Positions 1 through 64,000 of a stretch of 64,000 nt of DNA are shown here, piece after piece. Source of the stretch: Pseudomonas kermanshahensis (GTDB lineage: Bacteria > Pseudomonadota > Gammaproteobacteria > Pseudomonadales > Pseudomonadaceae); NCBI RefSeq assembly GCF_014269205.2, contig NZ_JABWRY020000001.1, positions 2,108,001-2,172,000 on the forward strand, written 5' to 3'. The notes below the pieces were generated by a model. That model ran no database searches and had not been told where the DNA came from. It was given only the letters and a program-made list of their open reading frames with translations. Every line of letters starts with the position of its first letter. Positions within the stretch are counted from its first letter, which is position 1. The position numbers were made by a program, and so were the translations under genes.

Positions 1-1
1 C

Positions 2-679
2 TGCGCGGTGGCTTCCTGTGAAGCTGCCATCGCTGAAATGCGCCAGGCCATGCGCGTCGGGGTAACCGAGAACGACGTCTGGGCGGCGTTGCACAGCGGT
101 AATATCCGCCGTGGCGGCGAGTGGATCGAAACCCGCATCCTCAGCTCCGGCCCGCGTACCAACCCGTGGTATCAGGAGTCCGGCCCACGGGTGCTGAGCG
201 ACGGCGACCTGCTGTCGTTCGACACCGACCTGATCGGCGTGTACGGCTTTTGCGTCGACATGTCGCGCAGCTGGATGTGTGGCGGGCTTGAACCGACGGC
301 CGAGCAAAAACGCCTGTATCGAATCGCCCATGAGCACATCCATGTCAACGCCGACATGGTCAAGCCTGGCGTGCGTTTCTCCGAGCTCACCGCTAACGGG
401 CATCGTCTGCCGGAAAGCTGCCGTGCCCAGCGTTATGGGGTGATGTTCCATGGCGTGGGGCTGTGCGACGAGTACCCCTGCATTCGTTACCCGGAAGACT
501 TCGACGCCTACGGTTACGAAGGGGAACTGCAGCCTGGCATGGCGCTGTGCGTAGAGGCCTATGTGGGGGAGGTAGGAGGGCGGGACGGGATAAAACTGGA
601 GAACCAGCTGTTGGTGACGGAGACGGGGTATGAAGTGCTGACCCATTACCCATTCGAAGGCAGTTTTCTCGCCGAGTGA
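2..679 (+). CDS. M24-fold protein, DddP-like (partial, 5' end missing)
   Basis: C-terminal part of a pita-bread-fold (M24) enzyme; the frame is open to the window edge, so the true start lies upstream. Counting from the GTG at 8, the metal ligands are D72, D74, D84, H148, E183 and E198. Their spacing (2, 10, 64, 35, 15) equals that of the DMSP lyase DddP as I recall it (D295, D297, D307, H371, E406, E421). D154 falls at the position of the DddP catalytic Asp377. DddP cleaves dimethylsulfoniopropionate to dimethyl sulfide and acrylate. The gene converges on a BCCT carrier, the transporter class that includes DddT. A creatinase or Xaa-Pro peptidase relative is the alternative; the missing N-terminal half would help decide. 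Confidence 0.8.
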   Translation, partial: CAVASCEAAIAEMRQAMRVGVTENDVWAALHSGNIRRGGEWIETRILSSGPRTNPWYQESGPRVLSDGDLLSFDTDLIGVYGFCVDMSRSWMCGGLEPTAEQKRLYRIAHEHIHVNADMVKPGVRFSELTANGHRLPESCRAQRYGVMFHGVGLCDEYPCIRYPEDFDAYGYEGELQPGMALCVEAYVGEVGGRDGIKLENQLLVTETGYEVLTHYPFEGSFLAE

Positions 680-730
680 CTGAAGCGGCCCGGGCCCGCT
701 TGGCGGTCCCGGGTCGTTGCAGCGTAGGGG

Positions 731-2482
731 TTATCCGTTCAGCTCGGCGTCGGCCAGGGGTTGTGCCTGCTTGCTCGCGGACTTCTTCTCCTGCACCACG
801 ATGTAGAACTCCTCGCCGTGTTTCACCGCGCCATACAGCACGGCCTTTTCGATCAGCTCAGTGCCACGCAAGTGGCGCAGCATCATCGGGTCCTTGCGCA
901 GGTCGCGGTACAGCGCCAGGCACAGCAGCACCATCACTACGACAAAGGGTAGCGCCACCACGATGGTCAGGTTCTGCAGCCCGGTAAGCGCTTCGCCGGG
1001 GTCGCGTGGGTCGCCGATCGCCAGCATGATCGCCGCCACCGTGCCGGTCAGCGCCCCCCAGAAGATCACGGTGCGCCGTGATGGCGTGGTGGTGCCGTGC
1101 TCCGACAGGGTACCCATGACCAGAGACGCGGCATCGGCACCGGAGACGAAGAAGATACCCACCAGGATCATCACCAGCACCGAGGTCACCGAGGCCAGCG
1201 GGTAGCTGTCCAGCAACTGATAAAGGGCATGGTTGCTGTTCACGGCGCCATTGACCAGTGCGAAGCTGCCTTCGCGCAGGGCGTCGATGGCGGCACCGCC
1301 GAAGATGGTGAACCACACCAGGCTGACCAGGCTCGGTACCAGCAGCACGCCGGTGACGAATTGGCGGATGGTGCGGCCGCGGCTGATGCGGGCAATGAAC
1401 ATGCCGACGAAAGGCGTCCAGGAGATCCACCAGGCCCAGTAGAACACCGTCCAGCCGGCCAGCCAGCTGTCCATCTGCTCACCGCCGCTGGCGTTGGTGC
1501 GGGCCATCATCTCTGGCAGCATCTTGATGTAGATGCCGATGGAGGTGGGCAGCAGGTTGAGCATCAACAGCGTCGGGCCAACCAGGAACACAAACACTGC
1601 CAGCACCAGCGCCAGCACCATGTTGGTGTTGGACAGCCACTGGATGCCTTTGCCGATGCCAGAGACCGCAGAGGTGACGAAGGCGATGGTCAGCAGGGTG
1701 ATGATCGAGATGTAGAACAGCTTGCCGGGGCTCTCGATCCAACCGTTGTACTCCAGGCCACCGGCGATCTGCAGGGCGCCAAGGCCGAGCGAGGCGGCAG
1801 AGCCGAACAAGGTGGCGAAAATCGCCATCATGTCGATCACACGGCCAATTGGGCCGTTGGCGTGTTTACCGATCAGGGGCCGGAAGGCGGTGGAAATCAG
1901 CTGCGAGCGGCCGCGTCGGAAGGTGCCGTAAGCGATCACCAGGCCAACGATGGCATACATGGCCCAGGGGTGCAGGGTCCAGTGGAACAGGGTGGTGGCC
2001 ATGGCCACCTGCATGGCTTCGCTCGATTGCCCGGTGGTCGACCCGGGAGGCGGTGACACGTAATGCGACAAGGGTTCGGCAACGCCGAAGAACATCAGGC
2101 CGATGCCCATACCGGCGCTGAACATCATGGCCACCCAGGAAACCGTGCGGAACTCTGGCGCTTCGCCATCACGCCCTAGCGGAATTCTGCCGTAGCGGCT
2201 GGCGGCCAGCCACAGCACGAAGATGACGAACACGGTCGAAGTAAGTACGAAAAACCAGCCAAAGTTGAGAATGACCCAGGATTGTGCCGAGGACGCGCTG
2301 GCGGCCAGGCTGGCCTGGCTGATGAAGCCCCAGATGACGAAGCCGATGGCCAGGATGCTGGTGATGCCAAAGACGATCCAGTCGATCTTGCCCTCGAGGT
2401 GCCGGTCCTGGCGCGCTTCTGCAGTCTTCGAGGGGTCCGTCACGCCAAGGTCGAGCGTTTCGGTAATGTGTTCCTTTGCCAT
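731..2482 (-). CDS. BCCT family betaine/choline/DMSP-type transporter
   Basis: A 583-residue sodium-coupled carrier of quaternary ammonium or sulfonium compounds in the inner membrane. About twelve hydrophobic segments are visible. The glycine-rich stretch AGMGIGLMFFG and the TM8 signature AWWISWTPFVGMF, holding the aromatic box Trp residues, define the family. I chose the ATG giving MAKEHITE; an upstream in-frame ATG would add 52 low-complexity Arg/Pro residues. The C-terminal tail is short (about 50 residues), unlike the long osmosensory tail of BetT/BetP. Substrate may be glycine betaine, choline or DMSP; the convergent DddP-like gene 51 bp away makes DMSP worth considering. Confidence 0.92.
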   Translation of the reverse strand: MAKEHITETLDLGVTDPSKTAEARQDRHLEGKIDWIVFGITSILAIGFVIWGFISQASLAASASSAQSWVILNFGWFFVLTSTVFVIFVLWLAASRYGRIPLGRDGEAPEFRTVSWVAMMFSAGMGIGLMFFGVAEPLSHYVSPPPGSTTGQSSEAMQVAMATTLFHWTLHPWAMYAIVGLVIAYGTFRRGRSQLISTAFRPLIGKHANGPIGRVIDMMAIFATLFGSAASLGLGALQIAGGLEYNGWIESPGKLFYISIITLLTIAFVTSAVSGIGKGIQWLSNTNMVLALVLAVFVFLVGPTLLMLNLLPTSIGIYIKMLPEMMARTNASGGEQMDSWLAGWTVFYWAWWISWTPFVGMFIARISRGRTIRQFVTGVLLVPSLVSLVWFTIFGGAAIDALREGSFALVNGAVNSNHALYQLLDSYPLASVTSVLVMILVGIFFVSGADAASLVMGTLSEHGTTTPSRRTVIFWGALTGTVAAIMLAIGDPRDPGEALTGLQNLTIVVALPFVVVMVLLCLALYRDLRKDPMMLRHLRGTELIEKAVLYGAVKHGEEFYIVVQEKKSASKQAQPLADAELNG

Positions 2483-2795
2483 GAATGGTGTTGCCCCTTT
2501 GTGGCTTACCTGCGCGTGCAGGCTTGTTGTTGTGGGCTGCCGGGGTCGATGACGGTCTCGGCGGGGGAGTCTTGCCGGGCCGATTATCCTGTGCGAGTCA
2601 CAGCGCTTCCTGTCCCGAATGCGCCGTGGGGCATCCATTGAACGACCTGTTTAATACTTTTAGTTCCGGGGGCGATGGCCCTATTTGTCCCGCGTTCTGG
2701 TACCCTGATGGGCATTACCCTGGCCCGCACTCCCGAGCACCGTAGAAGCGGCGCTGCCTGCGAGCCTGGCCTTATCAGGAAACGGAGATTCGTCA
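2483..2795. promoter_or_regulatory. Divergent intergenic region between BCCT gene and hypothetical gene
   Basis: 313 bp without a coding frame I trust. It must hold the leftward promoter of the BCCT gene (AGGGG about 11 nt before its ATG) and the rightward promoter of the gene at 2796 (GGAGA before its ATG). A short inverted repeat CCTGC-GCGT-GCAGG is present near 2508-2522. No convincing -35/-10 pair was assigned. Confidence 0.4.
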
Positions 2796-3113
2796 ATGGC
2801 CACTGACCGTGTGAGCCTGATTCATTTCGATAAATTGAGCATGAGCCCTGCCGCTGCCCAACGGTTCCAGACTGCCCTCGATGCCCTGGAAACACTCAAG
2901 CTGCAGGACCGGTACGTGTACCTCGTTGCTCCTTATCTGGGTGATATCGCCGACGCCTCTGACCGTGAGCAACTGAAAACTGCCGAGGCACAGTGCGTTC
3001 GTGTGGTGGAGGAACTGTTGGCCGCCAAGTCGATTACCAAGGCCAAGTCCGAAGAGCTTCGCAAAGTCTTTGAAGAAGCCGCCGAACGTGTGCGCGCTGA
3101 AATGCCGGCCTGA
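2796..3113 (+). CDS. Conserved-looking hypothetical protein, 105 aa
   Basis: I do not recognise a family. The product is small, soluble and mostly helical in appearance, with a C-terminal run rich in Lys, Glu and Ala (about residues 70-105) that could form a coiled coil. There is no signal peptide or cysteine cluster. A GGAGA ribosome-binding site lies about 8 nt before the ATG. The DUF1289 gene follows after 19 bp, so the two are probably co-transcribed. Confidence 0.75.
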   Translation: MATDRVSLIHFDKLSMSPAAAQRFQTALDALETLKLQDRYVYLVAPYLGDIADASDREQLKTAEAQCVRVVEELLAAKSITKAKSEELRKVFEEAAERVRAEMPA

Positions 3114-3132
3114 TGTTGGTCTTGAGCGTGTA

Positions 3133-3333
3133 ATGGCCAAAGACATCGACAACCCCTGCGTCTCGCTTTGCCAGCTCAACAGCGAGCTGTGCGTAAGCTG
3201 TGGCCGCACCCGTGAAGAAATCCGCAAGTGGCGCGGCATGAAGCGCCCTGAGAAAATGGCCACCGTGCAGCGCGCGGCCACGCGGATGAAGGCCATCGTC
3301 AAGAAGAACGCGAAACGGCAGAATACCGACTGA
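3133..3333 (+). CDS. DUF1289 domain-containing protein
   Basis: A 66-residue protein with the four-cysteine pattern of DUF1289: C9-x3-C13 near the N-terminus (NPCVSLC), then C20-x2-C23, followed by RTREEI and a basic C-terminal tail. The cysteines may bind a metal or Fe-S centre; the biochemical role of the family is not known to me. The ATG was chosen because MAKDIDNPC is the typical family start, and it sits 19 bp after the preceding stop. Confidence 0.85.
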   Translation: MAKDIDNPCVSLCQLNSELCVSCGRTREEIRKWRGMKRPEKMATVQRAATRMKAIVKKNAKRQNTD

Positions 3334-3388
3334 CCGTTGTCTGCTGCCTCAACACTCAACTCCCTGAACGTTAAATCGAGCCTGGAAA

Positions 3389-4030
3389 ATGGATTCTCAC
3401 TCGCTTCTCGCCTTTACCCTGGTCGCTGCAATCGCCATCGCCAGCCCTGGCCCCGCAACGCTGATGGCGATCAACAACAGCCTGGCCCACGGGCAGCGCA
3501 GCGCTGTCTGGTCCTCGCTGGGCAATGGTTCGGGACTGTTCTGCCTGTCGGCAGCGGCCATGCTCGGGCTGGGCGCCTTGTTGGCCAGCTCTGAAGTCCT
3601 TTTCAATGCGGTCAAGATCATCGGTGCCGCGTACCTGTTCTACCTCGGCGCACGGCAGTTGTTGAAGAAAGGCCCGATGCTGGAGTCGGGGGCGGAGGCA
3701 GGGGTGGCCAAGCAACGCCCGACGCCGATGAAACTGTACAAATCGGCGTTCCTGACGGCGGTGACCAACCCCAAGGCGACCATGTTCTTCACGGCGCTGT
3801 TCCCGCAGTTCATCGATCAGGGTGCAGCGTTGCTGCCGCAGTTCCTGATCCTGACCGGGATCTTTGTCGCCTTGTCGCTCGTTTCGCTGACCCTGTACGC
3901 CGCGCTGGCCTCGCGTGCCAAGGGCGTGTTGACCCGGCCCAGCCTTTCGCGCTGGGTGAGCCGGGTGGTGGGGACGACCTTCATTGGCTTCGGTGCGGCC
4001 ATTTTGACCATGCGTCGTCAGGCCGCGTAA
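3389..4030 (+). CDS. LysE family amino acid exporter
   Basis: A 213-residue inner-membrane protein with about six hydrophobic segments and the LysE/RhtB signature near the N-terminus (ASPGPATLMAINNSLAHG), where Pro-Gly-Pro is diagnostic. A second family stretch, TNPKATMFF, is near residue 130. Members export amino acids or similar metabolites; the substrate cannot be told from sequence. It is a single gene, ending 18 bp before the convergent IclR-type gene. Confidence 0.9.
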   Translation: MDSHSLLAFTLVAAIAIASPGPATLMAINNSLAHGQRSAVWSSLGNGSGLFCLSAAAMLGLGALLASSEVLFNAVKIIGAAYLFYLGARQLLKKGPMLESGAEAGVAKQRPTPMKLYKSAFLTAVTNPKATMFFTALFPQFIDQGAALLPQFLILTGIFVALSLVSLTLYAALASRAKGVLTRPSLSRWVSRVVGTTFIGFGAAILTMRRQAA

Positions 4031-4048
4031 AGGTTAACCGCAGGGCCC

Positions 4049-5620
4049 TCAAACCCGTGTATGCATTTGCAGCAGGCATCCTGAGTCCGGTGCATTGCCC
4101 AACGCTTCGAGCTTCAGGGCCTGCCGCGCACTGGTGATGAACAAGGTAGCGCCTGCTTCCCCGCCAAAGCACAGGTCTGTAGGGCACGGCACCGGCAGGC
4201 CGATCATGCGGTCCAGATTACCGTCGGCATCGAAGCGTGCCACGCTCCAACCGTCCAGTTGGGTGGTCCACACCCCACCTTCACTGTCCAGCGCCAAACC
4301 GCCAAGCCGGCCACCCCCCAGTGGCAGCGAGGCGAGCCTGCGCACGCTGCTGCTGCCCGGCTGCAGCAGCAGGATGTCACCGGCTTCCGGGGCCAGTGCA
4401 TATACTGCTGAGCCCTTGGCGTCCCAGCGGAAAGCACTGACTTGCTCCGGTAACGACCAGCCATGGCGCAACTCGCCCTCAGCACTCAGTTCGCCGATCA
4501 GGCAACCACTGGCAGTCTTCGCGCACGCCCACAAGGCCCCCGAAGGGTGCGTGGCCAACGCCAGCAGACGGCTGCCGAGCAGGTCCTGACGCGGGTGCTC
4601 ATGGCCTTCCCAGTCGACCAACGACCACCCGCCAGCCTGGGCCACCAGCAGCCCGTCGGGGTGCAGCTCCATGCCGCGTACCGGCAGGTCAAGGCGCGTC
4701 AGCTGGCGGCTGGTGTGCCCGTCCCAGCAGTGGATCGCCGGTGCCAGGGTGTCGGCCCAGTACAAGCGCTTCTGGCCCGCATGCCAGCGCGGAAACGCGC
4801 CATGGAATGCCCAAGGCCCGGGTACCACGCTGAGTTCGCCCGCGGCTTGCGGTGCGCTGTCGGGGCGCAATTGCTCGCCTACCCGGCGTGCGGCCTCGGC
4901 CAGTTCAGGGCCGAGCAGCGTCAGGCGTTCCAGGGTCAGCCGGTAGGCTGGCCCTGCGACACTCAGGGCGCCACGCACCTGGCCTTGCTTGTCGACGATC
5001 GGTGCGGCGACGCAGCGCACACCCAGGCGGATTTCCTCGTCGTCCAGGGCGTAGCCGCGGGTCTGGGTGATCTGCAGCTCAGCCAGCAGCCGACGGCGGT
5101 CAGTGATGGTCAGAGGGGTCAACGGTGCCAAAACCAGCCCCTTGAGAATTTCATCGCGAGCGGCTGCAGGGAGCGCCGACAAAATCGCCTTGCCTTGCCC
5201 CGTGCAGTACACCGGCTTGCCTTGGCCGAGGCTGGCCGCCGAGCGTTGGGTATGCGCGCCCTCGCAGCGCTCCAGCGATAACACCTGGTTGCCATCGAGC
5301 ACCGCCAGGTACGAGGTCTCCCCGGTTAGGTCGCGCAGCGCGCGCAGCTCTTCGCTGGCCGCCGCCACCAGGTCAGGTTCCAGGTAGGCGTTACGGACCA
5401 TCTCCAGGTACTTGAAGCCCAGGCGATAGACCTTGCGGGTCGGGTCGCGGCGGATCATGCCGCGCTCCACCAAGGTGGCGATGATGCGGTACAGCGTGGT
5501 GCGCGGCAGCGGTACTTGCTCGGCCAGTGCAGCCTGGCTGATGCCCGAAGCGGTAGCGCCAATGGCCTGCAACACATCCAGGGCTTTTTCCAGTGCTGCG
5601 GTGCCTTCACCCGTTTTCAT
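4049..5620 (-). CDS. IclR-type regulator fused to SMP-30/gluconolactonase-like propeller
   Basis: A 523-residue two-part protein. Residues about 10-70 form an IclR winged helix (ALEKALDVLQAIG ... GISQAALAE ... TTLYRIIATL). Residues about 75-250 are the IclR effector domain. From about 262 to the end is a second module with SMP-30-like blades (RLYWADTL, GLALDSEGGVW). The SMP-30 metal ligands look lost: the usual GEGP is GAFP, and the NG and PDG motifs are absent. This suggests sugar-lactone or sugar-acid binding rather than hydrolysis. The ATG at 5620 starts just before the HTH; an ATG at 5692 with a GAGG site is an alternative. It is divergent from the catabolic cluster and is its probable regulator. 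Confidence 0.88.
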   Translation of the reverse strand: MKTGEGTAALEKALDVLQAIGATASGISQAALAEQVPLPRTTLYRIIATLVERGMIRRDPTRKVYRLGFKYLEMVRNAYLEPDLVAAASEELRALRDLTGETSYLAVLDGNQVLSLERCEGAHTQRSAASLGQGKPVYCTGQGKAILSALPAAARDEILKGLVLAPLTPLTITDRRRLLAELQITQTRGYALDDEEIRLGVRCVAAPIVDKQGQVRGALSVAGPAYRLTLERLTLLGPELAEAARRVGEQLRPDSAPQAAGELSVVPGPWAFHGAFPRWHAGQKRLYWADTLAPAIHCWDGHTSRQLTRLDLPVRGMELHPDGLLVAQAGGWSLVDWEGHEHPRQDLLGSRLLALATHPSGALWACAKTASGCLIGELSAEGELRHGWSLPEQVSAFRWDAKGSAVYALAPEAGDILLLQPGSSSVRRLASLPLGGGRLGGLALDSEGGVWTTQLDGWSVARFDADGNLDRMIGLPVPCPTDLCFGGEAGATLFITSARQALKLEALGNAPDSGCLLQMHTRV

Positions 5621-5728
5621 TGTTTTCCCACCCTTTGGAACTCGGTTGCCAAGGGGCACAGTCTGCCTCTTTTCAGCGGGATTTTCCGCCATAGAATCAG
5701 CCTCAGCAGGGCTTGAAGCGATTATGTG

Positions 5729-5743
5729 TCCCACATTGTGGGA
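5729..5743. promoter_or_regulatory. Perfect 15-bp palindrome, probable IclR operator
   Basis: TCCCACA-T-TGTGGGA, seven base pairs each side of one central base. It lies between the divergent regulator gene and the RraA-type gene, 50 bp upstream of the latter's ATG. IclR proteins bind palindromes of this size in such shared promoters. The function is inferred from position and symmetry. Confidence 0.6.
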
Positions 5744-5792
5744 TTTCGCCTGGGCCGATCATCGGATGAACCCGCGAGGAGAACCTACAACA

Positions 5793-6602
5793 ATGTCCGT
5801 CATCCATAACTACGCCGATGCCCACGAGAGTGTCTCTGCCAAACAGGTCGAGGTGAGCGACGAAGTGCTTGCCAAGCTCGCCACGTGCAGCAGCGGCTCG
5901 CTGACCACTCAACTGTTCAAGCGTGGCTTCCGCCAGCCGGCGCTGGTTGGCTTGCGTGCCATGACCCGTGATGTAAAACCGTTCGCCGGGCGTGCCTTCA
6001 CCATGCGCTTCATCCCGGCCCGTGAAGACATCGACACCTATTCGACCATGACCACCAAGCCCAATGACGACAACCTGCAATGGGTGGGTGTGGAGCAGAT
6101 TCAACCGGGTGACGTGCTGGTCATCGACAGCCGCAACGACCCGGCTGCCGCCTCGGCCGGCAATATTCTGGTAACCCGCCTGCTGGCCCGGGGGGCCAAG
6201 GCCATCGTCACCGATGGCGCCCTGCGCGATGGCAGCGAGATCGCTGCCATGAACCTGCCGGCCTATGCCCGGGAAATTACCGCCACCACGCGTATCTCCT
6301 ACCACCACGTGGCCGACCTTCAGGTCCCAATCGGTTGTGCCGGCGTGGCCGTGTACCCCGGCGACATCATCGTCGGTGATGCCGATGGCCTGACCGTGGT
6401 GCCTGCGCACCTGGCCGAGGAAATGGCCGAGGTGTGCAGCGTGCAAGACGACATCGAGCACTACCTGGCCATGCGCATCGCGGCCGGCGAAGCGCTGTGG
6501 GGCGTGTACCCGCCGAGCCCGGCGTCGGTCTCCGACTACCATGCCTGGGTTGCCGCTGGCCGCCCGGCGATCCCGTCGATCATCACCCAGCAGGGGGCCT
6601 GA
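5793..6602 (+). CDS. RraA-like / 4-hydroxy-2-oxoacid aldolase family protein
   Basis: A 269-residue cytoplasmic protein of the RraA/HMG-aldolase fold. The class II pyruvate-aldolase motif is present: G123, then R145-D146 and E149 (ALRDGSEI), followed by GDIIVGDADGLTVVP. Keeping the R-D-x-x-E pattern favours a divalent-metal aldolase or oxaloacetate-type decarboxylase over a plain RNase E regulator. AGGAG lies about 10 nt before the ATG. It is the first gene of the rightward catabolic cluster. In that setting it may split a 2-oxo-3-deoxy or 4-hydroxy-2-oxo acid into pyruvate and an aldehyde, which the dehydrogenase two genes on could oxidise. Confidence 0.85.
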   Translation: MSVIHNYADAHESVSAKQVEVSDEVLAKLATCSSGSLTTQLFKRGFRQPALVGLRAMTRDVKPFAGRAFTMRFIPAREDIDTYSTMTTKPNDDNLQWVGVEQIQPGDVLVIDSRNDPAAASAGNILVTRLLARGAKAIVTDGALRDGSEIAAMNLPAYAREITATTRISYHHVADLQVPIGCAGVAVYPGDIIVGDADGLTVVPAHLAEEMAEVCSVQDDIEHYLAMRIAAGEALWGVYPPSPASVSDYHAWVAAGRPAIPSIITQQGA

Positions 6603-6605
6603 ACC

Positions 6606-7052
6606 ATGGCCGAGCACAAGCATGCGCAACTGATCCGCCGTTATTTCGCTGCCTGCAACGCAGGTGATTACGACCAACTGGTGTCCTGCTTCACGCCTGA
6701 CGCGGTGCACTACTTTCCGGCGGGCTTGCCAGAAATCCCTTGGCGCAGCGCAGACACCATCGCCCGCAAATGGGTGTGGTGCGTTGAGCAGCTGGGCTCG
6801 CAGTGGACCATCGAAAAGATCCTGGTCAGCCATGACAGCGACGAAGCGGTGATCGAGTGGACCCACTGGAAGCGCAAGCTTGGCACTGCGGTGCGTGGGG
6901 ACGAGTGGTACCTGTTCGATGAGCAGACCGGGTTGATCAAGGAAATCCGCGCCTATTACGCCTCGCCAGCGCAGCAGGACGTGGAAATCAACGAACTGGT
7001 CGATTTCGACTACGTCGGCCGTGGCTATCACCTGGAGCCGAAGGCTCGTTGA
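6606..7052 (+). CDS. SnoaL-like / NTF2-fold protein
   Basis: A 148-residue protein of the NTF2-like superfamily. The N-terminal pattern LIRRYFAACNAGDYDQLVSCF and the following CFTPDAVHYFP are typical of SnoaL-type polyketide cyclase/isomerase relatives. Such folds act as isomerases, dehydratases or lactone-handling enzymes, or as accessory proteins, so no reaction can be assigned. It follows the RraA-like gene by 3 bp and precedes the aldehyde dehydrogenase by 37 bp, so it is part of the same operon. Confidence 0.82.
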   Translation: MAEHKHAQLIRRYFAACNAGDYDQLVSCFTPDAVHYFPAGLPEIPWRSADTIARKWVWCVEQLGSQWTIEKILVSHDSDEAVIEWTHWKRKLGTAVRGDEWYLFDEQTGLIKEIRAYYASPAQQDVEINELVDFDYVGRGYHLEPKAR

Positions 7053-7089
7053 GCACGGTGGCTGCACTGAACGATTCAGGAGTAAAGCA

Positions 7090-8496
7090 ATGACCTCTCA
7101 TCAAGACCCCAACCTGGCCGCCATCGACGCCATCGTGGCCAAATCTGCTGCCGCTGCGCACGTTTGGGCTGACGCCAGCGCCAGCCAGCGCGCCACGTTG
7201 CTGCGCGGCCTGGCCGATGCGCTGGAGCAGCACCAGCCGGACCTGGTCGCTATCGCCGACCGTGAGAGCGGGCTGGGCGAGGCACGCCTCAACGGTGAAG
7301 TCGCCCGTACCGCGTTTCAGCTGCGCGGCTTTGCCACTGAAGTAGAAGCCGGCGTGCCTTACCGCCGAGTCGACGATGCCGCAGTGGCGGGGGCTCCTCC
7401 CGCTGGCCGCCCACGGCTGTCACGTATCCAGCGGCCACTGGGCCCGGTGGCGATGTTTTCAGCCAGCAACTTCCCGTTCGCCTTCTCGGTGCTCGGTGGG
7501 GACACCGCCTCGGCGCTGGCTGCCGGCTGCCCGGTGGTGGTCAAGCCGCACGCCGGCCACCCTGAGCTGTCTCGCGCCGTATTCACCTTGGCGGCGGCCG
7601 TGGTGCGTGCCCAGGGCTTGCCGGAAGGCCTGCTGACCTTGGCCGAAGCCCCCAATCGCGCCGCGGGTACCTACCTGGTGCAGCACCCCTCGATTGCCGC
7701 AGTGGCGTTCACCGGGTCCTACCAAGGCGGCAAAGCCTTGTGGCAGGCGGCCAATGCCCGTGCCCGCCCGGTGCCGTTCTTCGGTGAGCTGGGGTCGATC
7801 AACCCGTTGGTGGCGCTGCCATCCGCCCTGCAGCACGACAGCGAAGGCCTGGCCAAGACCCTGGCCGCCTCCATCACCCTTGGCTGCGGCCAGTTCTGCA
7901 CAAGCCCCGGCGTGATCGTGCTGCTGGATTCGCCGCTCAGCCAGCGCTTCATCGCTCAATTGGCCGAAGCCATTGCGCCAATCCGCACGCACCGTATGCT
8001 CACCCCCGGCATGCAGCAAGGCTTTGAGGCCGCTGCCGCCAGCGTGGCCGAGCTTGCCCGGCCGTTGTTCGCGCAGCAGCCCGAGGGTGCCGGCCCCGCG
8101 CCGCGGCTGTTTGCCACCGACGCGGCCGCTTTCATTGCCGATGCGCACTTGCGTGAAGAGATGTTCGGCCCGGCCGCGTTGGTCGTCACCGCGCAGTCGA
8201 TCAGCCAGGTCGCCGACGTGCTGGATGCGGTGGGCGGTACCCTGACCACCACGCTGTGGGGCCTGGACGCCGACAGCGAGGACAACCGCCGGTTGTTGCG
8301 TGCTGCGCAGCGGGTATCCGGGCGGGTATTGTTCGCCGGCGTGCCCACCGGTGTTGCCGTGTGCCATGCCCAGCAGCATGGCGGGCCATGGCCGGCCTCC
8401 ACTGCACCACAGACCACCTCGGTGGGTTTTGCGGCCATCGAGCGGTTCTTGCGCCCGGTCGCCTTGCAGGACGCACCGGCCTGGGTGCTGGGGTGA
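7090..8496 (+). CDS. Aldehyde dehydrogenase, 2-ketoglutarate-semialdehyde type
   Basis: A 468-residue NAD(P)-dependent dehydrogenase. Active-site residues are visible: N127 (SASNFPF), K152 (VVKPHAG), E233 (FFGELGS) and the nucleophile C270 (GCGQFCTSPG). It is paralogous to the KGSADH at 34958-36538, sharing SASNFP/GASNFP, GGDTA and LAAGCPVV blocks. That supports oxidation of 2-oxoglutarate semialdehyde or a similar short oxo-acid aldehyde. The ATG at 7090 has GGAG about 8 nt upstream and starts the aligned family; an earlier in-frame start would overlap the SnoaL gene. Confidence 0.9.
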   Translation: MTSHQDPNLAAIDAIVAKSAAAAHVWADASASQRATLLRGLADALEQHQPDLVAIADRESGLGEARLNGEVARTAFQLRGFATEVEAGVPYRRVDDAAVAGAPPAGRPRLSRIQRPLGPVAMFSASNFPFAFSVLGGDTASALAAGCPVVVKPHAGHPELSRAVFTLAAAVVRAQGLPEGLLTLAEAPNRAAGTYLVQHPSIAAVAFTGSYQGGKALWQAANARARPVPFFGELGSINPLVALPSALQHDSEGLAKTLAASITLGCGQFCTSPGVIVLLDSPLSQRFIAQLAEAIAPIRTHRMLTPGMQQGFEAAAASVAELARPLFAQQPEGAGPAPRLFATDAAAFIADAHLREEMFGPAALVVTAQSISQVADVLDAVGGTLTTTLWGLDADSEDNRRLLRAAQRVSGRVLFAGVPTGVAVCHAQQHGGPWPASTAPQTTSVGFAAIERFLRPVALQDAPAWVLG

Positions 8497-8509
8497 GGAG
8501 GGCAGGGCG

Positions 8510-8803
8510 ATGATGCGACATATCGTGTTGTTCCGCCGGCTGGCCGGGGTGGATGCCCAGCCTGAACTGGAAGGCAGGCTGGTGGCGCGGATGCGCGGCC
8601 TCACGGAAGAAATCGACTTCATTCGCGACTGGAGAGTCGCCGCCAACGAACTGGATCGGCCGATCTGCTGGGACTACATCCTCGAGTCCAGCTTCGACGA
8701 TGCCCAGGCCGTGCAGCGTTACCTGCCACACCCGGCGCACCAGGCCCTGGTCGCCGAGCTTAAACAGTACTTCGAGTGGGTAGCGGTGGATTACAGCGTC
8801 TAG
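8510..8803 (+). CDS. Dabb domain (stress-responsive alpha/beta barrel) protein
   Basis: A 97-residue protein with the Dabb pattern: MRHIVLFRR at the start, a middle DYILESSFDDAQAVQRY strand-helix, then HPAHQALVAEL. Dabb proteins form small dimeric barrels and some catalyse cyclisation, aldol or decarboxylation chemistry. The exact role is unknown. It lies 13 bp after the dehydrogenase stop with GAGGAGG upstream, so it is operonic. Small alpha/beta-barrel partners are common in sugar and lactone catabolic clusters. Confidence 0.85.
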   Translation: MMRHIVLFRRLAGVDAQPELEGRLVARMRGLTEEIDFIRDWRVAANELDRPICWDYILESSFDDAQAVQRYLPHPAHQALVAELKQYFEWVAVDYSV

Positions 8804-8858
8804 ACCTCTGATCAGCGCCCGGCTCGCTGACGGGGCCAGGCGCTATAACAAAAAAGAT

Positions 8859-8877
8859 CCGGCATCACAGGTGCCGG
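8859..8877. other. Short hairpin upstream of MFS gene
   Basis: CCGGCA and TGCCGG pair around a 7-nt loop, just before the MFS ribosome-binding site. On the minus strand it is followed by a T run (A run at 8850-8855 on the plus strand), so it resembles a leftward terminator, though no leftward gene reads into it. It could also set mRNA stability or attenuate expression inside the operon. Confidence 0.35.
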
Positions 8878-8889
8878 GCGGAGTCGTAC

Positions 8890-10179
8890 ATGAACAAGAA
8901 AAAGAACTACCGCTGGACGATCCTGACCCTGTTGTTTCTGGCCATGATCATCAACTATGTCGATCGCGCTGCCTTGTCGATCGCCATGCCTTTCATCACC
9001 CAGGAATACCACCTCACGCCCGCCGAGAAGGGCATGATTTTCAGCAGCTTCTTCTTCGGTTACGCGCTGTTCTGTTTCGTCGGTGGCTACTTGGCCGACC
9101 GTTACGGCCCCAAACGCGTACTGACCTGGTCCATGAGCTTCTGGTCGGTGCTGTGTGGCTCTACCGCCCTGGCGTTCAACTTCTGGTCGCTGCTGATCGT
9201 TCGCGCCCTGTTCGGTGTAGGTGAAGGGCCGGTTTCGACCACGGCCAACAAGACAGTGAACAGCTGGTTCCCGATCAAGGAGCGTGCCCGCGCCATAGGT
9301 ATCAACCAAGCGGGCGGCCCGTTGGGCGGCGCCTTGGCCGGTCCCATCGTCGGTTTCCTCGCGTTGTGGCTGGGCTGGCGAGTGGCCTTCGTGGTCATCG
9401 CAGTGATCGGCGTGCTCTGGGCCATTGCCTGGTGGCGCATGGCAGCGTCCACGCCAAAGGAACACCCGCAGGTTTCGGCCGAAGAACTGGCGCTGATCAA
9501 CGAGGGCCGCGAAGCCCCCGTGACCGCCGTGGAAGAGGCGCCGCGCACGCCGGTTTTGCAGATCATCCTGCAGCGTTCGGTGCTGGTCACCGGTGTCTCG
9601 CTGTTCTGTTACAACTACATTCTGTATTTCTTCATGACCTGGTTCCCCAGTTACCTGATCGACGCCAAGGGCATCGACCTGAAGGCCATGAGTATTGTCA
9701 CCGCGTTGCCATGGCTGGTGGGCACTGTCGGCTTCGTCTGCGGTGGGCTGCTGATCGACTGGGTGTTCAAACGCACCGGCAAGCAACTGTTTTCGCGCAA
9801 GGTGGTGCTGGTTACGTGCCTGCTGATTGCGGCAGTGTGCATCGGTTTGACCGGGCAGGTGCAAAGCGTGACCAGTACGGTCGCGGTCATGACCGTGGCG
9901 ATCGGCTTCTTGATGCTGACTGCGCCGGCTTACTGGTCGTTGATCCAGGATGCCGTGCCCGATCATCAGGTCGGTACGGCTGGTGGTTTCATGCACGGGC
10001 TGGCCAACCTTTCGGGCATCGTTGCGCCGACCGTGACCGGGTTCATTATCCAGTCCACCGGCACCTACGCCAGCGGCTTTGGCCTGGCGGCGGCGCTAGG
10101 GGTTGTAGGGGCCTTGATCGTCGCCTTGTTCGTCGGCCAGAAACCGGCAAAACAGGCAGCAGCCGTCGCTACCGCTTGA
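8890..10179 (+). CDS. MFS transporter, anion:cation symporter (acid-sugar) type
   Basis: A 429-residue twelve-helix inner-membrane carrier. The first helix ends in NYVDRAALSIAMPF, the pattern seen in GudP, ExuT and DgoT carriers of glucarate, hexuronate and galactonate. The loop 2-3 motif GGYLADRYGPKRV is intact. The substrate is probably a carboxylated sugar. It sits in the middle of the catabolic cluster, and with the OprD porin at 13154 provides uptake across both membranes. Confidence 0.9.
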   Translation: MNKKKNYRWTILTLLFLAMIINYVDRAALSIAMPFITQEYHLTPAEKGMIFSSFFFGYALFCFVGGYLADRYGPKRVLTWSMSFWSVLCGSTALAFNFWSLLIVRALFGVGEGPVSTTANKTVNSWFPIKERARAIGINQAGGPLGGALAGPIVGFLALWLGWRVAFVVIAVIGVLWAIAWWRMAASTPKEHPQVSAEELALINEGREAPVTAVEEAPRTPVLQIILQRSVLVTGVSLFCYNYILYFFMTWFPSYLIDAKGIDLKAMSIVTALPWLVGTVGFVCGGLLIDWVFKRTGKQLFSRKVVLVTCLLIAAVCIGLTGQVQSVTSTVAVMTVAIGFLMLTAPAYWSLIQDAVPDHQVGTAGGFMHGLANLSGIVAPTVTGFIIQSTGTYASGFGLAAALGVVGALIVALFVGQKPAKQAAAVATA

Positions 10180-10246
10180 CTTGATGGCACCTCCAGCGGG
10201 GCAACCCGCTGGGCTTCTGCACTTCACACGTTTTTGGGAATTCGCC

Positions 10247-11056
10247 ATGCCTACGCTTCTTATCACCGGCGCCGCCGGTATCGTCGGAACCGCGCTGCGC
10301 CCTTACCTGCGCGAGCGTTTCACCCTGCGCCTGCTGGACCGCAGGCCGGTCACCGAGTTGAACGCAGGCGAAGTTGCGCTGGTCGGCGACCTGACCGACC
10401 CGGCCTTCGTCCGCCAAGCCACCGAAGGCATTGACGCGGTGCTTCATCTGGCCTGCGCCCACGGCACCGACATTCACTTTCAGAGCACTGTGCAGCCCAA
10501 CTACCATGCCACCCTGTACTTGCTCGAGGCCGCGCAACGGGCTGGCGCCAAGCGCTTCGTGTTTGCCAGCAGCCACCATGTGCTGGGCCAGTACCACAGC
10601 CAGGCGGCCACTCATTTCGACGACAGCCCGGTGGCCCCGGACAGTTACTACGCCTTGAGCAAAGTGTTTGGCGAAGCGGCCTGCGCCATGTTTTCGCAGC
10701 GCAGCGACCTGGCCACATTCGTCGTGCGCATCGGCAATGCCGACCCCAAGGTGGCCGACGCCCGTCGGCTGCGCTTGTGGACCAGCGCCCGCGACCTGGC
10801 GCAGTTGGTGCTGATCGGCCTGGAGCACCCGCAGGTGCGTCACGAGATCGTCTATGGCGTGTCGGAGTGCCCGGATGCGTTCTTCCATAACCGCCGCGCC
10901 CGTGCGCTGGGCTATTGCCCCCAGGATAATGCCAGCGATCATCTGGCCGACGACTTCCTGGCCTACGAGGCCATGGCGCCGGTAGGCTCTGGCCGCGATC
11001 ACGTTGGGGGGGCCTACGCCGGTGTGCCTTTGGCCAGTGTTCTGGAGCAAGCATGA
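10247..11056 (+). CDS. NAD-dependent epimerase/dehydratase family, uronate dehydrogenase-like
   Basis: A 269-residue extended short-chain dehydrogenase. The NAD motif TGAAGIVG is at residues 7-14 and the catalytic Tyr-x-x-x-Lys is in SYYALSKVFGE. The stretches FASSHHVLGQY, PDSYYALSK and HEIVYGVS closely follow Pseudomonas uronate dehydrogenase (Udh), which oxidises galacturonate or glucuronate to the aldarolactone. Overall divergence from Udh leaves the sugar open. The ATG giving MPTLLITG was chosen because it starts directly at the Rossmann strand. Its stop overlaps the next start by 4 bp (ATGA), so translation is coupled. Confidence 0.87.
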   Translation: MPTLLITGAAGIVGTALRPYLRERFTLRLLDRRPVTELNAGEVALVGDLTDPAFVRQATEGIDAVLHLACAHGTDIHFQSTVQPNYHATLYLLEAAQRAGAKRFVFASSHHVLGQYHSQAATHFDDSPVAPDSYYALSKVFGEAACAMFSQRSDLATFVVRIGNADPKVADARRLRLWTSARDLAQLVLIGLEHPQVRHEIVYGVSECPDAFFHNRRARALGYCPQDNASDHLADDFLAYEAMAPVGSGRDHVGGAYAGVPLASVLEQA

Positions 11057-12141
11057 AAATCGTCCGTATCGATACCCAGGTCGTGGAAATTCCTTTCCAG
11101 GATGGCGGCAAGGGCCTGGGCATCACGCCGACCACCTGGCACACGCTGGAAAACGTGCTGATTCGATTGGAAGACGAGCAGGGTAACGTCGGCTGGGGCG
11201 AAGCCTTTGGCTACTTCGTCGCCGATGCCACCAAGGCCCTGATCGATCGCCTGATTGCGCCGCTGCTGCTGCACCGCCAGGTCGATGACATCGCCGCCTT
11301 TAACCGCGAACTGCAGTTGCGGTTGCACCTGTTCGGGCGTTATGGGGTGACGATGTTTGCCATTTCCGGCGTCGATATCGCCCTGTGGGACCTCGCCGCC
11401 CGCCGCGAGGGCGTGCCCTTGCATCGCCTGCTGGGCCAGGCCCACCGCGAGCAGGTGCCAGCCTATGCCAGCCTGGTGCGCTATGCCGATGATGAGGTGG
11501 CCCCGGCGATCTGCGAAAAGGCATTGCGCATGGGCTTTTGTGACATCAAGTTGCATGAGGTGACGTTGCCGGAGATCGCCGCCTGCCGCGACGCCGTTGG
11601 CAACGACATACCGCTGGCGACCGACGTCAACTGCGCCTGGACGGCTGCGGACACCCGCGCCTGGCTGCCAGCATTGGCGGACCTACAACTGGCCTGGCTG
11701 GAAGAGCCGATATTCCCACCGGAAGATTTCGCCACGTTGGCCAGCTTGCGCGGCCAGGGAGTGCCGTTGTCGGCAGGGGAGAACTGGTGCACTGCCGTGC
11801 AGTTCGAGCAGGCGCTGGTGGCAGGTGCGGTCGATTCGATCCAGCCCAGCGTGACCAAGGTCGGGGGTATTTCCGAATGCCTGCGCATCGCCGCGCTCGC
11901 TGACCAGCACAACGCCGTGGTATTGCCGCACTGCCCGTACTTCGGACCCGGCCTGATCGCCACCTTGCACCTGGCGGCGGTGCAACAGCGCGTGCCACAA
12001 GTGGAGTACCTGTTCGTCGAACCGGCGGCCTGGTTGTACCCGGTCGAGCAACTGCGCCAGGGCAACTTGTTGCAGATCCCGCAGGGCCCCGGCCTTGGCC
12101 TGGACATCGACGTGCAAGTAGCCGAGCGCTACCGCCGCTGA
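11053..12141 (+). CDS. Mandelate racemase/muconate lactonizing (enolase superfamily) enzyme
   Basis: A 362-residue protein with an N-terminal capping domain and a TIM barrel. Metal ligands are D191 (ATDVN), E217 (WLEEP) and E243 (SAGEN). A D261-H293 pair (DSIQPS; LPHCP) marks the mandelate racemase subgroup. The base on the second strand is K166 in a K-x-H arrangement (DIKLHE) instead of the common K-x-K. Family members dehydrate acid sugars to 2-keto-3-deoxy acids, or racemise or cycloisomerise them. Dehydration fits the context. It is translationally coupled to the Udh-like gene. Confidence 0.88.
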   Translation: MKIVRIDTQVVEIPFQDGGKGLGITPTTWHTLENVLIRLEDEQGNVGWGEAFGYFVADATKALIDRLIAPLLLHRQVDDIAAFNRELQLRLHLFGRYGVTMFAISGVDIALWDLAARREGVPLHRLLGQAHREQVPAYASLVRYADDEVAPAICEKALRMGFCDIKLHEVTLPEIAACRDAVGNDIPLATDVNCAWTAADTRAWLPALADLQLAWLEEPIFPPEDFATLASLRGQGVPLSAGENWCTAVQFEQALVAGAVDSIQPSVTKVGGISECLRIAALADQHNAVVLPHCPYFGPGLIATLHLAAVQQRVPQVEYLFVEPAAWLYPVEQLRQGNLLQIPQGPGLGLDIDVQVAERYRR

Positions 12142-12231
12142 CGCTGGCGCGTATCCCGTAATTGCTCCCCTCCGCTGTGCCACGGCGCGGCGGCAGGGGC
12201 GACGTGTGCCCGTGAGGGCATCGGAGGTCCT

Positions 12232-13101
12232 ATGCAACCGTTGGTTCTGAGCAACGCCACCTGGTCTGTCGGGCTGCTTCCTGCCTGGGGTGGGCGTATC
12301 GCCCACCTGCGTGCCGAGGGGCTCGACGTGCTGCTGCCGATCTCGGCCGAGCACTTCGACCCGCTCGACTGGCCGCGGGCTGGCGCGTACCCGCTGGTGC
12401 CGTACTCCAACCGTATTCGCAATGCCCAACTGCAGTTTGCAGGGCAGGCCTATACATTGCCGGCTCACCCCGCAGCGCGGCCGCACACCTTGCATGGGGT
12501 GGCGCACACACTGGCGTGGCACGTGCTGGAACCCTGTGCCGGGCAGTTGACCCTTGCCTGCGATTACCAAGGCGAGCACTGGCCCTGGGCATTTCGTGCC
12601 GAACAGCGTTTCGTGCTCGAAGGCAATCGCTTGAGCATCGTCCTGGCGCTGCTCAACCAGGGGGATTCCCCCATGCCTGCGGGCCTTGGGCTGCACCCGT
12701 ATTTTCAACGCCATGCGGGGCTGAACGTACGTTACCAGGTTGGCCGGGAATGGCAGATCGATGATCAGTACCTGGCTACCGGCGGCTTTCGGCAGGCCAC
12801 GCAGCCTGTGTCGATCGACGCCGATGACGCCCAGGCGTTGGCGCACTACCAGTCCTGCTGGGATGGGCTACTGGAACTCGATTACCCGGCGGGCAGCCTG
12901 AAACTGCAGGCAAGCCCACCCCTGAGCCATTTCGTTGCCTTTGCCCCGACCGGCAGCCGATACCTGTGCCTGGAGCCGGTTTCGCACCTGGCCGATGCTT
13001 TCAACCAGCCTGAACAGGCCTGGGGCGATACCGGCACCCAGGTGCTGGGCCCTGGCCAGCGGCTTGAAGCCACCCTCGAATTTACCTGGCAGCGACGCTG
13101 A
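12232..13101 (+). CDS. Aldose 1-epimerase family protein
   Basis: A 289-residue galactose-mutarotase-like beta-sandwich protein. Conserved elements include YSNRIRNAQ near residue 62, the first catalytic His region HTLHGVAH, and the second in GLGLHPYF. FNQPEQAWG near residue 262 probably holds the Glu. It would interconvert anomers of the sugar used by the upstream dehydrogenase, supplying the anomer that enzyme prefers. A 90-bp gap separates it from the enolase-superfamily gene, so a minor internal promoter is possible. Confidence 0.88.
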   Translation: MQPLVLSNATWSVGLLPAWGGRIAHLRAEGLDVLLPISAEHFDPLDWPRAGAYPLVPYSNRIRNAQLQFAGQAYTLPAHPAARPHTLHGVAHTLAWHVLEPCAGQLTLACDYQGEHWPWAFRAEQRFVLEGNRLSIVLALLNQGDSPMPAGLGLHPYFQRHAGLNVRYQVGREWQIDDQYLATGGFRQATQPVSIDADDAQALAHYQSCWDGLLELDYPAGSLKLQASPPLSHFVAFAPTGSRYLCLEPVSHLADAFNQPEQAWGDTGTQVLGPGQRLEATLEFTWQRR

Positions 13102-13153
13102 CAGCTTTGCCGAGCGCTGTATCCAACACCCACAATAAAAGAGAACAACAACA

Positions 13154-14434
13154 ATGAAACTCTCCTCGACTGGAGCGGGCTTCGCTCGCGCTGCAAAACC
13201 CTTGTCGCTGCTGCTCGGGCTGGGCCCACTGTGTGCCCAGGCGGCCTTTCTGGAGGACGGCAAGGCCAACCTGACATTGCGCAACTTCTACTACAACCAC
13301 GACCTGCGCGACTCCACCAAGCCTGCGCAGTCCAAGCTGGAGGAGTGGGCCCAGGGCTTCATCCTCAAAGGTGAGTCCGGTTACACCGACACCACGGTCG
13401 GGGTGGGCGTGGACGTTTATGCCGGCCTGGGGCTAAAACTGGATTCATCGCCATCGCGCAGTGGCTCGGCGCTGCTGCCGGGCGCCTACAACCGTGCGGG
13501 TGGGCCCCGCAATGCTGACCCGCGTTCGGCTGACGAGTTTTCCGAGGCCACGGCAGCGGTCAAATTCAAGTATTCGAAAACCGAGTTGAAGGTGGGCGGT
13601 CTGTTCCCCAAAATCCCCCTGGTCAGCGCCGGCGATGCGCGCTTGCTGCCGCAGTTTTTCGAAGGCGCGATGCTCGATATACGCGAACTGGACAACCTCG
13701 ATATTGGCCTGGGCCAGATGCGCAAGGTCAACCAGCGCGAGTTCGCCGGCGCTCGCGACATCCAGGTGGGCAACTACTACAGCGTGTTCAGTGACCGCTT
13801 CGACTACTTGGGCGGCACCTGGCGCGCCACCCCGCAGACGTCGCTGGGGCTGTGGACCGGTCGCCTTGCCGACGTCTACCAGCAAACCTTGTATACCGGT
13901 ACCCAGGCGTTCAAAGCCGGCGACTGGAACCTTTCCGGCACTTTCAACTACCTCGATACTGGCGAGTCGGGCACTGAGAAGGCTGGCAATCTCGATAGCC
14001 GCATGACTTCGGCGATGCTCAGCGCCAACCTCAAGGCCCAGACGTTCCGCCTTGGCTACCAATACAACGCAGGCGACAGCGCCTTGCCGTTCATTCATGA
14101 CACTGACCTGCCGGGGGTTGCCAACGCCGTACAGGTGCTGCGCTTCGACCGTGCCCAGGAGCGCTCGTGGCAGGCCCGCTACGACCTCGATTTCGCCGCC
14201 CTCGGCGTACCGGGGCTGACGGCGTTCGCCCGTTATGTGCGCGGGGACAACTTCAAGGTGGCGGGGGAGGATGGCAGTGAGTGGGAGCGCAACCTGGATG
14301 TTACCTACGTGATCCAGAGCGGGCCGCTGAAGAACCTGGCGTTGCGCTGGCGCAACGTCGAACTGCGCGGAGATGCGACCGGGCGGCGCGACGAGAACCG
14401 CGTGATCATTGCCTATACCTTGCCGCTGTTTTGA
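13154..14434 (+). CDS. OprD family outer membrane porin
   Basis: A 426-residue substrate-specific porin. A signal peptide of about 31 residues ends at AQA-AFLEDG. The mature start ANLTLRNFYYNHDLRD and the EEWAQGF motif are typical of OprD. The protein ends in an aromatic residue (ALPLF), as expected for an outer-membrane beta-barrel. OprD channels admit small carboxylates and amino acids. Its place in the cluster points to entry of the sugar acid handled by the neighbouring enzymes. Confidence 0.92.
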   Translation: MKLSSTGAGFARAAKPLSLLLGLGPLCAQAAFLEDGKANLTLRNFYYNHDLRDSTKPAQSKLEEWAQGFILKGESGYTDTTVGVGVDVYAGLGLKLDSSPSRSGSALLPGAYNRAGGPRNADPRSADEFSEATAAVKFKYSKTELKVGGLFPKIPLVSAGDARLLPQFFEGAMLDIRELDNLDIGLGQMRKVNQREFAGARDIQVGNYYSVFSDRFDYLGGTWRATPQTSLGLWTGRLADVYQQTLYTGTQAFKAGDWNLSGTFNYLDTGESGTEKAGNLDSRMTSAMLSANLKAQTFRLGYQYNAGDSALPFIHDTDLPGVANAVQVLRFDRAQERSWQARYDLDFAALGVPGLTAFARYVRGDNFKVAGEDGSEWERNLDVTYVIQSGPLKNLALRWRNVELRGDATGRRDENRVIIAYTLPLF

Positions 14435-14521
14435 GCCTTTGGCCTGGGGCTGCTTTGCAGCCCCTTCGCGACGCGCCCCCAACAATCCCGAACCGATTCA
14501 CATCCCCCCAGGAAGACACCA

Positions 14522-15484
14522 GTGCCCCAGCCCTTGGACCCCGCCATGCAGGCCTACATCGACAACAGCAAGCGTTTCACCGCGACCGACAACAGCCTGG
14601 CCGCCCGGCGCTCGGCATTCCTGCAAGCCTGCCGCAATTGCACACCGCCACCGCCTGAAGGCTGGGGTATCGAGGACATCGACCTGCAGGGCCTGCGCCT
14701 GCGCTGCTATCAACCCGCCGGCCCGGCACCGGAAGGTGGCTGGCCAACGCTGCTGTACCTGCACGGCGGTGGCTGGGACCTGGGTAACCTCGATACCCAC
14801 GACTGGTTCGCTTACGCCCTGGCGCGCCGGGCACCGATCGCCATCGTCGCGGTCGAGTATCGGCTGGCGCCAGAGCATGCCTACCCTGCACCGCTGGAGG
14901 ACTGCCTGAAGGTGTGGTCGGCGTTGCGCAGTGGCCAGGTCGATGCGCGCCTCAGCCAGGCCCGCTTGATGGTCGCCGGCGACAGCGCAGGCGGCACCCT
15001 GGCGGCCGGCTTGTGCAGGGCACTGCGCCGTGACGGCCAGCCGCAGCCAGTGGGGCAATTGCTGGTGTACCCGGTACTGACTGCCCGGCGGCAGTTGCCG
15101 TCGATGCAGCAGCATGCAGAGGCACCGATGATGACGGTGGCGGGGCTGATGAAGTCCCTAGAAGGGTTTCTGCCGGTCAAGGCCGACCGTGATGACCCCT
15201 GCGCGATGCCGTTGGAGGCGGATGACTTCGCCGGGCTGGCCCCGGCCTGGGTGCTGGTGGCCAGTGTCGACCCACTGCGCGATCACGGCATCGCCTACTG
15301 TGACGCGCTTGCGGCGCATGGGGTGCAGGCCGATGCCTGGGTAGGCGAGGGGATGGTGCATTCCAGCCTGCGCGCCTTCGGGGTGGCTGAGGTCGAGCAG
15401 GCTTGGGACCGAATGGCCGTACAGTTGCTGCAGTGGGCGCAGGGCACCCTCGATTCCGCCGACGGCGGGGCATCTGCGCACTGA
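14522..15484 (+). CDS. Alpha/beta hydrolase, hormone-sensitive lipase-like esterase
   Basis: A 320-residue carboxylesterase of the HSL (GDSAG) family. The oxyanion motif HGGGW is near residue 81 and the nucleophile elbow GDSAGG near 155. The acid and base are probably in DPLRDH and GMVHSSL near the C-terminus. There is no signal peptide, so it is cytoplasmic. The start is a GTG with AGGA about 7 nt upstream; a later ATG (MQAYID) is possible. As the last gene of the cluster it may free the sugar acid from an ester or open a lactone. Confidence 0.87.
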   Translation: MPQPLDPAMQAYIDNSKRFTATDNSLAARRSAFLQACRNCTPPPPEGWGIEDIDLQGLRLRCYQPAGPAPEGGWPTLLYLHGGGWDLGNLDTHDWFAYALARRAPIAIVAVEYRLAPEHAYPAPLEDCLKVWSALRSGQVDARLSQARLMVAGDSAGGTLAAGLCRALRRDGQPQPVGQLLVYPVLTARRQLPSMQQHAEAPMMTVAGLMKSLEGFLPVKADRDDPCAMPLEADDFAGLAPAWVLVASVDPLRDHGIAYCDALAAHGVQADAWVGEGMVHSSLRAFGVAEVEQAWDRMAVQLLQWAQGTLDSADGGASAH

Positions 15485-15623
15485 CGAAAAACCTGCCTGC
15501 CCGCCATTATGGGGCCAGACTGTCTACACCACGCGAAGCCAGATGCTGCAGTCTTCCACGGGATGTGGCAGCCTTTGGCGACCACGCCGGGTCGCCGGGT
15601 GCCACTTGTGCCGAGGGTTGTAG

Positions 15624-16442
15624 ATGATCGAGCGTTGCGTTCGCCACGCCTTGCTGTTGTTGCTGTGCGGGTCCCTGCTACCGATGGGCGCGGGTGCGCA
15701 GGCGGCATGCCAGCACCTGACGGCCACTGGCAACCCTGAATACCCCCCGTACCTGTGGCGTGACCCGCACAACCCTCAGCAGTTGATCGGTGCCAATGCC
15801 GACTTACTCAAGCACTTGGGCAAGCAACTCGGGCTGGAGGTGGAGGTGGTCTATGGCGGGCCTTGGTCGCGTGCCCAGGAGGAAGTGGGCACGGGCCGTA
15901 TCGACCTGCTGGCCGGGTATTTTCTGACCCAAGCGCGCACCCAGCTGATGGACTTCATAAGCCCCGCATTCCTGCACACGCCCAGCGTGGTCTGGGTGCG
16001 CCAGCAAGGGGCCTTTGCCTATCAGCAATGGTCGGACCTGCAAGGTCGTAAAGGCGGGACACTGGTCAATAACAGCCATGGCCAGCAGTTCGATGACTAT
16101 GCCAGTGTCAGCCTCACGCTCGAAGCGGTGCCCAGCGCCAAGCAGGCCTTCGAGAAACTGTTGCTCAAACGCAGCGACTATGTGGTTTTCGAGCAGTACC
16201 CCGGCATGGCGTTGGCGCAGACGCTGGGCATGCAGGACAAGCTGCAGGTGCTGGACCCGCCCGTGTCCAGCGAAGGCTTGTACCTGGCGGTGTCACATAA
16301 ATCGCCCTGCAATCAGCCACAGTTGCGCGAAGCGCTGACGCGGGAGATGAACCAGGTTGTGTCCAGCACGTTGCCGGAGCAATTAATGCGGCAGAACCTG
16401 GCACGTTGGCAGCAACAGCAGTCGCAAGCGCTCGCTCACTGA
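15624..16442 (+). CDS. Periplasmic solute-binding protein (SBP_bac_3 type), orphan
   Basis: A 272-residue protein with a signal peptide (about 1-28, cleaved near AQA-ACQHL). The extracellular solute-binding family 3 pattern follows: PEYPPYLWRD, LIGANADLLKHL, RIDLLAGYFLT and a second lobe with SYVV-like hinge sequences. Members bind amino acids or small organics for ABC uptake or act as sensor inputs. No permease or ATPase gene is adjacent, and the molybdenum enzyme genes converge on it 3 bp after its stop. The ligand is unknown. Confidence 0.82.
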   Translation: MIERCVRHALLLLLCGSLLPMGAGAQAACQHLTATGNPEYPPYLWRDPHNPQQLIGANADLLKHLGKQLGLEVEVVYGGPWSRAQEEVGTGRIDLLAGYFLTQARTQLMDFISPAFLHTPSVVWVRQQGAFAYQQWSDLQGRKGGTLVNNSHGQQFDDYASVSLTLEAVPSAKQAFEKLLLKRSDYVVFEQYPGMALAQTLGMQDKLQVLDPPVSSEGLYLAVSHKSPCNQPQLREALTREMNQVVSSTLPEQLMRQNLARWQQQQSQALAH

Positions 16443-16445
16443 CCC

Positions 16446-17015
16446 TCACATCGACGTCAGGGCTTGAGGCACGTCAACGTCCAGCACCACCCCAGCATCG
16501 TCGACGGCTACGCTGGCACACGCCCGCGGATTGTCCAGGATGACCTGCCTGCCGCCTTGGTCGCCGTGCAACTGCGCCAGTGCCGGCCAGAACGCACGGC
16601 CGAAGAGCACCGGGTGCCCGCGCTGGCCCTGGTACAGCGGCAGCACGATACGTGTAGCGCTGGCCTGCTCGCACAACGTGTGCAAGGTACGCGGTGCGAT
16701 CCACGGCATATCCGCCAACAGCACCGCCACCGCCTGGGCGGGGGTCTGCAACAGGGCGGTGACCCCCGCTGCCAGGCTGGCGCCCATGCCGTGCTCGGCC
16801 TGGTCGGCCCATACGATCCGGGCACGCGGGTCGATGCCCAGTTGTTGCGCGTCGTCGTCCGGGCGCAGCACGATGTGCACCACGGCGAACTGCTCGAATG
16901 CACGCGACAGCGTCGCTGCCAGCAGCGTCTGCCCCGAAGGCAACCGTGCCAGGCGTTTGTCCCTGCCAAAACGCTGCGATCGCCCAGCCGCCAGCACCAG
17001 CGCGGCGCAGGTCAT
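16446..17015 (-). CDS. MocA-like molybdenum cofactor nucleotidyltransferase
   Basis: A 189-residue NTP-transferase of the MobA/MocA family. The N-terminal signature is LVLAAGRSQRFGRDKRL, followed by LLADMPWI for the metal-binding Asp and RGHPVLFG. Such enzymes attach CMP or GMP to molybdopterin, here probably making the cytosine dinucleotide cofactor for the Mo hydroxylase upstream. The ATG at 17015 overlaps the xdhC stop by 4 bp (ATGA); an ATG at 17030 is an alternative. Its pairing with XdhC is a standard maturation module. Confidence 0.88.
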   Translation of the reverse strand: MTCAALVLAAGRSQRFGRDKRLARLPSGQTLLAATLSRAFEQFAVVHIVLRPDDDAQQLGIDPRARIVWADQAEHGMGASLAAGVTALLQTPAQAVAVLLADMPWIAPRTLHTLCEQASATRIVLPLYQGQRGHPVLFGRAFWPALAQLHGDQGGRQVILDNPRACASVAVDDAGVVLDVDVPQALTSM

Positions 17016-18046
17016 GGGGTGTGCAGGCATGCCTCGGCCTCCCGGGCAAGCTTGGCCTTGGTCACGTTGACCGCGCCAGGCAGGCTCACGTCGTTTTTGG
17101 CAGCAAGGATCTCGGCCATGACGCTGACGGCGATTTCGGCCGGGGTCTTGCTGCCGATGTAGATGCCGATAGGGCCGTGCAGGCGCTGGAGGCTGGCTTC
17201 GGTCTCGCCGAAGTGTTCCATCAGGCGCTCGCGGCGCAGCTGGCTGTTGCGCCGCGAGCCGATGGCGCCGATATAGAACGCCGGGCTGTGCAGGGCTTCG
17301 AGCAATGCCAGGTCGTCGAGCTTGGGGTCGTGGCTGAGGGCGACGACGGCGCTGCGCAGGTCGGGGGCGAAGGCGCGAACCACGTCGTCCGGCATCCCGG
17401 CCAGCTTCACCACGCCGTCGACGCTCCAGCCGCCCATGTACTCGGGCCGAGGGTCGCACACCGACACCGTGAAGCCGTTGAACAGGGCCATGGTCGCCAG
17501 GTATTCGGCCAGCGCGCCGGCGCCGATCAGCAGCACGCGGTAGCCAGGGCCGAGGGTGCTGAGCATGCGCTGGCCGTCGAAGCTGAACTGATCCGGTGTG
17601 GCGCTGGCCGTAAGCGTGGCTGCGCCGCTGCGCACATCCAGCTCGCGGCGTATCAGGCTACCGCTGTCCAGGCCGGCCAGCAGTTGCGCCAGGTGTGCTG
17701 CCGATGGCTCGAACTCGAGGATCAGTTGCAGGGTGCCGCCGCAGGGCAAGCCGAAACGGTGGGCGTCCTCGGCGCTGACGCCGTAGCGAACCACCTCCGG
17801 CAGCCCGGTCTGCATGCCGGGGCCGCCATAGGCGGTGGTGTAGCGGTGGATGAGATCGTCCTCGATGCAGCCACCGGACACGCTGCCGACCACGCGACCG
17901 TCGCTGCGCAGGGCCATCATCGAACCGACCGGGCGAGGGGAGGAGCCCCAGGTGCGGGCCACGGTGGCCAGCAGGACGCGTTCACCGCTGGCAAGCCAGT
18001 CACGGGCGGTGCGCAATACCAGCAGGTCGATGCTTTCCATTCTCAT
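17012..18046 (-). CDS. XdhC family Mo-enzyme maturation protein
   Basis: A 344-residue protein of the XdhC/CoxI family. The N-terminal domain has TWGSSPRPVGSMM and GSVSGGCIEDDL, with the conserved Cys. The C-terminal Rossmann domain starts VLLIGAGALAEYL. XdhC binds and protects sulfurated molybdenum cofactor and inserts it into Mo hydroxylases. It lies in the same direction as the 2Fe-2S, Mo and cytochrome genes, 137 bp after the cytochrome stop, and is coupled to the MocA-like gene. Confidence 0.9.
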   Translation of the reverse strand: MRMESIDLLVLRTARDWLASGERVLLATVARTWGSSPRPVGSMMALRSDGRVVGSVSGGCIEDDLIHRYTTAYGGPGMQTGLPEVVRYGVSAEDAHRFGLPCGGTLQLILEFEPSAAHLAQLLAGLDSGSLIRRELDVRSGAATLTASATPDQFSFDGQRMLSTLGPGYRVLLIGAGALAEYLATMALFNGFTVSVCDPRPEYMGGWSVDGVVKLAGMPDDVVRAFAPDLRSAVVALSHDPKLDDLALLEALHSPAFYIGAIGSRRNSQLRRERLMEHFGETEASLQRLHGPIGIYIGSKTPAEIAVSVMAEILAAKNDVSLPGAVNVTKAKLAREAEACLHTP

Positions 18047-18183
18047 TCTCCAAAGCGTAATACCTGTGCCGACCCTTTACTGATTCAGCAGGGTTGTGTG
18101 GGGAAATCACTCATCCACCCTTCTGTGGGAGCCGGCAACCCAAGGTGAACGCCTATAGAGACCGTGCCGTTCTCGATGAAACT

Positions 18184-19530
18184 TCATCGCATATGCAAGA
18201 TGATTGGGCTGCTGCTGGCCGGGTCGGTGTGCCCGCGCAACGTGCTAACTGCCTGTGCATCCACCGCGCTGCCGTGGTTGCCCCAACTGCTGCGCACAAA
18301 GCTCAGTACTTCGGCAACCTCCTGGTCCGACAATTGCTCGCGGAAGGCCGGCATGCGGTAGGCATCGGGCAGGCCAGCGGCAACGATGCGTTGCGAGCCG
18401 TTGAGGGTGATGTTGATCGCCGAGGCGTTCTCGCCGGCCAAGGCCGAGGTTGCGCCCGCTAACGGCGGCATCCATTCGGCCTGGCCCTTGCCGTCCAGCC
18501 CATGGCAAGAGGCGCAGCGCGTGACGTAGGTGTGGGCGCCTGGGCGCTCCAGTGTCGCCGCCGCCGATGCCGCTTGGTACTGCCAGGGCGTGCCGTCACG
18601 TTGCGGATCGCCTGGCAGCGATTTCAGGTAGTGGGCGATTGCCGCCAGGTCCTCGTCGGCCATGAACTGCGTGGAGTTGTTGAACGCCTCGGTCATCGAG
18701 CCATAGACCACGGCATGCCGGTTACGCCCAGTCTTGAGAAACTGGACAATCTCGGCTTCGCTCCAGCGCCCAAGGCCGGTGTTGTGATCGGCGCGCAGGC
18801 TCGGCGCGTACCAGCCATCGAGCAGCGCGCCGGCCAGGAACGGCTTGCCGTCTTCATCCAGAGCCTTTTCGTTGAAAGCCAGGCCGCGCGGGGTATGGCA
18901 GCTGCCGCAGTGCCCGGGGCCTTGGACAATATAAGCGCCGCGGTTCCACAGAGGGTCCTGGCCAGCCTTGGCCACGTAGGGCGTAGTGGGCGCAAACAGC
19001 CCGTTCCACAACGCGATGGGCCAGCGCAGGTTCAGCGGCCACGGGATATCGCTGGGGATATTCGGCTGGTTGGCAGGTTGCACGCCCCGCATGAAAAACG
19101 CGTACAACGCACGCACATCGTCATCGCTGAGCTTGGCGTAGGAGGGGTAGGGCATGGCCGGGTACAGACGCCGGCCACCGGGGGCGACGCCATGGCGCAC
19201 GGCGCGGTCGAAGTCGGCGAGGCTGTAGCCGCCGATGCCGGTGTCCCGGTCTGGGGTGATGTTGGTTGCATGGATCGCGCCTAACGGCGTGGCCATCTCC
19301 AGGCCCCCGGCGAACGGCTTGTTGTCGGGCAGGCTGTGGCAGGCCACGCAGTCGCTGAGCCGGGCCACGTACTCGCCGCGGCTGACCAGCGCCGCGTCGA
19401 CGCTGGCATTGTGTTCGGCCACGAAAGGCGACGCGGGCTCCCGGGTGACATACCAGGCCAGCAGGCCTGCCGCGACCAGGCACGGCAGCGCCAGCCAGCC
19501 GGCGGTTCTTGCGAATCGGCTGTGGGTCAT
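18184..19530 (-). CDS. Tri-haem cytochrome c subunit of Mo hydroxylase
   Basis: A 448-residue cytochrome with a membrane anchor or signal segment at 9-28 and three CxxCH haem motifs: CVACH at 61, CGSCH near 205 and CASCH near 338. It resembles the membrane-bound cytochrome subunits of alcohol and gluconate dehydrogenases. Starting 17 bp after the Mo-subunit stop, it is the likely electron exit from the periplasmic Mo enzyme to the quinone pool or terminal oxidase. Confidence 0.92.
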   Translation of the reverse strand: MTHSRFARTAGWLALPCLVAAGLLAWYVTREPASPFVAEHNASVDAALVSRGEYVARLSDCVACHSLPDNKPFAGGLEMATPLGAIHATNITPDRDTGIGGYSLADFDRAVRHGVAPGGRRLYPAMPYPSYAKLSDDDVRALYAFFMRGVQPANQPNIPSDIPWPLNLRWPIALWNGLFAPTTPYVAKAGQDPLWNRGAYIVQGPGHCGSCHTPRGLAFNEKALDEDGKPFLAGALLDGWYAPSLRADHNTGLGRWSEAEIVQFLKTGRNRHAVVYGSMTEAFNNSTQFMADEDLAAIAHYLKSLPGDPQRDGTPWQYQAASAAATLERPGAHTYVTRCASCHGLDGKGQAEWMPPLAGATSALAGENASAINITLNGSQRIVAAGLPDAYRMPAFREQLSDQEVAEVLSFVRSSWGNHGSAVDAQAVSTLRGHTDPASSSPIILHMR

Positions 19531-19547
19531 GGGCGTTCCTTGTCCTG

Positions 19548-21806
19548 TCAGGTGAAGGTGTAGCGGCTCAATGGGATGCTGCGGATGCGCTGGCCGGTCA
19601 GCCGCGCTACCGCGTTGGCCACCGCCGGTGCAACCGCGGGCAGCGGTGGTTCGCCGATGCCGCCCATCTTCGCGCCGCTTTCGACGATGCGCACATGCAC
19701 CCGGGCCATGCGCGAAGGCGGCAGGATCGGGTACAGGTCGTAGTTGCGCGCCCGGGGCTTGCCGTCGATGTACACCGCTTCTTCCAACAGGGTCTGCGAC
19801 AGGCCCAGGGCCACGGCGCCGTTGACCTGGGCTTCGATGATCGCCGGGTTGACGATGCTGCCTGGGTCGATGGCCTGCCAGATGTCGTGCACTTTGACCT
19901 GACCGTTTTCGATCGACACTTCGGCGATAACCGCCGCCTCCGAGCCAAACGGCGAGGCCATGGCCACACCGCGTGCCCGTTTGCTGCCGTCCTCGGCCGT
20001 GAATGGCCCACGCTTCCAGCCGCCGGACAACTCGCCGACCGCCTGTAGCAGGGTGGTCAGGCGCGGGTTGTCGCGCAACAGATGCAGGCGCAATTCATAA
20101 GGGTCCTTGCCGCCTTTGTCGGCCAGCTCGTCGAGGAAGGCTTCGTAGAAGAAGTCGTTCAGCGAGTTGCCCACCGAGCGCCAGTAGCCGAGCATGACCG
20201 GGCCTTTGACGTAGATTTGGGCAATGCGTTTGTTGGCGATGGCGTACGACTTGCCCGACAGCCCTTCAAGGGCGGTGGGGTCGATCTTGTCACCTTGTTT
20301 GCCGGCCAGTGCCTCGGTCGGGCCTTCGGTGGCACTCACGGCTTCTATCGCGACAGGCAGGCCATCGTCATCCAGTGCCCCACGGAATTTGACCACCGCC
20401 AGCGGCCGCAACACATCCCGCAGAAACTCTTCTTCGCGGCTCCAGATCAGTTTGACCGGGCGGCCCACCGCTTTGGCCAGGGCGATGGCCTGCGGGTAGG
20501 GGTTGGCCGAGTCATACAGAAAATGCCGGCCAAAAAAGCCGCCCAGCAGGGGTGAGTGCAGGGTGATGCGCGCAGGGTCGAGGCCGGTGCGTTTGGCGAT
20601 GTCGTCGCGGAACATGTCCGGCGCCTGGTTGGGCAACCACACCTCCAGCGAACCGTCGGGGTTGAAGCGGGCGAGCGCTGAGGGCGGCTCGAGCTGGGCG
20701 TGGTTGAGGTACTGGTTATGGTAGGTTGCCTCGATCTTGGTCTTGGCTTTGGCCAGCACCCCGGCCACATCGCCTTGGTTTTCCTCGTCGCGGGCCGGGC
20801 CTTGCTCGGTGGCCAGGCGGTCACGATAGGCGTCGCTGGAAAAGTCGGCCGGCATCGGCCTTACCGGCGAATCGCTGCCGGGCTCCTGCCAGTCCACCTG
20901 GAGGGCCTCGACTGCGCGCTTGGCATGCCACCAGCGTTCGGCGACCACCGCCACCGCGCCGGGTAGTTGATGCACCGAATGCACGCCTTTCATGGCCTTG
21001 ACCTGTGTTTCGTTGCGCAGGCTGCCAACCGTCATGCCCAGGCGCGGTGCGTGCTGGACGGCGGCGTGGAGCATGCCGTCGAGCTTGATGTCGATGGTGT
21101 ACACGGCCTTGCCGGTGGATTTGTCATAGGCATCGACCCGGCGCACCGGTTTGCCGATCCAGCGGAACTGGCTGGGGTCGCGCAGCTTCACGCTGGCCGG
21201 GTCTGGCACCGGCAGGTCGAGGGCGCGCGCGGCCAGTTCGCCGTAGGGCACCGAGCGGCCTGAGGGTGCATGGATGACCTTGCCGGGTTCGGTGGAAAGT
21301 TCGTCGACCGGCACCCCCAACTGCTCGGCACCTGCCTGCAGCAACATGGCCCGGGCCAGGGCGCCGAGGCGGCGCATGGTCGGGTAACTCATGCGTACCG
21401 ACATGCTGCCGCCGGTGATGCGCATGCCGTTTTCCATCACCACGTAAGCTTCGCCAGGCGGCGCGCTGTCGACCAGGAACGTGGCCGGGTCGGCGTCCAG
21501 TTCTTCGCCGACGATCTGTGCCATGGCGGTGTAGGTGCCTTGGCCACCCTCCATGAACGGGCAGAGCAGGCGCACGGTGCTGTCCGGGCGAATTTCCAGG
21601 AAGGCCGGTACTTGTGTGCCGCGCTCCTGGACCGCGGTGGTGGCGGCCTGGACCCGTGCCGAGCCCAGCGGCAACCCAAACCCGAGTACCAGCGCGCCCG
21701 CGGCGGCGCCCGCCGAGGCTAGCAGGAAGCGGCGGCGTGACAGGTTAACCGGCTCACCCAGCGGCAGCGCCGACAGCTCGGCAGGGGTATCGATACGCGT
21801 GTTCAT
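19548..21806 (-). CDS. Periplasmic xanthine-dehydrogenase-family Mo subunit (isoquinoline oxidoreductase beta-like)
   Basis: A 752-residue molybdopterin-binding subunit. A twin-arginine signal (SRRRFLL at about 23-29, then a hydrophobic stretch) shows export of the folded enzyme. Family blocks include FMEGGQGTYT near the cofactor, GGFFGRHF, and the C-terminal GIGEPPLPAVAPA with the catalytic Glu. The start ATG overlaps the last base of the 2Fe-2S stop (TGATG). Members oxidise N-heterocycles or aldehydes; related three-subunit periplasmic enzymes (PaoEFG) are reported to oxidise aromatic and furan aldehydes. The substrate here is inferred, not shown. Confidence 0.9.
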   Translation of the reverse strand: MNTRIDTPAELSALPLGEPVNLSRRRFLLASAGAAAGALVLGFGLPLGSARVQAATTAVQERGTQVPAFLEIRPDSTVRLLCPFMEGGQGTYTAMAQIVGEELDADPATFLVDSAPPGEAYVVMENGMRITGGSMSVRMSYPTMRRLGALARAMLLQAGAEQLGVPVDELSTEPGKVIHAPSGRSVPYGELAARALDLPVPDPASVKLRDPSQFRWIGKPVRRVDAYDKSTGKAVYTIDIKLDGMLHAAVQHAPRLGMTVGSLRNETQVKAMKGVHSVHQLPGAVAVVAERWWHAKRAVEALQVDWQEPGSDSPVRPMPADFSSDAYRDRLATEQGPARDEENQGDVAGVLAKAKTKIEATYHNQYLNHAQLEPPSALARFNPDGSLEVWLPNQAPDMFRDDIAKRTGLDPARITLHSPLLGGFFGRHFLYDSANPYPQAIALAKAVGRPVKLIWSREEEFLRDVLRPLAVVKFRGALDDDGLPVAIEAVSATEGPTEALAGKQGDKIDPTALEGLSGKSYAIANKRIAQIYVKGPVMLGYWRSVGNSLNDFFYEAFLDELADKGGKDPYELRLHLLRDNPRLTTLLQAVGELSGGWKRGPFTAEDGSKRARGVAMASPFGSEAAVIAEVSIENGQVKVHDIWQAIDPGSIVNPAIIEAQVNGAVALGLSQTLLEEAVYIDGKPRARNYDLYPILPPSRMARVHVRIVESGAKMGGIGEPPLPAVAPAVANAVARLTGQRIRSIPLSRYTFT

Positions 21807-22264
21807 CACGCCTTCTCCCGCTGGGCCGCAAGCTCGTGGACGGCGGCATGGATGGCGTTGTAAGTGCCGCAGCGGCACAGGTTGACCATCGCGGCATCGA
21901 TCTGCGCGTCGTTGGGCTGGGGCGTGTGCTTGAGCAGCGCCGTGGCGGCCATCACCTGGCCTGACTGGCAGTAGCCACACTGCGCCACCTGGTGCTCGAC
22001 CCAGGCCGCGACCACACGCTTGCCAACGGCGTCGTCCTCGATCGCCTCGATGGTGGTCACTTCGCGCCCGACCACGCCTGCCACCGGGGTCACGCAGGCG
22101 CGCACCACGCTGCCGTCCACCAGCACCGAGCAAGCGCCGCATTGCGCCAGGCCGCAGCCATACTTGGTGCCGGTCAGCCCCAGGTCGTCACGGATCACCC
22201 ACAACAGGGGCGTGTCAGCGTCGGCCTCGACCTGATAGGTCTTCTGGTTGATGCGTAGTTCCAT
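21806..22264 (-). CDS. 2Fe-2S subunit of Mo hydroxylase (isoquinoline oxidoreductase alpha-like)
   Basis: A 152-residue iron-sulfur subunit with two 2Fe-2S clusters. The plant-ferredoxin-type ligands are in YGCGLAQCGACSV with a later Cys (RACVTP). The helical-domain cluster is in QCGYCQSGQV and NLCRCGTYN. It has no signal of its own and is probably co-exported with the Tat-bearing large subunit. It is the first gene of the leftward operon: 2Fe-2S, Mo subunit, cytochrome c, XdhC, MocA-like. Confidence 0.93.
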   Translation of the reverse strand: MELRINQKTYQVEADADTPLLWVIRDDLGLTGTKYGCGLAQCGACSVLVDGSVVRACVTPVAGVVGREVTTIEAIEDDAVGKRVVAAWVEHQVAQCGYCQSGQVMAATALLKHTPQPNDAQIDAAMVNLCRCGTYNAIHAAVHELAAQREKA

Positions 22265-22517
22265 GGTTCACCTGCTCATCATCGGTTTGCTGTCGCGTTG
22301 TCGTCGTGAGTGGGGATACGTTGCCCCCAATCCAGAAACGCTAGCACAGCGCTACGACCGGCGAGCAGGCGCTGCCGACAGGTCAGGAGGATCAGGCAAG
22401 GAATTCGGCGGAATGCGCAAGGCGGGCGTTGGCGGCAGGCAAACAGGACTTCCAGGCGAAAAACCCGGATAATGCCGGCCAATTTCGTTTTGCACGCTTA
22501 ACTCACGGTAATCCCGC

Positions 22518-24704
22518 ATGGAAATCAAGGTCAATTTTCTCGACAATCTCCGTCTCGAAGCCAAGTTCGACGACTTCACGGTGATCGCCGACCAACCGAT
22601 CCGTTACAAAGGCGACGGTTCGGCCCCGGGGCCGTTCGACTATTTCCTGGCGTCTTCGGCCCTGTGCGCGGCTTACTTCGTGAAGCTGTACTGCCAGACC
22701 CGCGACATCCCCACCGAAAACATTCGGCTGTCGCAGAACAACATCGTCGATCCGGAAAACCGCTACAACCAGATCTTCAAGATCCAGGTCGAGCTGCCTG
22801 AAGACATTTCCGAGAAGGACCGCCAGGGCATCCTGCGTTCCATCGACCGTTGCACGGTAAAGAAGGTCGTGCAGACCGGGCCTGAATTCGTCATCGAGGT
22901 GGTGGACAACCTCGACGCCGATGCCCAGGGGTTACTGATGCCGGTGTCGGACACCAGTACCTACATCCCGGGCAAGGACCTGCCGCTGGAGCAGACCATC
23001 GCCAACATGTCGGCGATTCTCGCGGGCCTTGGGATGAAGATCGAGATCGCCTCGTGGCGCAATATAGTGCCCAACGTGTGGTCGCTGCATGTGCGCGATG
23101 CACAGTCGCCGATGTGCTTCACCAATGGCAAGGGTTCAACCAAGGAGGCCGCGCTGGCCTCGGCGCTGGGTGAGTTCATCGAGCGCCTGAACTGCAACTT
23201 CTTCTACAACGACCAGTTCTGGGGCGAGGACATCGCTAACGCGCCGTTCGTGCATTACCCGAACGAGCAGTGGTTCAAGCCGGGCCCCAAGGACGCGCTG
23301 CCCAGCGAGATCCTCGACGCGAACTGCCTGGAAATCTACAACCCCGACGGTGAACTGCGCGGCTCGCACCTGTACGACACCAACTCGGGCAACACCGCGC
23401 GGGGCATCTGCTCGCTGCCATTCGTGCGCCAGTCGGACCAGGAGGTGGTGTACTTCCCGTCCAACCTGATCGAGAACCTGTTCCTCAGCAACGGCATGAG
23501 CGCGGGCAACACCCTCGCTGAGGCGCAAGTGCAGTGCCTGTCGGAAATCTTCGAGCGTGCGGTGAAGCGCGAGATCCTCGAAGGCGAACTGTGCCTGCCG
23601 GATGTACCGCAGGAAGTGCTGGCCAAGTACCCCGGCATCGTTGCCGGTATTCAGGGGCTGGAAGAGCAGGGCTTCCCGGTGCTGGTCAAGGACGCATCGC
23701 TGGGCGGTGAGTTCCCGGTCATGTGCGTGACCTTGATGAACCCGCGCACCGGTGGCGTGTTCGCCTCATTCGGCGCGCACCCGAGCCTGGAAGTGGCGTT
23801 GGAGCGCAGCCTCACCGAGTTGTTGCAGGGCCGCAGCTTCGAAGGCCTGAACGACCTGCCGCAGCCCACCTTCGAAAGCCACGCGCTGACCGAGCCGAAC
23901 AACTTCGTCGAGCACTTCATCGACTCCAGCGGCGTGGTGTCGTGGCGCTTCTTCAGCGCCAAGGCCGATTTCGAATTTGTCGAGTGGGACTTCTCTGGCC
24001 ATGGCGAAGATTCCAACGTGCAGGAAGCTGCGACCCTGTTCGGCATCCTCGACGACCTGGGCAAAGAAGTGTACATGGCGGTGTACGACAACCTCGGTGC
24101 CACCGCGTGCCGCATCCTGGTGCCGGGTTACTCGGAGATCTACCCGGTCGAGGACCTGATCTGGGACAACACCAACCGGGCCTTGTCGTTCCGCGCTGAC
24201 ATCCTCAACCTGCACAGCCTGGACAACCGTTCGCTGAAGTTGCTGCTCAAGCGCCTGGACAACTGCGATGTGGACGATTACACCACCATCACCACGTTGA
24301 TCGGCGTTGAGTTCGACGACAATACGGTGTGGGGCCAGTTGACCATTCTTGAGCTGAAGCTACTGATCTGCCTGGCCGTGCAGCGCTTCGAAGATGCCAA
24401 GGAGCTGGTTGAGGCGTTCCTTCAGTTCAACGACAACACCGTCGAGCGTGGCCTGTTCTACCAGGCGTTGAACGTGGTGCTGGAAGTGGTGCTGGATGAT
24501 GACCTAGAGATGGAAGACTACGAAACCAACTTCCGCCGCATGTTCGGCAACCCGCGGATGGACGCGGTGCTGGGCTCGGTGGACGGCAGCGTGCGCTTCC
24601 ACGGCCTGACGCCGACCAGCATGAAGCTGGAAGGGCTGGATCGTCATTTGCGTTTGATCGAGAGCTACAAGAAGCTGCATGCGGCTCGGGCCAAGTTTGC
24701 CTGA
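22518..24704 (+). CDS. OsmC-domain / YcaO-domain fusion protein
   Basis: A 728-residue cytoplasmic protein. Residues about 1-145 resemble OsmC/Ohr folds (PIRYKGDGSAPGPFDYFLASSALCAAYF). From about 160 to 560 is a YcaO domain (TNGKGSTKEAALASALGEFIERLN, and GNTLAEAQVQCLSEIFERAVKREI). A helical C-terminal extension of about 150 residues follows. YcaO enzymes phosphorylate peptide backbones to form azolines, thioamides or macroamidines; E. coli YcaO is linked to methylthiolation of ribosomal protein S12. No precursor peptide, dehydrogenase or exporter gene is adjacent, so a housekeeping role is more likely than RiPP synthesis. Confidence 0.92.
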   Translation: MEIKVNFLDNLRLEAKFDDFTVIADQPIRYKGDGSAPGPFDYFLASSALCAAYFVKLYCQTRDIPTENIRLSQNNIVDPENRYNQIFKIQVELPEDISEKDRQGILRSIDRCTVKKVVQTGPEFVIEVVDNLDADAQGLLMPVSDTSTYIPGKDLPLEQTIANMSAILAGLGMKIEIASWRNIVPNVWSLHVRDAQSPMCFTNGKGSTKEAALASALGEFIERLNCNFFYNDQFWGEDIANAPFVHYPNEQWFKPGPKDALPSEILDANCLEIYNPDGELRGSHLYDTNSGNTARGICSLPFVRQSDQEVVYFPSNLIENLFLSNGMSAGNTLAEAQVQCLSEIFERAVKREILEGELCLPDVPQEVLAKYPGIVAGIQGLEEQGFPVLVKDASLGGEFPVMCVTLMNPRTGGVFASFGAHPSLEVALERSLTELLQGRSFEGLNDLPQPTFESHALTEPNNFVEHFIDSSGVVSWRFFSAKADFEFVEWDFSGHGEDSNVQEAATLFGILDDLGKEVYMAVYDNLGATACRILVPGYSEIYPVEDLIWDNTNRALSFRADILNLHSLDNRSLKLLLKRLDNCDVDDYTTITTLIGVEFDDNTVWGQLTILELKLLICLAVQRFEDAKELVEAFLQFNDNTVERGLFYQALNVVLEVVLDDDLEMEDYETNFRRMFGNPRMDAVLGSVDGSVRFHGLTPTSMKLEGLDRHLRLIESYKKLHAARAKFA

Positions 24705-25097
24705 TAGACCGAGCGCCGCAAGCGCGGCGCTTCGCAGCACAAGGCTGCTCCTACACAGGCCCGATTCGGCGCCAAGAAGGTCGCGCGCCCCTGCCGCAGG
24801 ATTAATTGGCCCGAAACAATTGTAGGAGCAGCCTTGTGCTGCGAAGCGTCGCGCAAGCGGCGCTTGATCCCGCAAGCGCCAACCCCCCCAAACCGTACAC
24901 CTCGCAACCATCCCCATATAGCGGTTAATGCTTTCCGCTATCTCAAATCCGTCTTGCCTCTCACCCCCCACCGCTTGCCGTTTCCCCCATCAGGCGCATA
25001 ATTTTTTGCTGCCCCCACGGGCTTGACCCCTCAACCTATCCATGGCGCGATGACTGCCAGAAGGACCTCGGCCGCGCACAACACGAAGGCGCAGACC
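24705..25097. other. Intergenic region with REP doublet
   Basis: 393 bp between the OsmC-YcaO gene and the methyltransferase. The first part holds the inverted REP pair described separately. From about 24880 to 25097 there is no further structure I can name; the methyltransferase promoter should lie here. An upstream in-frame ATG at 25023 exists but has no better ribosome-binding site. Confidence 0.5.
24713..24863. repeat. REP inverted pair (family B, gcagcacaaggctgctcctac)
   Basis: Two arms of about 43 nt in inverse orientation (24713-24756 and 24821-24863) separated by 64 nt. Each contains the gcagcacaaggctgctcctac core with an outer stretch rich in gcgc. The pair begins nine bases after the OsmC-YcaO stop codon, so it will form the 3' end structure of that transcript. 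Confidence 0.85.
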
Positions 25098-25910
25098 ATG
25101 AGCACCCCTTTGGATACCAATGCCTTGAAATCCCGCCAGCAAGCTGCATGGGCCAGCGGTGACTACGCCGTGATCGGCACCACCCTGCAGCTGGTGGGTG
25201 AACGCCTGGCCGAAGCCTGTGATTTGCGCTGGGACGAGCAGGTGCTGGACGTGGCGGCCGGCAACGGCAATGCCACCCTGGCCGCCGCGCGGCGCGGTTG
25301 CCGCGTCACCTCCACCGACTACGTGGCCGAGTTGCTCAAGCGCGGTGAGGCACGCGCTCAGGCCGAGCACCTGAACGTGATGTTTCAAGTGGCCGATGCC
25401 GAAGCGCTGCCGTTCGCCGAGGGTGCATTCGATGCCGTTCTGTCGACCTTCGGTGTGATGTTCACCCCCGATCAGGCCCAGGCCGCGCGGGAATTGAGCC
25501 GCGTCTGTCGGTCCGGCGGCCGGATTGGCCTGGCGAACTGGACGCCGCAGGGTTTCGTTGGCCAGATGTTCAAGACGCTCGGGCGCCACGTTCCGCCGCC
25601 AGCCGGGGCATTGCCCCCTTCGCGCTGGGGTGACGAGGAGCAGTTGCGGGTACTGTTCGACAGGGCGCTGGGCCAGATGCAGGTCGCCCGTCAACACTTC
25701 AACTTCCGCTATCGCTCTGCAGCGCACTTCATCGATGTGTTCCGCACTTGGTATGGGCCGGTGCACAAGGCGTTTGCGGCATTGGCGCCTGAAGCCGCCA
25801 ATGCGCTGGAGAGCGACCTGACTGCGCTGTTGAATGAAAACAACGTGGGGGGCGGGGCCTCGCTGGTGGTCCCCAGCGAGTATCTGGAGGTGGTGATCAC
25901 GCGGCGTTGA
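25098..25910 (+). CDS. Class I SAM-dependent methyltransferase
   Basis: A 270-residue methyltransferase of the Methyltransf_11/UbiE-like group. Motif I is VLDVAAGNGNATL near residue 50, motif II is in VADAEALPFAEGAFDAVLSTFG, and motif III in CRSGGRIGLANW. The substrate is not evident and no pathway neighbour helps. The start was chosen at the ATG giving MSTPLDTN, since the upstream extension is low-complexity. It ends 17 bp before the convergent lipoprotein gene. Confidence 0.87.
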   Translation: MSTPLDTNALKSRQQAAWASGDYAVIGTTLQLVGERLAEACDLRWDEQVLDVAAGNGNATLAAARRGCRVTSTDYVAELLKRGEARAQAEHLNVMFQVADAEALPFAEGAFDAVLSTFGVMFTPDQAQAARELSRVCRSGGRIGLANWTPQGFVGQMFKTLGRHVPPPAGALPPSRWGDEEQLRVLFDRALGQMQVARQHFNFRYRSAAHFIDVFRTWYGPVHKAFAALAPEAANALESDLTALLNENNVGGGASLVVPSEYLEVVITRR

Positions 25911-25927
25911 GCGTCAGCGACTGCTGC

Positions 25928-26227
25928 CTAGTTCTTGCACTTGGCCATCACCACCTGGCAGGTCTTCGGCGTCCCCCCAGACCTGCCTGCATAGCGCACA
26001 CAGTTGTTCAGCGACTTCTGCCGGGCAATGCTCAGGGTATTGCCCCAGGCCAGGCCACCTTCGCCCGTAGTCGGTACGGCCTTGGCGAAGCAGTTGGAGC
26101 CAACGGTGGAGGCCGCATAGCGGGCTTGGTTTTTTTTGCTGGAGCAGCCCGCGCTCAGCCCCAGGCCGAGGATGAGCAGCGTGTTCAGTGCCCAGAACGC
26201 CCACGTGCGCTCCCGGTAGTCGCTCAT
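25928..26227 (-). CDS. Small lipoprotein, DUF4189-like
   Basis: A 99-residue predicted lipoprotein: a short charged start, a hydrophobic segment (ALNTLLILGLGLSAG) and lipobox Cys at about residue 28 (LSAGC). The mature part carries four cysteines and the stretch AWGNTLSIARQKSLNNC, reminiscent of DUF4189 domains whose cysteines pair. Function unknown. A strong AAGGAG lies 8 nt before the ATG, which fixes the start. Confidence 0.75.
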   Translation of the reverse strand: MSDYRERTWAFWALNTLLILGLGLSAGCSSKKNQARYAASTVGSNCFAKAVPTTGEGGLAWGNTLSIARQKSLNNCVRYAGRSGGTPKTCQVVMAKCKN

Positions 26228-26419
26228 GCTGTTCTCCTTGTTCGAATGATGCCAAAGCGCTGAAGGTGGAAAAGTACAGCGCGGGTGCTTGCAGGATACC
26301 ATTCAAGCGAAACGGTGAACTATCCCGTCGTAGAGACGCTCCTTTCTTTAGCGCACCCCGCGCACGCTTGATGATGTCTTTGTCATCAGGCTCGGGTCAC
26401 TGAACGATAAGGAGGCGCC

Positions 26420-26848
26420 GTGACCGCATCTGAGCAAACCCTTTACCGCTGCACGCCAGGCCCACTGCACGCCATGCTGCTGGCCGGCAGTGTTCCGCTG
26501 TTTCTTGGCGCGCTGCTGAGCGATATCGCCTACTTCAATAGCTACCAGATCCAATGGAGCAACTTCGCGGCCTGGCTGATTGCCGGTGGCCTGGTGTTCT
26601 GTGGGCTGGCGCTGCTGTTCGCGTTGGTCAACCTGATCCGCGCCGAGCGCAAGGGCGGGCGTGCGACCCTGTATTTCGTGCTGTTGCTGGCGACCTGGGT
26701 GTTGGGGTTGGTCAATGCCTTCGAGCATGCCAAGGACGCCTGGGCAGTGATGCCGTCGGGGTTGGTGCTGTCGGTCATTGTGACCGGGCTCGCAGCTGTC
26801 GCAGCGTGGACTGGCCTTAGCAACCTGCGTTCGGGAGGTGTGGCATGA
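26420..26848 (+). CDS. DUF2231-like inner membrane protein
   Basis: A 142-residue protein with four hydrophobic segments. PGPLHAMLLAGSVPLFLGALLSD at the start fits the DUF2231 family of small membrane proteins. The start is GTG with an ideal AAGGAGG about 8 nt upstream. Its stop overlaps the start of the PQQ-type sugar dehydrogenase by 4 bp, and such pairs recur together, suggesting that this protein is a membrane partner or electron-transfer helper for it. Confidence 0.82.
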   Translation: MTASEQTLYRCTPGPLHAMLLAGSVPLFLGALLSDIAYFNSYQIQWSNFAAWLIAGGLVFCGLALLFALVNLIRAERKGGRATLYFVLLLATWVLGLVNAFEHAKDAWAVMPSGLVLSVIVTGLAAVAAWTGLSNLRSGGVA

Positions 26849-28137
26849 AGCCTTTGCATACCTTGAGCCTGTTGAGCATGGCGTTACTGATCAGCGCCTG
26901 TGGTGGGGAAGGCACGCCCACTCAAGCCCATGGCCCGGACCCCAAGCTGCCTGAGCCACAGCGTGGTTTGCTGCCGAGCATGAAGATCGCTGAGCCAGTG
27001 GCCTGGGGTGAGCAGAAGCCGACTGTGCCTGAGGGCTTCAGCGTCACGGCAATCGCCACCGGCCTGAACATCCCGCGCCAGAGCCTGGTGCTGCCTAATG
27101 GCGATATTCTCGTAGCCGAAGGCCGCGGCGGCAACGCCGCTAAACTCAAACCCAAGGATGTGATCGCCAGCCAGATCAAGGCCAAGGGCAATACCCAGGT
27201 CAAAGGCGGCAATCGCCTGACCTTGCTGCGCGACGCCGACGGCGATGGCACCTACGAGGTGCAGACGGTGTTTGCTGAAAACCTCAACGCCCCTTACGGC
27301 CTGGCGTTTGCCAACGGCAAGCTGTACGTGGCCAACCAGGATGCATTGGTGCGTTTCGACTACCAACAGGGCCAGACCAAGGCCAGCGGTGCGCCGGTCA
27401 AGGTCACCGACCTGCCTGCTGAAATCAACCACCACTGGACCAAGTCGCTGGCCGTCAGCGCTGATGGGCGCTTCCTTTATGTGGGTATCGGCTCGAACAG
27501 CAACATCACCGAGCGCGGCCTGGAAGTGGAGATCGATCGGGCCATGGTCTGGCAGGTCGATGCCCAGACCGGTGCTCACCGGCCCTATGCGACCGGCTTG
27601 CGCAACCCGACGGCCTTGGCTGTTCAGCCGCAGAGCGGGCAGGTGTGGGCGGTGGTCAACGAGCGTGATGAGCTCGGCCCTGATCTGGTCCCGGACTACC
27701 TGACGTCGGTGCGTGAAGGCGGGTTTTATGGGTGGCCCTACAGTTATTGGGGCCAGAACGTCGATGACCGAGTCAGGCCACAGAACCCGGACAAGGTGGC
27801 GGCGGCAATCAAGCCGGACTACAGCCTTGGCTCGCATGTGGCTGCATTGGGGGTCGACTTCTCGGTACCGGCCATGGGCGAGCGCTTCGCCGATGGGGTG
27901 TTCGTGGGTGAACACGGTAGCTGGAACCGGCCAAACCCCGTGGGCTACAAGGTGATCTTCGTGCCGTTCAGCAATGGCAAGCCGGCAGGTGAACCGATCG
28001 ACTTCGCCACGGGCTTCCGGGGCGAGGACGGCAAGACGCGTGGGCGGCCGGTAGGGGTCACCGTCGACCCGCGCGGTGCCTTGATCATTGCCGACGACCT
28101 GGCCAATACGGTCTGGCGGGTGACGCGCAGCCAGTAA
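26845..28137 (+). CDS. PQQ-dependent sugar/sorbosone dehydrogenase-like lipoprotein
   Basis: A 430-residue beta-propeller protein. A lipoprotein signal ends at LLISACGG (Cys at about 19). The propeller contains GLNIPRQSLVLPNGDILVAEG, the Asp-rich loop LLRDADGDGTYE, EINHHWTKSLAVSADGRFLYVGIGSNSN and FVGEHGSWNR. This pattern belongs to the soluble glucose/sorbosone dehydrogenase fold (GSDH) that uses PQQ at the periplasmic face. The true substrate is unknown. It is translationally coupled to the DUF2231-like gene. Confidence 0.9.
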   Translation: MKPLHTLSLLSMALLISACGGEGTPTQAHGPDPKLPEPQRGLLPSMKIAEPVAWGEQKPTVPEGFSVTAIATGLNIPRQSLVLPNGDILVAEGRGGNAAKLKPKDVIASQIKAKGNTQVKGGNRLTLLRDADGDGTYEVQTVFAENLNAPYGLAFANGKLYVANQDALVRFDYQQGQTKASGAPVKVTDLPAEINHHWTKSLAVSADGRFLYVGIGSNSNITERGLEVEIDRAMVWQVDAQTGAHRPYATGLRNPTALAVQPQSGQVWAVVNERDELGPDLVPDYLTSVREGGFYGWPYSYWGQNVDDRVRPQNPDKVAAAIKPDYSLGSHVAALGVDFSVPAMGERFADGVFVGEHGSWNRPNPVGYKVIFVPFSNGKPAGEPIDFATGFRGEDGKTRGRPVGVTVDPRGALIIADDLANTVWRVTRSQ

Positions 28138-28149
28138 TGACTATGCTTG

Positions 28150-28178
28150 TTGGCGCGTGAACCTTTCACGCGCCAACC
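28150..28178. terminator. Hairpin after the sugar dehydrogenase gene
   Basis: Inverted repeat gttggcgcgtga / tcacgcgccaac with a tiny loop, 12 bp after the stop codon. No T run follows, so it is a stem-loop that may protect the transcript end or work with Rho. Assignment as an intrinsic terminator is weak. Confidence 0.45.
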
Positions 28179-28205
28179 CGGAAACGAATACAGGGAAGCA
28201 GGCCT

Positions 28206-28784
28206 ATGAAACCCATTAGCTCACTCGCTCGCGCTGTCGCACTCGCCTCGCTGGTCTTCGCTGGCAGCTTCACGGCCCAGGCCGCTGATGTGCCGATTGG
28301 TAGCGAAGCGCTGGAAAGCCATGTCACCACCAAGGTGCAGGCTATCGACCTGGCCAGCCGCCAGGTCACGGTGGAGGGCGCCAACGGCAAGCCTGTGACC
28401 TTTCAATTGACCGAGAAGGCCAAGGCGCTGCCCAACCTCAAGGTCGGCGACACGGTTGACATCTACGTGACCCGCGCTGTGGCTTATGTGCTCAATACCG
28501 ACGTGGGCGGCGCGCCTAAAGTGAGTGATGAGTCCGGCAGCATTCGCGCCACCAAGGACAACCCCAACCCGGGCGGTGAGGCGTTCCGCCAGGTCAAGGT
28601 CACGTCGCAGATCAAGAAGATCGACCTCAAGAAGCATGAGGTGAGCCTGCTGCCGCCGGAAGGCAAGCTGCAGGTGGTAAAGGTCGAGAACCCTGACCTG
28701 CAGGCGCGCATGAAGAACCTCAAGGTCGGCCAAACGGTCGATGCCATCTACACCGAAGTGCTGCGCGTAGAGACCTCACGCTAG
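28206..28784 (+). CDS. Exported protein with internally duplicated beta domain
   Basis: A 192-residue periplasmic protein: signal peptide about 1-26, cleaved at AQA-ADVP. The mature part contains two similar halves. One runs TTKVQAIDLASRQVTVEGANG to LKVGDTVDIYVTRA; the other runs TSQIKKIDLKKHEVSLLPPEG to LKVGQTVDAIYTEV. Each looks like a small OB- or barrel-like unit with an N-V-K-V-G turn. I do not know a function. It has its own GGAAG-type ribosome-binding site and stands alone between two gene groups. Confidence 0.8.
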   Translation: MKPISSLARAVALASLVFAGSFTAQAADVPIGSEALESHVTTKVQAIDLASRQVTVEGANGKPVTFQLTEKAKALPNLKVGDTVDIYVTRAVAYVLNTDVGGAPKVSDESGSIRATKDNPNPGGEAFRQVKVTSQIKKIDLKKHEVSLLPPEGKLQVVKVENPDLQARMKNLKVGQTVDAIYTEVLRVETSR

Positions 28785-28907
28785 GTTCGGCGTGTGAGGT
28801 GCCCGGCTATTCATGCGGCGAATAGTCGGGGTGCATGTGTTTGATTTCCATAAGCGTTGCAGATCCATCGATCATGGCCTCCATCACACAACAAGGTGAG
28901 GGTGGTC

Positions 28908-29423
28908 ATGTTGAGCAAGTCGATGGTTCTGCTGGGTATCCCTGTCGCGATGGCGTTGCTGGCGGGTGCCGTACTGCCGTTTCAGGCAGCTGGCAACGCC
29001 GCTGTTGGCCGGGCGTTGGGCCACTGGTTATGGGGGGCGTTCACCTCGCTGACGGTCAGTTCTGTGGTGGTGATTGCGGCGCTGCTGATACTGCGGGTGC
29101 CAACGCCAGACCTGGGCAAGGCCCTCCAAGGGCCGTGGTGGCTGTGGATTGGCGGCGTGCTGGGCGCGCTCTACGTGGCCGGCGCGGCAGCACTGACACC
29201 GAAACTGGGCGCTGCAGGCTTTCTGGTGCTGGTGGTGGCAGGGCAGATCTTGACGGCGGTCATCGCTGACCATTTCGGGGTAATGGGGCTGGGGGGCAAA
29301 CCGGTCAGCCTGGCTCGGGTGGCCGGCGTGGTACTGATCCTGTGTGGGGTGTTTCTGGTCCAGGGGAACTGGGGGAGCAGCGCTGCGGCCAAGCCTGTGG
29401 TGCTCGAGCAGTCACAGCGCTGA
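28908..29423 (+). CDS. YdcZ/DUF606-like DMT transporter
   Basis: A 171-residue inner-membrane protein with about five hydrophobic segments. PVAMALLAGAVLPFQAAGNAAVGR and the second half LGAAGFLVLVVAGQILTAVIADHFG are typical of the EamA-related DUF606 family. Members are small half-size transporters thought to work as dimers; the substrate is unknown. The ATG at 28908 has AAGGTGAGGG upstream. The stop is directly adjacent to the convergent LysR gene with no spacer. Confidence 0.85.
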   Translation: MLSKSMVLLGIPVAMALLAGAVLPFQAAGNAAVGRALGHWLWGAFTSLTVSSVVVIAALLILRVPTPDLGKALQGPWWLWIGGVLGALYVAGAAALTPKLGAAGFLVLVVAGQILTAVIADHFGVMGLGGKPVSLARVAGVVLILCGVFLVQGNWGSSAAAKPVVLEQSQR

Positions 29424-30332
29424 TCAAGTGCCTGGCTGGCTGCAGGCCCACACGGCCTCGCGCAGCCAGCGATGCCCGGCGTCGCTGTCTTTGCGGCTGT
29501 GCCAGGCCTGCTGATAGGCAAACGAAGGAATGGCCAGTGGCGGCTCAAACCGGCGCAACGCCTGATGCTGGCGCAATGAACCTACCGCGCGGCTGGCCAC
29601 TGTGAGAATCAGATCGGTGCCCGCAAGCACCTCGACCGCTGCGCTCCAGTGCGGCAGTGCCAGGGCTATCCGCCGCTGCAGGCCGTGGGCGGCCAATGCC
29701 CGTTCTATTTCATCATGGGCATCGGGGTGCATGGCCATCAACACATGGGGGCGAGCCAGCCAGTCGGCCAACGCTAGGCCCCCACTGGCAGGCAGCACCT
29801 GGCGGTCGGCAACACTGATGAAGTGTTCCTCGAACAGGGGCTGGGCGGTGATGCTCTGCGGCAGCTCGGGGAATAGGCCCAAGGCCAGGTCGAGCTCCCC
29901 GTCGAGCAGCTGGGCCAGCATGGTTTCACGGCTGGCCTGGCTGATTGCCAGGTCCACACCGGGTGCTACCTGGCGCACGTGGCGGACCAGGGGCGGAAGG
30001 ATGATGCGCGAAGCATAGTCGGACAATGACAAACGGAACCGACGCTGCGCCTTGGCAGGGTCGAACAGTGGAGCGGCCAGCAGCGCGTTGAGGTTGCCCA
30101 AGGCATCTTGCAGCGGCTTGGCCAGTGCCTGCGCACGTGCGGTCAGGGCCATGCGGCCGTTCTGGCGTATCAGCAAAGGGTCGTCGAAGTGCCTGCGCAG
30201 TTGTGCCAGCGCGTGGCTCACCGCCGGCTGGCTGCGGTGCAGGCGCAGGGCGGCGCGGGTCACGTGCTTCTCTGTCAGCAGTGCATGCAAGGCCAGCAGC
30301 AGGTTGAGGTCGATCTTGCGCAGTTCATCCAT
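29424..30332 (-). CDS. LysR family transcriptional regulator
   Basis: A 302-residue LTTR. The HTH is at about residues 5-64 (LLLALHALLTEKHVTRAALRLHRSQPAVSHALAQLRRHF), followed by the effector-binding domain. MDELRKIDLNLL is the classical start. It is divergent from the zinc-type quinone oxidoreductase gene across about 195 bp and is probably autoregulated while controlling that neighbour or the YdcZ-like gene. Confidence 0.92.
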   Translation of the reverse strand: MDELRKIDLNLLLALHALLTEKHVTRAALRLHRSQPAVSHALAQLRRHFDDPLLIRQNGRMALTARAQALAKPLQDALGNLNALLAAPLFDPAKAQRRFRLSLSDYASRIILPPLVRHVRQVAPGVDLAISQASRETMLAQLLDGELDLALGLFPELPQSITAQPLFEEHFISVADRQVLPASGGLALADWLARPHVLMAMHPDAHDEIERALAAHGLQRRIALALPHWSAAVEVLAGTDLILTVASRAVGSLRQHQALRRFEPPLAIPSFAYQQAWHSRKDSDAGHRWLREAVWACSQPGT

Positions 30333-30427
30333 GGGGCGAATAGTCGAGGCTGGTTTGGCGGGCTTTGATCAGCCTAACAGATGTCCTGGTTTGGGTGGGC
30401 GGCGGTGCGCATGGCGGTCGGCTATTG

Positions 30428-30442
30428 CTGCACGGGTTGCAG
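30428..30442. promoter_or_regulatory. Possible LysR-type box
   Basis: CTGCA-CGGGT-TGCAG, an interrupted palindrome between the divergent LysR gene and the oxidoreductase gene. It fits the T-N11-A layout of LysR targets. Assigned from position and symmetry only. Confidence 0.4.
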
Positions 30443-30526
30443 AAATCATCTGCACTGCGCCGTATTGTTCAACTTGCCATGCCTAATTAGCCTGTATCGA
30501 AACCGTCATCCTCACAGGAATCGATC

Positions 30527-31501
30527 ATGGCCAGCCGTATAACACTCAACGCCACCGGCACTGCTGATGTCATGCAGGTGCAGCACGTCCAACCGCAAGT
30601 GCCAGGGCCAGGCGAGGTGTGGCTGGAGCAGACCGCCATGGGCGTCAACCCGCTGGACGTACTGCAGCGCAAGGGCGGGGTGCCCCTGGCATTGCCGTCT
30701 GGCCTGGGGCTTGAGGGCGCCGGGCGGGTGAGCGCGGTGGGTGAAGGGGTGGGCAATGTGCGCGTGGGGGACCGGGTGGCGTATGCGATGGGCCCGGTAG
30801 GCGCTTATGCCAGCGGGCGGCTGTTCCCTGCCGAGCGCCTGGTAAAGCTGCCGGACTCACTGGATGCCGAAGCCGCCGCAGCCGTATTGTTCAAGGGCAT
30901 CACCGCGCAGTACCTGCTGAAGAGCACCTACCGCGTGGGGCCGCGTACCCAGGTGCTGCTGTATGGCGCGGGCGGGGCATTGGGGCAGCTCATGGCGTCT
31001 TGGGCCAGGCACCTGGGGGCGACCGTGATTGGCGTAGTGTCACGACCACAGAGCGTCGAACGGGCGCGGGCGGCGGGCTGCCATCACGTGATGGTGTTCG
31101 AGGCGGCCACGTTGGCCAAGGAGGTGCGTGAGTTGACGCAGGGCGAGGGCGTGGACGTCGTGTATGACAGTGTCGGCAAGGTGTCGCTGGAGGCCTCGCT
31201 GGACAGCCTGCGCCCGCGCGGGTTGCTGGTGTCATTTGGCGGCACCTCCGGCGCGCCGGCGGCCATTGAAGTGGCCACGCTCAATGCCAAGGGCTCCCTC
31301 TACCTGACGCGCCCGTCACTGGCAGCCCATACGCGTACCGTCGAGGAGTACCAGCAGCGCGCCGCCGATGTGCTGGCGGCGGTCGACGCAGGTATCATCC
31401 AGCCTCGGGTCTGGCGTCGCTACCCGCTGGCCGAAGCGGCCAGGGCCCACGCGGACCTGGAGCAAGGGCTGTCGGAAGGGGCGCTGATTCTCACTGCCTG
31501 A
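30527..31501 (+). CDS. NADPH:quinone oxidoreductase family (MDR) protein
   Basis: A 324-residue medium-chain dehydrogenase/reductase of the quinone-oxidoreductase branch. The N-terminal GroES-like domain contains PGPGEVWLEQTAMGVNPLDV; the nucleotide-binding domain has LLYGAGGALGQL near residue 147. Zinc-ligand cysteines are absent, as in QOR. Such enzymes reduce quinones or enones using NADPH. AGGA precedes the ATG. A LysR gene follows after 27 bp in the same direction. Confidence 0.9.
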   Translation: MASRITLNATGTADVMQVQHVQPQVPGPGEVWLEQTAMGVNPLDVLQRKGGVPLALPSGLGLEGAGRVSAVGEGVGNVRVGDRVAYAMGPVGAYASGRLFPAERLVKLPDSLDAEAAAAVLFKGITAQYLLKSTYRVGPRTQVLLYGAGGALGQLMASWARHLGATVIGVVSRPQSVERARAAGCHHVMVFEAATLAKEVRELTQGEGVDVVYDSVGKVSLEASLDSLRPRGLLVSFGGTSGAPAAIEVATLNAKGSLYLTRPSLAAHTRTVEEYQQRAADVLAAVDAGIIQPRVWRRYPLAEAARAHADLEQGLSEGALILTA

Positions 31502-31528
31502 CTTTCCTACCTTCTGCCGAGCCTTGCC

Positions 31529-32464
31529 ATGGATGCCTTCGACAGCCGCCGCGCCGATGAACTTGCCACCTTGCTGGCCCTACACGAGCAGGGGTCGTTC
31601 GCGGCTGCTGGACAGCAACTGGCGCGCCACCCCACGGTGCTGTCCAAGCGCCTGAGCGCACTCGAAGCACGCCTTGGTATCCGCTTGGTTGAGCGCAGCA
31701 CGCGGCAACTGCGCTTCACCGACGAAGGTGAACGGTTGGTGGCGCGGGTGCGTGAGGCCAGCCGGCTGATCGCCGAAGCCGAACAGGAAGCCACGCAAGG
31801 GGCGGTAACGGTGCGGGGGCGTTTGCGCCTCGCCTTGCCGGCGGCCATGGGGCGGCGCTGGTTGAGCGGGATGTTGGCGGATTTTGTGCTGGCCTATCCG
31901 CAGGTCACAGTGGAGGCCGAGTACGCTGATCGCTTCGTTGACCTGATCGGCGAGGGCTTTGACGCTGCCATCCGTATCGGCGAGTTGGCCGATAACCGCC
32001 TGGTGGCGCAACAACTGTGCGATCACCGCCGCATCCTCTGCGCCTCGCCGGGTTACTTGGCCCGCCATGGCACGCCGCAGCAGCCTGAGCAGCTAGCCGG
32101 GCATAACTGCCTCGGCTTCAGCGGCTTGCGTTCGTTTCCCGAATGGCGCCTCACCCGGCAAGCGCAGCAAGTCAGTGTCAAGGTCAGTGGTTCGTTGCGC
32201 AGTAATGACAATGAAGCCTTGCTCGAAGCTGCCCGCCGGGGGGTGGGCATATTGGCTGGCGGCGACTGGTTGATGGGTGAGGACTTGACCAGTGGGCGCT
32301 TGGTGCGGGTGCTACCGCAGTGGCAGCTCGATGTGGCGGCAGGGATCTACCTGGTGCGGCCTACGGCACGGCTGAACACCGCTGCACTCGGGGTTTTCAA
32401 GGCGTGGGTGACTGAGCAGTTCAGTGCGGGAGCGCCCTGGCGGCACCAGGGCGATCATCTTTAG
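31529..32464 (+). CDS. LysR family transcriptional regulator
   Basis: A 311-residue LTTR. HTH at about residues 8-66 (ELATLLALHEQGSFAAAGQQLARHPTVLSKRLSALEARL) and a substrate-binding-like C-terminal domain. It lies 27 bp after the quinone oxidoreductase, in the same direction, so it may be co-transcribed and regulate that enzyme. The window thus has two LysR genes flanking one oxidoreductase; which one controls it cannot be told. Confidence 0.92.
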   Translation: MDAFDSRRADELATLLALHEQGSFAAAGQQLARHPTVLSKRLSALEARLGIRLVERSTRQLRFTDEGERLVARVREASRLIAEAEQEATQGAVTVRGRLRLALPAAMGRRWLSGMLADFVLAYPQVTVEAEYADRFVDLIGEGFDAAIRIGELADNRLVAQQLCDHRRILCASPGYLARHGTPQQPEQLAGHNCLGFSGLRSFPEWRLTRQAQQVSVKVSGSLRSNDNEALLEAARRGVGILAGGDWLMGEDLTSGRLVRVLPQWQLDVAAGIYLVRPTARLNTAALGVFKAWVTEQFSAGAPWRHQGDHL

Positions 32465-32587
32465 ATTTCGCCTTAATTTTATTATTTAACTAATTGAAAA
32501 TAAACGATAAAAACTATTTTTAGCTGTTTTGCCTGTTGTTAAGATTTTGCTGAAAATAATCAGGCTAACCTATTGAGAAATATGGAT
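32465..32587. other. AT-rich spacer between convergent genes
   Basis: A short stretch dominated by A and T runs (tttatt, aaataaacgataaaaac, gaaaataat), unlike the GC-rich surroundings. It separates a rightward LysR gene from a leftward small gene. It could hold weak terminators or be a target for MvaT/TurA-type silencers; neither is shown. Confidence 0.5.
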
Positions 32588-32917
32588 TTATCGCCTTGCG
32601 ACGGCATGCTGCACGCATTGCTCGTAATAGGTCTGTTTGATCGCCGCAGGTTTCAATCGCGAACGGCTGTTGTAAGTCTGCTCGGTAATGCCGAACGCGG
32701 TCATGCGCATCCACGGCTTGGCGAACTTGCGCGCCTGTAACTTCTTGCGCGTGGCATACAGGGTTACCCCTGATAGCTTGGCCTGCTGGGCTTCTGCGGC
32801 GATCTGTGCGCCCCAGCCACAGGTCTGGCGATCGTTCTGGCTCAGCGTCCTGGCCTGCACGCCGAAGGCGGCCGTGGCCAGCAGGCAGCCAGCCATCGTT
32901 GCTAGAAGTACTCGCAT
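32588..32917 (-). CDS. Small exported hypothetical protein
   Basis: A 109-residue protein with a clear signal peptide (MRVLLATMAGCLLATAAFGVQA, cut near residue 22). The mature part is basic with two cysteines (TCGWGA near residue 33, EQCVQHA near 101) that may form a disulfide. No family recognised. It probably acts in the periplasm. It lies downstream of the DUF998 gene in the same direction, 74 bp away. Confidence 0.72.
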   Translation of the reverse strand: MRVLLATMAGCLLATAAFGVQARTLSQNDRQTCGWGAQIAAEAQQAKLSGVTLYATRKKLQARKFAKPWMRMTAFGITEQTYNSRSRLKPAAIKQTYYEQCVQHAVARR

Positions 32918-32991
32918 GTTGCTGTCCTAAGCATCTGAAGGGGAAGGGAGTTTGCCTTCCCTTCAAACACCTGGGGGCCAGCAATTTGCCG

Positions 32992-33642
32992 TCAGGCAGT
33001 GGCCATTCGCAACCGCCCTGAGGCGGGGGCACGCAGGCTGGCCCAGGCAAGGCCTGCCACCCAGATGACCGATACGCCGTAGTTCAAGCGCTGGTACAAG
33101 CCGAACAGATGGCCACTTTCAACAGCCTTGCCCATCAGCGCGACGGTCACGATCGCCAGCACTACGGCTGCCAAGGAGAACAGGCTCAAGGCCCGTGAGC
33201 CGGCCATCCGGTTGCCTAGCCAGGCCCACAGCGCACTGGCCAGGGTCAACGAAAGGAACATCAGCAAGCCCGAGAGGTTGTGCAACTGCTGCGACAGCGA
33301 AGGCTGTGCCGGTGCACACCCTTGGTCGCAGGGGAACCAGCCGGTGCCCAGGCTGCCCAGGCCATGCAGCAGCACCAGGGCCGCGCTGACCCGCGCCAGG
33401 GTCGATCCCTGCCAGCGACGGGCCAGGCCCCAGGCAAACAGTGCGAACAACACGGCCAGTGGGAAGTTGTTGACCCGCGGTGACCAGTGCTGGGTAGCTG
33501 CACCCACGGCGCCGAGTTGGCTCATGGCCTGTTGCAGGTGGTCATAGCCGGGGTACGCCTGGGCGGTCAGCCACACGCCGGCCAGCAGCCACAGGGGGAT
33601 CAGCAGGCCAGTGGCGAGCAGAATGCGGTCGAGCGGTTTCAT
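32992..33642 (-). CDS. DUF998 membrane protein
   Basis: A 216-residue protein with six hydrophobic segments. GYDHLQQAMSQLGAVGA after the first helix and the FPCDQGC loop are typical of DUF998 proteins of unknown function. The ATG giving MKPLDRIL has GGAAGG about 8 nt upstream; an earlier in-frame start adds only 14 residues with no ribosome-binding site. Divergent from the GntR regulator. Confidence 0.85.
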   Translation of the reverse strand: MKPLDRILLATGLLIPLWLLAGVWLTAQAYPGYDHLQQAMSQLGAVGAATQHWSPRVNNFPLAVLFALFAWGLARRWQGSTLARVSAALVLLHGLGSLGTGWFPCDQGCAPAQPSLSQQLHNLSGLLMFLSLTLASALWAWLGNRMAGSRALSLFSLAAVVLAIVTVALMGKAVESGHLFGLYQRLNYGVSVIWVAGLAWASLRAPASGRLRMATA

Positions 33643-33783
33643 GCTGTCGTTTCCTTCCATGGATAAGTGAGCGCGAAGCCGCACGGTACAGCCTTTCGCT
33701 GGCTTTGGGCCAGCATGTGGCGCTGATTTTTCGCATTACGCGTGTCGCAGACACAGTGTGAAATACCGCATTGGGTGTATGTG

Positions 33784-33794
33784 ATCGTACAACT
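33784..33794. promoter_or_regulatory. GntR half-operator upstream of the regulator gene
   Basis: ATCGTACAACT matches eleven consecutive bases of the palindrome found upstream of kdgD (40684-40702). It is about 45 bp before the regulator start and just upstream of a TATTAT-like -10 element at 33812-33817. This suggests weaker, autoregulatory binding. Confidence 0.55.
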
Positions 33795-33839
33795 GCTTGC
33801 GCTATTATGGGCGCTGTCTTTCAAGGTGAAATACAGGGC

Positions 33840-34589
33840 ATGACAGAGCAGCAGGTACAGGCAAGGACCCGGCGCAAGCCGCGCAGTCTGGCCCAGGAAC
33901 TGGTCACGGTGCTGACCGAGCGAATTCGCAGCGGCCAGCTCAAGCGCGGCGACAAGCTGCCGACCGAATCGCAGATCATGGCGGAAGAGGGCGTCAGCCG
34001 CACCGTGGTGCGCGAGGCCATCTCGCGGCTGCAGGCCGCAGGCCAGGTGGAGACCCGCCATGGCATCGGCACCTTTGTGCTGGACGCACCGGCCACGGGC
34101 GGTTTCCGCATCGACCCGGCGACCGTGGTGACCCTGCGCGAAGTGCTGGCAGTGCTGGAGTTGCGCATTGCCCTGGAGATCGAGTCGGCAGGGTTGGCGG
34201 CGCAGCGGCGCAGCGATGAACAGCTGGTTGGCATGCGCGCAGCGCTGGACGAGCTCAACGAAGGCGCGGCCCATGCGACCGATGCCGTTTCCGCGGACTT
34301 CCAGTTCCACTTGCGCATCGCCCAGGCCAGCGGCAACCACTACTTTGCCGACATCATCAACCACCTGGGTACCAGCATCATTCCACGTACCCGGCTCAAT
34401 TCGGCACGCCTGGCCCATGATGACCAGGCGCACTACATGAGCCGGTTGATGCATGAGCACGAGGCGATCTACGAAGCGATTGCCCGGCAAGACAGCGAAG
34501 GGGCGAAGATGGCCATGCGCATGCACTTGAGCAACAGCCGCGAGCGGTTGCGTCAGGCGCATGAAGAGGCGGAGGCGCAGGGGGTCTGA
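33840..34589 (+). CDS. GntR (FadR subfamily) regulator of the glucarate/galactarate operon
   Basis: A 249-residue regulator. Winged helix at about residues 17-80 (LVTVLTERIRSGQLKRGDKLPTESQI ... VSRTVVREAISRLQ) followed by an all-helical FCD ligand-binding domain with candidate metal ligands D150-type and His residues (FQFHLRIAQASGN, HEHEAIYEAI). It sits beside the leftward KGSADH-garD-MFS-kdgD operon, convergent with it. The shared operator sequence (40684-40702 and 33784-33794) supports it as the local repressor; the ligand would be glucarate, galactarate or a dehydration product. Confidence 0.9.
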   Translation: MTEQQVQARTRRKPRSLAQELVTVLTERIRSGQLKRGDKLPTESQIMAEEGVSRTVVREAISRLQAAGQVETRHGIGTFVLDAPATGGFRIDPATVVTLREVLAVLELRIALEIESAGLAAQRRSDEQLVGMRAALDELNEGAAHATDAVSADFQFHLRIAQASGNHYFADIINHLGTSIIPRTRLNSARLAHDDQAHYMSRLMHEHEAIYEAIARQDSEGAKMAMRMHLSNSRERLRQAHEEAEAQGV

Positions 34590-34608
34590 GCCCTCTGTCG
34601 CCCAGGCT

Positions 34609-34701
34609 GGCCTCTTCGCGGGTAAACCCGCTCCCACAGGATCACTGCAGGCCTGAAATCTGTGCCACCCCTGTGCGAGCGGGTTCAGCCGCGAAGGGGC
34701 C
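34609..34701. repeat. REP inverted pair (family A)
   Basis: Arms of 31 nt (34609-34639 and 34671-34701) in opposite orientation. The first carries the canonical P. putida REP core gcgggtaaacccgctcccac; the second is a degraded copy (gcgggttcagccgcgaa). It lies 19 bp after the GntR stop codon. Confidence 0.85.
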
Positions 34702-34715
34702 GGTACAGACAAAAG

Positions 34716-34943
34716 AAAAAGCCCCGACATGTGCGTAATGCTGTTCAGTTAAGAATGCCGGGGCCGCTCTGCGGCCCATCGCGGCACAAGGCCGCTCCCA
34801 CACCGACCGCGTTATGCCCCTATTTACAGGGCATGCGCGAACATTGTGGGAGCGGCCTTGTGCCGCGATGGGCCGCAAAGCGGCCCCAATACAGGCGATG
34901 GATAACTTAAGTGAACAGCATTACGACATGTGCGGGGCTTTTT
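34716..34943. repeat. Nested 228-bp palindromic element with terminator-like ends
   Basis: Three inverted repeats nested about one centre. Outer arms of 38 nt (34716-34753, 34906-34943) begin with aaaaagcccc and end with ggggcttttt. Middle arms of 43 nt (34760-34802, 34845-34887) have one mismatch and carry a REP-like core gcggcacaaggccgctccca. The inner pair is tgccc/gggca at about 34814-34834. Each outer end is a GC arm plus T run, so the element can terminate transcription from both convergent genes. Confidence 0.85.
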
Positions 34944-34957
34944 CCATTCTAAGACGA

Positions 34958-36538
34958 TCAGATCGCCTCTTCGCTCCACTGCCCATTCACCAGGCGACGC
35001 AGCCCCAGCGGGTTGCCATCGCGCAGCGCCTCAGGCAGCAGCGCCTGCGGGTAGTTCTGGTAGCACACCGGGCGCAGGAAGCGGTCGATGGCCAAGGTGC
35101 CGACCGACGTGCCGCGTGCATCCGAGGTTGCCGGGTATGGCCCGCCATGCACCATGGCGTCGCACACTTCGACACCCGTCGGGTAGCCATTGACCAGGAT
35201 CCGGCCGACCTTTTCTTCCAGCAGCGGCACCAGCCAGGCGAACGCTTCGAAATCCTCCGGCTCGCCGATCAGGGTCGCGGTCAGTTGGCCGCGTAGGCCG
35301 AGCAGTGCGGCGCGCAGTTGTTCGTTGTCCTGGGCTTCGACGGCCACAGTGGTCGGGCCAAACACTTCTTCTTGCAGCAACGGGTCGGCGTCGACCAGCA
35401 GGCGGGCGTCAGCCTTGAACAGCTGGGCGCGGGCCTGGTTGCCTTCCTGTGCCTGGCCGGCCAGGTGCTCGATGCCAGCGTGGGCGTGCAGGTGCTCCAG
35501 GCCGCCAACGTAGCTGCGCAGGCCGCCGGCGTTGAGCAGGGTCTGGCCGGCCTGTTGGTCGAGGTGCTGGCCGAGGTCGGCCAGCAACTGGCTGAATTGC
35601 GGCGATTGCAGGCCGATCACCAGGCCAGGGTTGGTGCAGAACTGGCCGGCACCCAGGCACACTGAGCCTGCCAGTTCGCGGGCGATGGCTTCGCCGCGTT
35701 TGGCCAGGGCGCCGGGCAGGATGATCACCGGGTTGATGCTCGACATCTCGGCAAACACCGGGATCGGCTGTGGGCGTTCGGCGGCCATGCGGCACAGCGC
35801 ATCGCCACCCTTGAGCGAGCCAGTAAAGCCGACGGCCTGGATCGCCGGGTGCTTGACCAGCCATTCGCCGACCCCGCCGCCGAAGACCATGTTGAACACG
35901 CCCTTGGGCATGCCGGTGCGCTCAGCGGCGCGCTGGATGGCACAACCGACCAGGTCGGCTGTGGCCATGTGGCCGCTGTGCGCCTTGAACACTACCGGGC
36001 AGCCTGCGGCGAGGGCGGCGGCGGTGTCGCCACCGGCAGTCGAGAAGGCCAGCGGGAAGTTGCTGGCACCGAACACGGCAACCGGGCCTACGCCAATGCG
36101 CATCTGGCGCAGGTCGACACGAGGCAGCGGTTGGCGATCCGGCAGGGCCAGGTCGATGCGTGCCCCCAGGTAATCACCGCGGCGCAGGACTTGCGCGAAC
36201 AGGCGCATCTGGCCACTGGTACGCCCGCGCTCGCCCTGGATACGCCCTGCAGGCAGGGCGGTTTCGCGGCAGACGATGGCGACGAAGGCGTCGTCCAGCT
36301 CATCCAGTTCGGCGGCGATGGCATCGAGGAATTCGGCGCGGCGCGCCGGGGCCAGTTGGCGGAATTCGGCGAAGGCGGCAGCGGCGGCTTGAGCGGCTTG
36401 GTCCACTTCAGCCTCGGTGGCCTGGGCAAAGCTGTAGGGCAGGGCCTCGCCAGTGGTGGCGTCCAGGCTCTGCAGGCGTTGCGCGCCAGCGGCGCTGCGC
36501 TGGCCGGCGATGAAGTTGTGGCCGAGGATCTCAGGCAT
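34958..36538 (-). CDS. 2,5-dioxovalerate (2-ketoglutarate semialdehyde) dehydrogenase
   Basis: A 526-residue aldehyde dehydrogenase that oxidises 2-oxoglutarate semialdehyde to 2-oxoglutarate with NAD(P)+, the last step of glucarate and galactarate breakdown. Visible motifs are VFGASNFPLAF (catalytic Asn), VFKAHSGH, VFAEMSSINPV (Glu) and GAGQFCTNPG (nucleophilic Cys). The start MPEILGHNFIAG matches the 526-residue family length; upstream frames run into a partial REP. It is the last gene of the leftward operon kdgD, MFS, garD, KGSADH. Confidence 0.93.
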   Translation of the reverse strand: MPEILGHNFIAGQRSAAGAQRLQSLDATTGEALPYSFAQATEAEVDQAAQAAAAAFAEFRQLAPARRAEFLDAIAAELDELDDAFVAIVCRETALPAGRIQGERGRTSGQMRLFAQVLRRGDYLGARIDLALPDRQPLPRVDLRQMRIGVGPVAVFGASNFPLAFSTAGGDTAAALAAGCPVVFKAHSGHMATADLVGCAIQRAAERTGMPKGVFNMVFGGGVGEWLVKHPAIQAVGFTGSLKGGDALCRMAAERPQPIPVFAEMSSINPVIILPGALAKRGEAIARELAGSVCLGAGQFCTNPGLVIGLQSPQFSQLLADLGQHLDQQAGQTLLNAGGLRSYVGGLEHLHAHAGIEHLAGQAQEGNQARAQLFKADARLLVDADPLLQEEVFGPTTVAVEAQDNEQLRAALLGLRGQLTATLIGEPEDFEAFAWLVPLLEEKVGRILVNGYPTGVEVCDAMVHGGPYPATSDARGTSVGTLAIDRFLRPVCYQNYPQALLPEALRDGNPLGLRRLVNGQWSEEAI

Positions 36539-36615
36539 GGGGTGCTCCTTTGATGAAATAAAAGGCTGAAGGACGGCATGGCCCGCTCCCACAGGGGCCA
36601 TGCCAAACTGCTACA

Positions 36616-38169
36616 TCAGGTAATCGGCGCCGGGTTGAACAGGGTGATGTCGTTGTGCAGCCGGTGTTGTTCGGCCCAGGTCTGCTTGCGGCCGCTGGCC
36701 ACGTCCAGGTAGTAGTGGAACAGCTCCCAACCCAGTTCCTCGATGCTCGAGCGGCCTGTGGCGATGCGCCCGGCGTCGATGTCGATCAGGTCAGGCCAGC
36801 GCTCGGCCAGCTCGGTGCGGGTGCACACCTTGACCACGGGTGCCATGGCCAGGCCGTACGGCGTGCCGCGGCCGGTGGTGAAGACATGCAGGTTCATGCC
36901 AGCTGCGAGCTGCAAGGTGCCGCAGACAAAGTCGCTGGCCGGGGTCGCGCAGAAGATCAGGCCTTTGCGGGCGACTCGCTCGCCAGGGCCGAGCACGCCC
37001 TGAATAGCGCCGCTGCCGGACTTCACGATCGAGCCCAAGGACTTTTCGACGATATTCGACAGGCCGCCTTTCTTATTGCCCGGCGTGGTGTTGGCGCTGC
37101 GGTCGGCCGCACCTTGCTGCAGGTAGCGGTCGTACCAGTCCATCTCGCGCACCAGCGCCTCAGCCACGTCCTGGTTCTCGGCGCGGGAGGTCAGCATGTA
37201 GATGGCGTCACGCACTTCGGTCACTTCCGAGAACAGCACGGTCGCGCCGGCGCGTACCAGCAGGTCGGAGGCATAGCCCAGCGCGGGGTTGGCAGTGATG
37301 CCGGAGAAGGCATCGCTGCCGCCGCACTGCATGCCCAGGATCAGCTCGCTGGCGGGCACCGTTTCGCGACGGCGCTGGTCGAGTTTCTTCAGGCGGGTTT
37401 CAGCCAGCGCCATGATCTGTTCGATCATTTCGCCGAAGCCCAGGCTGGCGTCCTGCAGGCGATACAGCCACGGGTCGCTGAGGTCTACCGAGGGGTCGTT
37501 GTCGTGCATGACCTGGCCGGCCTGCAGCTTTTCACAGCCCAGGCTGATGACCAGCGCTTCGCCGCCAAGGTTAGGGTTGCGCGCCAGGTTGCGCACGGTG
37601 CGGATCGGGATGTAGGCATCGCGGGCGTTGATCGCCACGCCGCAGCCGTAGCTGTGGGTGATGGCGACCACGTCATCGACGTTGGGGTACAACGGCAGCA
37701 ACTCTTGGCGAATACGCTTGACCGCATGCTCCAGCACGCCCGTCACGCATTGCACGGTGGTGGTGATGCCGAGGATGTTGCGGGTGCCGACGGTGCCGTC
37801 GGCATTGCGGTAGCCCTCGAAGGTAAACCCCTCGAGCGGCGGCAAGGCGTCGGGGACGGCGTCGCAGCGCGGTAGGCTGTCCAGCGCTGGGGCTTCTGGC
37901 ATGGCCAGCTGGCTTTCCTGAACCCAGCTGCCTTGGGGCAAGTCTTCAAGGGCGTAACCGATGATCTGCCCATAGCGGCGCACCGGCTCGCCTTTGGCGA
38001 TCAGTACGGTGGCGACCTTGTGGCTCTGCGGCACGCCTTCGACCAGGGTCAGGCCGTCGGGAAAGCGGGCGCCTTCGCCCAGGCCACCGTCGTTGACCAC
38101 TACCACGACATTGTCGTCATCGTGCAGGCGGACGTAGCGGGGCGAGTCGGAATGTTCGATCAACTGCAT
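36616..38169 (-). CDS. garD: Galactarate dehydratase
   Basis: A 517-residue enzyme of the UxaA/GarD family that dehydrates galactarate to 5-dehydro-4-deoxyglucarate. The N-terminal SAF-like domain ([23 protein letters not shown]) is followed by the catalytic domain with [27 protein letters not shown] and [20 protein letters not shown], whose cysteines and His bind metal. It lies 77 bp after the MFS-type exporter/importer stop gap and is followed by the dehydrogenase, all leftward. Confidence 0.93.
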
Positions 38170-38247
38170 GTTCGGGCCCTTCTTGTGATTGCTCAGGCTT
38201 TATACATCCGCCCGCGGCCGGCAGGTGCCGGGCGCGGGCGTGTTCAC

Positions 38248-39609
38248 TCAGTGTCGGGCGCTTGCCAGGTCACCATTGGCGGTGACGTCGGCTTCAGCCT
38301 TTGGGGTTTCATGCAGCTCGATGCGCTTGATCGGGCCGACGATCACCAGGTAGCTGAACACCGCGACCAGGGCGTTGGCGCCTACATACACCAGGGCCCA
38401 CTTGAACGAACCGGTGGCGCTGATGATGTAGCCGATGACGATGGGCGTGGTGATCGAGGCGATGTTGCCGAAGGTGTTGAACAGGCCGCCCGAAAGGCCG
38501 GCGATCTGCTTGGGCGAGGTGTCGGCGACCACAGCCCAGCCCAGTGCACCAATGCCTTTGCCGAAGAAGGCCAAGGTCATGAAACCGACCACCATCCATT
38601 CAGCGTCGACGTAGTTGCAGAAGACCATGGTGGTCGACAGCAACAGGCCGCAGACGATCGGCAGCTTGCGCGAGAAGGTCAGCGAATTGCCGCGGCGCAG
38701 CAGCCAGTCCGACAGCACCCCGCCCAGCACGCCACCGATGAAGCCGCAAATGGCCGGCAGCGAGGCAATGATGCCCGCCTTGAGGATGGTCATCCCACGC
38801 TCTTGCACCAGGTACACCGGGAACCACGTCAGGAAGAAGTAGGTGATGGCGTTGATGCAATACTGGCCTAGGTACACGCCCAGCAGCATGCGGCTGGTGA
38901 GCAACTGCTTGATGTAGCCCCATTTCGGGCCGTCGTTGCCGCGTTTCTGGTCCATGTCCACCAGGCCGCCGTTCTGCTCGATGTGCTCGAGCTCGCTTTG
39001 GCTGATGCGCGGGTGTTGCTTGGGGTTGTAGATGGTCTTCATCCAGACGAACGAGAACAGGATGCCGAGGCCGCCCATGACCACGAACACGTGTTCCCAA
39101 CCGAAGCTGAAGACAATCCAGCCCATGATCGGGGCAAACAGTGCGGTGGCGAAGTACTGGGCCGAGTTGAAGATGGCCGAGGCCGTGCCGCGTTCTGCGG
39201 TGGGGAACCAGGCCGCGACGATGCGGGCGTTGCCCGGGAACGACGGGGCTTCGGCAAAACCGACCAGAAAACGCAGGGTGAACAGCGTCACGATTGCCCA
39301 TGCCACCGGCAGGCCACCGACAAACCCTTGCAACAGGGTGAACAGCGACCAGGTGAAGATGCTGAAGGCGTAGACGTTCTTGGAGCCGAAACGGTCGAGC
39401 AGCCAGCCACCAGGGATCTGGCCGGCCACGTAAGCCCATCCAAAGGCAGAGAAGATATAACCGAGGGTGACGGCGTCAATGCCGAGGTCTTTCTGCAGGC
39501 TGGAGCCTGCGATTGCAATGGTAGCGCGGTCGGCATAGTTGATCGTGGTCACCAGAAACAGCATGAACAGGATCAGGTAGCGCACATGCGTCTTCTTAGT
39601 CGCTTGCAT
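38248..39609 (-). CDS. MFS glucarate/galactarate transporter
   Basis: A 453-residue twelve-helix carrier of the anion:cation symporter family. The diagnostic first helix ends NYADRATIAIAGSSLQKDLG, and GQIPGGWLLDRFGSKNV forms the loop 2-3 motif; both closely follow GudP/GarP proteins. It would import D-glucarate and galactarate by proton symport. Its position between kdgD and garD supports the assignment. Confidence 0.92.
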   Translation of the reverse strand: MQATKKTHVRYLILFMLFLVTTINYADRATIAIAGSSLQKDLGIDAVTLGYIFSAFGWAYVAGQIPGGWLLDRFGSKNVYAFSIFTWSLFTLLQGFVGGLPVAWAIVTLFTLRFLVGFAEAPSFPGNARIVAAWFPTAERGTASAIFNSAQYFATALFAPIMGWIVFSFGWEHVFVVMGGLGILFSFVWMKTIYNPKQHPRISQSELEHIEQNGGLVDMDQKRGNDGPKWGYIKQLLTSRMLLGVYLGQYCINAITYFFLTWFPVYLVQERGMTILKAGIIASLPAICGFIGGVLGGVLSDWLLRRGNSLTFSRKLPIVCGLLLSTTMVFCNYVDAEWMVVGFMTLAFFGKGIGALGWAVVADTSPKQIAGLSGGLFNTFGNIASITTPIVIGYIISATGSFKWALVYVGANALVAVFSYLVIVGPIKRIELHETPKAEADVTANGDLASARH

Positions 39610-39713
39610 GCTGGTAGTACTCCCACTAGTTATTTTTGTGCGGGCTCACGAGGTGTAACCGGAGTGGGGGCTTCCCACTCCGGGTGCGGCTGAGACAGGC
39701 CGCGGGGGTTCGC

Positions 39714-40625
39714 TTATTGCGGACCCATCTTGTCCATCAGGGCTGCGAGCATTTCGTATTCTTCAGCAGTCAGGTCGGTCAGCGGCGTGCGCACCGGGCC
39801 TGCGTCGTAACCGGCGATCTTGGCGCCCGCCTTGACGATGCTGACTGCGTAGCCGGCCTTGCGGTTACGGATGTCCAGGTACGGCAGGAAGAAGTCGTCG
39901 ATCAGCTTGCCAACGGTGGCGTGGTCTTCGCGGGCGATGGCGTGGTAGAAGTCCATCGCGGTCTTTGGCACGAAGTTGAACACGGCCGACGAGTAGACCG
40001 GTACACCCAAGGCCTTGTAGGCAGCCGCATACACTTCGGCGGTCGGCAGGCCACCCAGGTAGCTGAAACGATCGCCCAGGCGGCGGCGGATCGACACCAT
40101 CAGCTCGATATCACCCAGGCCATCTTTGTAGCCGATCAGGTTCGGGCAACGCTCGGCGAGTTTTTCCAGCAGGTCGGCGTTCAAGCGGCAGACGTTACGG
40201 TTGTAGACCACTACACCGATCTTCACCGATTTGCACACGGCTTCGACGTGGGCGGCGACGCCGTCCTGGCTGGCTTCGGTCAGGTAGTGCGGCAGCAGCA
40301 GCAGGCCCTTGGCACCCAGGCGCTCGGCTTCTTGCGCGTATTCGATGGCCTGGCGGGTCGAGCCACCAACGCCGGCGAGGATCGGTACCGAAGTGGCGCA
40401 GGTGTCGACGGCAGTCTTGATCACCTGGCTGTATTCGCTGGCCGCCAGGGAGAAGAACTCACCGGTACCGCCGGCTGCGAACAGGGCGCTGGCGCCATAA
40501 GGGGCTAGCCATTCCAGGCGTTTGATGTAACCCGCCTGGTTGAAGTCGCCCTGGGCATTGAAGTCGGTGACCGGGAAAGACAGCAGGCCGTGGGAGAGGA
40601 TGGATTTCAGTTCTTGTGGATTCAT
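39714..40625 (-). CDS. kdgD: 5-dehydro-4-deoxyglucarate dehydratase
   Basis: A 303-residue DHDPS-fold enzyme that dehydrates and decarboxylates 5-dehydro-4-deoxyglucarate to 2-oxoglutarate semialdehyde. Visible motifs are [12 protein letters not shown] near residue 50, the Tyr in GVVVYNRN, and the Schiff-base Lys in IGYKDGLGD. The ATG at 40625 has AGGA about 11 nt upstream; a start four codons earlier (MPIT) would sit on top of that site. It is the first gene of the operon behind the palindromic operator. Confidence 0.93.
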
Positions 40626-40683
40626 TGTTATAGGCATCCTGTGGCGCTTGGGTGAGGGTGTGTAGAAGCGATGGAGGTAAGTT

Positions 40684-40702
40684 ATCGTACAACTTGTACG
40701 AT
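40684..40702. promoter_or_regulatory. Perfect 19-bp palindrome, probable GntR operator
   Basis: ATCGTACAA-C-TTGTACGAT, nine base pairs on each side of one base, 59 bp upstream of the kdgD start. FadR-type GntR proteins bind short palindromes of this kind, and the half-site ATCGTACAACT recurs upstream of the GntR gene at 33784. The leftward promoter probably overlaps it. Confidence 0.7.
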
Positions 40703-40765
40703 GACTAGTCCCTCGATGCATTTTTTTTCCCTGATGGGCTGAGGAAGGCGTGTTTCTGCAGGCGT

Positions 40766-40856
40766 CCCTTTCGCGGGTAAACCCCCTCCCACAGGGAAAG
40801 CGCAAACATTCAGCACCCAGAAAACCCTGTGGGAGCGGGCTTGCCCGCGAATGGGG
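40766..40856. repeat. REP inverted pair (family A)
   Basis: Arms at 40766-40796 and 40825-40856. Both carry the gcgggnnnnncccgc/ctcccacaggg core in opposite orientation, separated by about 28 nt. Confidence 0.85.
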
Positions 40857-41073
40857 CGTAGTAGGCGAAAACCGATCATGCATGAAGCCTGGCACCCAGG
40901 CTCATGGCAAACAGTCATCGTATCTCTTGAGGGGGAAGGAAAAAACGATCGCGGAGACAGGCGCAAGCCCGCCGCCCGCATCCACGGGAAGAGTTCTGGG
41001 ACCAGCAGAGGGTGACCGGGGAAGCGGGGGCGGCCTTGCGCCGCCCCGCGATCAAAGCTAACGAAGCTTTGTG

Positions 41074-41883
41074 TCAGGCAGCCTGATGGTGCTTGACCTG
41101 GGACTTGCGAACCTGGGCGCGGCAAGCGTCGCCGAAGGCTTGGAAGATCTTGATCGAATCAGGGTTTTTCGCGGCTTGCCACTCGGGGTGCCACTGCACC
41201 GCGAACAGGAAGGGCGAAATGCTCGGGGCATGAATAGCCTCGACCAGGCCGTCTTCGGCGAGGGCGATTGGCTCAATGCCTTTACCCAGGTTGCGCAGGC
41301 CTTGGCCATGCAGCGAGTTTACGCGGATCTCGTCGCAACCCAGGGTGTCGCGCAGCCAGCTGCCTGGCTTGACCTTCACGGCATGCACTTGGGCGTACTG
41401 CACGTCGACCGGGTCTTCGGGGTTTTCGCGGTGGTCGTTGAAGCCTGGCTCGGCGTACACCTTCTGGTAGATGTCGCCACCCAGCGCCACGTTGATTTCC
41501 TGCATGCCACGGCAGATGCCGAAGATCGGCAGGCCACGCTTGAGGGCTGCCTTGACCAGCGGGATGTCGAACAGGTCGCGTGCCTTGTCCTGGCCTTTGC
41601 CGGGGGTTTCGTTTTCCTGGCCGTACAGCGCCGGGTCGATGTTGCTGCCGGCACCGGTCAGGTAGACGCCGTCGGCCATGTCCAAGTAGGTCTCGAGGTC
41701 TTCAGTGCCACAGCAGGTGGGCACCAGGACCGGGACGCAACCGGCGAAGTCGACCAGCGGAGTAATGTATTTGTGGGTCATGACCTGATAGTCATGGCCT
41801 TTGCGCTCTTGGCTGCCCATGGTCATCAGGACGACGGGTTTGCGCAGGGAAGGTTGCTTGTTGCCAATGTTGCTGTTGGACAT
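41074..41883 (-). CDS. Class I glutamine amidotransferase-like (C26) gamma-glutamyl hydrolase
   Basis: A 269-residue protein of the PuuD-type peptidase C26 family, hydrolysing gamma-glutamyl bonds of amine or amino acid conjugates. The nucleophile elbow is GICRGMQEIN (Cys near residue 121) and the His-x-Glu pair is in QWHPEW near 221. It lies beside polar amino acid transport and D-lysine genes, so a role in amine or lysine-derivative breakdown is likely. AAGGTG precedes the ATG. Its own leader contains a perfect palindrome. Confidence 0.9.
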   Translation of the reverse strand: MSNSNIGNKQPSLRKPVVLMTMGSQERKGHDYQVMTHKYITPLVDFAGCVPVLVPTCCGTEDLETYLDMADGVYLTGAGSNIDPALYGQENETPGKGQDKARDLFDIPLVKAALKRGLPIFGICRGMQEINVALGGDIYQKVYAEPGFNDHRENPEDPVDVQYAQVHAVKVKPGSWLRDTLGCDEIRVNSLHGQGLRNLGKGIEPIALAEDGLVEAIHAPSISPFLFAVQWHPEWQAAKNPDSIKIFQAFGDACRAQVRKSQVKHHQAA

Positions 41884-41895
41884 ATGTCACCTTGG

Positions 41896-41912
41896 GACAG
41901 GTTCGACCTGTC
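41896..41912. promoter_or_regulatory. Perfect palindrome in the C26 gene leader
   Basis: GACAGGT-TCG-ACCTGTC, seven base pairs around a 3-nt centre, 13 nt upstream of the leftward start codon and touching the ribosome-binding site. It could be a repressor operator or an RNA hairpin limiting translation. Confidence 0.5.
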
Positions 41913-42209
41913 GTTGTTGTGCAGGCGCACGGCCGGGGCCTTGAGTGCGACCTGAAGCCCCGAGCACTGCCGGCTCGTCAGAGGCGACGATTCCGGTCGG
42001 GACTTGTTACTAGCTTGCCAGAGCCGTTCGATATGTCAAACGACTGGTAGAGGCTTTAGAGGGGGCTATACGCCGATTTCAGGGGGGTTAAACCGTTGCA
42101 GGCCTGTGGCGGCAAGGGTTTGGCAGGAGGTGAGGTCAATTATATTTAACGACGCAGTTGGTTCATTGCAGCGGTGCAATGAAGGCGGCGTATGCATTGG
42201 CACGCCACC

Positions 42210-42306
42210 GTGTAGGAGCAGCCTTGCGCTGCGAAGAGGCCAGTGGCAGTAGCGTAAATCTTCGTGTCTGCACTGGCCTCTTCGCAGCGCAAGGCTGCTC
42301 CTACAC
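42210..42306. repeat. REP inverted pair with 36-bp perfect arms (family B)
   Basis: Arms 42210-42245 and 42271-42306 are exact reverse complements over 36 nt, with a 25-nt spacer. The core is gtaggagcagccttgcgctgcgaagaggcc. The right arm ends 4 bp before the ABC ATPase stop codon on the opposite strand, so it forms the 3' end of that operon's mRNA. Confidence 0.9.
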
Positions 42307-42310
42307 GGAT

Positions 42311-43093
42311 TCAGTGCAGTATCTGCGCCAGGAACCCTTTGGCCCGCTCGGTCTTCGGTTGGTTGAAGAACACCTGCGGCGGGCTGTCCTCGATGATCTG
42401 CCCACCTTCAAGGAACAGCACCCGCTCGGCCACCTGCCGGGCAAAGCCCATTTCATGGGTGACGCAGAGCATCGTCATGCCCGTGTCGGCCAGTTTCACC
42501 AGCACATCCAGCACCTCGGCGACCATCTCTGGGTCCAGTGCCGAGGTCGGCTCGTCAAACAGCATGATGCGGGGTTTCATGCACAAGGCGCGGGCGATGG
42601 CCACGCGTTGTTGCTGGCCACCGGACAGCTGGCTGGGGTATTTGTGCGCCTGGCTTTCGATGCCGACCTTGGCCAGGTACATGCGCGCGCGTTCCTCGGC
42701 GTCCTTGCGCGACAGCCCACGCACGCTGGTGGGGGCCAGCAGGCAGTTGTCGAGCACGCTCATGTGCGGGAACAGGTTGAAGTGCTGGAACACCATGCCG
42801 ATCTCGCTGCGGATCTGCGCCGCCTGGCGCGTGGTGGCGGCCAGGTCGGTGCCATCCACCTGGACGCTGCCTTTTTCGGCCACTTCCAGGCGATTGATGC
42901 AGCGGATCAGCGTCGACTTGCCCGAACCGGACGGGCCGCACAGGACGATGCGTTCGCCTTCGCGGACCTGCAGGTCGATGTCGCGCAAGACATGAAACGC
43001 GCCATAGTGCTTGTTCAAACCCTCGATACGGATCAGTACCGGGCGCGGGTCGGGTGCTGGAGCAAGGCTGGCAAGGCTCAAAGGGGCGGTCAT
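42311..43093 (-). CDS. Polar amino acid ABC transporter ATPase
   Basis: A 260-residue ATPase of the PAAT (HisP/GlnQ) family. Walker A is LCGPSGSGKSTLIRC, the signature is LSGGQQQRVAIARALC, and Walker B is IMLFDEPTSALDPE, followed by the switch His (CVTHEM). The start ATG giving MTAPLSL lies 20 bp after the D-amino acid dehydrogenase stop. With the two permeases and the binding protein it forms an importer, probably for D-lysine or related basic or cyclic amino acids. Confidence 0.93.
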   Translation of the reverse strand: MTAPLSLASLAPAPDPRPVLIRIEGLNKHYGAFHVLRDIDLQVREGERIVLCGPSGSGKSTLIRCINRLEVAEKGSVQVDGTDLAATTRQAAQIRSEIGMVFQHFNLFPHMSVLDNCLLAPTSVRGLSRKDAEERARMYLAKVGIESQAHKYPSQLSGGQQQRVAIARALCMKPRIMLFDEPTSALDPEMVAEVLDVLVKLADTGMTMLCVTHEMGFARQVAERVLFLEGGQIIEDSPPQVFFNQPKTERAKGFLAQILH

Positions 43094-43113
43094 ATTGTTG
43101 TTCTCCGCAGGGT

Positions 43114-44358
43114 TCAGTCGAAACGTGTCGCGCTGTAGGGCGCAGGGTCGGTAAACGGGCGCTCGCCGGTCAGCAGTTCTGCCAGCAGCCGGCCACTGAC
43201 CGGGCCCAGGGTGAGGCCATGGTGTGCATGCCCGAAGTTGAACCACAGGCCTTTGTGCCGCGGCGCTGGGCCAATCACTGGGCGCATGTCTGGCAGGCAC
43301 GGGCGCCGGCCCAGCCACGGCGCGTCATCGAGGCGTTCGCCGAGTGCCGGGAACAACCGCCGGGCCAACGCTTCACAGCGGCGCAGCTGGATTTCGTTGC
43401 CTGGCGCGTCGCTGGCAGCAAACTCGATACCGGTGGTCAGGCGCACGCCCCGGGCCATGGGCGCCAACACATAGCCGCCTTGGGTATCGCAGATCGAATG
43501 CTCGAGTTGCGCACCGTCACGGGTGGCGTAGTGCATGTGGTAGCCGCGCTTGATTGCCAGCGGAATCTGGTAGCCAAGGCCTTCATAGAGGTCTGCCGAC
43601 TGTGGACCGAGGCAGGCCACCACTTCGTCGGCGGTGACCGGGCCGCGACGGCTGTCGACCTGCCATTGCCCTTCGACCTGGCGCAGGCTGCGCGCATCGC
43701 CATGCAGGAACTGCCCGCCACGTTGGACGAACAGCGCCGCATAGCCGCGGGTGAGGGCGCCGGGGTTGTTCACGGTCTTCGGGTCGAGCCAATGAATGCC
43801 ACCCACCACGGTGCTGTCCAGTTGGTGTTCGCGTGCCTGAAGCTGCCCGCATTCGAGAATCTCGTACTGCAGGCCGTAACGGCTCAAGCCTTTGAGGTCC
43901 TCCTTGGCCTGCTTGAACAGGGCCGGGTCGCGGAACACCTCGATCCAGCCTTTGGCCTGAATTAGCCCTTCCAGGCCGGCGGCATCGATCAGCGCGTCAT
44001 GCTCTTCGACGCAGCGCTGTACCAGCGGCAGCATGTCGGCGGCGGCACCCGCCAGGCGCCCCGGTGCCGACTGGCGCCAGTAGCGCCACAGCCACGGTGC
44101 GGCCTTGGGCAAGTGCAGCAAGCTGTAGCGTACGTCGGGCTGGCGGTTCAGGCCGTAGCGCAGCAGCGCGCCCGCTTGCCGGGGGAAGGCATACGGAATC
44201 ACGCTGGAGCGCTCGATCAGCCCGGCGTTGCCATGGCTGGTACCGCTGCCGGGTTCGTCGCGGTCGATCAGAATCACCTGGCGCCCGCGCGCCTGCAGGT
44301 GCAGCGCGGTGCTGACGCCGACAATGCCGGCGCCGAGGACGAGAGTCTGGCAATGCAT
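43114..44358 (-). CDS. amaD: FAD-dependent D-amino acid dehydrogenase (AmaD-like)
   Basis: A 414-residue DadA-type flavoprotein. The FAD dinucleotide motif is LVLGAGIVGVSTAL at residues 6-19, with an acidic end at IDRDEPGSGTSHGNAG; the C-terminal FNFGHAHHGLTLGP block closes the site. It oxidises D-amino acids to oxo acids with electrons passed to the respiratory chain. Placement with dpkA and amaC matches the P. putida D-lysine genes, where AmaD acts on D-lysine; the symbol rests on that synteny. Confidence 0.87.
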   Translation of the reverse strand: MHCQTLVLGAGIVGVSTALHLQARGRQVILIDRDEPGSGTSHGNAGLIERSSVIPYAFPRQAGALLRYGLNRQPDVRYSLLHLPKAAPWLWRYWRQSAPGRLAGAAADMLPLVQRCVEEHDALIDAAGLEGLIQAKGWIEVFRDPALFKQAKEDLKGLSRYGLQYEILECGQLQAREHQLDSTVVGGIHWLDPKTVNNPGALTRGYAALFVQRGGQFLHGDARSLRQVEGQWQVDSRRGPVTADEVVACLGPQSADLYEGLGYQIPLAIKRGYHMHYATRDGAQLEHSICDTQGGYVLAPMARGVRLTTGIEFAASDAPGNEIQLRRCEALARRLFPALGERLDDAPWLGRRPCLPDMRPVIGPAPRHKGLWFNFGHAHHGLTLGPVSGRLLAELLTGERPFTDPAPYSATRFD

Positions 44359-44374
44359 GGAACGTATCCTTCGG

Positions 44375-45085
44375 TCAGTTCAGGTGGCGGCCCAGGCGGG
44401 CTTCCAGGTGTTTCAGGAGGCGCCGTACCAGCTCGACGATCACCAGGTAGAGCACGGCGGCCCACAGGTAGATCTGGAAGTCGAAACTGCGCGAGAACGC
44501 CAGTTTGGTCACGCCCATCAGGTCGTAGATGGTCACCAGCGAAGCAATCGCGCTGGCCTTGATCATCAGGATCAGTTCATTGCCCAGTGGGCCGATGGCC
44601 ACCAGCAGCGACTGCGGCAGAATCACCTTGAAGAAGGTGGTCGAGCGGCTCAGGTTCAGTGCCCGCGCCGCCTCATGCTGCCCAGGCGCGACGGCCATCA
44701 GGCTGCCGCGGAAGATCTCGGCCTGGTAGGCGGCGGTGTTCAGGGTGAATGCCAGCAACGTGCAGAACCACGCTTCGCGGAAGAACCACCAGAGGCCGAC
44801 GTCCTGCCAGAAACCTTTCAACGAGCCGAGGCCGTAGTAAAGGAGGAACAACTGCGCCAGCAGCGGCGAGCCGCGGAAGAAGTACACATAACCGGCCGAC
44901 ATGCGCTGCAGCACCTGGCTGCGCGACAAGCGTGCCAGTGCCAGCAGCAGGCCGAGTACGGCGCCCAGGGTGAATGAAATCGCCACCAGCTTGGCTGTCA
45001 CCAGCAGCCCATCGACGAAGCGCGGGCCGTAGCGTTCCAGCAGGTCCGGGTCGAGGACGACTGCCAGCCATTGTTCGATATTCAT
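44375..45085 (-). CDS. Polar amino acid ABC transporter permease
   Basis: A 236-residue HisM/GlnP-type permease with about five helices. It carries FVDGLLVTAKLVAISFTLGAVLG at the start and the EAA loop HEAARALNLSRSTTFFKVILPQ. The ATG at 45085 overlaps the stop of the sister permease by 4 bp, which fixes the start; upstream in-frame sequence is antisense or coding for the partner. It precedes the D-amino acid dehydrogenase by 16 bp. Confidence 0.92.
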   Translation of the reverse strand: MNIEQWLAVVLDPDLLERYGPRFVDGLLVTAKLVAISFTLGAVLGLLLALARLSRSQVLQRMSAGYVYFFRGSPLLAQLFLLYYGLGSLKGFWQDVGLWWFFREAWFCTLLAFTLNTAAYQAEIFRGSLMAVAPGQHEAARALNLSRSTTFFKVILPQSLLVAIGPLGNELILMIKASAIASLVTIYDLMGVTKLAFSRSFDFQIYLWAAVLYLVIVELVRRLLKHLEARLGRHLN

Positions 45086-45801
45086 GCCCGGGCTCCTTGC
45101 AGGTGACGGCTGCTGCGCCGTTCGATGAAGGCAAAGACCCGTCCCGAGACCGCCGAGAACAGCAGGTAACCCAGGCAGGCAACGCCATAGAAGAACATCG
45201 GCTCTTTGGTCACGCTGACGGCCAGGTTGGTCTGGCGCATCAGGTCGACCAGCGAGATGGTCGACACCAGCGAGGTGTCCTTGAGCAGCGACAACCAGTT
45301 GTTGGACAGGCCGGGCAGGGCGATGCGCGTCAGTTGTGGCAGCACCACCTTGAAGAAGCCTGTGCGCTTGCTCAGGCCCAGTGCCGAGCACGCTTCAAGT
45401 TGCCCTTTGGGCAGGGTCTTGAAGGCCGCCAGCCAGATTTCGCTGGAGAATGCGGCAAACACCAGGCTGAAGGCGATCATGGCGGCCAGGAACGTGTTGA
45501 TCAGGAATTCGCCTTGATAGCCGAGGGCGGCCAACACTTTTTGCGCGGCGATCTGGCAGCCGTAATAGATGATCAGCAGCGTCAGCAGTTCGGGCAGGCC
45601 GCGGAACACGGTAGAAAAGGTCGTGGCCCAGGCCCGTGGCAGGCGTTTGCGCGAACGTGCGGCAAACGCTACGGCCAGGCCCAACGGCAGGCCGATGGGC
45701 AGGCAGGCGAGGGCCAGCGAAACGGTGACCAAGGCGCCGGCCAGCAACGCCTGGCCCCAGCCTCCGCTGGCGAAGGACAGCAAGGACAATTGATCGAGCA
45801 T
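45082..45801 (-). CDS. Polar amino acid ABC transporter permease
   Basis: A 239-residue permease paired with the next gene. GQALLAGALVTVSLALACLPIGLPLG starts the first helices, and the EAA loop is LEACSALGLSKRTGFFKVVLPQ. It forms the heterodimeric channel of the importer. It is separated from the binding-protein gene by 171 bp containing a REP doublet, which may lower permease expression relative to the binding protein. Confidence 0.92.
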   Translation of the reverse strand: MLDQLSLLSFASGGWGQALLAGALVTVSLALACLPIGLPLGLAVAFAARSRKRLPRAWATTFSTVFRGLPELLTLLIIYYGCQIAAQKVLAALGYQGEFLINTFLAAMIAFSLVFAAFSSEIWLAAFKTLPKGQLEACSALGLSKRTGFFKVVLPQLTRIALPGLSNNWLSLLKDTSLVSTISLVDLMRQTNLAVSVTKEPMFFYGVACLGYLLFSAVSGRVFAFIERRSSRHLQGARA

Positions 45802-45835
45802 GACAAACCCCTAAGGTGGGCAACGCGTTCTCTTG

Positions 45836-45949
45836 GTAGGAGCGGCCTTGTGTCGCGAAAGGGCTGCGGAGCAGCCTCAGGGTGTATGCCGCGGCACAGA
45901 TTGCAGGGGGCCACTCTGTGGCCCTTTCGTAGCACAAGGCTGCTCCTAC
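45836..45949. repeat. REP inverted pair between binding protein and permease genes
   Basis: Arms 45836-45866 and 45921-45949 (gtaggagcggccttgtgtcgcgaaagggc and its imperfect complement). It lies inside the transporter operon, directly after the binding-protein stop codon in the direction of transcription. Such stem-loops often give differential stability of binding-protein mRNA. Confidence 0.85.
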
Positions 45950-45972
45950 AGGATTGCGTCGTTTCCTGAAGA

Positions 45973-46725
45973 TCAGTTGTAGATATCGAAGGCGAAATAC
46001 TTGCTGGCGATCTTCTGGTAGGTACCGTTGGCAACGATCTGTTGCAGTGCGGTATTCAGGCGTTGGCGCAGCGCCTCGTCATCCTTGCGCACGGCAATGG
46101 CCGCGTCGGCCTTGGTGTCGGCCACGTCGCCGAGGATCTTGCAGCAGTCCTGGCCGTTCTTGGTCATCCACTCGTGCAGGGGGAACTTGTCGGCGATCAC
46201 GCCATCCAGGCGGCCTGCGGCCAGGTCGGCGTTGGCTTCATCCATGGTCGGGTAGAGCTTCACGTCGGCACCGGCCTTGCCGTAGACGTCTTCGGCATAG
46301 ATGGCTTGGGTAGACGAGGATTGGGCGCCCACGGTGTAGCCGACGAAGTTGTTCTGGGCGTCTGTGATCTTGCTGTCCTTGGCTACAGCCACCGTCAGCG
46401 GGGTACGGTAGTAATGATCGGTGAAGGCGATTTTCTTGCGGCGCTCTTCGGTATCGATCATCGACGCGACCACGGCGTCGTACTTGCGCGCCATCAGGGC
46501 CGGGATGATGCCTTCCCAATCCTGGGCGACCAGGGTGCATTCGACTTTCATCTGTTCGCACAGGGCGTGGGTGATGTCGATGTCGAAGCCGTGCAGCTGG
46601 TTATCGGCGTCGACATAGTTGAAGGGCGGGTAGGCACCTTCGGTGGCGAAACGCAGGGTTTCAGCACTGGCGGCGCCCGCCAGCAGCAGGGCACACGCAC
46701 CTACCATAGCCATGGTCTTGTTCAT
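45973..46725 (-). CDS. Amino acid ABC transporter solute-binding protein
   Basis: A 250-residue SBP_bac_3 protein with a signal peptide (about 1-21, cut at ASA-ETLRF). Family blocks are FATEGAYPPFNYVD, LHGFDIDITHALCEQM, DWEGIIPALMARKYDAVVASM, and DGVIADKF in the second lobe. It captures a basic or polar amino acid in the periplasm for the neighbouring permeases. The setting suggests D-lysine or pipecolate. It lies 21 bp downstream of the RpiR gene. Confidence 0.92.
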   Translation of the reverse strand: MNKTMAMVGACALLLAGAASAETLRFATEGAYPPFNYVDADNQLHGFDIDITHALCEQMKVECTLVAQDWEGIIPALMARKYDAVVASMIDTEERRKKIAFTDHYYRTPLTVAVAKDSKITDAQNNFVGYTVGAQSSSTQAIYAEDVYGKAGADVKLYPTMDEANADLAAGRLDGVIADKFPLHEWMTKNGQDCCKILGDVADTKADAAIAVRKDDEALRQRLNTALQQIVANGTYQKIASKYFAFDIYN

Positions 46726-46746
46726 CTCGCACCTCTTGCACTCTTG

Positions 46747-47619
46747 CTATTGTTGTTTTCCCGCCGGCCACGAGGTGTAGCCGACGAATTCGTTATGTAG
46801 AGCGGCAGTCGCTTCCAAGCGTTTTTCAACATCCGGCCCGAGCTTCTTGCAGACCTCGTTGACCATCAGGTGCACCCACGACAGCATGGTCGCGGTGGAT
46901 TCCCAGAACAGGTTGAATTCGGTGGGGATGCGGAACACCTCGTCGGCGTTGGCATCGGCCCAGTCACAGAAGGTATCGGTCACCAGGGTGACCGCAATGC
47001 CAGCCTCGCGCGCCTTCTGGCACAGCTGCAGGGCGTGGCGGGAATAACGACGCGCCTCGAACACCACCAGGGCGCTGTCTTCGGCGCGGCCCAACAGCAC
47101 CTCACCGAAGTGCCCGGCGCTGAGGTCGACCAGTTGTACGCCATCGCGCAGGTACTGCAGCAGGTGGCTCATGCACATAGCGACGCCGCGCTCGGTCTGA
47201 AAGCCGGCGATGAACACCCGTGGTTTGCTTGCCAGGCGCTGTGCCACGCGATGCCAGGGCTCGCTCTGGCGGTACTCGTGCACACGCACCAGGGCGGCGA
47301 TTTCCAGCTCCAGGCTGCCGGCGTTGTCGCTGGCATCATGGTTCTGGCGGTAGTCTTGCAGGCGGTCACCAACCAGCCACGGGCCATCGCCCAGGTCGTT
47401 CTGCAGGTCTTGCTTGAGCGCCTTGAGGTGGGCATAACCTAACGAGCGGCAGAAACGGCCAACACTGGATTCGCTGACACCCAGCTTGGCAGCGATGCTG
47501 GCCGAGGTCTGAAAGGGCAGTTCGTGCAGGTTGGCAAGCATGTAGCTGGCGATCGTGCGGCCTGAGGCGGCAGCCCCTTGCAGGCTGTTTTCCAGGCGTT
47601 GCTTGATCGGTTGGCTCAT
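46747..47619 (-). CDS. RpiR family transcriptional regulator (HTH + SIS)
   Basis: A 290-residue regulator. The N-terminal HTH_6 domain (FQTSASIAAKLGVSESSVGRFCRSLGY, about residues 33-60) is followed by a SIS sugar-isomerase fold (RVFIAGFQTERGVAMCMSHLL, ... FEARRYSRHAL). SIS domains usually sense phosphosugars, but here all neighbours handle amino acids. It is divergent from dpkA and lies at the head of the transporter genes, so it probably controls both directions from the palindromes in between. Confidence 0.92.
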   Translation of the reverse strand: MSQPIKQRLENSLQGAAASGRTIASYMLANLHELPFQTSASIAAKLGVSESSVGRFCRSLGYAHLKALKQDLQNDLGDGPWLVGDRLQDYRQNHDASDNAGSLELEIAALVRVHEYRQSEPWHRVAQRLASKPRVFIAGFQTERGVAMCMSHLLQYLRDGVQLVDLSAGHFGEVLLGRAEDSALVVFEARRYSRHALQLCQKAREAGIAVTLVTDTFCDWADANADEVFRIPTEFNLFWESTATMLSWVHLMVNEVCKKLGPDVEKRLEATAALHNEFVGYTSWPAGKQQ

Positions 47620-47648
47620 GCTGTTTCTCCGGGGGTGAGGCTTGCGAT

Positions 47649-47699
47649 AGAAAATGAATGTTTTCTGTCATCAAGTCAATATTTGACAGATAGCTGTCA
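47649..47699. promoter_or_regulatory. Paired palindromes between rpiR and dpkA
   Basis: Two perfect inverted repeats lie in the 143-bp divergent region: AGAAAA-N6-TTTTCT at 47649-47666 and TGACAG-ATAG-CTGTCA at 47684-47699. An extra CTGTCA half-site at 47665-47670 overlaps the first. A TTGACA box at 47683-47688 overlaps the second, so a bound regulator could block the dpkA promoter. Confidence 0.6.
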
Positions 47700-47762
47700 C
47701 ATGCAGGAAAGTTTTTGTCGTTGCAACGCTGTAGCCACTCTAATTCCAACAAGGAGCTTCAG

Positions 47763-48788
47763 ATGTCCGCACCTTCCACTGGCACTGCCGTGCGTGTGCC
47801 TTTTACCGAGCTGCAGAACCTGTTGCAGGCGATCCTCCAGCGTCATGGCTGCAGCGAGACCGTGGCCCAGGTGCTGGCCCACAACTGCGCCAGCGCCCAG
47901 CGCGATGGTGCTCACAGCCATGGCGTGTTCCGTATTCCGGGCTATGTCTCGACCTTGGCCAGTGGCTGGGTCGATGGCCAGGCCAGGCCGAAGGTCAGCG
48001 ATGTGGCGGCTGGCTATGTGAGTGTCGATGCAGCGGGCGGATTTGCCCAGCCGGCGCTGGCGGCGGCCCGTGAGCTGTTGGTGGCCAAGGCACGCAATGC
48101 CGGCATCGCAGTGCTGGCGATCCACAACTCGCACCACTTCGCGGCGCTGTGGCCGGATGTAGAGCCGTTCGCCGAAGAGGGCCTGGTGGCCCTGAGTGTG
48201 GTCAACAGCATGACCTGCGTGGTGCCGCATGGTGCACGCAAACCGCTGTTTGGCACCAACCCCATCGCCTTTGCCGCGCCGTGTGCCGAACATGATCCGA
48301 TCGTCTTTGACATGGCCACCAGCGCCATGGCCCATGGCGATGTGCAGATCGCTGCACGGGCCGGCCAGCAGTTGCCCGAGGGCATGGGCGTAGATGCCAA
48401 CGGCCAGCCGACCACCGACCCCAAGGCCATTCTCGAAGGCGGCGCCTTGCTGCCGTTTGGCGGGCACAAGGGGTCGGCGTTGTCGATGATGGTCGAGCTG
48501 CTGGCGGCGGCGCTGACGGGCGGCCATTTCTCGTGGGAGTTCGACTGGTCCTCGCACCCTGGGGCCAAAACGCCCTGGACCGGGCAGTTGATCATCGTCA
48601 TCGACCCAAGCAAGGCCGAAGGCGAGCGGTTCGCCCAGCGCAGCCGCGAGCTGGTGGAGCAGATGCAGGCCGTGGGCCTGACGCGGATGCCCGGGGAGCG
48701 GCGTTACCGCGAGCGCGAGGTGGCCGAGGAAGAGGGCGTGGCATTGACCGAGCAGGAACTGCAGGGCCTCAAGGCATTAGTTGCCTGA
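47763..48788 (+). CDS. dpkA: Delta1-piperideine-2-carboxylate reductase
   Basis: A 341-residue member of the malate/L-lactate dehydrogenase-like (DpkA/Ldh_2) family that reduces Delta1-piperideine-2-carboxylate to L-pipecolate with NADPH, a step of D-lysine catabolism. Family blocks are CASAQRDGAHSHGVFRIPGY (catalytic His), AIHNSHHFAALWPDVE, and GARKPLFGTNPIAFAAP. The ATG has AAGGAG 8 nt upstream. It is followed by the aminotransferase amaC, as in P. putida. It is divergent from the RpiR gene. Confidence 0.92.
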   Translation: MSAPSTGTAVRVPFTELQNLLQAILQRHGCSETVAQVLAHNCASAQRDGAHSHGVFRIPGYVSTLASGWVDGQARPKVSDVAAGYVSVDAAGGFAQPALAAARELLVAKARNAGIAVLAIHNSHHFAALWPDVEPFAEEGLVALSVVNSMTCVVPHGARKPLFGTNPIAFAAPCAEHDPIVFDMATSAMAHGDVQIAARAGQQLPEGMGVDANGQPTTDPKAILEGGALLPFGGHKGSALSMMVELLAAALTGGHFSWEFDWSSHPGAKTPWTGQLIIVIDPSKAEGERFAQRSRELVEQMQAVGLTRMPGERRYREREVAEEEGVALTEQELQGLKALVA

Positions 48789-48790
48789 AC

Positions 48791-48862
48791 CGGCCTCTTC
48801 GCGGGTAAACCCGCTCCCACAGGTTTGGCGTTGTGGGAGCGGGTTTACCCGCGAAAGGGCCG
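48791..48862. repeat. REP inverted pair (family A) after dpkA
   Basis: 31-nt arms at 48791-48821 and 48832-48862, nearly perfect complements with only 10 nt between them, carrying gcgggtaaacccgctcccaca. It starts 2 bp after the dpkA stop codon and precedes the amaC promoter, so it can end or stabilise the dpkA message. Confidence 0.9.
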
Positions 48863-48997
48863 TTACAGGCAGCACGAATCTAGGGCTGTGCAATCTTGCA
48901 TAGACAACCTGCACAATCGGTGATGTTCCTCCACCGCGACTCCGGGTATCCTCAGGGCAGCCATTCCGAACTGTCCTGATCCAAGGAGCTGCACGCT

Positions 48998-50194
48998 GTG
49001 TTCAAACATGTCGATGCCTATGCCGGCGACCCGATCCTCTCGCTGATGGAAACCTTCAAGGCCGATCCCCGCGCCGACAAGGTCAACCTGAGTATCGGCC
49101 TGTACTACGATGAAGCCGGCGTGGTGCCACAACTGGCGGCTGTGGATGCCGTCGAAAAACGCATCGCAGGCGTTGCTCACGAAGCGTCGCTGTACCTGCC
49201 GATGGAAGGCCTTGCCAGCTACCGCCAAGCCATCCAGGCACTGCTGTTCGGTGCCGATCACCCGGCCGTGACCGGCGGCCGCGTGGCCACCGTGCAGACC
49301 GTGGGTGGTTCTGGCGCACTGAAAGTGGGTGCCGACTTCCTCAAGCGCTACTTCCCGCAGTCCGAAGTCTGGGTCAGCAACCCGACCTGGGACAACCACC
49401 GCGCCATCTTCGAAGGTGCCGGGTTCAAGGTGCATACCTACCCGTACTTCGACCAGGTCAGCCGTGGCGTCGACTTTGACGGCATGTTGGCAACCCTGCA
49501 GACCCTGCCGGCCAACAGCGTCGTGCTGCTGCACCCGTGCTGCCACAACCCGACCGGCGCCGACCTGGACCAGAACCAGTGGCAGCAGGTGGTGGAAGTG
49601 GTCAAGGCACGTCAGCTGATCCCGTTCCTCGACATCGCCTACCAAGGCTTTGGTGAAGGCCTGGTGGAAGACGCCTACGCCATCCGTGAAATGGCCCGTG
49701 CCGGCGTACCGTGCCTGGTCAGCAACTCGTTCTCGAAGATCTTCTCGCTGTACGGCGAGCGGGTAGGGGGCCTGTCGGTGGTCTGCGACGATGACGCCAC
49801 CGCGCAGAGCGTGCTCGGCCAGCTCAAGGCTACCGTGCGCCGCAACTACTCCAGCCCACCCAACTTCGGTGCCCAACTGGTCGCCGGCGTACTGGGCGAT
49901 GCCGCGCTCAATGCCCAATGGGCGGCAGAAGTCGAAGTGATGCGTAAACGCATCCTGGACATGCGTCAGGCGTTGGTCGATGCGCTGGCCACGCTGCTGC
50001 CAGGCCAGGACTTCCAGTTCTTCCTGCGCCAACGCGGCATGTTCAGCTACACCGGTTTCAGCGTCGAGCAGGTGCGTCGCCTGCGTGACGAGTTCGGCGT
50101 TTACCTGATCGACAGCGGCCGGGTATGCATGTCCGGCCTGCGTCCGGCCAACCTGCAACGGGTTGCCGAGGCGTTCGCCGCCGTTCAGAAGTGA
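48998..50194 (+). CDS. amaC: Aromatic/D-lysine aminotransferase
   Basis: A 398-residue class I aminotransferase of the AspC/TyrB type. PLP motifs are the Asn in [10 protein letters not shown], the Asp-Tyr in [10 protein letters not shown], and the Schiff-base Lys in [16 protein letters not shown]. In P. putida AmaC transaminates D-lysine to the precursor of Delta1-piperideine-2-carboxylate, the DpkA substrate. The start is GTG with AAGGAG 9 nt upstream. Aromatic amino acid transaminase activity alone is the alternative. Confidence 0.9.
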
Positions 50195-50221
50195 TGTGAT
50201 AGGGGCCGCTTCGCGCAACAC

Positions 50222-50266
50222 CTGTAGGAGCGGCCTTGCGTCGCGAAAGGGGCGCGAAGCGGCCCC
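50222..50266. repeat. Single REP-like element after amaC
   Basis: tgtaggagcggccttgcgtcg core followed by the complementary ggggcgcgaagcggccccc stretch, 27 bp after the amaC stop. It looks like one arm of the pairs seen elsewhere. The remaining 170 bp before the permease gene show no repeat. Confidence 0.75.
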
Positions 50267-50434
50267 CGGTTTCACCCAGTTGTCATGACAAGTGCAACCG
50301 TCCCTCGGACGGGGCTTCGCAACCGCCCACTTTCAGTGCACAATCGCGCCCCTCTTTTTTGGTTGGGGAGCGCGAAGCGTCTGGTTCGCCATTCCCAGCC
50401 CTGTTGCAGTCTTGCGAGTGGAGCTACACCCGGA

Positions 50435-51715
50435 ATGAATGAGCAGGCCCCAAGCGTCGAACGGCGCTATGAAGAATCGACCCCGGCAGCCTTGGGCAGC
50501 TGGGCACGTCAAGACACCACCTGGATGCTGGGCCTGTTCGGCACCGCCATCGGCGCAGGTACGTTATTCCTGCCCATCAATGCTGGCCTCGGTGGCTTCT
50601 GGCCGCTGATCATCCTGGCCGTGCTGGCCTTCCCGATGACTTACTTCGCCCACCGTGGCCTGACCCGTTTCGTCCTCTCCGGGCGCAAGGGCGGGGACAT
50701 CACTGAAGTGGTCGAGGAGCATTTCGGCATTACCGCCGGTGCATTGATCACCGTGCTGTACTTCTTCGCCATCTTCCCGATCCTGCTTATCTATAGCGTG
50801 GCGCTGACCAACACCGTCACCAGCTTCATGGAGCACCAGCTGCACATGACGCCGCCGCCGCGGGCGATCCTGTCGTTCGTGCTGATCCTGGGCCTGCTGG
50901 CCATCGTGCGCTGCGGTGAGCAGGCCACGGTCAAGGTCATGAGCCTGCTGGTCTACCCGTTCATCGTGGCCCTGGCGCTGCTGGGCCTGTACCTGGTACC
51001 GCACTGGACCGGTGGTATTCTCGACAGCGCCACCCAGCTGCCGTCGGGCTCGGCCTTCCTGCACACCGTGTGGCTGGCGATTCCGGTGATGGTGTTCTCG
51101 TTCAACCACTCGCCGATCATCTCGGCGTTCGCGGTCGACCAGAAGCGCCGTTACGGCGAGCATGCCGATGAGCGCAGCGGCCAGATCCTCGCCCGCGCCC
51201 ACCTGCTGATGGTGGCCATGGTGCTGTTCTTCGTCTTCAGCTGCGTGCTGACCCTCAGCAGCGCCCAGCTGGCGGAAGCCAAGGCGCAGAACCTGTCGAT
51301 CCTGTCGTACCTGGCCAATCACTTCAGCAACCCGACCATCGAGTTTGCCGCACCTCTGATTGCCTTCATTGCTATCGCCAAGTCGTTCCTGGGCCACTAC
51401 ATCGGTGCCAGTGAAGGCCTGAAAGGCATCATTGCCAAAACCGGCGCGCGCCCGGGCGCCAAAGCCCTGGACCGCGTGGTCGCGGCGCTGATGCTGGTGG
51501 TGTGCTGGATCGTCGCCACCCTCAACCCGAGCATTCTGGGCATGATCGAATCGCTGGGCGGCCCGATCATCGCGGTGCTGCTGTTCCTGATGCCGATGTA
51601 CGCCATTCGCCGCGTGCCTTCGATGCGCAAGTACAGTGGGGCGATGTCCAACGTGTTCGTGGTCGCGGTTGGCGTGGTTGCGCTGACGTCGGTGGTTTAC
51701 GGCTTGCTGAGCTGA
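50435..51715 (+). CDS. HAAAP family serine/threonine-type amino acid permease
   Basis: A 426-residue inner-membrane carrier of the SdaC/TdcC family with about eleven helices. TWMLGLFGTAIGAGTLFLPINAG at the start and the VFSFNHSPIISAFAVDQKRRYG loop are diagnostic. It imports serine, threonine or similar amino acids by proton symport. The ATG giving MNEQAPSV was chosen; an upstream frame adds 50 Arg-rich residues. A strong intrinsic terminator follows. Confidence 0.92.
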   Translation: MNEQAPSVERRYEESTPAALGSWARQDTTWMLGLFGTAIGAGTLFLPINAGLGGFWPLIILAVLAFPMTYFAHRGLTRFVLSGRKGGDITEVVEEHFGITAGALITVLYFFAIFPILLIYSVALTNTVTSFMEHQLHMTPPPRAILSFVLILGLLAIVRCGEQATVKVMSLLVYPFIVALALLGLYLVPHWTGGILDSATQLPSGSAFLHTVWLAIPVMVFSFNHSPIISAFAVDQKRRYGEHADERSGQILARAHLLMVAMVLFFVFSCVLTLSSAQLAEAKAQNLSILSYLANHFSNPTIEFAAPLIAFIAIAKSFLGHYIGASEGLKGIIAKTGARPGAKALDRVVAALMLVVCWIVATLNPSILGMIESLGGPIIAVLLFLMPMYAIRRVPSMRKYSGAMSNVFVVAVGVVALTSVVYGLLS

Positions 51716-51735
51716 TCCACCGCCGGTGACACGCA

Positions 51736-51773
51736 ATGCCCAGGTCGCCTGTTGCGACCTGGGCATTTTTTTG
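51736..51773 (+). terminator. Intrinsic terminator of the permease gene
   Basis: A 13-bp perfect stem (atgcccaggtcgc / gcgacctgggcat) with a 5-nt loop and a run of seven T, 20 bp after the permease stop. Confidence 0.93.
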
Positions 51774-51883
51774 TCCACAAGAATTGTCTGGCAATAAAAC
51801 AATTTTTGCTTCACCCATAGGCACCCGGCCGCCTTCATGCTTAACTCGGTGTCCTTTTCAAACCCCGCATAAGGATTTCGTCC

Positions 51884-52384
51884 ATGGCTCAAGTGACTCT
51901 CAAAGGCAACCCGGTTCAGGTCAAGGGCAACCTGCCGCAAGCCGGTGCTAAGGCGCCAGCCTTCTCGCTGGTGGGTGAAGGCCTGGCTGACAAGTCGCTG
52001 CAGGACTACGCCGGCAAGCGCAAGGTGCTGAACATCTTCCCGAGCGTCGACACCCCAACCTGTGCCACGTCGGTGCGCAAGTTCAATGCCCAGGCCAACG
52101 ATGTAGCCAACACCGTGGTGCTGTGCATCTCCGCCGACCTGCCATTCGCCCAGGCGCGCTTCTGCGGTGCCGAAGGCCTGGAGAACGTGAAGAACCTGTC
52201 GACCCTGCGTGGCGCCGAGTTCCTCGAAAACTACGGTGTGGCCATCGCCGACGGCCCGCTGGCTGGCCTGGCTGCACGTGCAGTGGTCGTGCTGGACGAA
52301 AACGACAACGTGCTGCACAGCGAGCTGGTCGGTGAAATCGCTGACGAGCCGAACTACGAGGCTGCGCTGGCTGTTCTGAAGTAA
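51884..52384 (+). CDS. tpx: Thiol peroxidase (atypical 2-Cys peroxiredoxin)
   Basis: A 166-residue Tpx that reduces hydrogen peroxide and alkyl hydroperoxides with thioredoxin. The peroxidatic Cys is in [13 protein letters not shown] (about residue 61) and the resolving Cys in ARFCGAEG (about 95). [11 protein letters not shown] is the classical start, preceded by AAGG. It is a single gene between two strong intrinsic terminators. An OxyR site could not be assigned by eye. Confidence 0.95.
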
Positions 52385-52425
52385 GGGAACTCCAGCCCCG
52401 CCCACCGCTCCAAGCAACACCCTGT

Positions 52426-52460
52426 AACGGCCCGGAACGATTTCCGGGCCGTTTTCGTTT
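52426..52460 (+). terminator. Intrinsic terminator of tpx
   Basis: An 11-bp perfect stem (aacggcccgga / tccgggccgtt) with a 6-nt loop, followed by ttcgttt, 42 bp after the tpx stop. Confidence 0.9.
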
Positions 52461-52586
52461 AAAGTTCAGTGTTTTGGCAACGTCAGGCAAAGGTAAACCT
52501 CTGGTAAAGGGCCTTTGCTAAAACGATGCCAGTGCTTATCGTTCAACCCTCCCAAGTCGTCACTCCGAACAAGGTTCGTTCAACCC

Positions 52587-53858
52587 ATGCAAGCGTCCAA
52601 TTCCCGTTCCCCCCGTCGCTGGCTCGTCGGCCTGCTGATCCTGCTGCTGGTGGCCTTGCTGGCCTGGTGGCTGTGGCCCGCATCGCCTGCACATAAAGAA
52701 GCCAGCAGCGGGCGCATGGGCAAAGGCGGGCGCCCAGGTTTCGGGGCCTCCAGCGACCCGGTGCCGGTGCGTGTCGAGCCGGTTCGGGTGGGCGATTTCC
52801 CGCTGTACTACAAGGCGCTGGGCACGGTCACCGCGACCAACACCGTGAACGTGCGCAGCCGTGTGGCCGGTGAGCTGGTCAAGATCCACTTCAAGGAAGG
52901 CCAACAGGTCAAGGCTGGTGAACTGCTGGCCGAGATCGACCCTCGCAGCTACCGCATCGCCTTGCAGCAGGCCGAAGGCACCCTGGCGCAGAACCAGGCA
53001 CAGCTGAAAAACGCCCAGGTCGACCTGGCGCGCTATAAAGGCCTGTATGCCGAGGACAGCATCGCCAAGCAGACCCTCGACACAGCAGAAGCCCAGGTCG
53101 CGCAATTCCAAGGCCTGGTCAAGACCAACCAGGCACAGGTCAGCGATGCGCGCCTGAACCTCGATTTCACCCAGATCCGCTCGCCGATCAATGGCCGGGT
53201 AGGCCTGCGCCAGCTTGACCTGGGCAACCTGGTGGCTGCCAACGACGCTACCGCGCTGGTGGTCATCACCCAGACCGAGCCGATCAACGTCGCGTTCACC
53301 CTGCCAGAAACCGAACTGAGCACCGTGCTGGAACGCTACCGCAGCGGCGCCAGCCTGCCGGTCGAGGCGTGGGACCGCAGCGACAGCAAGCTGCAGTCCA
53401 CCGGGGTACTGGGCAGTATCGACAACCAGATCGACACCACCACCGGCACCCTCAAGTTCAAGGGCCGCTTCGAGAACAAGGACCTGGCGCTGTTCCCCAA
53501 CCAGTTCGTCAATGTGCGCCTGTTGGCCGACACCCTCAAACAGGTGGTGCTGGCCCCGGCTGCGGCTATCCAGTTTGGCAACGATGGCACCTTTGCCTAT
53601 GTGGTCAACGCCCAGAACACCGTCAATATCCGCAAGCTCAAGGTCGGCGCCAGCGATGGCGAGAACAGCGTGATCGTTGAAGGCCTGGCTGCCGGCGATC
53701 GCCTGGTGCTGGAAGGCACCGATCGCCTGCGTGAAGGCACCAAGGTAGAGGTGGTCGAAGACAGCTCGCAGGTGCCAACCACGCCGGGCCAGCACCTGCA
53801 GGGCCAGGACGCCAAGGGCTCGGCCCAAGCCGGTGAAGCAGGCAAGGCGGGCGCATGA
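52587..53858 (+). CDS. muxA: RND efflux periplasmic adaptor (MuxA/MdtA)
   Basis: A 423-residue membrane-fusion protein with an N-terminal anchor helix ([19 protein letters not shown]). Lipoyl half-motifs ([36 protein letters not shown]) flank a coiled-coil hairpin (about 135-200), and beta-barrel and membrane-proximal domains follow. It bridges the two inner-membrane pumps and the outer-membrane channel. The ATG giving MQASNSRS was chosen since the upstream 24 residues lack signal features. Its stop overlaps muxB by 4 bp. Confidence 0.92.
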
Positions 53859-56800
53859 ACCTCTCGCGCCTGTTCATCCTGCGCCCGGTCGCCACCACGC
53901 TGAGCATGCTGGCCATCGTCCTGGCCGGCCTGATTGCCTACAAGCTGCTGCCAGTCTCGGCGCTGCCGCAGGTCGACTACCCGACCATCCGGGTCATGAC
54001 CCTGTACCCAGGGGCCAGCCCGCAAGTCATGACCAGTGCGGTCACCGCGCCGCTGGAACGCCAGTTCGGGCAGATGCCGGGGCTGACCCAGATGGCCTCG
54101 ACCAGCTCCGGCGGGGCGTCGGTGCTGACGTTGCGTTTCAGCCTCGACATGAACATGGACGTTGCCGAGCAACAGGTGCAGGCCGCGATCAACGCTGCCA
54201 GCAACTTGCTGCCCAGCGACTTGCCGGCGCCACCGGTCTACAACAAGGTCAACCCAGCCGACACGCCTGTGCTGACCCTGGCCATCTCCTCCAAGACCAT
54301 GCCGCTGCCCAAGCTCAACGACTTGGTCGACACCCGTGTGGCCCAGAAGCTTGCCCAGATCAGTGGCGTGGGTATGGTCAGCATCGCTGGCGGCCAGCGT
54401 CAGGCGGTACGTATCAAGGTCAACGTCGATGCGTTGGCCGCCAACGGCCTCAACCTCGAGGACGTGCGGACGCTGATCGGGGCGTCCAACGTCAACCAGC
54501 CCAAGGGTAACTTCGATGGCCCGACCCGGGTGTCGATGCTCGATGCCAACGATCAACTGCGCTCCCCCGCGGAATACGCCAACCTGATCTTGTCCTATAA
54601 CAACGGCGCGCCGCTGCGCCTGAAGGACGTCGCCGAGATCGTCGATGGTGCCGAAAACGAGCGCCTCGCGGCCTGGGCCAACGAAAACCAGGCGGTGTTG
54701 CTGAATATCCAGCGCCAGCCGGGCGCCAACGTCATCGAGGTGGTCGACCGGATCAAGGAACTGCTCCCCTCGATCACCGATAACCTGCCTGCCGGCCTGG
54801 ACGTGTCGGTACTGACCGACCGCACCCAGACCATCCGCGCCGCGGTCAAGGACGTGCAGCACGAGCTGCTGATCGCCATCGTCCTGGTGGTCATGGTCAC
54901 CTTTGTGTTCCTGCGCCGTTTCAGCGCCACCATCATCCCCTCGATCGCCGTACCGCTGTCGTTGATCGGCACCTTTGGCGTGATGTACCTGGCCGGGTTC
55001 TCGGTCAATAACCTGACCCTGATGGCTCTGACTATTGCCACCGGCTTCGTGGTGGATGACGCCATCGTCATGCTGGAGAACATCTCCCGCCACATCGAAG
55101 AAGGCGAAACGCCGATGCAGGCCGCGCTCAAGGGCGCCCGGCAGATTGGCTTCACCCTCATATCGCTGACCTTCTCGCTGATCGCGGTCCTGATTCCGCT
55201 GCTGTTCATGGCCGACGTGGTCGGCCGCCTGTTCCGCGAGTTCGCCATCACCCTGGCGGTGGCGATTCTGATTTCCCTGGTCGTGTCGTTGACCCTTACG
55301 CCGATGATGTGCGCGCGGTTGCTCAAGCGTGAGCCCAAGGAAGAAGAGCAGGGCCGTTTCTACCGCGCCAGCGGCGCCTGGATCGACTGGCTCATCGAAC
55401 ACTACGGCCGTGGCCTGCAGTGGGTGCTCAAACACCAGCCGCTGACCCTGCTGGTGGCCGTGGCCAGCCTGGGGCTCACCGTGGTCCTGTACATCGCCGT
55501 GCCCAAGGGCTTCTTCCCGGTGCAGGACACCGGCGTCATCCAGGGTATTTCCGAGGCGCCACAGTCGACTTCGTTCGCCGCCATGAGCGAACGCCAGCAG
55601 TCGCTGAGCAAGGTGATCCTGCAGGACCCGGCGGTGCAGAGCCTGTCGTCCTACATCGGCGTGGATGGCGACAACGCCACGCTCAACAGCGGGCGCCTAC
55701 TGATCAACCTCAAGCCGCACGGCGAGCGGGATGTGACCGCTGGCGAGGTCATCAGCCGCCTGCAGCCGCAGCTCGACAAGCTGGTGGGTATCCGCCTGTT
55801 CATGCAGCCGGTGCAGGACTTGAGTATCGAGGACCGGGTCAGCCGCACCCAGTACCAGTTCAGCCTGTCGTCACCTGACGCCGACCTGCTGGCGCAGTGG
55901 AGCGGCAAGCTGGTGCAGGCGCTGCAACAGCGCCCAGAGCTTGCCGATGTGGCCAGCGACCTGCAGGACAAGGGCCTGCAGGTGTACCTGGTGATCGACC
56001 GCGACATGGCCAGCCGCTTGGGCATCTCGGTTTCGCAGATCACCAACGCCTTGTACGACGCCTTTGGCCAGCGGCAGATCTCGACCATCTACACCCAGGC
56101 CAGCCAGTACCGCGTGGTGCTGCAGTCGCAAGCCGCCGCCAGCATCGGGCCGCAGGCCTTGGAGTCGATCCACGTCAAGGCCACCGATGGCGGCCAGGTG
56201 CGGCTGTCGGCGTTGGCCCGTATCGAGCAGCGCCAGGCGCAGTTGGCGATCTCGCACATCGGCCAGTTCCCGGCGGTGATGATGTCGTTCAACCTGGCCC
56301 ATGGCGCGTCGCTGGGCGAGGCGGTCAAGGTGATCGAACAGGTGCAGCAGGACATCGGCATGCCGATCGGCGTGCAGACCCGCTTCCAGGGCGCTGCAGA
56401 AGCCTTCCAGGCCTCGCTGTCGAGCACCTTGCTGCTGATTCTCGCCGCGGTGGTGACCATGTACATCGTGCTGGGTGTGCTCTACGAGAGCTACATCCAC
56501 CCGGTGACCATTCTTTCGACCTTGCCCTCGGCGGCGGTGGGTGCCTTGCTGGCGCTGCTCATCAGTGGCAACGACCTGGGGATGATCGCCATTATCGGCA
56601 TCATCCTGCTGATCGGCATCGTCAAGAAAAACGCGATCATGATGATCGACTTTGCACTGGAAGCCGAGCGCAACCAGGGCATGAGCCCGCAGGACGCCAT
56701 CTACCAGGCCGCATTGCTGCGTTTCCGGCCGATTCTGATGACGACGTTGGCCGCGCTGTTCGGCGCCGTGCCGCTGATGCTGGCGACCGGGTCCGGTGCC

Positions 56801-56953
56801 GAGCTGCGCCAGCCGCTGGGCCTGGTGATGGTGGGCGGGCTGCTGGTCAGCCAGGTGCTGACACTGTTCACTACGCCGGTCATCTACCTGTACTTCGACC
56901 GCCTGGCCCGTCGCTGGCGCCCGGCCACTGATGCCAAGCAGGCTGAGGCATGA
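53855..56953 (+). CDS. muxB: RND efflux pump subunit MuxB/MdtB
   Basis: A 1032-residue proton-driven RND transporter. It shows twelve helices with two large periplasmic loops; the N-terminus [22 protein letters not shown] is typical. The essential Asp pair of TM4 is in [19 protein letters not shown]. It forms the MuxB2C heterotrimer-type pump with the next gene, exporting drugs such as aztreonam, macrolides and novobiocin in P. aeruginosa. It overlaps both neighbours by 4 bp. Confidence 0.95.
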
Positions 56954-59900
56954 ACCTGTCCGGACCGTTTATTCGTCGCCCGGTGGCGACGATGCTGCTG
57001 AGCCTGGCGATCATGCTGCTGGGCGGCGTCAGCTTCGGCCTGTTGCCAGTTGCGCCGCTGCCGCAGATGGACTTCCCGGTGATCGTGGTGCAGGCCAACC
57101 TGTCCGGCGCCAGCCCGGAGGTGATGGCCGCCACGGTGGCCACGCCTTTGGAACGCAAGCTGGGCAGTATCGCGGGCGTCACTACGCTGACCAGTAGCTC
57201 TAACCAGGGCTCGACGCGGGTGGTCATCGGCTTCGAAATGGGCCGTGACATCGACGGTGCGGCGCGTGAGGTGCAGGCGGCGATCAACGCCACCCGTAAC
57301 CTGCTGCCCAGTGGCATGCGCAGCATGCCGACGTACAAGAAGATCAACCCCTCGCAGGCACCGATCATGGTGCTGTCGTTGACCTCTGACGTGCTGAAGA
57401 AAGGCCAGTTGTACGATTTGGCTGACACCATCCTGTCCCAGAGCCTGGCCCAGGTATCCGGGGTAGGGGAGGTGCAGATCGGCGGCAGTTCGCTGCCCGC
57501 CGTGCGCATCTCGGTGGAGCCGCAGTTGCTCAACCAGTACGGCCTGTCGCTGGACGAGGTGCGTACCGCCGTGTCCAACGCCAACCAACGCCGGCCCATG
57601 GGCTTCGTCGAGGATGCCGAGCGCAGTTGGGAGGTGCGGGCGAATGACCAGTTGGAAACGGCGAAGGACTACGAGCCGGTAGTGATACGCCAGCAGAACG
57701 GCACCATCCTGCGCCTGTCCGACGTCGCCACCCTCACAGACAGCGTTGAAAACCGCTACAACAGCGGCTTCTTCAACGACCAGAGCGCGGTGTTGCTGGT
57801 GGTCAACCGCCAGACCGGCGCCAACATCATCGAGACGGTCGACCAGATCAAGTCGCAGTTGCCGGCGTTGCAGTCGTTGTTGCCAGCCAGCGTGCAGCTG
57901 AACGTGGCCATGGACCGCTCGCTGGTGATCAAGGCCACCCTCAAGGAGGCTGAGCACACGCTGCTGATCGCGGTGGGGCTGGTGATTCTGGTTGTCTACC
58001 TGTTCCTCGGCAGCCTGCGTGCCTCGTTGATCCCCAGCCTGGCAGTACCGGTGTCGCTGGTGGGCACGTTCGCGGTCATGTATTTGTGCGGTTTCTCCCT
58101 CAACAACCTGTCGCTGATGGCGCTGATCCTGGCCACGGGCCTGGTGGTTGACGATGCCATTGTGGTGCTGGAAAACATCTCCCGGCACATCGAGGACGGC
58201 CAGCCGCCGATGCGTGCGGCGTTCCTCGGTGCCAAGGAAGTGGGCTTCACGCTGCTGTCGATGAACGTTTCGTTGGTGGCGGTGTTCGTCTCCATTCTGT
58301 TCATGGGGGGTATCGTACGTAGCCTGTTCCAGGAGTTTTCCATCACCCTGGCGGCTGCAATCATTGTCTCGCTGGTGGTCTCGCTGACCCTCACGCCGAT
58401 GCTCTGCGCCCGTTGGCTGAAACCGCACCAGGCCGAACAGAGCCGCCTGCAGCGCTGGAGCGACAAGGTTCATCAGCGCATGGTCAACGGCTATGACCGC
58501 AGCCTCGGCTGGGTGCTACGGCACAAGCGCCTGACCTTGCTGAGCCTGCTGGCCACCATCGGTATCAACATCGCGTTGTATGTGGTGGTGCCCAAGACGC
58601 TGATGCCGCAGCAGGACACCGGCCAATTGATTGGTTTTATCCGTGGTGACGATGGCCTGTCGTTCAGCGTGATGCAGCCGAAGATGGAAACCTACCGCCG
58701 CGCCTTGCTGGCCGACCCTGCGGTACAGAGCGTTGCTGGCTTCATCGGCGGCAACAGTGGCACCAACAATGCGATGGTGATTGTGCGCCTGAAACCGATC
58801 AGCGAGCGCAAGATGGATGCCCAGAAGGTGATCGAGCGCCTGCGCAAAGAGATGCCCAAGGTGCCCGGCGGGCGGCTGTTCCTGATGGCCGACCAGGACC
58901 TGCAGTTGGGTGGCGGTGGGCGTGACCAGACGTCGTCGCAGTACCTCTATACCTTGCAGAGTGGCGACCTGGCGGCCCTTCGCGAGTGGTTCCCGAAAGT
59001 GGTCGCGGCGGTGCGCGCATTGCCCGAACTGACCGCCATCGACGCCCGTGATGGCGCGGGTACCCCGCAGGTTACCCTGGTGGTCGACCGTGATCAGGCC
59101 AAGCGCCTGGGCATCGACATGGACATGGTGACCACGGTGCTCAACAACGCCTACAGCCAGCGGCAGATCTCGACCATCTACGACAGCCTCAACCAGTACC
59201 AGGTGGTGCTGGAGATCAACCCGAAATACGCCTGGGACCCGAGCACGCTGGAACAGGTGCAGGTGATCACCAGCGACGGTGCCCGCGTGCCGTTGTCGAC
59301 CATCGCCCACTACGAAAACAGCTTGGCCAATGACCGAGTCAGCCACGAAGGGCAGTTCGCTTCCGAAGACATCGCCTTCGACGTCGCCGAAGGCTACAGC
59401 CCCGACCAGGCCATGGCTGCAGTGGAGCGGGCGGTGGCCAAGCTTGGCCTGCCCGAGGAAGTCATCGCCAAACTCGGTGGCACCGCCGACGCCTTTGCCA
59501 AGACCCAGGAGGGCCAACCCTTCATGATTCTGGGCGCGCTGGTGCTGGTGTACCTGGTGCTGGGCATTCTGTATGAAAGCTACATTCACCCGCTGACCAT
59601 TCTGTCGACCCTGCCCTCGGCCGGCGTCGGTGCCTTGCTGGCGCTCTACGTCACTGGAGGCGAGTTCAGCCTGATCTCGCTGCTGGGCCTGTTCTTGCTG
59701 ATCGGCGTGGTGAAAAAGAATGCGATCCTGATGATCGACCTGGCCCTGCAGCTGGAGCGCCAACAAGGCCTGTCGCCGGAGGAATCGATCCGTCGCGCCT
59801 GCCTGCTGCGCCTGCGGCCGATCCTGATGACCACCCTGGCGGCCATCCTCGGCGCCTTGCCGTTGCTGGTGAGCCGTGCCGAGGGGGCGGAAATGCGCCA

Positions 59901-60057
59901 GCCTTTGGGCTTGACCATCATCGGCGGCCTGGTCTTCAGCCAGATCCTCACCCTTTATACGACGCCGGTGGTCTACCTGTACCTCGACCGCCTGCGTCAC
60001 CGTTTCAACCATTGGCGCGGCGTACGCACTGACGCCGCTCTGGAAACCCCGCTATGA
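56950..60057 (+). CDS. muxC: RND efflux pump subunit MuxC/MdtC
   Basis: A 1035-residue RND transporter paralogous to muxB, with the TM4 Asp pair in [21 protein letters not shown] and the C-terminal [14 protein letters not shown] block. MdtC/MuxC assembles with MdtB/MuxB in one trimer; in E. coli only one of the two subunits does most of the proton work. Start and stop overlap the flanking genes by 4 bp, giving tight translational coupling. Confidence 0.95.
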
Positions 60058-61541
60058 ATTTTGCCCAGACACCGCTTCACCGTGCCCTGCAGTCATTGAC
60101 CCTGGGGCGTGGCTCGCGTCTGCTCGGCGCCAGTCTGTGCGTGGCGCTGCTCAGTGCCTGTACCCTGAGCCCGGACTACCACCGCCCCGAGCTGAGCACC
60201 CCGGCGCAGTACAAGCAGGCCGAGGGCTGGACCCAGGCCAAGCCCTCGGACGCGATCGCCCGTGGCGCCTGGTGGGAAGTCTACGGCGATGCCGGGCTCA
60301 ATGCGCTGGTCGAAGAGCTCAACCGCAGCAACCAGACGGTTGCGCAGTCGGAGGCCCAGTACCGTCAGGCCCAGGCCCTGGTGCGCAGCAGCCGCGCCGC
60401 GCTGTTCCCCAGCCTGGACTTGAGCGCCAGCAAGAACCGCTCTGCCCAGGGTACTGGAAGCTCGAGTTCCAGCCTGTCGAACAACAGCAGCGGCATCCGC
60501 AATACGTATAACACCCAGCTCGGCGTGAGCTGGGAGATCGACCTGTGGGGCAAGCTGCGCGAGACGTTGAACGCTAACGAAGCCAGTGCCGAAGCCAGCT
60601 TCGCCGACCTTGCCTCGATCCGCCTGAGCCAGCAGTCGGAGCTGGTGCAGAACTACCTGCAGTTGCGTGTGATCGACGAGCAGAAGCGCCTGTTGGAAGC
60701 GACCGTGGCCACCTACGAACGCTCGCTGCGCATGACTGAAAACCAATACCGTGCCGGTGTGTCTGGCCCGGATGCGGTGGCGCAGGCGCGCACGCAGCTG
60801 AAGAGCACCCAGGCGGACCTGATCGACCTGATCTGGCAGCGTGCGCAGTTTGAAAATGCCATTGCCGTGTTGCTGGGCAAGGCCCCGGCGAATTTTGCCC
60901 TGGCAGACAGCAAGACCATCCCAGCGCTGCCGCAAATTCCAGTGACGTTGCCCTCGCAGTTGCTCGAACGCCGCCCGGACATTGCCTCGGCCGAGCGCAA
61001 TGTGATGGCAGCCAATGCCAATATCGGGGTATCGCGGGCCGCTTACTTCCCCGACCTGAGCCTGAGCATGAGTGGCGGGTATTCCAGCAGCAGCTTCAGC
61101 AACTGGATCGAACTGCCGAACCGTTACTGGTCGGTGGGGCCTTCGCTGGCCATGACCTTGTTCGATGCGGGCAAGCGCAGCGCCGAGGTGGACCGCACCG
61201 TCGCGGTGTACGACCAGACCGTGGCGCAGTACCGCCAGACCGTGCTGGATGGCTTCAAGGAGGTGGAGAACTTCCTGGTGCAGCTGAAGGTGTACGGCGA
61301 TGAAGCGGTGGTGCGCCAGGAGGCACTGGACGCGGCGCGTGAGTCGCTGCGCCTGACTGAAAATCAGTACCGTGCAGGGCTGATTGGCTACCTGGATGTG
61401 GTGAACGTGCAGACCACCGCGCTGAGCAACGAGCGCAGTGTGCTGAACCTGCTGCAGGGGCGGTTGGTGGCCAGTGTGCAACTGATTGCCGCGCTGGGCG
61501 GCGGCTGGGATGCCGAGCAGGCGTTTGCCGAACAGGAGTGA
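60054..61541 (+). CDS. opmB: Outer membrane efflux channel OpmB (NodT/TolC type)
   Basis: A 495-residue lipoprotein channel. The lipobox is in VALLSACTLSPDY (Cys at about 36). Two outer-membrane-efflux repeats follow (APWW-like GAWWEVYGDAGLNALVEEL; then SEAQYRQAQALVRSSRAALFPSL; and FEVENFLVQL-type helices in the second half). It completes the MuxABC-OpmB tripartite pump. Its start overlaps muxC by 4 bp. Confidence 0.94.
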   Translation: MNFAQTPLHRALQSLTLGRGSRLLGASLCVALLSACTLSPDYHRPELSTPAQYKQAEGWTQAKPSDAIARGAWWEVYGDAGLNALVEELNRSNQTVAQSEAQYRQAQALVRSSRAALFPSLDLSASKNRSAQGTGSSSSSLSNNSSGIRNTYNTQLGVSWEIDLWGKLRETLNANEASAEASFADLASIRLSQQSELVQNYLQLRVIDEQKRLLEATVATYERSLRMTENQYRAGVSGPDAVAQARTQLKSTQADLIDLIWQRAQFENAIAVLLGKAPANFALADSKTIPALPQIPVTLPSQLLERRPDIASAERNVMAANANIGVSRAAYFPDLSLSMSGGYSSSSFSNWIELPNRYWSVGPSLAMTLFDAGKRSAEVDRTVAVYDQTVAQYRQTVLDGFKEVENFLVQLKVYGDEAVVRQEALDAARESLRLTENQYRAGLIGYLDVVNVQTTALSNERSVLNLLQGRLVASVQLIAALGGGWDAEQAFAEQE

Positions 61542-61599
61542 TGGCTGGCCATTCATGCTGGGCTATAAGTGCCACTTCGTGGACCCATGCCTCGATCAC

Positions 61600-61692
61600 T
61601 GTAGGAGCAGCCTTGTGCTGCGAAGAGGCCCTTACGGCTACTACATCTTTGCCAGGCATACGGGCCTCTTCGCAGCACAAGGCTGCTCCTAC
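61600..61692. repeat. REP doublet, copy 1 (family B)
   Basis: Arms tgtaggagcagccttgtgct... (61600-61630) and its complement (61664-61692) are nearly perfect. The spacer includes gccaggcatacggg, which recurs in copy 2. Confidence 0.9.
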
Positions 61693-61791
61693 AAAGACGT
61701 GCGCATTACTGGGCTTTGGTAGCCGCTGAGTCTTACGTGCGGGCCTTGAGGATTACGAACTTCGCATTGAACATAGGGTTTAGCCCTTCCT

Positions 61792-61873
61792 TGTAGGAGC
61801 AGCCTTGTGCTGCGAAGAGGCCCTAACGGCTAATACAGCGCTACCAGGCATACGGGCCACTTCGCAGCGCAAG
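61792..61873. repeat. REP doublet, copy 2 (decayed right arm)
   Basis: The left arm is the same as copy 1. The spacer again contains accaggcatacgggcc. The right arm (61855-61873) breaks off after cgcagcgcaagg. The shared spacer shows that the doublet was copied as a whole. Confidence 0.85.
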
Positions 61874-62005
61874 GTACGTATGCCCAGCCGTGGCATCCCA
61901 GCACTTGGATCCATTCCCATTCGCAAAAACACCGTGCGTTTCGCCAAAGCTTGAGTACAATCGTCAGCTTTTTCCGGGCCCCCTGGCCCGTCGCTGGAAC
62001 TCCCA

Positions 62006-64000
62006 ATGCTGACCGGTAGCTACTCCTCTTCGCTGGTGTTGATTTCGCTGTGCGTGGCGATCCTGGCGTCCTACACCGCCCTTGACCTGACCGGCCGTAT
62101 CGCGACGGCCAAGGGCAGGGCTGTGCACCTGTGGATGGGGGGCGGTGCGTTGGCCATGGGGGTCGGCGTGTGGTCGATGCACTTCATCGGCATGCTCGCG
62201 TTCAGCCTGCCCATTGACCTGGGCTACGACCTTGGCCTGACTGCGTTCTCGCTGTTGATTGCGGTGCTGTCGTCAGGCTTTGCCTTGTGGCTGGTAAGCC
62301 AGCCGAGCCTGCCCTGGCTGCAACTGGGCTTTGGCGCGTTGATTATGGGCGCGGGCATCAGTTGCATGCACTACACCGGTATGGCCGCGCTGCGCATGCT
62401 GCCGGGCATCGACTATGACCCTGCGCTGTTCGGCGCCTCGCTGATGATCGCCGTGGGCGCCTCGGCAGCGGCGTTGTGGATCGCGTTCCGCTTGCGCAAG
62501 CACACCCCTTACGTCCGGCAGATTCGTGGCCTGGCAGCAGTGATCATGGGCTTGGCCATCGTCGGCATGCACTACACCGGCATGGCCGCAGCCAATTTCC
62601 CCGAGGGCAGTTTCTGTGGTGCGCTGGCCGGTGGGCTGCAAGGCGACGGGCTGGTCTACCTGGTGTTGATCACCACCCTGGCAGTGCTGGCGGTAGCTTT
62701 GTTGACCTCGGTACTGGACGCACGTCTCGAAGCGCGCACGGCGGAACTGGCCCGCTCGCTGACCCTGGCCAACCAGGAACTGACCCAGCTGGCCCTGCAC
62801 GACACGCTCACCGACCTGCCCAACCGCACCTTGTTAGCCGACCGCATCGAGCAAGCCATCGCCAAGGTGGCGGAGCAGGGCGGTTGTTTTGCGCTGATGT
62901 TCATCGACCTGGATGGCTTCAAACCGGTCAACGATGCCTTTGGTCACCATGTCGGCGACTTGCTGCTCAAGGCCGTCGCGGCGCGCCTGCGCGGCCATTT
63001 ACACAGCCAGGACACGCTGGCGCGCATTGGTGGCGACGAGTTCGTGCTGCTGGTGGAGCTGCAGGAGCCCAACGATGCCATGGACGTGGCGGTCAAGCAG
63101 GTCAACCTGGTGTCGCGGCCGTTTCGCGTCGCCGAGCATGATTTGCAGCTCACGGCCAGCCTGGGGATCGTCTTGTACCCCGGCAATGGCCAGGATCAGC
63201 ACGAGTTGCTGCGCAATGCCGATGCCGCGATGTACCACGCCAAAAGCGCCGGTAAAAACGGCTACAGCTTCTTCGACGTGTCGATGAACAGCAACGCCCG
63301 GCAGCAATTGCAGTTATTGCAGGACCTGCGCCAGGCCCTGGAGCAGCGCCAGTTCCGCCTGCACTATCAGCCCAAGTTCGATGCCCAGGCCTGCCAGCCA
63401 ATCGGTGCCGAAGCGTTGCTGCGCTGGGAGCACCCACAGCAGGGCCTGCTGCTGCCTGACCGGTTCATCGGCCTGGCGGAAAAAACCGGCCTGATCATCC
63501 CGATTGGCGAGTGGGTGCTTGACGAAGCCTGCCGGCAGATGCGCCAGTGGCTGAACCAGGGCCACCAGGGGTGGCGTATGGCAGTCAACCTGTCGGCCAT
63601 CCAGTTTTGCCATGCGGGGCTGGTCGACAGCGTGGCCCGGGCCCTGCGCGAAAACGGCCTGCCGGCCAACTGCCTGACCCTGGAGATTACCGAGACCACC
63701 GCCATGCATGATGCCGATGCCAGCCTGACAGTGTTGCAGCGCCTGTCCGACATGGGCGTGGACTTGTCCATCGATGACTTCGGCACGGGCTATTCCAGCC
63801 TCATGTACCTGAAGCGACTGCCTGCCAACGAGCTGAAGATCGACCGGGGGTTTGTGCGTGACCTGGAGCAGGACAGCGATGACGCCGCGATCGTCTCGGC
63901 GATTGTCGCACTGGGCCAGGCGCTGGGCTTGCGCATCGTTGCCGAAGGGGTAGAGACGGACAAGCAACAAGACTTCCTCACCCGCCTGGGGTGCGATTCG
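62006..64000 (+). CDS. MHYT-GGDEF-EAL membrane signalling protein (partial, 3' end missing)
   Basis: 665 codons are present; the frame is open at the window edge. Residues about 1-245 form the MHYT sensor with three motifs (SMHFIGM near 57, CMHYTGM near 120, GMHYTGM near 187), thought to bind copper and sense gas or redox. GGDEF follows at about 275-435 with intact GGDEF (near 340). EAL starts at about 440 with intact GAEALLRW (near 467), and later the ETTAMHD and DDFGTGYSSL loops. Both c-di-GMP synthesis and breakdown could be active. It is homologous in layout to P. aeruginosa MHYT proteins such as MucR. Confidence 0.92.
   Translation, partial: MLTGSYSSSLVLISLCVAILASYTALDLTGRIATAKGRAVHLWMGGGALAMGVGVWSMHFIGMLAFSLPIDLGYDLGLTAFSLLIAVLSSGFALWLVSQPSLPWLQLGFGALIMGAGISCMHYTGMAALRMLPGIDYDPALFGASLMIAVGASAAALWIAFRLRKHTPYVRQIRGLAAVIMGLAIVGMHYTGMAAANFPEGSFCGALAGGLQGDGLVYLVLITTLAVLAVALLTSVLDARLEARTAELARSLTLANQELTQLALHDTLTDLPNRTLLADRIEQAIAKVAEQGGCFALMFIDLDGFKPVNDAFGHHVGDLLLKAVAARLRGHLHSQDTLARIGGDEFVLLVELQEPNDAMDVAVKQVNLVSRPFRVAEHDLQLTASLGIVLYPGNGQDQHELLRNADAAMYHAKSAGKNGYSFFDVSMNSNARQQLQLLQDLRQALEQRQFRLHYQPKFDAQACQPIGAEALLRWEHPQQGLLLPDRFIGLAEKTGLIIPIGEWVLDEACRQMRQWLNQGHQGWRMAVNLSAIQFCHAGLVDSVARALRENGLPANCLTLEITETTAMHDADASLTVLQRLSDMGVDLSIDDFGTGYSSLMYLKRLPANELKIDRGFVRDLEQDSDDAAIVSAIVALGQALGLRIVAEGVETDKQQDFLTRLGCDS

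Follow-up and report, generated by a model that had tools for sequence, protein, structure and literature searches.

A conserved ten-gene cluster of Pseudomonas predicted to encode an oxidative hexuronate pathway, with an RraA-family protein probably in place of KdgD

The oxidative D-galacturonate route of Agrobacterium tumefaciens is made up of Udh, Gli, Gci, KdgD and KGSADH (PMC6353982). In Flavobacterium sp. UMI-01 the RraA-family enzyme FlDet converts 2-keto-3-deoxyglucarate into alpha-ketoglutaric semialdehyde (alpha-KGSA) and does not use DEHU, KDG, KDPG or 4-hydroxy-2-oxoglutarate (PMC8563752); the isomer of 2-keto-3-deoxyhexarate that it reportedly uses is the erythro one. Regarding substrate choice in canonical Udh, modelling in PMC4476818 places the Ser74 loop in a clash with the C2 hydroxyl of mannuronate. 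No characterised pathway with the genes described below was found in the open PMC literature, a comparison that does not extend to Bouvier et al. 2018 (PMC6304669, hexuronate regulons).

The window, that is, the whole 64-kb stretch of DNA analyzed, contains ten ORFs at 5793-15484, all of them co-directional; the gene number and the families named in the original prediction were borne out by these ORFs and by Pfam, NCBIfam and PDB matches. A divergent regulator at 4049-5620 falls outside the interval given at that time, yet belongs to the cluster. The parts are the following:

4049-5620, minus strand: regulator of ~523 aa with IclR HTH, IclR C-terminal domain and C-terminal SMP-30/SGL domain (Pfam PF09339, PF01614, PF08450); the sequence places its start ATG at 5618-5620
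5626-5640, no strand: candidate operator copy 1, TCCCACCCTTTGGAA, pattern TYCCA-N5-TGGRA
5729-5743, no strand: candidate operator copy 2, spaced 103 bp from the first copy and forming the inverted repeat TCCCAC-ATT-GTGGGA
5793-6602, plus strand: RraA-family protein, subfamily PRK08245, with a predicted role as 2-keto-3-deoxyhexarate dehydratase/decarboxylase (RraA-like PF03737, NF006093)
6606-7052, plus strand: SnoaL/ketosteroid-isomerase-fold protein (SnoaL_2 PF12680; solved homologue 3g16, likewise without assigned function)
7090-8496, plus strand: KGSADH-like aldehyde dehydrogenase (Aldedh PF00171; 3v4c, 371 bits), ATG at 7090
8510-8803, plus strand: Dabb protein, dimeric alpha-beta barrel fold (PF07876; structure model and fold search)
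8890-10179, plus strand: MFS transporter (MFS_1 PF07690; closest curated model the D-galactonate transporter TIGR00893, 315 bits, under its cut-off of 395)
10247-11056, plus strand: Udh-like dehydrogenase of the SDR family whose substrate pocket is altered (Epimerase PF01370; PDB matches; pocket comparison)
11053-12141, plus strand: enolase-superfamily enzyme, predicted aldarolactone cycloisomerase or aldarate dehydratase (MR_MLE PF13378, PF02746; PDB; motifs)
12232-13101, plus strand: aldose 1-epimerase-like mutarotase (Aldose_epim PF01263; PDB 3nre)
13154-14434, plus strand: OprD-family porin (PF03573, 432 bits)
14522-15484, plus strand: HSL-family alpha/beta hydrolase, an esterase (NF058653, 226 bits, under its cut-off of 350; PDB esterases)

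This ten-gene cluster is real and conserved and is no chance grouping, because RraA and SnoaL accompany the enolase-superfamily gene and the Udh-like gene in 28 of the 47 fetched loci having both of the latter (Udh-like gene over 100 bits). With thresholds of 100 bits for Udh, RraA and SnoaL, 200 for HpcH and 300 for KdgD, the other loci carried an HpcH-type aldolase (8), KdgD (3), RraA only (1) or none of these (7, including L043, which has a weak HpcH-like match of 80 bits). The neighbourhood is conserved in several phyla, with similar clusters in Pseudomonas, Burkholderia, alphaproteobacteria and Deinococcota, and a plasmid of Burkholderia cenocepacia typed as conjugative holds all ten functions and the regulator; there they are spread over several transcription units, and the porin belongs to another family.

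Since none of the 47 loci carries two of the alternatives RraA+SnoaL, HpcH-type aldolase and KdgD, RraA (with SnoaL) probably takes the place of KdgD. On an enolase tree of 84 rows these three labels need 2, 1 and 1 changes respectively; when the labels are shuffled, the means are 9.8, 7.4 and 2.9. Loci L066, L073 and L076 combine a related enolase with a canonical-type Udh, KdgD and an amidohydrolase-family gene. KdgD (E <= 1e-60) was present in 14 of the 22 genomes having this RraA and absent from 8, six of which are metagenome bins of unstated completeness; L061, a canonical-type Udh locus, also lies in a KdgD-less genome, and in the cluster's own genome KdgD is located ~24 kb away.

With slightly better than even confidence we read the cluster as an inducible oxidative, non-phosphorylating hexuronate pathway to alpha-ketoglutarate in which RraA stands in for KdgD; all of its reactions, its induction and its substrate we infer from sequence. 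The acid sugar would be imported via OprD and the MFS transporter, the HSL hydrolase would perhaps strip an ester group (a lactonase role being only putative) and the aldose epimerase would provide the reactive anomer by mutarotation. The Udh-like enzyme would then oxidize the hexuronate at C1 to an aldarolactone, which the enolase-superfamily enzyme would open by beta-elimination to 2-keto-3-deoxyhexarate; dehydration and decarboxylation by the RraA-family protein would yield alpha-ketoglutaric semialdehyde, and the KGSADH-like enzyme would convert this into alpha-ketoglutarate. SnoaL and Dabb may serve in accessory steps, lactone isomerisation or tautomerisation being guesses.

The RraA of the window scored 255 bits against NCBIfam PRK08245 (NF006093), above the cut-off of 208, while three scanned proteins bearing the FlDet peptide scored 336-345 bits; FlDet was represented by its published peptide and N-terminus (PMC8563752) rather than by the full sequence and, judging from this peptide, would itself fall in the model. 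The window protein is identical to the peptide, LVMDSRKDPRAASA, at 11 of 14 residues, and the exact peptide is present in 50 of 53 database matches to it; the RraA proteins of L025, L031, L036 and L040 (Deinococcota) and of L028/L063 diverge from it. As identity to 13 compared peptide-bearing relatives is only 38-45%, the substrate specificity may differ from that of FlDet. Of 7999 candidates scored, 4802 proteins fall at E <= 1e-10 into the large subfamily that databases call 'ribonuclease activity regulator RraA', whose members need not all have one function in common. The window RraA groups apart from the four RraA-family paralogues of its own genome. The RNase E regulator RraA proper was rejected, both models being under cut-off (NF006875, 36.4 of 136 bits; TIGR01935, 35.9 of 123.8).

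Most likely the protein is no aldolase but an enzyme that, like FlDet, dehydrates and decarboxylates a 2-keto-3-deoxyhexarate, which would account for both the KGSADH-type aldehyde dehydrogenase and the missing KdgD. The original prediction had named it an RraA-type aldolase, a role now disfavoured by its membership in PRK08245 and by the FlDet precedent. We consider it unlikely that it acts as a pyruvate-type aldolase, splitting 2-keto-3-deoxyhexarate into pyruvate and tartronate semialdehyde, the aldehyde being removed by the aldehyde dehydrogenase or another enzyme: weaker matches to RraA-fold 4-carboxy-4-hydroxy-2-oxoadipate aldolases (PDB 3noj, 77 bits; NF006731, 109 bits, under its cut-off of 179), the retained RD pair of the family, which we take to be catalytic, and the HpcH-type aldolase gene that follows the same Udh and enolase in rhizobial-type relatives would fit, but the best subfamily is the home of the peptide-bearing proteins, the ten genes include no tartronate semialdehyde reductase, the aldehyde dehydrogenase is KGSADH-like and FlDet did not use the compounds named above. 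Within the step order first proposed, uptake, C1 oxidation, dehydration and semialdehyde oxidation are thus supported, whereas retro-aldol cleavage via RraA is less likely and ranks below dehydration/decarboxylation. Counting against the favoured pathway, SnoaL and Dabb have no counterpart role in the FlDet precedent; the Dabb/SnoaL/RraA trio, previously called unusual, is explained for RraA only.

The same window also holds a classical galactarate set at 34958-40628, on which the original prediction was silent. The cluster aldehyde dehydrogenase is 40% identical over 443 aa to the neighbour of garD and kdgD, presumably the KGSADH of that set; 3v4c, its 371-bit match, is named aldehyde dehydrogenase (NADP+), and among the NCBIfam matches listed (25 of 41) all are below cut-off. 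This type was found in 17 of the 28 RraA+SnoaL loci and not within reach in the other 11; L025 has a KGSADH-like one.

The best PDB matches of the Udh-like enzyme are 6mfh (a mutated uronate dehydrogenase, 124 bits), 3ay3 (122 bits) and 3rft (uronate dehydrogenase, 106 bits). The canonical pocket signature (GG(V/I)S loop, SSNH, WWDN) is absent, the corresponding motifs being ACAHGTDI, SSHH and FFHN; two further Udh-type genes of the genome (L132, L148) do have it. Counting the window, the Ser74-region loop is one residue longer in 29/29 RraA+SnoaL rows and Asn111 is replaced by His in 27/29, neither change being seen in the three KdgD rows; HpcH-type loci also have the longer loop. The residue aligned to Ser74 is Gly in Pseudomonas and Ser in several Burkholderiaceae. 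The arginine aligned with the substrate-binding one of canonical Udh is retained by almost every row, L048 being an exception.

The enolase subgroup displays the motifs KLHE / D191, E217, E243 / QPS / PHxPYFGPG, and in a four-row alignment D191, E217, E243, K166 and H293 are invariant; we take the first three to be metal ligands and the Lys/His to be catalytic. PDB matches were 3bjs (166 bits) and 4ggb (134 bits), the latter presumably Gci, galactarolactone cycloisomerase; the rows compared have KLH or KIH in strand 2 and QPS in strand 6, against KIK and QPD in 4ggb.

The unusual Udh pocket would also suit a neutral aldose (pentose or hexose), with the enolase as aldonate/aldonolactone dehydratase and RraA turning 2-keto-3-deoxypentonate into alpha-KGSA without decarboxylation; the aldehyde dehydrogenase would suit such a route and the enolase's NCBIfam matches include aldonate dehydratases, below cut-off. 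We regard this as quite improbable, as the arginine is conserved, several neighbourhoods include hexuronate-type genes (relatives of altronate and mannonate dehydratase) and the FlDet substrate was a hexarate. Just as doubtful is a further copy of the ordinary D-galacturonate/D-glucuronate route, which shares the reaction order described for Agrobacterium in PMC6353982, but the genome already has two canonical-motif Udh-type genes and KdgD, and the loop and Asn111 changes set the RraA+SnoaL rows apart from the KdgD rows.

Given the changed pocket and these two genes elsewhere, D-galacturonate/D-glucuronate is unlikely as substrate of the hexuronate pathway that we favour. Tentatively, and well short of even confidence, we suggest that it could serve D-mannuronate and/or L-guluronate, hexuronates inverted at C2, alongside the route for D-galacturonate/D-glucuronate and with a regulator using a former lactonase as lactone sensor. 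By stereochemical reasoning, elimination from a C2-inverted aldarolactone would give the erythro 2-keto-3-deoxyhexarate, and the galacturonate route the threo isomer, the substrate of KdgD; the Udh loop change and the isomer used by FlDet are thus two separate differences pointing to one substrate class. Caveats are the Ser at the Ser74 position in several Burkholderiaceae, the longer loop also seen in HpcH-type loci, and the lack of a PL7 alginate lyase in the cluster's own genome.

The IclR-SMP30 fusion would use its lactonase-like domain to detect a lactone or an acid, rendering the cluster inducible; aligned against homologues and a single canonical SMP-30, this domain proves to have lost the SMP-30 ligand positions. 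The palindrome pair recurs at the identical 103-bp spacing in 9/9 loci (L012-L020), which suggests a regulon and thus predicts co-expression. Across the genome the pattern lacks specificity (22 sites, 16 for the reversed control pattern) and is missing from some of the transcription units examined.

The analysis offers a testable metabolic role for a large subfamily labelled 'ribonuclease activity regulator RraA' in databases. If true, proteobacteria would have a second way of carrying out the KdgD step, and uronates beyond D-galacturonate and D-glucuronate a candidate oxidative route; a further addition would be a type of regulator in which IclR is joined to an SMP-30 propeller whose ligand positions are not intact.

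Compared with the A. tumefaciens route, the cluster shares a Udh-family first step, probably an enolase-superfamily lactone opener as second and a KGSADH-like last step; it differs in having RraA(+SnoaL) for KdgD and no Gli-type amidohydrolase among the ten genes, in its altered Udh pocket, in an enolase distant from Gci, and in adding Dabb and its own IclR-SMP30 regulator. The Udh-enolase-HpcH clusters, mostly rhizobial, have the same Udh and enolase subfamilies (49 and 55% identity for the Agrobacterium cucumeris plasmid locus L002) but an HpcH-type aldolase (annotated as aldolase/citrate lyase family), an ABC transporter and an aminotransferase; RraA, SnoaL, Dabb and IclR-SMP30 were not matched within reach there. 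The galactarate set GarD-KdgD-KGSADH has a related aldehyde dehydrogenase and MFS family and by family ends in alpha-KGSA and alpha-ketoglutarate; the cluster, distinct from this classical set, lacks GarD and KdgD and has its own regulator and enolase chemistry. Finally, the Flavobacterium FlDet/FlDeg branch (PMC8563752) pairs, as is predicted for the cluster, an RraA-family alpha-KGSA maker with an alpha-KGSA dehydrogenase; FlDeg is a type II KGSADH, and its cluster counterpart a KGSADH-like enzyme. In that branch the source of the keto-deoxy acid is DEHU derived from alginate, via FlRed, whereas in the cluster, which has SnoaL and Dabb as extras, it is predicted to arise from a uronate via Udh and the enolase.

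All ten genes that the original prediction had placed at 5793-15484 were found there, with the families as named, and the divergent gene at 4049-5620 is part of the same system. We regard the cluster as a conserved, probably co-regulated variant of the oxidative hexuronate pathway, in which an RraA-type protein would act as the dehydratase/decarboxylase and for which we infer both the reactions and the substrate. No published precedent for this gene set was found in searches of the open PMC library. The genome comprises 6.15 Mb and in its coordinates the window is G000:C1:2108001-2172000.

A search of genome contigs with a profile built from four enolase rows confirmed 318 relatives; the best 80 of these and three plasmids constitute the 83 loci analyzed. 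The neighbourhood tables exclude L004-L011, which are KdgD-family matches of the P. kermanshahensis genome, and the locus counts stop at L091. Within this set (best 80 of 318 plus 3 plasmids), a Udh-like gene was located near the enolase gene in 47/83 loci, RraA and SnoaL were also present in 28 of the 47, and 34/83, among them Streptomyces locus L029, contained no Udh, RraA, SnoaL, KdgD or HpcH at the thresholds used. The 28 loci come from Pseudomonas, Burkholderiaceae, alphaproteobacteria and Deinococcota (Trueperaceae); they include both L001 and L042, whose enolase sequences are identical, while L055, having RraA and SnoaL with another dehydrogenase type, was excluded from them and from the pocket count. 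Dabb is found in 19/28 and the cluster type of aldehyde dehydrogenase in 17/28. The entire set is carried by the B. cenocepacia plasmid NZ_CP091015, arranged in different transcription units. The closest named relatives of the window enolase (among the best 80 of 318) are from Pseudomonas; when 199 genomes of the genus were searched, 27 displayed a match at E <= 1e-60, nine of them, own genome included, reaching at least 560 bits, thus the enolase type is patchy. In loci L050-L091 the enolase forms a subgroup that shares the KLHE/QPS motifs; many of these loci are from marine alphaproteobacteria (Pelagibacteraceae, SAR116, Nisaea).

The 47 Udh loci carry RraA and SnoaL (28), an HpcH-type aldolase (8), KdgD (3), RraA alone (1) or none of these (7), and no locus (0/47) has two of RraA+SnoaL, HpcH and KdgD together. 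The last group includes short contigs (L026, L027) and also L043, with a weak match to HpcH (80 bits). Mapped on an enolase tree of 84 rows, the labels require two changes for RraA+SnoaL and one each for HpcH and KdgD. This distribution over the Udh loci is the pattern of alternative enzymes acting on one intermediate. KdgD was present in 20 of 36 genomes or records searched, every match being above cut-off. Among 22 genomes with cluster-type RraA, 14 have KdgD and in eight none was found (plus two plasmid-only records); those eight are six metagenome bins, Candidatus Burkholderia humilis and Pararhizobium sp. YC-54, their completeness not being stated, and the genome of L061, which has a canonical-type Udh, likewise gave no KdgD match. 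The HpcH-type variants, with Udh and enolase subfamilies as in the cluster, are L002, L030, L032, L033, L035, L037, L039 and L041. Annotation of L002 (Agrobacterium cucumeris plasmid) lists a phosphotransferase, a class III aminotransferase and an amino-acid-type ABC transporter; these variant clusters may therefore use a different substrate.

FlDet, a 237-residue RraA-family protein, converts 2-keto-3-deoxyglucarate into alpha-ketoglutaric semialdehyde and was inactive on four other alpha-keto acids assayed, according to PMC8563752. The FlDet antibody peptide, LVMDSRKDPRAASA, is identical to the window RraA at 11/14 positions. A database search with this peptide returned 53 RraA-like proteins, 50 of them with the exact peptide; the three of the 53 that were scanned were all assigned to NCBIfam PRK08245 (336-345 bits), a model in which the window RraA scores 255 bits against a cut-off of 208. 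Its identity is 38-45% to 13 compared peptide-search proteins and 26-30% to four RraA paralogues of its own genome. These paralogues have very long branches in the RraA tree, so it was used solely for the grouping (97/98) of 29 rows, those of the cluster and of PRK08245 type. None of the peptide-search matches was recognised as FlDet itself, thus the evidence for its kinship with the window RraA consists of the peptide, the subfamily model and a similar N-terminus in relatives. Regulation of RNase E by this protein was ruled out, as the RNase E regulator family models score below cut-off.

The window enolase enzyme keeps the metal ligands D191, E217 and E243 and the catalytic residues K166 and H293. 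In the rows examined, strand 2 has KLH (two rows have KIH) and strand 6 has QPS, as compared with KIK and QPD in the Gci structure 4ggb. Related enzymes of L066, L073 and L076 occur together with a canonical-type Udh and KdgD, an argument for a role in lactone opening or dehydration.

Uronate dehydrogenases are among the best solved relatives of the Udh-like enzyme, and three segments of its pocket differ from the canonical ones: GG(V/I)S becomes ACAHG, one residue longer, SSNH becomes SSHH and WWDN becomes FFHN. The extra loop residue is present in 29/29 RraA+SnoaL rows (window included), 8/8 HpcH rows and 0/3 KdgD rows; the Asn111 position is occupied by His in 27/29 (window included), 8/8 and 0/3, respectively. 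In canonical Udh, as described in PMC4476818, this Asn helps to stabilise the substrate carboxylate, and mannuronate is used poorly because its C2 hydroxyl clashes with the Ser74 carbonyl in the loop; this clash and the altered loop of the cluster enzyme prompt a C2-inverted hexuronate (D-mannuronate and/or L-guluronate) as substrate, which we consider rather unlikely. At the position of Ser74, Pseudomonas has Gly and several Burkholderiaceae have Ser, so it is the length and composition of the loop that carry the pocket argument. The stereochemical part of the case for such a substrate is our own reasoning. Whether KdgD accepts the erythro isomer is called unclear in PMC8563752. Alginate polymer as the source gains no support, since PL7 alginate lyase (PF08787), the family searched, is present in 6/23 genomes and absent from the P. 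kermanshahensis genome. This genome also encodes two uronate dehydrogenases of the canonical type.

Canonical-type uronate dehydrogenase genes in the P. kermanshahensis genome
G000:C1:4427239, locus L132, canonical motifs
G000:C1:2714279, locus L148, canonical motifs, ~3.5 kb from a UxaA-type gene

The gene at 4049-5620 encodes a single protein in which IclR HTH and C-terminal domains precede an SMP-30/SGL domain. Judged by the order of matches, such a regulator adjoins RraA in 21/28 RraA+SnoaL loci and sits at the opposite cluster end in three (L022-L024); in the four Deinococcota loci none was found. Compared with a canonical SMP-30 from L003, the alignment near Glu being uncertain, the metal-binding Glu and Asp positions hold other residues in the 10 regulator rows listed of 27 (window included), and the Asn position is Ser, Asp or Gln in the 10 listed of 27 aligned. 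These three positions are metal ligands in SMP-30; their replacement suggests that the domain is a sensor.

The palindrome TYCCA-N5-TGGRA stands twice in the window's stretch from the regulator gene to RraA, the two copies being 103 bp apart. All nine loci L012-L020 have the pair at this spacing, and in L001, L034, L038, L042, L044, L045 and L049 the spacing is 104-105 bp; one copy per pair from nine loci served to train the matrix, partner copies being outside training. Burkholderiaceae have extra palindromes before the SnoaL or aldehyde dehydrogenase unit (L001, L042, L044, L045; weaker in L038, L049), Udh (L034), MFS (L034; weaker in L001, L042, L044, L045), the porin (L044, L045) and a UxaA-type dehydratase pair (L001, L042). 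Scoring five unit starts of L001 detected it at the UxaA pair (21.6 bits), the SnoaL unit (18.7) and, weakly, the MFS unit (12.4), and not at Udh (4.9) or porin (7.6). No convincing pair was found in L003, L047, L048 and L055, nor any before RraA in L022-L024. Genome-wide the pattern has 22 sites vs 16 for a reversed control, so it is informative by position only. In 300-bp windows of six Burkholderiaceae loci (n=1169, the cluster's own sites included) 8.1% pass 12 bits and 6.0% pass 14 bits; in unrelated loci of the own genome 0/372 pass either. The recurring palindrome supports a predicted co-regulation of the cluster units. UxaA/altronate-dehydratase-type gene pairs occur beside or inside the cluster at L001:16382-19163, the pair with the strongest palindrome upstream, and L028:4275-7436.

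SnoaL is strongly conserved (HYFP, EWTHWK, RGxEWY, few exceptions); a structure search found one close solved homologue, 3g16, of unknown function, and ketosteroid isomerases. Dabb conserves NELxRxICWDY and matched hydroxynitrile lyase, olivetolic acid cyclase and methylmuconolactone isomerase folds; both searches provide leads only. Elsewhere in the window there is an OsmC-YcaO fusion protein (22518-24704; TIGR03549, 1510 bits) and, at 53855-60057, a pair of neighbouring long ORFs (1032 and 1035 aa), putative RND efflux pump subunits judging by their N-termini.

The window also contains a classical galactarate set.

Classical galactarate set of the window
33771-40628, GarD (936 bits), TIGR00893-family transporter (524 bits), KdgD (444 bits)
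33771-40628, further members: KGSADH-like dehydrogenase; GntR-type regulator, models below cut-off

Among the NCBIfam matches listed, no model above cut-off names either the cluster aldehyde dehydrogenase or that of the galactarate set. The cluster enzyme shares 40% identity across 443 residues with the one beside garD and kdgD, which is taken to be the galactarate set's KGSADH, a similarity that, short of proof, favours alpha-KGSA as its substrate.
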